From NCBI GenBank assembly GCA_038093975.1, contig JBBPTG010000287.1:1-28934 (forward strand): a DNA stretch of 28,934 nt, given 5' to 3'. Position numbers and translations under genes: made by a program. Under the pieces are notes generated by a model, which saw only the letters and a list, made by a program, of their open reading frames with translations, was not told the DNA's origin and made no database searches. This document shows positions 1 to 28,934 of this stretch, piece by piece; the stretch's first letter is position 1, and each line of letters opens with the position of its first letter. This DNA is from Chalciporus piperatus. Its lineage: Eukaryota > Basidiomycota > Agaricomycetes > Boletales > Boletaceae.

Positions 1-290
1 TGTATGAATTTGTTGGATCTATTCGAAATCTGGATAATTCTCTGGTCCCCTTTTGTCATTTGGAGTATTTTGTAGATTTACTTCATAATATATCATAATA
101 TATCACTATTACTGTAGTGATTCTGCAGCTATTCACTGCTCTTCTTGCAGTTGCACTTCACATAAATCAAGCATAGAGACAGATAAATCAAATAGATTGA
201 CATATAGCTACTACATGACATGTCCTAATCTACTACTGACTACAATGATGGGAGGGGTTGGGGCAAACTATGAATGCTGGTGTTAGTAAG
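1..290. other. AT-rich intergenic DNA, no gene seen
   Basis: This stretch is AT-rich, with a short duplication of an ATATATCATA-type motif near 88-106. I see no coding pattern, splice-bounded exon or RNA gene in it. Confidence 0.6.
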
Positions 291-292
291 AA

Positions 293-322
293 GAGATGAT
301 GATGATGATGATGATGATGATG
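293..322. repeat. ATG/CAT trinucleotide microsatellite
   Basis: A run of about ten GAT/ATG triplets. On the minus strand it reads as a histidine run, but the frame around it has no recognisable protein, so I treat it as a simple repeat. Confidence 0.9.
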
Positions 323-409
323 CCACTGAGAGGATGAAGGTGCCATGAGTGAAGGAGGTATGCGTGAGTGTTGTTCAAGTTGAAGATGGGAGGTGGTGAT
401 GGGATTTGA

Positions 410-1060
410 AACAGCCCGAGCGGCTGTATACGAGGTGAGCGAGTGTGATGGTAGACACGTGAAAACTAACCTCGTGATGCCGGCAGGGCTATTGAGCCCG
501 CGCCTGCCTTGTGTTGTTCGAGTGGGGCTGAGGTGGGAGGTGGTGGTGGGCAGACAGCCCCGAGCGGCTGCGAACGAGGTGAGCGGATGGTGTGGTGGGT
601 AAGTTTTCACTTACATCGTGATGCCGGCGGGGCTGTTGAGCCCGCGCCGGCTTTGTTTTTCGACTGAAGACTGAGGTGGTGGAGGTGGAAGGTGGTGGAG
701 GTGGAAGGTGGTCGTGGGGCAAACAGCCTGGTGAGCGGCTGGGTTCGAGGTTGAGGTGAGTGGATGTGGTACCAGTGTTTTGTACTTATCTTGTGATGCC
801 GGCGGGGCTGTTGAGCCCACGCCGGCCATGTTTTAGGTCTCGAGAATGCTGGTGCCAGGTGGTGAGGTGGAAGGTGCTGGTGGTGAGGTGCCAGTGGAAG
901 GGCAAACAGCCCGAGCGGCTGTTTGCGGCTGCGAACGAGGTGAGTGGATGGGGTGGTAGGCAGGTACAGACTTACCTTGAGTGCCGGCGGGGCTGTTGAG
1001 CCCACGCCAGCTTTGTTTTCGAGTCGAGTGAGGTGGTGTAGGTGATGAGAACACAAGTCG
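410..1060. repeat. GC-rich minisatellite, four diverged units with hairpin cores
   Basis: Four imperfect units of about 145-185 bp start near 411, 556, 725 and 907. Each begins with a CAGCCCGAGCGGCTG-like sequence, itself an inverted repeat. About 60-75 bp later comes a conserved core near 480, 622, 798 and 983. The core pairs GCCGGCG and GGGCT with AGCCC and CGCCGGC around a short GTTG loop, so each unit can form two GC-rich hairpins. Between the cores are G-rich GGTGGAGGTGG-type runs. Both strands carry short open frames with similar peptides in each unit, which is expected of any tandem repeat and does not show coding. The cores are far better conserved than the spacers, which suggests selection or a structural role. 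Confidence 0.8.
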
Positions 1061-1089
1061 AAAGTGCTGACACGGCCAGTTCAACGTAG

Positions 1090-1150
1090 TCACGTGACTT
1101 GCTCGCGCAGATTTTTGACAAGTCCAACGATTAGGGAATGAGGCTACACT
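1090..1150 (+). repeat. Dispersed repeat, copy 1 (CACGTG then GACAAGTCCAA then GGCTACA)
   Basis: An ordered set of short matches (TCACGTGAC, CGCGCA, TTTTGACAAGTCCAA, ATTAGG, AGGCTACA) recurs in the same order near 15890-15975. This copy leads directly into the TACACTTT satellite. It may be the terminal part of a transposon or LTR family, but I cannot name it. Confidence 0.5.
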
Positions 1151-1557
1151 TCAACAGGCAATTTTAGTACACTTTTTGTACACTTTGCTACACTCAATTA
1201 TTACACACTTTTAAGTACACTTTGTACACTCAATTACTAAACACTTTACTACACTTTTAAGTATGCTTTGGTACACTTTTTGTACACTTTGGTACACTTT
1301 TAAGTACACTTTTACTACGCTTTTTTGTACACTTTTGCTACACTAATCAAAACACTCTTTCTCACACTTTTGACTACTGTTTTACTACGCTTTTTTGTAC
1401 ACTTTTGCTACACTAATCCCTATACACTTTCCCACACTTTTGACTATAGTTTTACTACACTTTTTTGTAAACTTTGACTACAGTCCATCCTAATGTACTT
1501 GACTACACTCTTGACTACACTTTTAGTACGCTTTTTTGTACACTTTACTATACTCAA
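1144..1557. repeat. TACACTTT-type satellite
   Basis: About 410 bp made of variants of a 10-20 bp motif around GTACACTTTTNCTACAC, with over twenty ACACTTT or CGCTTTT cores. A longer repeat (CGCTTTTTTGTACACTTTT and its following sequence) recurs near 1317, 1388 and 1528. No coding content. A smaller cluster of ACTTTACAC motifs lies at 17127-17180. Confidence 0.85.
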
Positions 1558-1740
1558 TGAAGAATACAAAGAATTCTGTGAAATTTTGACAAATATCATC
1601 TAATACACATCCTGGGAGGTTCAAGTATTTATCACAAATATCAACAAATCTGAAGAATACAAGGAATTCTGTGAAAATTCTAACTTTTTCTGAAAATTGT
1701 TAGTATTCCAGAGAATTATCCATGGGAGGTTTTTCCTGAT
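1558..1740. repeat. Two-copy direct repeat of about 94 bp
   Basis: GAAGAATACAARGAATTCTG occurs near 1558 and 1652, and each copy is followed by a GGGAGGTT motif. This is an imperfect tandem duplication of AT-rich DNA. Confidence 0.65.
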
Positions 1741-2335
1741 GTGAGAGATCGAGGGAGAATTAGCGGAAGTCATGATGCGAAAAAAGCAAATGCGAAAAAG
1801 CAAATGGGATGAGGATCGAGAGTGCGCGTGATGGGGGAAAGGAAGAAAGAAAGCTCGAGAGACGACAGAGGCCAGCAACCTCTTGATATACTTGCTGGCG
1901 GACGGGCACAGAACTCTGGAAGAAGCATCGAGGAGATCACGTGAGTGATCCATGCGGAGCTCTTGAGGCACGCCTATTACGAAGGCCTGGATCTGCGACT
2001 GTCGCTCGCAAGCTCGCTTTGTCATAGATCGGCCACCTGGGTATGACCAATTTTCCAGTGCTTACACATGGTAGCACCAGCACAAATCCACGACATCCCG
2101 AGACTTCGACAATAGCCTGATCATTAGGTACTTAGTTCTCGACTTCCTCGCTGGCTGATCCTCTGTCTGTTCTGAGTTTTCGTCATATTTGAAGATGTTC
2201 TCTTAGTACACACCCCCTTCCCAGCTCCTGTTGTCGAAGTGCTTGAATACTGTAACTGCATCTAATGGATGTTTCATTATATGTAATCTAGCGCCATTTC
2301 TCTCCCCCTAGCAGCATACTCTGGGGATCGTCCCC
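1741..2335. other. Intergenic DNA, no gene supported
   Basis: A minus-strand open frame of 134 codons covers 1621-2025, but its lower half reads through AT-rich repeat and it shows no family motif. The first ~60 codons (about 1845-2025) look more protein-like and could be a remnant; I cannot identify it. Nothing else is seen here. Confidence 0.4.
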
Positions 2336-2539
2336 AAACCCGAACGAGTGAACGCGACGACAAGGGTCGAACATATGGTGCAATTGAAGACGCAGCCACA
2401 CTGTCGCAACACGAGCTCAACCGGTCGACCAGGAACGACCTGGTGACATATCGAGCGCGTCGAGTCGAACCGAAGTCGAACGGAGTCAAAAAGTCGAACT
2501 TGAGAGCTTGAGGGGCGCCGAGATGAAAGCAGTCGAGGG
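2336..2539 (+). other. Possible retroelement 3' remnant next to a polypurine tract
   Basis: A plus-strand frame of about 55 codons, rich in R, K and E, runs toward the palindrome and ends in a stop near 2510. Removing the palindrome joins this side to GGGTCAGGGGGAGTGTCAAT, which resembles a retrotransposon polypurine tract followed by an LTR start (TG). No RT, integrase or gag motif is visible, so the assignment rests only on the tract. Confidence 0.3.
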
Positions 2540-2547
2540 TCAGGGGG
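2540..2547. repeat. Target-site duplication, left copy (TCAGGGGG)
   Basis: TCAGGGGG lies immediately outside the left end of the palindrome. The same 8 bp lies immediately outside the right end at 5507-5514. An 8-bp duplication is typical of hAT and is reported for Zisupton-type elements. Confidence 0.8.
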
Positions 2548-5506
2548 CACCTTAGGCACCACTTTTTGCACAGCCACATGACCTATTAGGGGGGGTTCCT
2601 TGTAGAGAGCAAATTGACCATAAAGGGGGTCAATCTGCCTGCAGATTCCAGCCAATTCCCAATATATCCATGCATCTGCCCCCATGAAAATTCACATATC
2701 TGGATGCTTGCAGGATGTTTTCTAATGCTATTGCAGCTCTTCTGGAGGGTTTTGGAGAGGTTCAAGAGGGTTGGCAGAGGGTTGAAAGAGAGTTGGCAGA
2801 GGGTGTCTGGAGGGCCCAAAATGCTTCAGATAGCATCCTAATAGCTTATATTGTGGATGGCTTGTTGGCAACATTGCCAGAAAGCTCTCAGATGGTCTCC
2901 AGATGGTTTCCAGATGCCTTCCAGATGGTTTCCAGATGGTTTTCAAATGCTCCCCAGATGCCTTTTAGGTGTTTGTAGATGATCTTCTCTCTATAATAGA
3001 GCCCATATACTCATTAGATAATGCCCCAAATGCTGCAGATGGTCCGCTTTTTTGATTACATCAGCAGATTTGCACTGATGGATTATCCAGGGGCAATCAA
3101 AAGCATCCTCTTCTGGATCAGGCACAGATGTCAAAAAGCTTCAAAAGTGCTTACATAAGCGGATTTAAGCGGTGACATCACCAGGAACAGTACCACTACT
3201 CCCAGGGCACTGCCTTATTGGGAATCTCCTTAGATACTATGTCATCCCTGACATTTCTCTTCACATTTCTGGGTGTCCCCCTTAATGCAGGCATCTTCCC
3301 AGTGTAGATATATGTTTTATATGCCACAATGAACAGTTTCTATCACCTCTTTGATGCTCTGAAACCATCTGCAAGGCAGATCTCAGAATAGGGGATAAAA
3401 TAAAAAACATGACCGCATTTTTGACACATTTGACATATGGTCTCAAAGAATACATGCCCAGGCAGTGTTCATATATATCCACAACATATCAACAGCCCAA
3501 GAGGCCAGGATCCAAGCTGATGATGCTATGACAGATCCTCCTCCTTACCTTCTTCTGATTGTTTGAGACTGTACTGATGGTCTGGATTGTTCAGTGAGCT
3601 ATGGGACTTCACAAGACAGATATTCCCTTGAGTTCTACCATCACAGAGCCTCCCCAAAGCTCTCTGAACCCTCTCTGTCCGCTTTTTTCACTTTCTTCAT
3701 GACATATGAATAGACATTGACATAGTGAGAATATGTCAAGGGCAGCTATCCAGGACAGTAGTATATATTGCAATCTGTCCCCAGATACCTTCCTGAGGCT
3801 CTGGAGTGAATGTGGAAGGATGGGGAGTGATTCTGACATACCATGGGGTGTGGGAAAATGACTGACAACTTATGAGACTTTACACAACATATGCATTGTG
3901 GCATCCACAACACATCAGGGACTATTCTGAGTGGTAGAAAGGGTGTATCTCATGTATTCTAACAGATTGGAAGCGTAAATCTCCCTCAGGTACCAGTGGT
4001 AGCTATGTCTTGCTTTAGTGGTGCACATACAAACAATTGACAGGAACATAGCTACAACTTGTACCTGGGGGATATATACACCCACAACCTGTTAGAATAC
4101 ATAAGATACACCCTTTCTACCACTCAGAATAGTCCCTGATGTGTTGTGGATGCCACAATGCATATGTTGTGTAAAGTCTCATAAGTTGTCAGTCATTTTC
4201 CCACACCCCATGGTATGTCAGAATCACTCCCCATCCTTCCACATTCACTCCAGAGCCTCAGGAAGGTATCTGGGGACAGATTGCAATATATACTACTGTC
4301 CTGGATAGCTGCCCTTGACATATTCTCACTATGTCAATGTCTATTCATATGTCATGAAGAAAGTGAAAAAAGCGGACAGAGAGGGTTCAGAGAGCTTTGG
4401 GGAGGCTCTGTGATGGTAGAACTCAAGGGAATATCTGTCTTGTGAAGTCCCATAGCTCACTGAACAATCCAGACCATCAGTACAGTCTCAAACAATCAGA
4501 AGAAGGTAAGGAGGAGGATCTGTCATAGCATCATCAGCTTGGATCCTGGCCTCTTGGGCTGTTGATATGTTGTGGATATATATGAACACTGCCTGGGCAT
4601 GTATTCTTTGAGACCATATGTCAAATGTGTCAAAAATGCGGTCATGTTTTTTATTTTATCCCCTATTCTGAGATCTGCCTTGCAGATGGTTTCAGAGCAT
4701 CAAAGAGGTGATAGAAACTGTTCATTGTGGCATATAAAACATATATCTACACTGGGAAGATGCCTGCATTAAGGGGGACACCCAGAAATGTGAAGAGAAA
4801 TGTCAGGGATGACATAGTATCTAAGGAGATTCCCAATAAGGCAGTGCCCTGGGAGTAGTGGTACTGTTCCTGGTGATGTCACCGCTTAAATCCGCTTATG
4901 TAAGCACTTTTGAAGCTTTTTGACATCTGTGCCTGATCCAGAAGAGGATGCTTTTGATTGCCCCTGGATAATCCATCAGTGCAAATCTGCTGATGTAATC
5001 AAAAAAGCGGACCATCTGCAGCATTTGGGGCATTATCTAATGAGTATATGGGCTCTATTATAGAGAGAAGATCATCTACAAACACCTAAAAGGCATCTGG
5101 GGAGCATTTGAAAACCATCTGGAAACCATCTGGAAGGCATCTGGAAACCATCTGGAGACCATCTGAGAGCTTTCTGGCAATGTTGCCAACAAGCCATCCA
5201 CAATATAAGCTATTAGGATGCTATCTGAAGCATTTTGGGCCCTCCAGACACCCTCTGCCAACTCTCTTTCAACCCTCTGCCAACCCTCTTGAACCTCTCC
5301 AAAACCCTCCAGAAGAGCTGCAATAGCATTAGAAAACATCCTGCAAGCATCCAGATATGTGAATTTTCATGGGGGCAGATGCATGGATATATTGGGAATT
5401 GGCTGGAATCTGCAGGCAGATTGACCCCCTTTATGGTCAATTTGCTCTCTACAAGGAACCCCCCCTAATAGGTCATGTGGCTGTGCAAAAAGTGGTGCCT
5501 AAGGTG
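2548..5506. mobile_element. 2.96-kb palindromic fold-back element (giant inverted repeats)
   Basis: Every position x in the left arm pairs with 8054-x in the right arm. The arms run 2548-3960 and 4094-5506 (1,413 bp each), and I found one mismatch (3951) in the parts compared base by base. Between them, about 120-130 bp around 4027 is only partly symmetrical. The ends read CACCTTAGGCACC inward from both sides and are flanked by the 8-bp repeat TCAGGGGG, so the whole palindrome behaves as one transposed unit. Short identical frames occur in both arms (for example 3609-3839 minus and 4215-4445 plus, 76 codons), but none resembles a known protein and no transposase is present. Each arm also carries a CCAGATGG-rich short repeat (about 2889-2965 on the left) and AAAAAAGCGGAC motifs. 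Likely a non-autonomous MITE-like or Foldback element. A KDZ or hAT transposase could mobilise it, but that is inference. Confidence 0.85.
3966..4088. other. Asymmetric centre of the palindrome
   Basis: Here the two halves still share blocks such as CAGGTAC and GTAGCTATGT but differ by many substitutions and small indels, unlike the near-identical arms. Central asymmetry is known to stabilise long palindromes, so this may be the relic of a spacer or of centre-directed repair. Confidence 0.7.
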
Positions 5507-5514
5507 TCAGGGGG
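5507..5514. repeat. Target-site duplication, right copy (TCAGGGGG)
   Basis: Exact match to 2540-2547 at the outer edge of the right arm. Confidence 0.8.
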
Positions 5515-7033
5515 AGTGTCAATTTGATCTATAGCTTGTTGTTTAGCTGTTTCGCTCGTCACGTCGTGCCGGATGTTCGCGCTCGCTGAGTATTCTTTTA
5601 TTGATATTATTGACTGGCGAACACATAGAGGTGTTCGGAGTCTTGCAATTGTGACTCAGTGGTCTTACAGAGTCTAGCACATTCAACAAGCAATCGTAGA
5701 CCGGCAAACCCATCTCGGAAACCTCGAGGCAACCTTACTCTGGTCTTTGAAGCTAAGAGCCGATTCTGGGAATGTTCTGCCCTTTCCTTTCCGGGGGTCG
5801 GGTGGTGTTTCGGATTCTTTTAATTTCTGAGACTGTCTTCCAAGATGAACTCGGAACCGTGTTTTCCGGCCATGTTTTACCAACGCCTTTTATGGTCACG
5901 TGCCCGCCCCGTTTAGGCAGCCGGCGTGATCGCGATCTCGGTCGCGTCGTGGGCTCGCGCTCGTATGTGCGACACGCGTCCTCGTTCGTCCTCGATCCCT
6001 TCCAGCCTCTGTGCTGTCTCGGACGCAAGATGGAACGCATTCCCGATGTGACCGCCTCACCGGAGCCCACGAAAGGACGAGGGTGTTAAGCGCCCCATCT
6101 TCAAGTTCCGCGGAACGCTTGCAGCTTGAGAACTTAGGCAAACGGAAGACGGGTCGGACGCTTAGAGTGCGCGGTCGAGCGGGGAGCACGTAACAGTACT
6201 AGTAGTGCTCGCAAACCCTTGTATTCGGTACAATATTAATGGACTGGACGGAAAAAAAACATTGCAGGTTGCATCCTAGTACTATCGTGATCCTGCTGTG
6301 CAGGCTGAGTCGTGTGGACATGCATCCGAGCCGCCGGCCCAGGCGTAAAACTTGGAGTGGTTTTACGGATTTTACTGGCGGGAAACAAGCGGGCGCCAGT
6401 TTCCCTGCAATTTCTGCGATTTCCGTCGAGTTCCATCGTAAAACGGCGCGCGCAGCGCCGAAAAAATCAGCCCAATTAGGCAGGCGAGCAGGTTCTAACT
6501 CCCGTTCACTCCCGTAGGTCAACATTTCAACTCCCAGTGCTACACAGTGCCACGCAGCAGATCCACGACAGGCAGGCCAACTCCATCCTCACTGGCAAGC
6601 TCTTCGGATCATGCTCAGCTGTGCAGGATCGCTTCGGGATCACGCGTCCCATGTTGCTCAGCCGTGGGAACTTGTCTCAGTCGCGAGACAAACGATGCCA
6701 AGGTGCGCTACAGGCCTGTTGTCACGGCGGTCTCGCTCAAGTCGATGCATAACATGTAGGTCCATTCTTTCGTATCCGGGGGTGATCCATTAGGTCTGAA
6801 CTCACTGGCAGCTGTAAATGGTGTCCTGGACATCGACAAATGGTCGAGGAAACTAGTCGTCCAACAGCCACCCTGGTCACTGCTATGAACGACGCACGCC
6901 GGAAACACGAGGGCTGGCTGCACAAGGGTGAAACACAGTGGCCCCTGTTGCGTTTCTGTGCAGGACCCGCCACGCTGAGTAGCCGATCCCGGCCCTTACT
7001 GTCGATCACAACCAGCTCCCCCTTTGGTCAGCG
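5515..7033. other. Gene-poor region, possible LTR remnant at its left edge
   Basis: After the polypurine-like AGGGGGAG the sequence starts TGTCAATTTGATC, which could be an LTR start. Candidate TCAACA-type ends appear near 5680, but no matching second LTR is visible. The rest (5700-7033) holds overlapping open frames on both strands, none with a recognisable motif. Repeated GTAAAAC or GTTTTAC motifs occur at 6343-6440. I see no supportable gene. Confidence 0.4.
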
Positions 7034-7190
7034 ATCTTCATCAATGGCAGCTCCACCACTGTAGGTGTCTATGCTATCCAACTCGCCAAAGCGATCCGGC
7101 TTCGTGTGGTTGCGTCTGCTTCGGCTCACCACGAGGCGTTTGTGCATTCGTTGGGTGGAGACCTCGGCGCTCATTGGTGGCTGTCAAGTC
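7034..7190 (+). pseudogene. MDR (zinc-type alcohol/quinone dehydrogenase-like) fragment
   Basis: One plus-strand frame reads IFINGSSTTVGVYAIQLAKA and continues into a segment of the form LRVVASAS..H..FV.SLGGD. This is the nucleotide-binding core of medium-chain dehydrogenases/reductases: the G.G..G..AIQLAKA turn and helix, the second strand, then the SLGAD loop. The frame then hits TAG near 7195. No catalytic N-terminal half or C-terminal half could be found in frame nearby, so this is a relic of about 50 codons rather than a working gene. Confidence 0.6.
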
Positions 7191-7563
7191 CACGATAGCT
7201 TCCCGACCGTTGAGATTCACACCCTGACTCACATCGCCATGCGCCGAAGGCGTGTTTATCATCCAGACCTTAAGACCATCGATGGGCGTGGGTATATGCT
7301 CGTCAGAGCATCCCGTTCGTTGACACCTGCATGCGATCGGGTACGCTGTACTATATAGTCTTGATCCGGACATGATAGAATTCTGAATGAACGGGTCTGT
7401 ACTTGTTAGTTTCGGAGCCACTGAGTGGTTTTTTTTACCTGTCGCTGACCACTGTCTACTTGCCCAGGTCAACAATATATTTGGAGTGACAAATTTGGCA
7501 TCAAAAGGGCTTGAGGGGCCATTAAAGGGGGCTTACCTCTCCACCTCTGGATTCACCAACACG
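7191..7563. other. Upstream region of the first nuclease gene
   Basis: No gene seen. An antisense frame of 133 codons (7074-7475) overlaps the MDR relic and has no family motif. An AATATATTTGG element near 7474-7484, about 80 bp before the nuclease ATG, may serve as a TATA-like promoter element. Confidence 0.4.
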
Positions 7564-9285
7564 ATGGGTGTCGAGGACCTTTGGAAAGTACGTGGTAGCC
7601 GTTCATTATATATATAATATTGATTTTAATCTTCAGGCGCTCAATCCCGTTGCATCCAAGCAATCACTCCTGGAGCTTACGACAGGGTATGCGCTGCGAG
7701 AAGCGCACATCAAGCATCAGCGAAAGTACATTATCGGGGTAGACGCAAAGTAAGTTCGTCGGTGCATCTCAAGGGGTACCACAAGAGGGTGCTTACAAGG
7801 GGCGAACACAACTTCGACAGCCTCTGGATGGCCCAGTGTCAACACGCCTTCCATGCAGGGCATGCCCAATCTGGCGAGAATCCAGAGCTTCGTACACTTT
7901 TCTATAAGCTCGCTCGTCTCCACAACAATCTTGTCGACGTCATCCTTGTTTTCGATGGACCACAGCGACCGCCTCTCAAACGGGGAAAGCATGTCATCGC
8001 CCGCCCGCCGTGGCTGACAGAAAGGTTGACCAACATTGCTGACGCCTTTGGATTCCCTTCGTATACGGTCGGCCAGCCTGTTCATGTTTGATGACTGTAC
8101 GAATGACACTGCCTTTCAGGCCCCTGGTGAAGCTGAGGCAGAGCTGGCGAAACTCAACAGGAATGGCATCGTCGATGCAGTCTTAACAGAAGATAGCGAT
8201 GCGGTGGTGTTCGGGGCTGAGACGGTCATTCGAAGGTGAGAAGGGAGGAGTCTCTTGTTCCTAATCGTTATTGACTCGATCCAATAGTGACAAAGAAACT
8301 GATGATGGGGTGGTTTGCTATTCCTCCACGGATGTTCACGTACATCATGATGTTCAGCTCAGCCGTGGTGGTCTTCTCTTGATGGCACTTTTGTGTGGCG
8401 GTGACTATCATGTTTGTCGGTCGTTTTTGCACGGTTGAACTCGACTAATGGCCCTTAGCCTGGTCTCCCCGGCTGCGGTTGGCGAACCGCACTTGGTGCT
8501 GCAAAATATGGCCTTGGAGATGACCTTCTCCGTGCAGCCACTAGCAAAAATGTCGATGATCTGGCAAGCTATGCAAAGGCGTGGGCGGACGAGTTATGTT
8601 TAGTTCTCACACGCGACCACCTTCGTCATATCGGACGACGGTGCGGAGCTGTTGCAAACTCGATTCCGACTGATTTCCCATCTCCAACTGTAATTCTCAA
8701 CTATGCCTCCCCAGTCACCTCTGACATGGAGAGGGCAATTGAGCTTCTTGCCAGTCCTCGGGAGCTCGACGTGAAGCGGCTCGCATTCTTATGTGAGCTC
8801 CACTTCGGATGGAGCCGCTACCAAAACCCTCGGTCCGTGAAGGGCTTGGAGTCCTGCGGAACGCTTGGCAAACTGCAGTCCTTGGTCTTTGAGGGCGCGT
8901 TTCTCCGTGCTTTGTACGAGGTTTGTCATCCCTTAGTATCTCATGTCCGATGCCTCCTCACGATCTGCTATAGCACCTGTGTTCCTCTGAAGACGGAAAG
9001 ACGCCACAGTCCAGGAGCGATAGGCTTGGGCTGCACTCAGTCATCCGTGTCCATCATCAACACCGCCGCAACGCGCCTCCGCCAGCAACGTCTCTTTCTC
9101 AAGATCGCGTTGAGGTCAAGACCGACATTTTGGTCAAGGCTGCGAAACGCGGCATCAATGATGTCATGCAGCTCGGCGAATCTGGTCCTGCTCTGTATCT
9201 GGACACCACAACTGCTGACCCTGGCCGATGCCGTGTATGGATGCCCGCTCAGCTCACCGAGCTAGTGCTCGGAAACCGTGTTTGA
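7564..9285 (+). CDS. XPG/FEN1-family (PIN-like) structure-specific nuclease
   Basis: Predicted 465-aa protein of the basidiomycete XPG/FEN1/GEN1-like nuclease group, expected to cut flap or junction DNA with two metal ions. Exons: 7564-7587, 7637-7749, 7821-8067, 8120-8235, 8288-8411, 8459-8920, 8974-9285; every junction keeps phase and all introns are GT-AG (47-71 bp). The start MGVEDLWK matches the family's G2-containing N terminus, and ACG before the ATG gives A at -3. XPG-N region: D44 (GVDA) and D91 (VFDGP). XPG-I region: E132 and E134 (APGEAEAE), D153 and D155 (TEDSDA), D206 (GGDYH). All seven expected acidic metal ligands are therefore present. A helix-hairpin-helix-like PGLPGCG follows directly. 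The C-terminal ~250 residues are family-specific. The recombinase gene starts 211 bp downstream on the same strand. The 5' sites GTCGGC (intron 3) and GTTTGT (introns 5 and 6) are weak, so exact exon edges could shift. Confidence 0.85.
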
Positions 9286-9496
9286 GTGTAAGAAAGGGTG
9301 TTGTAGTACTACTACAGACATGGCAATATGTATACGAAGAATGGACTTGTCGAGCTCGTAGTAATCACGATGCACAGTATTAGTGCAAATGCACAAGTCG
9401 ATCGAAGCTCAGATGTGAGGCCTCGAGTGTTGGAGCATGCATCTTTGCCCATTTCAATTCCTTGTCACTGCAACTCCGAGTTGTTTTCCCGAGGAG
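9286..9496 (+). promoter_or_regulatory. Intergenic region between the two cassette-1 genes
   Basis: This 211-bp gap must hold the nuclease 3' end and the recombinase promoter. An in-frame upstream ATG exists at 9437. The ATG at 9497, in context GAGATGG, gives a more plausible basic N terminus (MANKKSTK). No clear TATA box is seen. Confidence 0.35.
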
Positions 9497-11952
9497 ATGG
9501 CCAACAAAAAGTCGACCAAGGTCACATCCACCCAGGGAAAATCAACCATCGAGACTCTCGTACAAGCACGAAATGAGACTCGAGACAAGCATCTCAAGGC
9601 AGAGAAAACGGTGAAGAAGTACAAGGCCAACATTCGGCAGGGACAGGAGTTCCTAGCACGCATGGTTGCTGAGAAGCAGCGTTCCACACATCATGAGCAG
9701 GGTTTGTCGACGAGTGACGCTGCACATGCCACCACGTCAGCGGGATCGCCAAGTACCGATATTAACGTTGAGGAGTTTAGTCGTGCGTTCGACAACATCC
9801 CGAACAAGTACTCTGCCATGGCTCTCGAGCTATTCCTGGTGGAGAAGTGTATCAATCAAGGGTGTGCGAAATCAGTGAATGGCATCTCCGCGGCTTTCTG
9901 TTATCTCTGGGACTCGTACGTTCTCCCGTTTGTCTTGCAGGAGCTAACAAAGAACTGATCTGCACTCTTATTGATCAGGCAGGGCGACAAGTACCGCGGC
10001 GAGTACAAATACGATGAGATCACCGGCGCCATCTCAGGCAATCCAGCCAGATCAGCTGTCGTCAAGGACATTACCAAGGTGATCAAGAATAAGCACAGTG
10101 CAGCCGGAAATCCACGCACGCACGCGTCGGCAATGACGATCGAGGACATGCGTCGATTGATGGACTGGTCGTATGCACAGAGCCCACCCCATGAAGTCGA
10201 ACAGCTCCTGACACTCGCTCGCGAGAACCGTCCCTTGGATGCCACACTGGTTCGCAGAGTCGGAGATCAGTTGTTCAACCGCGCTTTTGCGACGGCCGGG
10301 TTTACCTTGTGGACTAGGTTCGTGATTAATGGTTGCAGGACTGTTGTGGGGTGTCGCTGCTGACCCCGGGCCTTGCATACAGAAACTTTGAGCTCATGAA
10401 GCTCAGACATCGTGATATCGGATGGAACTGCAAAGGACGACCACCCTACAACATTCCCTACTTTCTCGTTAGCCTGAAGAATCGCAAGGGATGGCAGCGC
10501 AAGGGAGAACATGAGGGGGCATTGAGCGGTACGTCACTCGGTCATACAGAGGCTTCTTGGGTAACACACGATCATAGGAAACGAGTACGAGATCTACGCA
10601 CAACCGAAGACCCCCGAAATTTGCATGTATACCCATTTTCCAGCTTGGGTCGATTTCCTCCAAGTTGTCCTCTTGAAACGCCCGCTGCATGAAGACGAGT
10701 TCGTTTTCCCTCGCATTGGTGCAAACGGCATCGTCTACCCACAGGAGGAAATGTCGTACGATGCGGTTCAGAAGACAATCACTCACATTTGTACTGCAGC
10801 CAGCCTTTCGGTGTCATACACGACGCATTGCTTCCGTCGCGGTGGTGCCCAACATCGTTTCGTTTTTGCTCCTCTTGGCGAGAGGTGGTCACTGAGCATC
10901 ATTCGGTGGTGGGGCGGTTGGGCTGAGGGCGAGAGCGTAAGTAAATCCTTCGCATCCAACAGTATGCCGGTGTGTGACCCAGGGATGACAACAGGTCGAC
11001 ACCCTCATCCGCTACTTGTTGGACGAGCTAACACGATACGAGGTGTCGCACCGCGACGCTCTTTGTCCCATCCCACGCGAAGCCGACCGCTCTTTCAATG
11101 GCGATCACGTTCTCACATCTCCGGTCACTGCAGCGGAGACACGCCAGTTCAAGGCATCTGTGGACCGACGTTTTGAACAACTGACAGTGCATATCGACAG
11201 CACCGTCAGCACCGCCTTTCGGCGGCTGTCATGTCAACCTCCAGACCGTCAATCTCCAGCTACGTTTCCCACACCGACCAGCACCCCCAGTGCTTCGAGT
11301 TCGTGCCCGCCCACTCCCTTGCCCTCACCACCAAGCAGCCTGTGTTCACTCCCGACCACGGATGCGGCAGGGCCTCACGTCGTGCCTGAATCACCACCCG
11401 CACCGTCCAACTTGAATCCGCTTTCCTCCACGTCTCCAGTCTATCATTCCCCGACACTCTCGTCTGGAGCGGTCCAACCCGTCCAACAACCACCGGCGTC
11501 CTCCACCGCGAAAAAGGCTATGCCGATCCCCGGTGTGGCCGTACCCAACCTAAAGAAGAAAGGGAAGGATGCATGGCGCGAGGCCATTAACCAGTGGGAG
11601 ACTGCGGACCCCGGCATGGGTGGGAAGGCCCTCAAGGACTGGCCGGAAGAGTGGTACACAGGAACGATGAAGCAGTTTACCGCCTCGAAACGCCGGATGC
11701 GTCAGGTAGTGGCCGAAGAGTTCTACCGGTGAGCATGTTCTCGGTTCAGGCCTGTAATTGTTGGCACAATGTCCCTCTAGGTTCGACCGTGACGAAGACA
11801 TGTTCGCATGTGAATACCCGGAAGCTAACCGAGGCTTCAAGCCGCTGTTCGACGCCATCCAAGCAAAGCGGATGAGTCGCGGGGAGATCAGCGGCCGCAA
11901 GAGCAAGAATGGGACACCCAGCGAGCGGACCACTGCGACAACTTCGGCCTGA
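9497..11952 (+). CDS. Crypton-like tyrosine recombinase with GCR1_C-like C terminus
   Basis: Predicted 722-aa site-specific recombinase, expected to cut and rejoin DNA through a 3'-phosphotyrosine. Exons: 9497-9915, 9979-10317, 10383-10528, 10578-10936, 10995-11728, 11781-11952; all junctions are in phase, GT-AG. The N-terminal ~250 residues contain a basic, coiled-coil-like start (ETRDKHLKAEKTVKKYK). Catalytic set: R253 (TRNFELMKLRHRDI, aligned with the integrase LRxSEL box), candidate K285 or K288 (LKNRKGW), H385 and R388 (THCFRRGGA), W416 (RWWGGWAE), and nucleophile Y428 (TLIRYLLDEL). A Pro/Ser/Thr-rich linker covers about 475-590. The last ~125 residues (AWREAINQWE, then LKDWPEEWYTG, then EFYRFDRDEDMF) resemble the GCR1_C DNA-binding domain found in Cryptons. 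The absence of stops or frameshifts suggests recent activity. Confidence 0.85.
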
Positions 11953-12771
11953 TCCGATCCCACCACATTCGCGCACGCAGGACGTCGCTGCACTCACGGA
12001 TTCACGGCCCACAACGGCACACTCTCAGGCGGTCGTCCTATGACTATCCCGCCACTCTCTTCAAGTTTCCTCGGGCTCTCAGGACATCACGGACAGACTA
12101 TATCGTTATTTACCACATCGTTCACTGTCTCGTCACGCTGTATTCTACTTGACATGTAGCATCCCGTTCACGTTCTCGCCATGCATCATTCATCACTCAA
12201 GCTGTAGTTGTGTTACTAGCTCATCCTCCTCTCATTCTCTCGCTGTTCTCTTCTGTTTCCGAGTCAATGTAGCAGCAGCAGATTTCGTTCGTCCCAGGGC
12301 AGTCTCATAGCATTCCGAAGGCAACAGCGGGAAGCGCGACAGGCGTCGACGTCGACTCGGAGCCTGGTGCGGTGGTGCATTGAACACTGTAGGGAATCCG
12401 GGCGACGCCGAGGTCGCACGGGCAGGTCACGTGACCGTAAAACTCGCGCCCCAGCGGGGTAAAACGTTCGAAAGAACCAGCCTTGATTTATCGGTGAAGT
12501 CGATTTGTCATAATGGCAGCTGATGATGCTATCTTGTCAGAACCATAAGTAGCTCTGGTGCGTGGACTTGCAGAAGCCATCGAATCTTCTTGGGGAGATC
12601 CCCGAGAGAAGATGGATTGCTGCCTCTTCTTGAATCGTGAGACACAATATTACATGATATTGACGATCCTGGTATCGCATCCAGTTTTCTATATAATCCA
12701 GTACTTCCCCTCATCCACTGACACACAACCCCTTAGCTTAAACCGAGTCCCATCGATTCTCAATCCTTGCT
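11953..12771. other. Intergenic region between the recombinase and the 10-exon gene
   Basis: No gene seen. It contains a CACGTG E-box inside GGTCACGTGACCG (about 12425-12437), followed by two GTAAAAC motifs (about 12436 and 12459). A TATA box lies near the right edge. A short frame at 12558-12779 has no family features. Confidence 0.45.
12690..12696 (+). promoter_or_regulatory. TATA box of the 10-exon gene
   Basis: TATATAA sits 76 bp upstream of the proposed ATG at 12772 and is followed by a pyrimidine-rich stretch (CTTCCCCTCATCC), a common fungal transcription-start context. Confidence 0.55.
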
Positions 12772-14337
12772 ATGGTTGAGAAACTCCACAGCCCACCTGG
12801 TTCCGTCAATGATCTCAATGGCGCGAATAAGGAAAAATGGTGAATCTAAGGCTGAATCTGCGACCTCGTGCTAAACACTTCCTATCTCCCTAGGAGTCAG
12901 ACAGTCAGCGGTTTTATGCGACTGGCACCCATATCGCCGACTGTGACACCCCAATTCTACGACGCTACCAAAGTCGACAATGAAAGTGACGTCGAGACCG
13001 CCGTTGTGACTTGGATTGGATTCCCCAAGCAGGTACAGCATCGCTACAGCTTCATGATGATGTTAAGGTGATATCTCGACTAATCGCGTTTCATGTGTAA
13101 AGTGTCGGAGGCCCAACGATGAGGAGCGTTGGAAAGCGGCGGACGAATCTAGGCATGTTCAAGACGAATACCTCGAATGGTATGGGTCTGATTTTTTCTT
13201 GGTCGTTCCCCACTCGAATCAGCGCCTTATCAATAGGTCTGTGAAACGCAATGAAGACGGCAAGATCACCAAAATCGTGTTTTCAAGCGAGGGCCACCAA
13301 GTAAGATCAAGCATTCCATACTAATCACAACGATACAATTAATTGTTATTTAGTACTTCCAGACCCTCGCTAGGTACCAGCCCAAAACACTCCTAGCTCT
13401 GTACAGGAAGCTCAACGCCGACGCCCACATTATGGAAACGGATCTTTACGATGAAATAAAAACAAAAACAAAAAAAGGAACTAGCAAACGGATATACAAA
13501 AAGGAGAACGACTGGAACAACTCCACTAAGCCTGGAGCAATTGTGAATCTGTGAGCGGGATGAACTTGACTTGGTCGATTCATCCAAGAGTGCTCATTTG
13601 CTTACAGGATTCATGGTGCAAACACCTTGTCTGCTGAGATCATTCTTGCAGGTGGGGCCACAATTGTTAGAAAGCGCGGGGATGGAACGATCATCACCGA
13701 TGCGCAGGAATTGATCAACTGCTCCCACTTTGGAGAGTCAAGCAGAACCTCCGACCCGCACGTAAGGTATGTTTATTCAACCTTCGAACTCAGTGCTGAG
13801 GTCACGATATTCCTCTAGATTGGAATATGTTGCAACAATCTAGTTCGCCAGCTGCCCCGCAGACTCACCATCAACGATCCAGTCGGCTTGTACATCCACT
13901 CGTGAGCTTCCAGTGTCCCCATTGCAGTGAATTAAATGATGACAATGATTCCTCCGAAGCGTAACCTGGGCGATGGTTGAGCCTCCTGAGGGTAAGAACG
14001 ATGACCCCTCGACGTTTTGGACATGGACACGTGGATCGCTTGGTCATGTAAGCGTTGCTCCACTTTCATTATTGTTCAAACAGACGTGGGCTAAGCCGAA
14101 ATCACATACATAGTACATGCGAGCAGAATTTCAGGTTCCCGAGGATAAAGGTTACGTCGTTGGCGATCTCTTGGTCAATGGAAAACCTCTCAAATATGGC
14201 GCCCAACTTGCTGGTGTGTTTTGTATGTTATCCGAATCCATAAATGTGTTCACGGTCATTTAGATTATATCTTCGTTTCGCTCATTGCTAGAACTAGTGC
14301 ATGGGACGGCACCGCGCAGCCCCAACCCTGCACATAG
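12772..14337 (+). CDS. Uncharacterised protein, 10 exons, 347 aa
   Basis: Exons: 12772-12839, 12894-13032, 13103-13179, 13237-13300, 13354-13550, 13608-13761, 13819-13901, 13960-14047, 14114-14213, 14264-14337. All nine GT-AG introns are 50-70 bp and all ten exons join in one frame, which is strong evidence for a real, intact gene. I recall the sequence pattern from uncharacterised fungal, and possibly bacterial, proteins but can name no domain. Notable segments are TAVVTWIGFPKQ, VQDEYLEWSVKRN, GKITKIVFSSEGH, IHGANTLSAEIILAGGAT, NDPVGLYIHS and FWTWTRGSLGHYMRAEFQ. No signal peptide or membrane helix is apparent. A lysine-rich insert (KTKTKKGTSKRIYKKEN) sits at about residues 140-160. Function unknown. 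It lies between the two nuclease-recombinase cassettes, but nothing ties it to them. Confidence 0.75.
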
Positions 14338-15884
14338 ATTGCCAGGGTTCTCTATCGACCTTGTAGGCATACTCATGGCTACTGCGAATATGTTCCCTTC
14401 CCTTACAAAGTATGAAGCTTTGAAGTCACGCCGGATGGAAATATGTACCAGATTATAGCGAGTTCTATAATTATGCTGAAGTTCACGGTGAACGAGTCGC
14501 GACAACTGCAGCGTGAGGACCCCACCATTGGAAATTTGGAAGCACATGAGCGAGCTTCAACGAGACCATCACGCTAACATGCCACCTCACACGATCTCAA
14601 GACGCGTATACCCATCCTTCACAACTGTGGTTACTCCGTCAACAAGATAAGCGTATCTTGCCGATATGCTTCCTCATTGGACCGGGCCTACCACACTATC
14701 GACAATCCTATCGCATGCATTGGCTCTCGACCTCGTGTCCGCTCTATGTCCGACATCGAATTCATCGCGTCGCCCCACGGGCTACAAGACTGTCCAAGAA
14801 CACGTCACAGTCAGTTGTGATCCCGCTGCGTACGCCCTCCCATCCAGTTCTCCTTTCTCTTGCGATAACTTACCCCGTTTCCATTTTACAATGAAGTCTT
14901 GTCATGCAGCCTTCCTCAACATCCCCTTCTCCCTACACACTTCCCTGTCCTTCTTGAGCGCACTCACCCCCGACAGTGCCATGGGTTCCGGCGTCCACCC
15001 CACGCGTCCTGAGTATCGCGGCTCGCCCAACGAGAATTGATCGTGAGGAACCGGTTGGGAGCCCGAGTGCCAGCGGTGAGAGGTGCAGCGGGGGCGTCGG
15101 TGGGTGCATGGGTGGATGTTGCGAGAGAGGAGAGTGGGCAGCACAAGGATGGTGAAGCGGCGCAAGGGAGTGATTGAGGACATGGTGGCGTTATTAAGTT
15201 TATTTGATTCGAAGTACTAAGAGTACGATCGCGGAGGACGCTGGGCGTGTTTGCGACGCGAGTAGACAAATTCGATTAGCTGTGATTCAAAGCTACACTG
15301 CCAAATCTTGTAAGGGTTCCACTGAGGCTTAGCGTGAATTAGGTTCGCGAAGGGGCAAGGCAGGGTTCGGTAAGGAAATTCCGGCATATGTACTGCCATC
15401 CGTAACAAATAGATACAATTTGCCTCGGACCGCCGGTAGAGCTGTTGCGGGGTTCTGAGGTCGGACTGAGGTCAGGCTGAGCATGGCATCTGTATGGTAA
15501 ATCTATCTATGTCAAGCACTAGTGCCAATACCTTGATGACACATGCCAGCAATAAGCTCAAAATAATGTTATTATGATGTAGCTAAGTACACTCGGATCT
15601 GATATACCAATGAGAAACAGGAATTCGTCCGTGCCATGCCGTTCCGCTCACGGGCTCTCCTGCGCGCTCTCGCATTCGCGTCGCGCCATGGACCACGTAC
15701 ATCGTCGGACCAGGGTCGTTTTGCTGCGTGTTTGGGTCTGGGCTCATTTGTGGTGCCCATTGGCCTGTTTCAATGTATACAAGTTAGTAGGGCCTGAGGT
15801 GTGGGGTAGATTTGTTCACCTACTAGCTTAGCACTATGTTGTGGCGAGAAAATGAGTGCAGCGAGAGACTCAAAGTTGACGTCG

Positions 15885-15975
15885 ACAGCACAGAAGTCAC
15901 ATGACACGCGCAACTCAAAAATTTCGACAAGTCCAAAATTCTTCAAATCATTAGGAAACAAAGGCTACATTTTTT
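15885..15975 (+). repeat. Dispersed repeat, copy 2
   Basis: It carries the same ordered motifs as 1090-1150: TCACATGAC, CGCGCA, ATTTCGACAAGTCCAA, ATTAGG and AGGCTACA. It has a longer insert between the GACAAGTCCAA and ATTAGG blocks. Confidence 0.5.
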
Positions 15976-17126
15976 GGATTGCCTTCATCACTTTGCTCGA
16001 GAATTCCTCAATTGATACATGATAGTTATTATAATGTATCATCATTTGTATTACTTCGCATCTGACACCTGAAAGACAAAGGTCACCCATGTGTTTCTCC
16101 CAATGTTGGGCAAGCCTCGGCACTATGTCGTGCAAACGTAATTACCAAACCTTTGTACCACAGTGCTCTGTGGTTTGTTGGTGGCTTTGGTAACCTCAGG
16201 TGAACCTCAGACGGATAACAGATACTGTACGTACACATGTTGACGATCGACAGCCGTTCACACAAATGTGCCCCCTGTGCTCTGTAGGGACTTGTTTGGC
16301 ACTGTGTGGGGGAACTCTCAGGAAATTCCGGCATATACCCGGTGAATGCCTTGAACATTTGGGCGTGTACGTGTCTATAATCGGAGAAATTTAGAATGCT
16401 GTGCTGTAAATGCATAAATGGGATTCACCTCGGGAGACCCCGGATTCCGTCGGCTAAGCTCGGCAAGCTGGCCAACCTTCCCGAAATGGCAATGATGCGC
16501 GGGGTGATACGAGCGCGTCGAGCAATATTGCAGGACGTGCCAACGGAGAGGCGAATCAGGAAAGTTGGGGTGCGGTGCAAGTACTCGATGCGGGGGAATC
16601 CAACCACGAGCGTCGCGTGAGATGGTACGACGATACCGATCGAGTGCAGTGCTGGTCGACCCTGTGACGAGTTCGAAGGTACGCTGCTCGGTCCTCGGTG
16701 ATGTTGCCCCCGTGACTGGTGTGCACGCGAGCGGCGCAGACGGAAGGAAGTGTCGATGAGAGTGGACGACGTATTCATATTAATAGTAGGATATGCACCT
16801 CTAACACCAATAGAACATGTTGATGTTTTCCCAGCGAGTCGTCTGAATCGGCGACCGTGAAGTCACGGTGGACCTGCTGAAATGAAGGGTGGAAAGTCCA
16901 GAGAAAGCAGCGCAAACTAAATCGCGAGATTGATGTGTGCTTGAGGTGCAAAGCTGGTTCTTCTGACCTGGAAACGAATGCCAGACGAGTCTTGGGACGT
17001 GCAAAGTGAGGCAATAGAGATGACAAGCGTTTCGACGAGGCGGAAGATGATGAACGCGGGCCGCAGTCTAGATTTACAAAATTTACAAAATTTAGACTAA
17101 ATTTTCCACAGTGCGATGCGTTACTC

Positions 17127-17180
17127 ACTTTACACCCACTTTACACAGCCATTTTTTCACTTTACACCACTTTACAACCC
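17127..17180. repeat. ACTTTACAC repeats upstream of the 104-codon gene
   Basis: Four or five CACTTTACAC-like motifs in about 55 bp, preceded by a tandem TTTACAAAA at about 17072-17092. It is similar in style to the larger satellite at 1144-1557. It may lie in the 5' leader of the gene that follows. Confidence 0.5.
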
Positions 17181-17199
17181 ATGCAGCCTCTTCACACAA

Positions 17200-17661
17200 A
17201 TGGCGTCGAATTCTCTCTCCTCTAATCCTTACACTGAGCATACGATCGATCCTGTTCAAGTCCCACAAGACTGCCAGTGTGAGTTTTATTTCCCGCATGG
17301 CCTGGGCCTTCCCGCTCCCTCACAGGCCTCCTCACTGCACACCAGCGCGACGAACACAACGACTTCCCAATCGGGACACATTATGTAAGCCCACGGTCTT
17401 GTTTTTTAGCGCGCTGCCTCACCATCATCATCCTAGAGTGTCGACGTGCGGGTTGCTCACACAATTTGGGTCCCAGGCCTCAACCTCGACTCCTCTGGCC
17501 TGTCAGGTTCGTATGCTGAACGGTAGGAATTTTTTTCTCTCACAAATTCAACAGCCCACCGAACTCCAGGGAGTAATCAACTCAAGACCGTGACGCGTCC
17601 CTTCGCAGCTTCTCAGATCGACTTCTACCCATGTTGGGGCCAAGGTATGGTTGATGGATGA
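17200..17661 (+). CDS. Possible small gene of unknown function, 4 exons, 104 aa
   Basis: Exons 17200-17278, 17326-17384, 17437-17506 and 17555-17661 join in one frame through three GT-AG introns of 47-52 bp, ending in TGA at 17659. The protein starts [18 protein letters not shown] and includes [20 protein letters not shown] and [18 protein letters not shown] do not recognise a family. The C-terminal end abuts the first ubiquitin remnant. Alternatively, an intron running from the GT at 17645 to the AG at 17754 would fuse the protein in frame to the first complete ubiquitin unit (MQIFVK at 17756). That acceptor (TGTGGAG) is poor, so the stop model is preferred. Confidence 0.4.
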
Positions 17662-17671
17662 CTTGAAATCA

Positions 17672-18930
17672 AGCCCTCCGAGGAGGGTCGGACCCTCTCT
17701 GACTACAACATCCAGGAGGAGTGTGCCCTTCACCCTCCTCCATCTCTGTGGAGGCATGCAGATCTTCGTTAAGACCTTGACGGGAAAGACCATCAACCTT
17801 GATGTCGAGTCTTCCGGCACCATTGACAATGTCAAGGCCAAGATCCAGGACGAGGAGGCTATCCCTCCCGACCGGCAACACCTCATCTTTGCCGGAAAGC
17901 AGCTCGAGGACAGTCGCACTCTGTCCGACCACAACATTCAGAAGGAGTCCACCCTTCACCTTGGTATGTCCCCCTCACCACATTCGAGTCCCTTCTAATT
18001 TTGCTGCAGTTCTTTGTCTCCGTGGTGGTATGCAGATCTTCGTGAAGACCCTTACCGGCAAGACGATCACGGCGGAAGTCGAGTCTTCCGGCGCAATTGA
18101 CAACATGGAAGCAAAGATTTGGGACAAGGGCATCCCTCCCGACCAGCAACGTCTCATCTTCGCTGGGAAGCGGCTTGAAGACGGTTGCACTCTTTCCGAC
18201 TACAACATCCAGTAGGAGTCTTACTCTTCACCTCGGTATGTCGTCCTTCATCACATCATTCCTTCCTAACTTCGTTGCAGTTCTTCGTCTCCGTGGTGGC
18301 ATGCAGATCTTCGTGAAGACCCTTACCGGCAAGACGATCACATTGGAAGTCGAGTCTTCCGACACGATTGACAACGTGAAAGCAAAGATCCGGGACACGG
18401 AGGGCATCCCTCTCGACCGGCAATGTCTCGTCTTCGCTGGAAAGCGGCTTAAAGACCGTCACACTCTTTCTGACTACAACATCCAGAAGGAGTCGACACT
18501 TCACCTGGTCCTTCGTTTGCGCAGCAGTACGCAAACGGTTCGTCAAGACCCCCACCGGCAAGACCACCATGCCAGAAGTCGAGTCCTCGGACATGATGGA
18601 CGGGGGAAAATTCCTCCCGAGTTGGACCAGCGGTTTCTCGTCTTCAGTGGAAAGCAACTCGAGAACGGTCGTACCCTTTCTGATGACAGCGTTCGGGTGG
18701 AGTCCACTCTTCGTTTGGTCCCTCGTGGAGGTATGTTAATTTTTGCAACGATCCTGACTGGCGAAGTTGTCTGACACGTAAAGGCAAGGATTCGGGACAG
18801 GGGGGCATTGGGCAAGCAACCGGGGGATGGTCATACTCTCCCCCGTGGCATCAAGGCTGGGGCGAGTTCCTCCAACGCCATCTCCTGGGTGGTATGCAAA
18901 TTTTCGTCGAGACTGACAGAAAAGCCCACC
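17672..18930 (+). pseudogene. Decaying polyubiquitin array
   Basis: Head-to-tail ubiquitin units in increasing disrepair. 17672-17753: a C-terminal piece ([12 protein letters not shown]) with a 2-nt deletion before the GG. Unit 1 (17756-18029, intron 17964-18009): complete, with about ten substitutions including T14N, E16D, K33E, R42H and R72C, ending LCLRGG. Unit 2 (18030-18300, intron 18236-18280): one codon missing near residue 34, TAG (18213-18215) in place of K63, and a 1-nt insertion. Unit 3 (18301-18528): full length but ends LRLRSS instead of RGG, so ubiquitin proteases should not release it. Unit 4 (18529-18732): frameshifted at both ends of its first half. Unit 5 is cut by TGA at 18772, and scraps continue to about 18930 (MQIFVETD). 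The introns of units 1 and 2 fall in the same codon (70), so the intron was copied with the repeat. K48 is intact in unit 1. Confidence 0.9.
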
Positions 18931-19032
18931 GCTTACATTCCCGACCCAGTGGCTGTGCAGTCGATCATCCGCACGTCATACTGTTATGACCACCCCTGTT
19001 TCTACTACCAACTTCCATCAAGTTCGAACATC

Positions 19033-20913
19033 ATGGGCGTAAATGGACTGTGGCCTGTGAGTTGGGTCTTTCGTGTGTCCGATTGGACCGTGCACTGATG
19101 ACACCGTAGGGTTTGTCACGTGCGGCAGAGAGGCGCTCCCTCCTTGAATATGCTGTCAATGAAGGTTTTCGCCCTGGGTCAGCGCCTGGTAGCGTGAAAT
19201 TACTGAAGGTCGGTGTGGACGCCAGGTACCGTGACGACTGTCCCCTGCTCAGTAAATTTTCACGCTTATGGTTACTTGTGCACAGCACGTGGATGCACGC
19301 CGTGTGTCCCGTTTTCCGCTATCACCATGCTGGTGCTGGCCAGAATCCAGAGCTCTGAACGCTCTTTTATCGACTCGCAGCCATTTCGACGATCCCGGCT
19401 CATGTTGTCTTTGTGTTTGATGGGCCAGGGCGACCATGGGTGAAGCAAGGCAAACAAGTCCAAGGGAGATCACACTGGCTCACTCCCCGATTCCGTGAAC
19501 TGCTTGATGCATTCGGATTTCGATGGCATGAGGTGCGAGGTGTGATTGGCCTATTATACTGAGTTGAACTGAGTTTCGCGAAGGCTCCAGCCGAAGCTGA
19601 AGCAGAGCTTGCAGTGCTGAATCAGCATGGCCTCATTGATATGGTCCTGACAACAGACGTGGATGCCCTCGTCTTTGGTGCCGCTTGTGTTGCACGCTGG
19701 TAGGTGTTGGTCCCCAGATCTCGCTGTGCAGTGTGCACTAACAGAATTGCATTTCGGAGCCCTAAACGCCCTCGCCACTTTGATAATGTCGAGATCTACA
19801 GTGATCAACTTGTCTCCACTCGTCTAGGTCTTCCGCATGCCGAACGTGTCCTGATCGCACTTCTCGTGGGCGGCGACCATGGTGTAAGTTCCCACTCTAC
19901 ATCTGTTGTGTTCATGTCAATGAAGATGTACAGGACGGCCTGCCTGGCTGCGGAATTAACATTGCTCATTCTCTGACTCGTTACGAGCTCAGTGCAGCCT
20001 TGTCGAATGCCTTCTCTGCCTCGGAGGTGCCAGCCTTGATGCAATCTCTCGCATGTTGGCGTGATAATCTTCGACGCATCCTTTGCTCAGATTCAGATGA
20101 TCTCCTGGACCGAAGGTATCCAAAGCTTGCTGGCATGATTCCAGATATGTTTCCTAGCTACAACCACTTAAAATTTTACTTTGCTCCACTGACAAAATTA
20201 TCGGAAAACAGTGGTAGCAGCTCCGGCTCCTCCACAGTCTATCTTGTCGAGTCGAGCCAGCCGTGCCTTGCAGCACTCGCGGTCTTCTGTGAACGGCATT
20301 TTGGGCTCGAGCAGGAGGCGCTTGTCGCCAGGATGCGCTGCACGGTTTGGGAGGGTGCTGCGTTACGACATATGTGCAAGGTGTATATTTCGCAACCACA
20401 TTTTTTCTTGTATCATTCACTAACTAGCTCATGTTCCAAATAGCTTTCGAAGCAGCCTCGTGATCTCACGGTCTATCGACCCACAGTCAAATTTATTCAC
20501 CATTGGGTTCAAGTCACCTGTATGCCCGGGTCTGAGCTTGCTGTTGTCAAGCTACGGTATGATGCATCACAGTTTGCGGACATCGTCCGATTGGCTCTCT
20601 CAGCAGCAGGTCGGTCGAAGCACCAGGACTTGATGTATTTCACAGTCCCTGCTCGTGTGGCCGAGCATGTGCTTCCCGACATTGCCAAGCATCTCCGCAT
20701 GCATGCGAGGGTTGTTGAGGTGAGAATCGAGATAGGCAATTTGCAGTCCCATCCCACTGACTCATGTACGTACACGAAATGCAGATACAACTACCTGTTG
20801 TCACTCAGTCCAGAGAGGACCCGTCGGCCGTAATTGATCTAACTGGAGACTCAGATGAGGAGGGGTTGGCACAAGGGGTGGAAACAGATTCTGACATCGA
20901 GATCATTGGTTGA
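19033..20913 (+). pseudogene. XPG/FEN1-like nuclease, second copy, with internal stops
   Basis: Paralogue of the nuclease at 7564 (roughly 40% identical by eye in exon 3). Exons: 19033-19056, 19110-19225, 19286-19532, 19584-19699, 19745-19883, 19934-20380, 20444-20719, 20785-20913, giving 498 codons with stop. Exons 1, 3 and 4 have exactly the lengths of the other copy (24, 247, 116). Metal ligands remain in VGVDA, VFDGP, APAEAEAE, TTDVDA and GGDHG. The gene is broken: QNPEL is followed by TGA (19356-19358) where the first copy has Arg, a CGA-to-TGA-type change. The exon 4/5 junction also gives TGA in my model. The extra last exon carries an acidic tail with VIDLT followed by GDSDEE, a textbook SUMO-interacting motif. 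The rest of the frame is open, so decay looks recent. Confidence 0.85.
20830..20844 (+). other. SUMO-interacting motif in the nuclease C-terminal tail
   Basis: Encodes VIDLT followed by GDSDEE: a hydrophobic V-I-x-L core with an acidic/Ser flank, as in known SIMs. A second weaker one (DSDIEIIG) ends the protein. The first nuclease copy ends before this region. Confidence 0.65.
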
Positions 20914-21128
20914 TGACTTCAATACGACCATGTACAGTTTGAAGCTAGCAGTCCTTCAATACATTGGCCCTGTATCTAGCAAATATTGAATGACGGCCAG
21001 AGTCGAGACTTGGGGGTATACTGTTGACAAATAAATACACAGCTCGTCAACTGAGTAGCCTATTCCTTGGCCCGAACCACCACACTCTCTTGTGACACCC
21101 ATTGACCAGCAGACAGTCGTCACTGATC

Positions 21129-23012
21129 ATGGGGCGGACGAAAGAGTCTGCGAAGACTCCCCAGCTACCCGAGTTTCCTAAGAAGTCGTCTCGCAAGACG
21201 AAGGCTCAGACACAGTCCTCCTCCAGACCATCTGCCTCGCTTAGTGCTATTAAGCAACTGAAGGAGTCCGGAAAGGAAGCTCACCTTAGAGCAAATGAGA
21301 CACGGAAGTGCTATGCCGGCCACGTGAAACGAGGCCAGGAATGGCTCGCAGAACACTCCCGCACGGAGACAGACTCGAACGGGCAACCAGCCCCTGACGA
21401 TGCCATGGAGGATGAGAACGACTTGGATTCCTACTGGGACTCGGAATTTGCGAACACGTTCAACCGCACCCCGAACAGGCTGTCGAGCGAAGCCTTAGCA
21501 CTCTTTCTCACCTACAAAGGATTTCATCAGCATCTTAGCCAAGGGACAGTCGAGGGCATACGCGCTGCATTCAAGGACTTCTGGGACAGTGCGTGAGTTG
21601 ATACAATTGTCAGCTCTCGTTTGATTGTCTGAAATGCATCATGGCAGGGATGGTGATACTTACCGTGGGCTGTGGTGCTTCAACGACGTCAGGGATCGTT
21701 GGGAGGGAAATCTGGTCAATTCTGCGGAGGTGGCGGACCTCGTGAAATCCCTCAAACACAAGGCTACCTTTGAAGATGGTGATCGGAAGCACTCGTTGCC
21801 GATGTCAAAGGACAATATGAGTCAAATGCTGGATTGGTCACGAAAGGAATGCCCTGAGATTTACGAAGCCCTCGACGGACTGCGACGTGTGTTGTCCGGA
21901 GAGCCGCCATCGGTGCTCCACGTGCTCCTCGAACGAAGAACAATCATTACCCGGCATTTGGAACAGATCACATTTGACACGACAGCGTGGACCATGTGGA
22001 CCAGGCAAGTTTTCAAACTCGATCGACAACTGCCAGGGCGGCTGGCTGAATCTGCATTCCAGGTGCTTCGAACTGGTCAAGTTGCGAAGGCGAGACATCG
22101 AAATCTCTGATCCAAGTGCTGTTGATCGTGTGCTGATGAAGTGGCTTGCTGGCGAGGAGCTGTTGCTGAGCGATCGCACGACGATGTTCGAGATCTACCT
22201 GACAAACCGGAAAGGGTGGCAAAGAAAAGTAGACAAAGGAATAATGGAGGAAGACCTACAGGGTTCGTCACCAGACGATCAGCAGTTCCGCTGTGATTCT
22301 CATGAAAAAGCTGATGCTACCTCACTACAGGCAACCACTACAAGATCTACCCTCAGACCGACCTCCCAGCCACGGACGCATTTGGGTGGCTCCTGGTATG
22401 GATGAAGTGGCTCGAGCTGGCTCACTATGAGCGTCCGCTCGCACCTGATGATTGTGTCTTTCCGGTGATGGGGGCGAACGGAGTGATATATCCTCGTGAA
22501 CCGATCTCCCACGACGCCGTCCAGAAATGGATCAACGAGGCGGTCGCAGGTGCTGGGATACCTGGTTCATTTTCGACCCATTGTTTCCGTCGCGGGGGAG
22601 CTCAATATCGGTTCATGTTTGCTCCTGTTGGACAGCGTTGGACATTAGCGAAGGTGCGCTGGTGGGGAGGTTGGGCCGAACAGGAGCATGTGCGTATTTC
22701 CACTGGTTTTCACTTGCACGACATACGCTGAATGTCTCACCTGCACTGCGGCAGCGCACCACACTCATCCGTTATCTCCTTGACGAGCTGTATGCATACG
22801 AAAATGACTACAGTGACGCATTGGCACCAATCCCACGAGAAGCTACACAGTCCTTGGTGGGAGAGGCAGCTTTAGTGCAACCAATGTCGACCGAGGAGCT
22901 ACGAATGGTCCATGCATCGGTCACAGGTGACGTGCGAGACCTTCGAGGAGATGTAGATGCCATTGCTTCTCGAATTAAGTCTCCATTTGTGGATGTATGC
23001 GTGATATCGTAG
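21129..23012 (+). CDS. Crypton-like tyrosine recombinase, second copy, lacking the GCR1_C-like domain
   Basis: Predicted 545-aa paralogue of the 722-aa recombinase. Exons: 21129-21592, 21648-22004, 22063-22262, 22331-22689, 22755-23012. Exon 4 is 359 bp in both copies. Intron 2 (22005-22062) is a GC-AG intron with donor AG/GCAAGT; the others are GT-AG. Catalytic set: R274 (TRCFELVKLRRRDI), KGWQRK, H424 and R427 (THCFRRGGA), W455 (RWWGGWAE), and nucleophile Y467 (TLIRYLLDEL). The N terminus is basic and Ser/Lys-rich (FPKKSSRKTKAQ). After a short helical segment the frame stops at 23010-23012. The Pro-rich linker and GCR1_C-like domain of the first copy are absent and were not found in any frame up to 23130. 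So it is either truncated or a shorter natural form; catalysis may be retained but DNA targeting is doubtful. Confidence 0.75.
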
Positions 23013-23119
23013 GGTTGATCTACGTTTTCCAGATCCGCGTGTTGACACCTGAGAGGTAGCGTGCTGTTCGTTGAGCAATGTATGGCTACGAACGACCAAG
23101 CTAAACTCGATCTCTCACT

Positions 23120-23427
23120 AGATCTCACTCCCCGTGGTCACCCACCTCGCTTACCGTATCCAATGCCTCTACGACCCTTACCACGAATCCCAGGAAACCA
23201 CGGCTCCCCTCCTCTGTCTGGCCACCAACGTCGACTACACTGACGAGATCGGTCGAAGAAAGATGTTTCAACTTGTGAGGGATATGGTGTCGCAGGAGAC
23301 GTTGCCTGAGGGGTTGGTACCGCGGTGTTTGTATGTGTTGAGGCAGTGTTTGTCGCTGCGTTGTCTCTTCCTCTGTACACACCCAAATCAAGTTTTCCGG
23401 GGGCAGATGATTGACGGAAATGGTTAG
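23120..23427 (+). pseudogene. Condensin subunit 3 (CAP-G/Cnd3)-like fragment
   Basis: A frame of about 95 codons contains DEIGRRKMFQLVRDMVSQET and then LPEGLVPRCLYVLR. I recall this pattern from HEAT-repeat parts of fungal condensin subunit 3, preceded by an ATNVDYT-like segment. Upstream the frame meets a stop just before 23120, and downstream it runs into unrelated sequence ending at 23427. No other condensin exons are seen, so this is a displaced gene piece. The assignment is from memory of the family. Confidence 0.5.
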
Positions 23428-24087
23428 CACAATATATTTGGGATATTGTATGAAGATAAGTGTGACATGCTTGGAGTGATTTGGCCACCGTCCGCGGTAC
23501 GGCAGGTGTGACATATCAGTGTGACATAAATCCTTGGATGTCCACTGGATGTCTGGAGAAGGTCCAGGGATCGTTTGATTGACAACCAGACAATGTCGCA
23601 CTCCGAGCATCAGGCAAATGTGTGACTGTATACTGTACTGCCATACCAAGTAAGATGTCTAGCTAACATGACCTCACTATCTGGCAAACATTGTTCGAGC
23701 ATCCAAACCAAGTAAGTAGTAGCATGAGTTATTTCCTCGAGCACAGACGAAAGGCAAGTAATGTCCTTTTTCCCTAAACCACCAGGTGTTACGATCATCA
23801 CATTCTTTCCTTTCCCATTACCTTGTACTAAGTCCTAGTCGCTGGTTCAAGTCCTGCCTAGGCCACTTATTTCTTACTTCACTTTAGTCAGCGAATGTTC
23901 CCTCATGTTCTTTCACCTTCTACACTTCGTCATCGCTGACTCATACGCTTACTGAGCATGACTCATTCCTATTCGTCATAGCTCATTCTGACTCATTCTG
24001 ACTCTTTCTATGCCTGCCCTTAACTTGTTCACTTATCTATATAAACCCTCGAGTCTCTTCCTGTCACTTCAGGCGACCCCTTTTGAA
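23428..24087. other. Intergenic DNA with LTR-like promoter features
   Basis: No coding gene. From 23788 the sequence begins TGTTACGATC, a common fungal LTR start. It contains a tRNA B-box-like GGTTCAAGTCC (about 23843-23853), short GACTCATTCT repeats (about 23960-24006), and TATATAAACCC at 24038-24048. It could be a truncated solo LTR or SINE-like piece. No matching end or second copy is visible. Confidence 0.35.
24038..24045 (+). promoter_or_regulatory. TATA box without a downstream gene
   Basis: TATATAAA is followed by CCCTCGAGTCTCTTCC. No plus-strand gene follows, so it may belong to a retroelement LTR. Confidence 0.4.
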
Positions 24088-24135
24088 GGGCTAATAGCCT
24101 CTACTTTTCTTACCAGAAGAAGGGGCTAATAGCCC
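24088..24135. repeat. Paired GGGCTAATAGCC palindromes
   Basis: GAAGGGCTAATAGCCT (24086-24100) and a perfect 13-bp palindrome GGGCTAATAGCCC (24123-24135), about 35 bp apart. They may be subterminal sites of the neighbouring KDZ element. Confidence 0.55.
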
Positions 24136-24454
24136 ACTTTCCTGTGGGCGCTCCCATAGCTTTCCCACAGTATGTGGGAAAATGATTATTGAGCTATTTA
24201 AATGCAATATATCATTATGTCCCTGACTGATGGAAGTTCCACAGATCTTGCAAGGGATTCCCATGAACACCATGTGGGCTTCCCAAGTCACCATTAACAT
24301 AAAGTAGCCAAAGCTATTTTTAGTCATTTCTGACCCTTGGTGAGATTCTTGTGGGAGTCCCATCAATCAGTCAACAAAATCACTCATCATTGATGAACTA
24401 ATTAATAATATTCCAAAGAAATATTATGCAATATTATGTAATCTTGCGGTTGGT

Positions 24455-24550
24455 GGAGTGGTAATTGAGCTTATGAATATGGAAGTCCCATCCATTGTTG
24501 GAGTGGTAATTGAGCTTATGAATATGGAAGTCCCATCCATTGTTGGAGCA
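24455..24550. repeat. 45-bp tandem duplication
   Basis: Two near-identical 45-bp units (core GGTAATTGAGCTTATGAATA, then GGAAGTCCCATCCA) plus the start of a third. TCCCA or TCCCAT recurs many times from 24150 to 24640, a density suited to transposase-binding repeats near a transposon end. Confidence 0.8.
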
Positions 24551-24729
24551 GTCCCATGCTGAGCATTGGGAGGCCCATATGTTGAGGGGGTGTCCCACTA
24601 TAGACGGCTGGGATTCCCATTTAGTCAGTGAATGTCCCATATTTCAGGTCTAATTGCATTTGCACATGAAAGTGCTTGTATTTCTCAACATTTGCAAGCT
24701 AACACATTTATGGACATAGGATAGAATAT

Positions 24730-27072
24730 TTACTCTACTTGATGTCTTTTTCTCCCAATGTAAAGATCAGCACCATGCAAAGAACCCTCTATGTCTTCTT
24801 CCAAGGGGTCCACTCCATGACTCAATAATCCAAAGTCCTCTATCAAATCAATCACCTCAGCATCCTCAACATTGTCATCTTCAGAGTCTGAGGAGCTCAG
24901 GTCATCATTCTTTTCCATCTCCTGTGGGATATTGGACTGCATAGCAGTAATCTGTAAGATAGAAGGACCCCATGATGCACCAGTAACATGTGAACCAGGT
25001 ATATCCTCAACACCTTTCTGCCAAAGAGCACAAAGTTGAAGAAGCTTCTTCCTATGCAATTCAAGTTGGTATTGCATAGCAACATTGTCTGAGACATTGT
25101 CAACCATCATTCACAAGGAGATCAATGAACAGAAAAACCTGTATCTTCAAGTGCCTTCAACACCACATTCCATTCTTTATGCATCCAGCTTTGCATAGCA
25201 GCTCTTTCTCTCTGAAGTCTTGCTTCTTCTTCCATGCAACGATCAAGCTCAAGCATAGCTTTTATACCTTGACTGATCTTTTCATCACCAAGCCAGTTAG
25301 GAATTCCCTCTGAACCATCATAATCTTCCAAACCAACATCCTGCCAAACCTCATCATCCACATCTAAACTCCAGACTCTCTCCTTGGGAACCTTTAAAGG
25401 AACAATTGCTCCCTTTGGTGCAAGTCCCTGATGTACATGATGTCTCATTTTATCACAGAGAGCATTGTACTTGGCAACCAAGGCCAAGATACCAGGCTCA
25501 CGGCGACTAATGGCTGACTGAGTGTGAGAGTGAAGTTTTTTCTCTAGAGAGTCTGGTGAGTATTTAATATACTAACTAAAAAAACATACCATTGATAGTT
25601 TGATGATATTTCTGTGTCAAACGGTCAAATTCAAACTTTCTTTGACGAAGACGTTCCCGAATGCGATACTTCAAGGCTCTAGCATTCATCCTATCCCGCA
25701 AATAGGCATTGTTCTTCAACTTCTTCAACTGATGGGTTTCTTCCACCCCCAGAGCAGTCAAACAAGTATTCAAGCAGATTTCATGGTAGTGAGATGCTGC
25801 TTGGCACTTTGTATCTCCAGATCGATAGCAGTAACATCACTATCTGGGAGGGTAAGTTGATGTTCCAGAGTCTTGATTTGCTGTTGGAGATCAGCAACAT
25901 TCTCTGTCAAGAGAAGTGCCTTCTCCACAGCCTGAACTCCTTTTGACTTGGATTGCTCTAGAATATTTCAAAGTCAAAAATGGCTCAAAATGACATACCA
26001 CAAACTTACTTGGCAGGGCTTTGGTTTGAGCAGCTACTTGAGCAGACCAAGCAGCTTGCAAAGTTTGCAAGTCCTGACCCACAAGACAAGCCTTGGCCTC
26101 TGACATGCGCTGTTGGCACTTTGTCCATTTGCGATCCATCCACACTCCCAAGTTAGACATGGACTTCTCTTGCAAGAACAGAACTTGAGCATCAAGAACA
26201 GATAGGTGTTGATGATACTGTCAAATAAACTCAATTATTGTCCTGGGAAATGAACCCTGAAAGCACTTACACCAGAAACACGCAAAGAGGGTATCAATTT
26301 CTTGAGCCCACTCCATAGTCTCTCACAACCTTCACCATCAGAAAGCCCAAAGCCAGAACATTTCCTTGGATGATAAACAAGTTGGCAGGCCCAGTTATGA
26401 GCAAAGGCATGAAAGACAGAAATGCCAAAGTAAACTCTGGCCAGATCCTCCCCCCAAAAGTCCCATTTGACACAGCTGTGATGAAGCTGGCAGCCAATAT
26501 CATATAAAAATCCAACTTTCATGGACTGGGGTAGATGAGACAACAGCTCCTTCAGGAGTGCCAGGGCATAGTGCTGTCTTTCACCAGGGGTGGTCATGTT
26601 CACCATCCACAATACAATATCATGGCGGCACAACAGAGCCATGAGCCCAGTGTCAGAGAAGAACTGAGTGCTAGCTTTTACTCTGTGTTCATCAGCAGCC
26701 TTGAAAGAATCATGACACTCCTGAAGAATAGCAGGGGAGATCTGCATGCCTGGTGCTACTTCATCGGCAGGGGGCTGTCTACCTCGAGGTTGACGCAGGC
26801 TAGCAACAAGATCCTCAGCCTGCTTGACCTTGGCTTCTGAGAGAAAGACTGAGTCAGGATGCTGGCGTTTTGGATCCCTAGGTGAATGTCTTCTCTTCTG
26901 TGTAAAGCATGCATCCAAACATACAATACAATCCACCCTTGAGGAACAACCTGCATGAGACAAAGAATAAAGCAAAGCAAAGTGTTGAACTCACAGAGAA
27001 GAATCATCATGACAAAGATCACCACCAAAACAAATGGGATAGCGAGATTGCAAGTATTGAGAAGGAGATTGG
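24730..27072 (-). pseudogene. KDZ (Kyakuja-Dileera-Zisupton) transposase, cut by a Copia insertion
   Basis: Exons on the minus strand: 27072-26995 (5' end lost to the LTR), 26950-26271, 26217-26010, 25957-25590, 25552-25139, 25088-24730 (stop). Recognised KDZ segments are RYPICFGGDLCHDD (first Cys of the usual CPxCFGG changed to Tyr), VDCIVCLDACFTQKRR, YDIGCQLHHS, FHAFAHNWACQLVYHP and GLSDGEGCERLWSGLKKLIP; these carry the presumed RNase H-fold D, D and E residues. The C-terminal half is long, helical and charged (RIRERLRQRKFEFDRL). Its acidic tail includes VIDLIED, SIM-like, after SSSDSEDDN. Damage: Copia insertion at the 5' side, exons 1 and 2 out of phase by one base in my reading, and a one-base frameshift near 25800-25830. 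The 37-bp intron at 25553-25589 is unusually short. The lost N terminus probably lies beyond the Copia element. Confidence 0.85.
27068..27072. repeat. Putative 5-bp target site of the Copia insertion (ATTGG)
   Basis: These 5 bp adjoin the outer LTR end. The matching copy is expected beyond the right edge of the window. Copia elements usually make 5-bp duplications. Confidence 0.4.
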
Positions 27073-27257
27073 TGTTGAGAGGGTTCCAGTGAGGAACTAC
27101 ATCTGGTGACTTACCTAGCGGTGAGGTTGGTGAGTAACGTCGAACGTTGTGGTTACAAGTCAAGTTGTATTGGAACTCAGATCGACTGAGTCCGAATGTG
27201 ATATAGAACAAGCGTGGTAACTACCTTCTATACTAAGAATGTACGCTACGTTCAACA
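27073..27257 (-). repeat. Copia 3' LTR (185 bp)
   Basis: The sequence starts TGTTGA and ends TCAACA on the plus strand, a 6-bp inverted repeat with TG...CA ends. It lies just downstream of the minus-strand pol and polypurine tract. The outer end joins directly to a KDZ exon, so the boundary is supported from both sides. Confidence 0.8.
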
Positions 27258-27266
27258 CTCCCCCTT
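27258..27266 (-). promoter_or_regulatory. Polypurine tract of the Copia element
   Basis: On the minus strand AAGGGGGAG lies immediately before the LTR start TGTTGAACG. This is the standard plus-strand priming site position. Confidence 0.8.
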
Positions 27267-27328
27267 GCTAAGTGTACGGAGACACGTAAGCATAAATGAG
27301 GACTTCCGCATGATAAGTATCAGCGAGA

Positions 27329-28934
27329 TCAACTGGTGTAGAATACCAGACCGAGTTCGGAGCGGAACTTCTCGAATTTGACATGTCCGAGGTTCTTTGT
27401 CAACATATCCGCTGGATTGTCAGTTCCAGGGATGTAGAAGAGTTCTACTTCTTTCCACTTCATTACGGCGTCACGTATAAAGAAGTACCGTAGTGGAATA
27501 TGTTTATTACGCTTCTCGGTAACGGGATTTTCACCCATAAATAGTGATCCTTGGTTATCACCACAGACTGGTATAGCTTTTAGCTTATAACCTAGTTCAG
27601 AGAACATGTGGTGTATCCAGGATACTTGTCGTGTGCAATCACTCAATGCCATATACTCAGCTTCTGTAGAGTTGAGGGCGGTAGAGCTCTGCAAGTGCGA
27701 ATTCCAAAGGAAAGCACCGTCCGCAAGTTTCAGGAAAAATCTTGTCTGCGAGTGTCTTGTGATGGGGTCTTGGCCCCAATCAGAGTCGGTACAGGCATAA
27801 ATGCCATTGCCAGATGCACCATTAAAGGTAAGGGAGTATTGTCGAGTACCGACAAGGTATCGACATACGTACAGAGCCCTATCCAAGTGCTCCTTAGTAG
27901 GATTGGCGGATTGCCTTGCCAGTTGGGTAACTGCGTAGGCGATGTCTGGGCGTGTGCCTAACATCAAGTATAGTAACGAGCCTATCACCGTTTGAAAACG
28001 CGTCCGCAATTCGAAGTTAACGGGGGCAACGTTCTTCTCTGGGTAATAACCCTGAGGAAGTGGAGTGGGTGCAGCTTTAGCATTCGTCATGCCGAAGCGT
28101 TCAAGCACCTTGTCGAGGTATTTGCACTGATCAATGTGCAGCTTTTTGCCTTCTCGACGAAGATTCATCCCAAGGAACTCTTTAGGTTCCCCGAGGTCTC
28201 GACATTCCCATGTTTTCATGAATGTGGCCTTTAGCTTGTCTACGACAGCTTTGTTAGGTCCACAGAAGAGGGCGTCATCAACGTAGACAATCGCAATGAC
28301 GATATCATTTCCATTGCGGTATATGAACAGGCCGGCGTCAGTTTTGAGCCTTGTGAAGCCAAGTTCAGCCATAGACTTGTCTAACGTGCGCCACCAGGAT
28401 AATCCTGCTTGTTTGAGGCCGTATATAGCACGTAGTAGTCTTAGGACTTTGCCTTTTTGTTCGGGTGGCGTAAAACCCTCAGGAAACTCCATGTAGAGTT
28501 CCTCTTCCAGTTTGCCGTATAGATAGGCAGATCGTACGTCGAGACCGGTGATGTACCAGTTCTCAAGTGTAGAAAGGGCGAGCATACACCGCACCGTTTC
28601 GTATCGTACGACTGGGGAGAAGATCTGATCGTAGTCTACGCCTTCAACCTGTGAGAAGCCTTTGGCTACTAGGCGAGCGCGTTTACGACCGTCAGACTTG
28701 ACGTCGAATACCCAGCGATTTTTAATGATCTTACGATCAGCTGGTCGATCTACAATCTCGTAAACCTTGCGATCTTTGAGCATCTGAAGCTCTGTTTCGC
28801 AGGCTTGTCGCCAGAGTTTTTGTTCCTCGGCAGGAAGTTTGAGTATATCACGGAATTTCCATTCGCGATAGTTGGGATTACTTATTTCATCCGGAATATA
28901 AGCACGAGAGCAAAGATAGTTAATCAATGCCTCT
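27329..28934 (-). CDS. Copia pol polyprotein, reverse transcriptase-RNase H part (N-terminally incomplete)
   Basis: At least 532 codons without a stop, open to the window edge. Numbering from the Met at 28927: the RT start region WVFDVKSDGRKRARLVAKGF is near 72-91, the first catalytic Asp is D130 (ITGLDVRSAYLYG), LRAIYGLKQAGLSWW is near 165-179, and the catalytic YVDD is at 215-218, all typical of the Copia RVT_2 family. The C-terminal RNase H has DSDWGQD, a STEAEYMAL segment, VCGDNQGS, and the closing ADMLTKNL. The enzyme copies element RNA into DNA in cytoplasmic particles and removes the RNA. No frameshift is seen, so this element may be young. Its insertion broke the KDZ gene to the left. 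Confidence 0.95.
   Translation of the reverse strand, partial: EALINYLCSRAYIPDEISNPNYREWKFRDILKLPAEEQKLWRQACETELQMLKDRKVYEIVDRPADRKIIKNRWVFDVKSDGRKRARLVAKGFSQVEGVDYDQIFSPVVRYETVRCMLALSTLENWYITGLDVRSAYLYGKLEEELYMEFPEGFTPPEQKGKVLRLLRAIYGLKQAGLSWWRTLDKSMAELGFTRLKTDAGLFIYRNGNDIVIAIVYVDDALFCGPNKAVVDKLKATFMKTWECRDLGEPKEFLGMNLRREGKKLHIDQCKYLDKVLERFGMTNAKAAPTPLPQGYYPEKNVAPVNFELRTRFQTVIGSLLYLMLGTRPDIAYAVTQLARQSANPTKEHLDRALYVCRYLVGTRQYSLTFNGASGNGIYACTDSDWGQDPITRHSQTRFFLKLADGAFLWNSHLQSSTALNSTEAEYMALSDCTRQVSWIHHMFSELGYKLKAIPVCGDNQGSLFMGENPVTEKRNKHIPLRYFFIRDAVMKWKEVELFYIPGTDNPADMLTKNLGHVKFEKFRSELGLVFYTS

Follow-up and report, generated by a model that had tools for sequence, protein, structure and literature searches.

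Cryptons, the described elements to which the DNA presented here is most readily compared, carry short direct repeats of 4-6 bp, and the recombination sites of tyrosine recombinases are reported to contain a spacer of 6-8 bp (PMC3212892). The only additional Crypton protein mentioned in the accessible part of that source is a C48 peptidase of some oomycete elements, and the CryptonS elements are described there as also being devoid of GCR1_C (PMC3212892). The window, i.e., the whole 28,934-nucleotide stretch of Chalciporus piperatus DNA that was analysed, comprises two cassettes of a nuclease gene and a recombinase gene, and the first of them almost certainly belongs to a two-gene mobile element coding for a GEN1-family nuclease and, downstream of it, a tyrosine recombinase. 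No description of such a nuclease–recombinase pair was found in the literature searched, which was mostly open-access and comprised the accessible parts of, among others, PMC13066641, PMC5718144, PMC13236599, PMC12134995, and PMC3212892.

Structure of the Two Cassettes

The gene models rest on splice signals and similarity and not on transcripts. In cassette 1, nuclease 1 (7564..9285, plus strand; 465 aa), a GEN1-like protein whose model is accompanied by XPG domain matches, is encoded by seven exons of 24/113/247/116/124/462/312 bp, and recombinase 1 (9497..11952, plus strand; 722 aa), a tyrosine recombinase, by six exons of 419/339/146/359/734/172 bp. The nuclease gene of cassette 2, referred to as element 2 (19033..20914, plus strand; exons of 24/116/247/116/124/447/276/130 bp), is interrupted in frame by a TGA codon (19356-19358). 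A further stop at the join of exons 4 and 5 was rejected, as it disappears when exon 5 is begun at 19760; the related nucleases on contigs C133 and C452 are likewise open at this join. The recombinase gene of element 2 (21129..22975, plus strand; exons of 464/357/200/359/258 bp) has no 3' end and its product no C-terminal part; the reading frame continues to 23012 within 22976-23012, which is flanking DNA, for contig C390 joins window position 15296 to 22976.

The likeness of the two cassettes in gene order and orientation, pointed out in an earlier sequence-only reading of this DNA, is borne out by these models. The same reading gave intergenic gaps of 211 and 215 bp, of which the first is correct and the second is 214 bp; it noted equal lengths of nuclease exons 1, 3, and 4 and of recombinase exon 4, to which nuclease exon 5 (124 bp) can be added; and of the spans it assigned, 7564-11952 stands and the end of cassette 2 has to be moved out of the flanking DNA. 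The two nucleases are 39% and the two recombinases 37% identical in amino acid sequence. Judged by this identity, the XPG matches, and the recombinase homologues, the likeness is evidently not a matter of chance.

Ends, Empty Site, and Copies of Element 1

Contig C390 matches the window at 5634-5858 (100%) and at 12474-15296 (99.4%), and its two flank matches overlap by a single GAACC. Since the flanks are joined in C390 at one GAACC, the region 5854..12478 (plus strand) is an insertion of 6,625 bp, the right core repeat included, called here element 1, and C390 represents an empty site, which may be allelic or paralogous. An empty site had been proposed earlier as the means of defining the ends of the element, and it places them exactly at GAACC. 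The left core direct repeat (5854..5858) has AACC in common with all five left junctions seen, each reading AACC-GTG, and the right one (12474..12478) with all three right junctions seen, each ending in AACC. Next to them lie two arms forming an imperfect inverted match of 25 columns, the left, a possible recombinase-binding site, at 5888..5912 (plus strand) and the right at 12418..12442 (minus strand); the score of this match was reached by 2 of 2000 shuffles. A possible dehydrogenase-like host fragment is located at 6983..7195 (plus strand), with a weak match to ADH_zinc_N (E 0.011, 16.1 of 31.8 bits); within it, 7032-7162 has relatives on C121 (83% identity) and C62 (73%).

Four further copies of element 1, 98.7-99.8% identical, are found on C26 (two), C3, and C238. 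That at C26:186441-193064 is complete, with 15 mismatches in 6,624 bp and both genes open with one amino-acid change, the second C26 copy, on the minus strand, is cut at window position 10434, the C3 copy is broken off by the contig end, and that on C238 is a 1.3-kb fragment. Eight 1-kb insertion flanks (of C287, the two C26 loci, C3, and C43) showed no match among themselves. On C26 the insertion entered a repeat, about 13 bp from its edge, and copies of this repeat on C54, C5, C111, and C22 are uninterrupted at the joint, which provides a second, weaker empty-site argument, with only 13 bp left of the joint. A search for copies consisting of the ends alone gave no match besides the known copies, and Rfam gave none at the gathering threshold.

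A diverged copy on C43, with both genes open, is 66-68% identical to element 1 in the DNA of its coding part, and 74% (nuclease) and 71% (recombinase) in protein, and 97% and 100% identical in its first 168 bp and last 87 bp, respectively. Such near-identical ends around diverged genes would reflect either exchanged ends or strict constraint. The C43 copy also holds two abutting kinase pieces, one of them inverted, 97-98% identical to C9; a search for its empty site found none. For the nuclease, comparison of element 1 with C43 gave dN 0.176, dS 1.89, and dN/dS 0.093, which indicates purifying selection; for the recombinase dN is 0.212, and the synonymous sites are saturated.

Cassette 2 is a separate, decayed element. 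The stretch 15297..22975 (plus strand), absent from C390, holds it together with another repeat and has no direct repeat at the joints; C112 and C12, weaker relatives (72-90%), are also devoid of 15297-22975 and have the flanks joined. The left part of the stretch is the other repeat (15293-16370, about ten copies), and its right end cuts the recombinase gene; the other repeat and the cut gene, with no direct repeat, mean that the true ends of element 2 have been lost. Upstream of its nuclease gene lie decayed ubiquitin repeats (17687..18715, plus strand; ubiquitin PF00240, 2.9e-33), also carried by C452.

The Recombinase and the Nuclease

Recombinase 1 has at least 247 homologues at E <= 0.001 in a protein search in which about 8,000 candidates were scored; the best 120 of the 247 are listed, one of them without a species name. 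It reaches no Pfam cut-off, the best match being DUF3435 with 15.3 of 25.8 bits, and no Crypton family model, as it matches neither GCR1_C nor NDC10_II in Pfam. Its profile comparison with three NDC10-type proteins gave a probability of 0.5%, and a relation to NDC10-type Cryptons was rejected on this empty comparison. R246, K281, H376, R379, and Y419 (numbering of the homologue P0024) are each present in at least 90% of 66 homologues, and these R, K, H-x-x-R, and Y positions we take to be the catalytic residues of tyrosine recombinases. The P0024 model (pLDDT 81) has 22 Foldseek matches at E <= 0.001, all to Cre or Cre-derived structures, the best at E 2.2e-7 with modest TM values of 0.41-0.49 by target, and the recombinase is thus predicted to have a Cre-like fold.

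Nuclease 1 matches XPG_I (1.3e-18) and XPG_N (4.5e-8), and its best sequence matches among solved structures are GEN1 chains (5.3e-37). The model of its homologue P0132 (pLDDT 90) is closest in fold to GEN1, rather than to FEN1, XPG, or EXO1, with the six best PDB matches all being GEN1 (best 3.5e-25, 462-470 columns), so a GEN1-like nuclease is predicted. D44, D91, E132, E134, D153, D155, and D207 (P0132 numbering), each shared by at least 90% of 48 sequences, are presumably metal ligands.

A tree of 163 nucleases was built, with one of 164 sequences dropped at trimming; an incomplete Arthromyces sequence, the three NDC10-type models, and every protein shorter than 280 aa had been left out. 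The nucleases linked to a recombinase lie in a clade of 77 (13 of 13; support 0.508), which includes none of the 77 proteins of the tree that bear GEN1_C; a better-supported clade of 72 (0.943) takes in 12 of them, all but one of the linked nucleases. The sequence-only reading connected the pair with the abundant PIN-like nucleases, a plausible connection, favoured by the gathering of the linked nucleases in the GEN1_C-free clade and weakened by the low support of the larger node. In two other proteins, P0282 and P0283, NDC10_II is joined to an XPG_I domain, and P0284 aligns with both.

Linkage and Co-Descent of the Two Genes

Ten recombinase loci of the C. piperatus genome keep the N-terminal part (element 1, two on C26, C3, C43, element 2, C133, C152, C292, and C366); fragments without a start on C300, C284, C440, C249, and C35 were not counted. 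Eight of the ten, from five lineages, have a nuclease immediately 5' in the same orientation. One of these nucleases, that on C152, is a remnant with no exons 2-5, recognized only by similarity in DNA and by a single match at E 0.009; both C133 genes are open as far as modelled. At C292, whose recombinase is open, the roughly 1.8 kb of upstream DNA contain no nuclease, and the C366 locus gave no nuclease match in the similarity search, both of which count against a role of the nuclease in mobility. The P0232 match at C292 concerns the recombinase part of that merged model (see below), and one match at E 0.034 lies far downstream. Nucleases without a recombinase directly 3' are found on C452 (open), C35 (where part of a recombinase gene runs in the other direction), and C238 (a fragment). 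The other XPG loci without a recombinase neighbour, on C14, C32, C20, C15, and C16, are taken for host genes.

Outside this genome, at least six recombinase–nuclease pairs share a contig, in Gyrodon lividus, Pleurotus pulmonarius (consecutive tags EYR38_010709 and 010710), Mycena latifolia, M. rosella, M. alexandri, and Lyophyllum atratum. A common contig was recognized by the same species and an equal contig size, and five of the six pairs come without distance or strand; linked pairs are lower bounds, as each of the three protein searches scored about 8,000 candidates. The pairing used 119 of 120 recombinase entries (the one without species omitted) and 84 of 118 nuclease entries (unnamed or non-Agaricomycete ones omitted). 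For the resulting 102 same-species combinations in 27 species, 1.95 same-contig cases are expected by chance at a genome size of 35 Mb (P 0.012 by count, 0.0016 size-weighted) and 1.14 at 60 Mb (P 0.0008 by count, 0.0001 size-weighted). In 21 of the 27 species with both proteins listed there is no same-contig pair, which counts against the nuclease role; most listed recombinase homologues show no linkage, and most of them lay beyond the neighbourhood check. The XPG-like neighbour, on whose frequency the sequence-only reading had made its case depend, is the rule in C. piperatus, and elsewhere only a few homologues could be judged.

Five annotated proteins (3 of 165 and 2 of 120 scanned) merge both genes. 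The nuclease comes first in P0239 (Agrocybe), P0240 (Suillus plorans), P0232 (Ephemerocybe, recombinase in part), and P0040 (Arthromyces); it comes last in P0033 (Steccherinum), a reverse order that counts against its role in mobility.

The distance matrices of the two proteins are correlated over 14 pairs (r=0.754, P 5e-5, the floor), with a contribution of host phylogeny, and over six pairs of Boletales type, four of which come from C. piperatus (r=0.936, P 0.003). The congruence that a common descent of the two genes had been expected to produce is thus broadly seen. The cassette 2 nuclease entered these matrices with a wrongly set exon 4/5 join and X at each of two stops. For nuclease and recombinase alike, the distances of element 1 and C43 to Gyrodon are smaller than those to cassette 2 or C133; the placement of Arthromyces differs between the two trees. 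The C292 recombinase groups with a large clade of Suillus recombinases, none of which shares a contig with a listed nuclease, again a point against the nuclease role; this clade has likely either lost the nuclease or is independent of it.

Role of the Nuclease

That the nuclease is the second gene of a mobile element, as the sequence-only reading held, is upheld by the exact ends, the empty site, the dispersed copies, the linkage, the correlated distances, and purifying selection, and an Agaricomycete tyrosine-recombinase transposon with a two-gene mobility module is the best explanation of the locus. That the pair is retained by relatives in other mushrooms suggests that both genes are of use to the element.

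The nuclease probably acts in mobility, and we somewhat favour the view that it does so by cutting a branched intermediate. The recombinase would excise the element as a circle with AACC at the circle joint, predicted to read ...TTCGAAAG-AACC-GTGTTTTCC... from the right end to the left end, and this joint would recombine into a chromosomal AACC. As only 4-5 bp are common to the circle and the target, the second-strand exchange may stall and need cutting; the Holliday junction or flap that remained would be resolved or trimmed by the element's own nuclease. Junction resolution as its main task is put forward tentatively. Against a mobility role stand the residues of the recombinase, which carries all those needed to complete the exchange alone, and the Cryptons with similar short repeats described, as far as the accessible text goes, without such a nuclease (Kojima and Jurka 2011, PMC3212892). 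It is a rather speculative, and as a whole doubtful, extension that the recombinase performs the first exchange at a 4-bp core and the element resolvase cuts the second, with no longer spacer match needed, and that GEN1 was duplicated in an ancestor of the Agaricomycetes, with the duplicate turning into a mobile-element gene family from which much of the PIN domain-like expansion arose and which also joined NDC10-type partners.

According to the main rival, an ancestral element picked up a duplicate of GEN1 on a single occasion, and the gene has since been carried as cargo with no part in mobility. Elements do hold other host sequence (the C9 kinase pieces in C43, the ubiquitin repeats, the weak dehydrogenase-like piece), and a recombinase clade apparently free of the nuclease exists; however, the captured pieces vary between elements, whereas the nuclease persists in deeply diverged elements, for the most part in the same gene order, with a dN/dS of 0.09 and a conserved active site, so passive carriage is unlikely. 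Forks and flaps are substrates of GEN1 and XPG relatives, and there are merged models in which an XPG domain is combined with a different, NDC10-type protein, so the nuclease might instead serve another step, namely the repair or replication of the donor gap or the excised circle, or homing-endonuclease-like cutting of empty alleles that favours copying of the element; there is, however, no sign of sequence-specific cutting, and the fold is that of the structure-specific GEN1, which makes this alternative unlikely. Spread of both cassettes as host genes by one large segmental duplication, a possibility the sequence-only reading had itself raised and to which the repeated flanks common to the window contig, C390, C12, and C112 would point, is rejected as extremely improbable, being refuted for cassette 1 by its exact ends and empty site, with the cassettes differing by more than 60% in protein and both proteins of element 1 nearer to those of Gyrodon lividus than to those of cassette 2.

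The two-gene mobility module would explain where a large group of mushroom nucleases, so far annotated just as PIN domain-like, came from and what they do, and it would equip with a junction-cutting enzyme a type of transposon for which a recombinase alone seemed sufficient. The exact ends, the empty site, and the predicted circle joint make the idea testable in yeast.

Relation to Known Systems

With Starships, whose captains are DUF3435 proteins, element 1 shares a tyrosine recombinase and short direct repeats, as far as the accessible part of the source describes them (PMC12134995). Starships are reported there to be 15-700 kb in size with the recombinase leading at the 5' end (PMC12134995), whereas element 1 is 6.6 kb and its recombinase comes last; membership was rejected on the size, the position of the recombinase 3' of the nuclease, and the DUF3435 score below cut-off. 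With Cryptons (CryptonF and CryptonS, in the accessible text of PMC3212892) it shares a tyrosine recombinase, short end repeats, here of 4-5 bp, and the lack of long terminal repeats, and it differs from them in matching neither GCR1_C nor NDC10_II and in having an XPG/GEN1 nuclease as its second gene. The earlier label Crypton-like fits the ends and the chemistry, but the recombinase matches no model of a Crypton family, and the C292/Suillus clade shows no linked nuclease. The nuclease itself resembles the GEN1/Yen1 Holliday-junction resolvases in sequence (5.3e-37), fold (3.5e-25), the XPG_N and XPG_I domains, and the conserved acidic residues; unlike them, it adjoins a recombinase within an element, and the linked nucleases stand apart from the GEN1_C proteins.

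The ends of element 1, the 6,625-bp insertion carrying the GEN1-like nuclease and tyrosine recombinase genes (window 5854-6021 and 12392-12478), are 97-100% identical to L038, a stretch of contig C43, and L039, while the genes lying between the near-identical ends of element 1 and the C43 element share just 66-68% identity. Either the ends may have been swapped or the constraint on them may be strict. Inside the C43 element, two pieces of a kinase gene from C9 adjoin (C43:87550-88314, about 5551-6315 of L038), one of them inverted; at 97-98% identity to C9, they are, judged by sequence, a recent capture at the DNA level.

In each of three related elements, ubiquitin repeats immediately precede the nuclease: in the decayed element 2 they lie at window 17687-18715, on C452 at 6830-7219 and on C152 at 51164-51736. 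The extra DNA containing element 2 has a 1.08-kb dispersed repeat (window 15293-16370) at its left edge. To the left of element 1 there is a near-perfect palindrome (window 2548-5506), with 1,461-bp arms, 99% complementary and separated by 37 bp; it looks like a fold-back element, with further full-size palindromes on C264, C81, and C16 and one arm alone on C19 and on C202. The window also comprises a tandem array of four 70-bp units (1284-1564; mutual likeness 70-83%) and, at 26235-26990 on the minus strand, a KDZ transposase domain (E 1e-60), a second type of transposon on this contig.

In the annotated proteins P0282 and P0283 of other species, an XPG domain and an NDC10_II protein are joined in a single model, and P0284 is grouped with them through alignment only; the nuclease may thus have a second, unrelated type of partner, of the NDC10_II kind.
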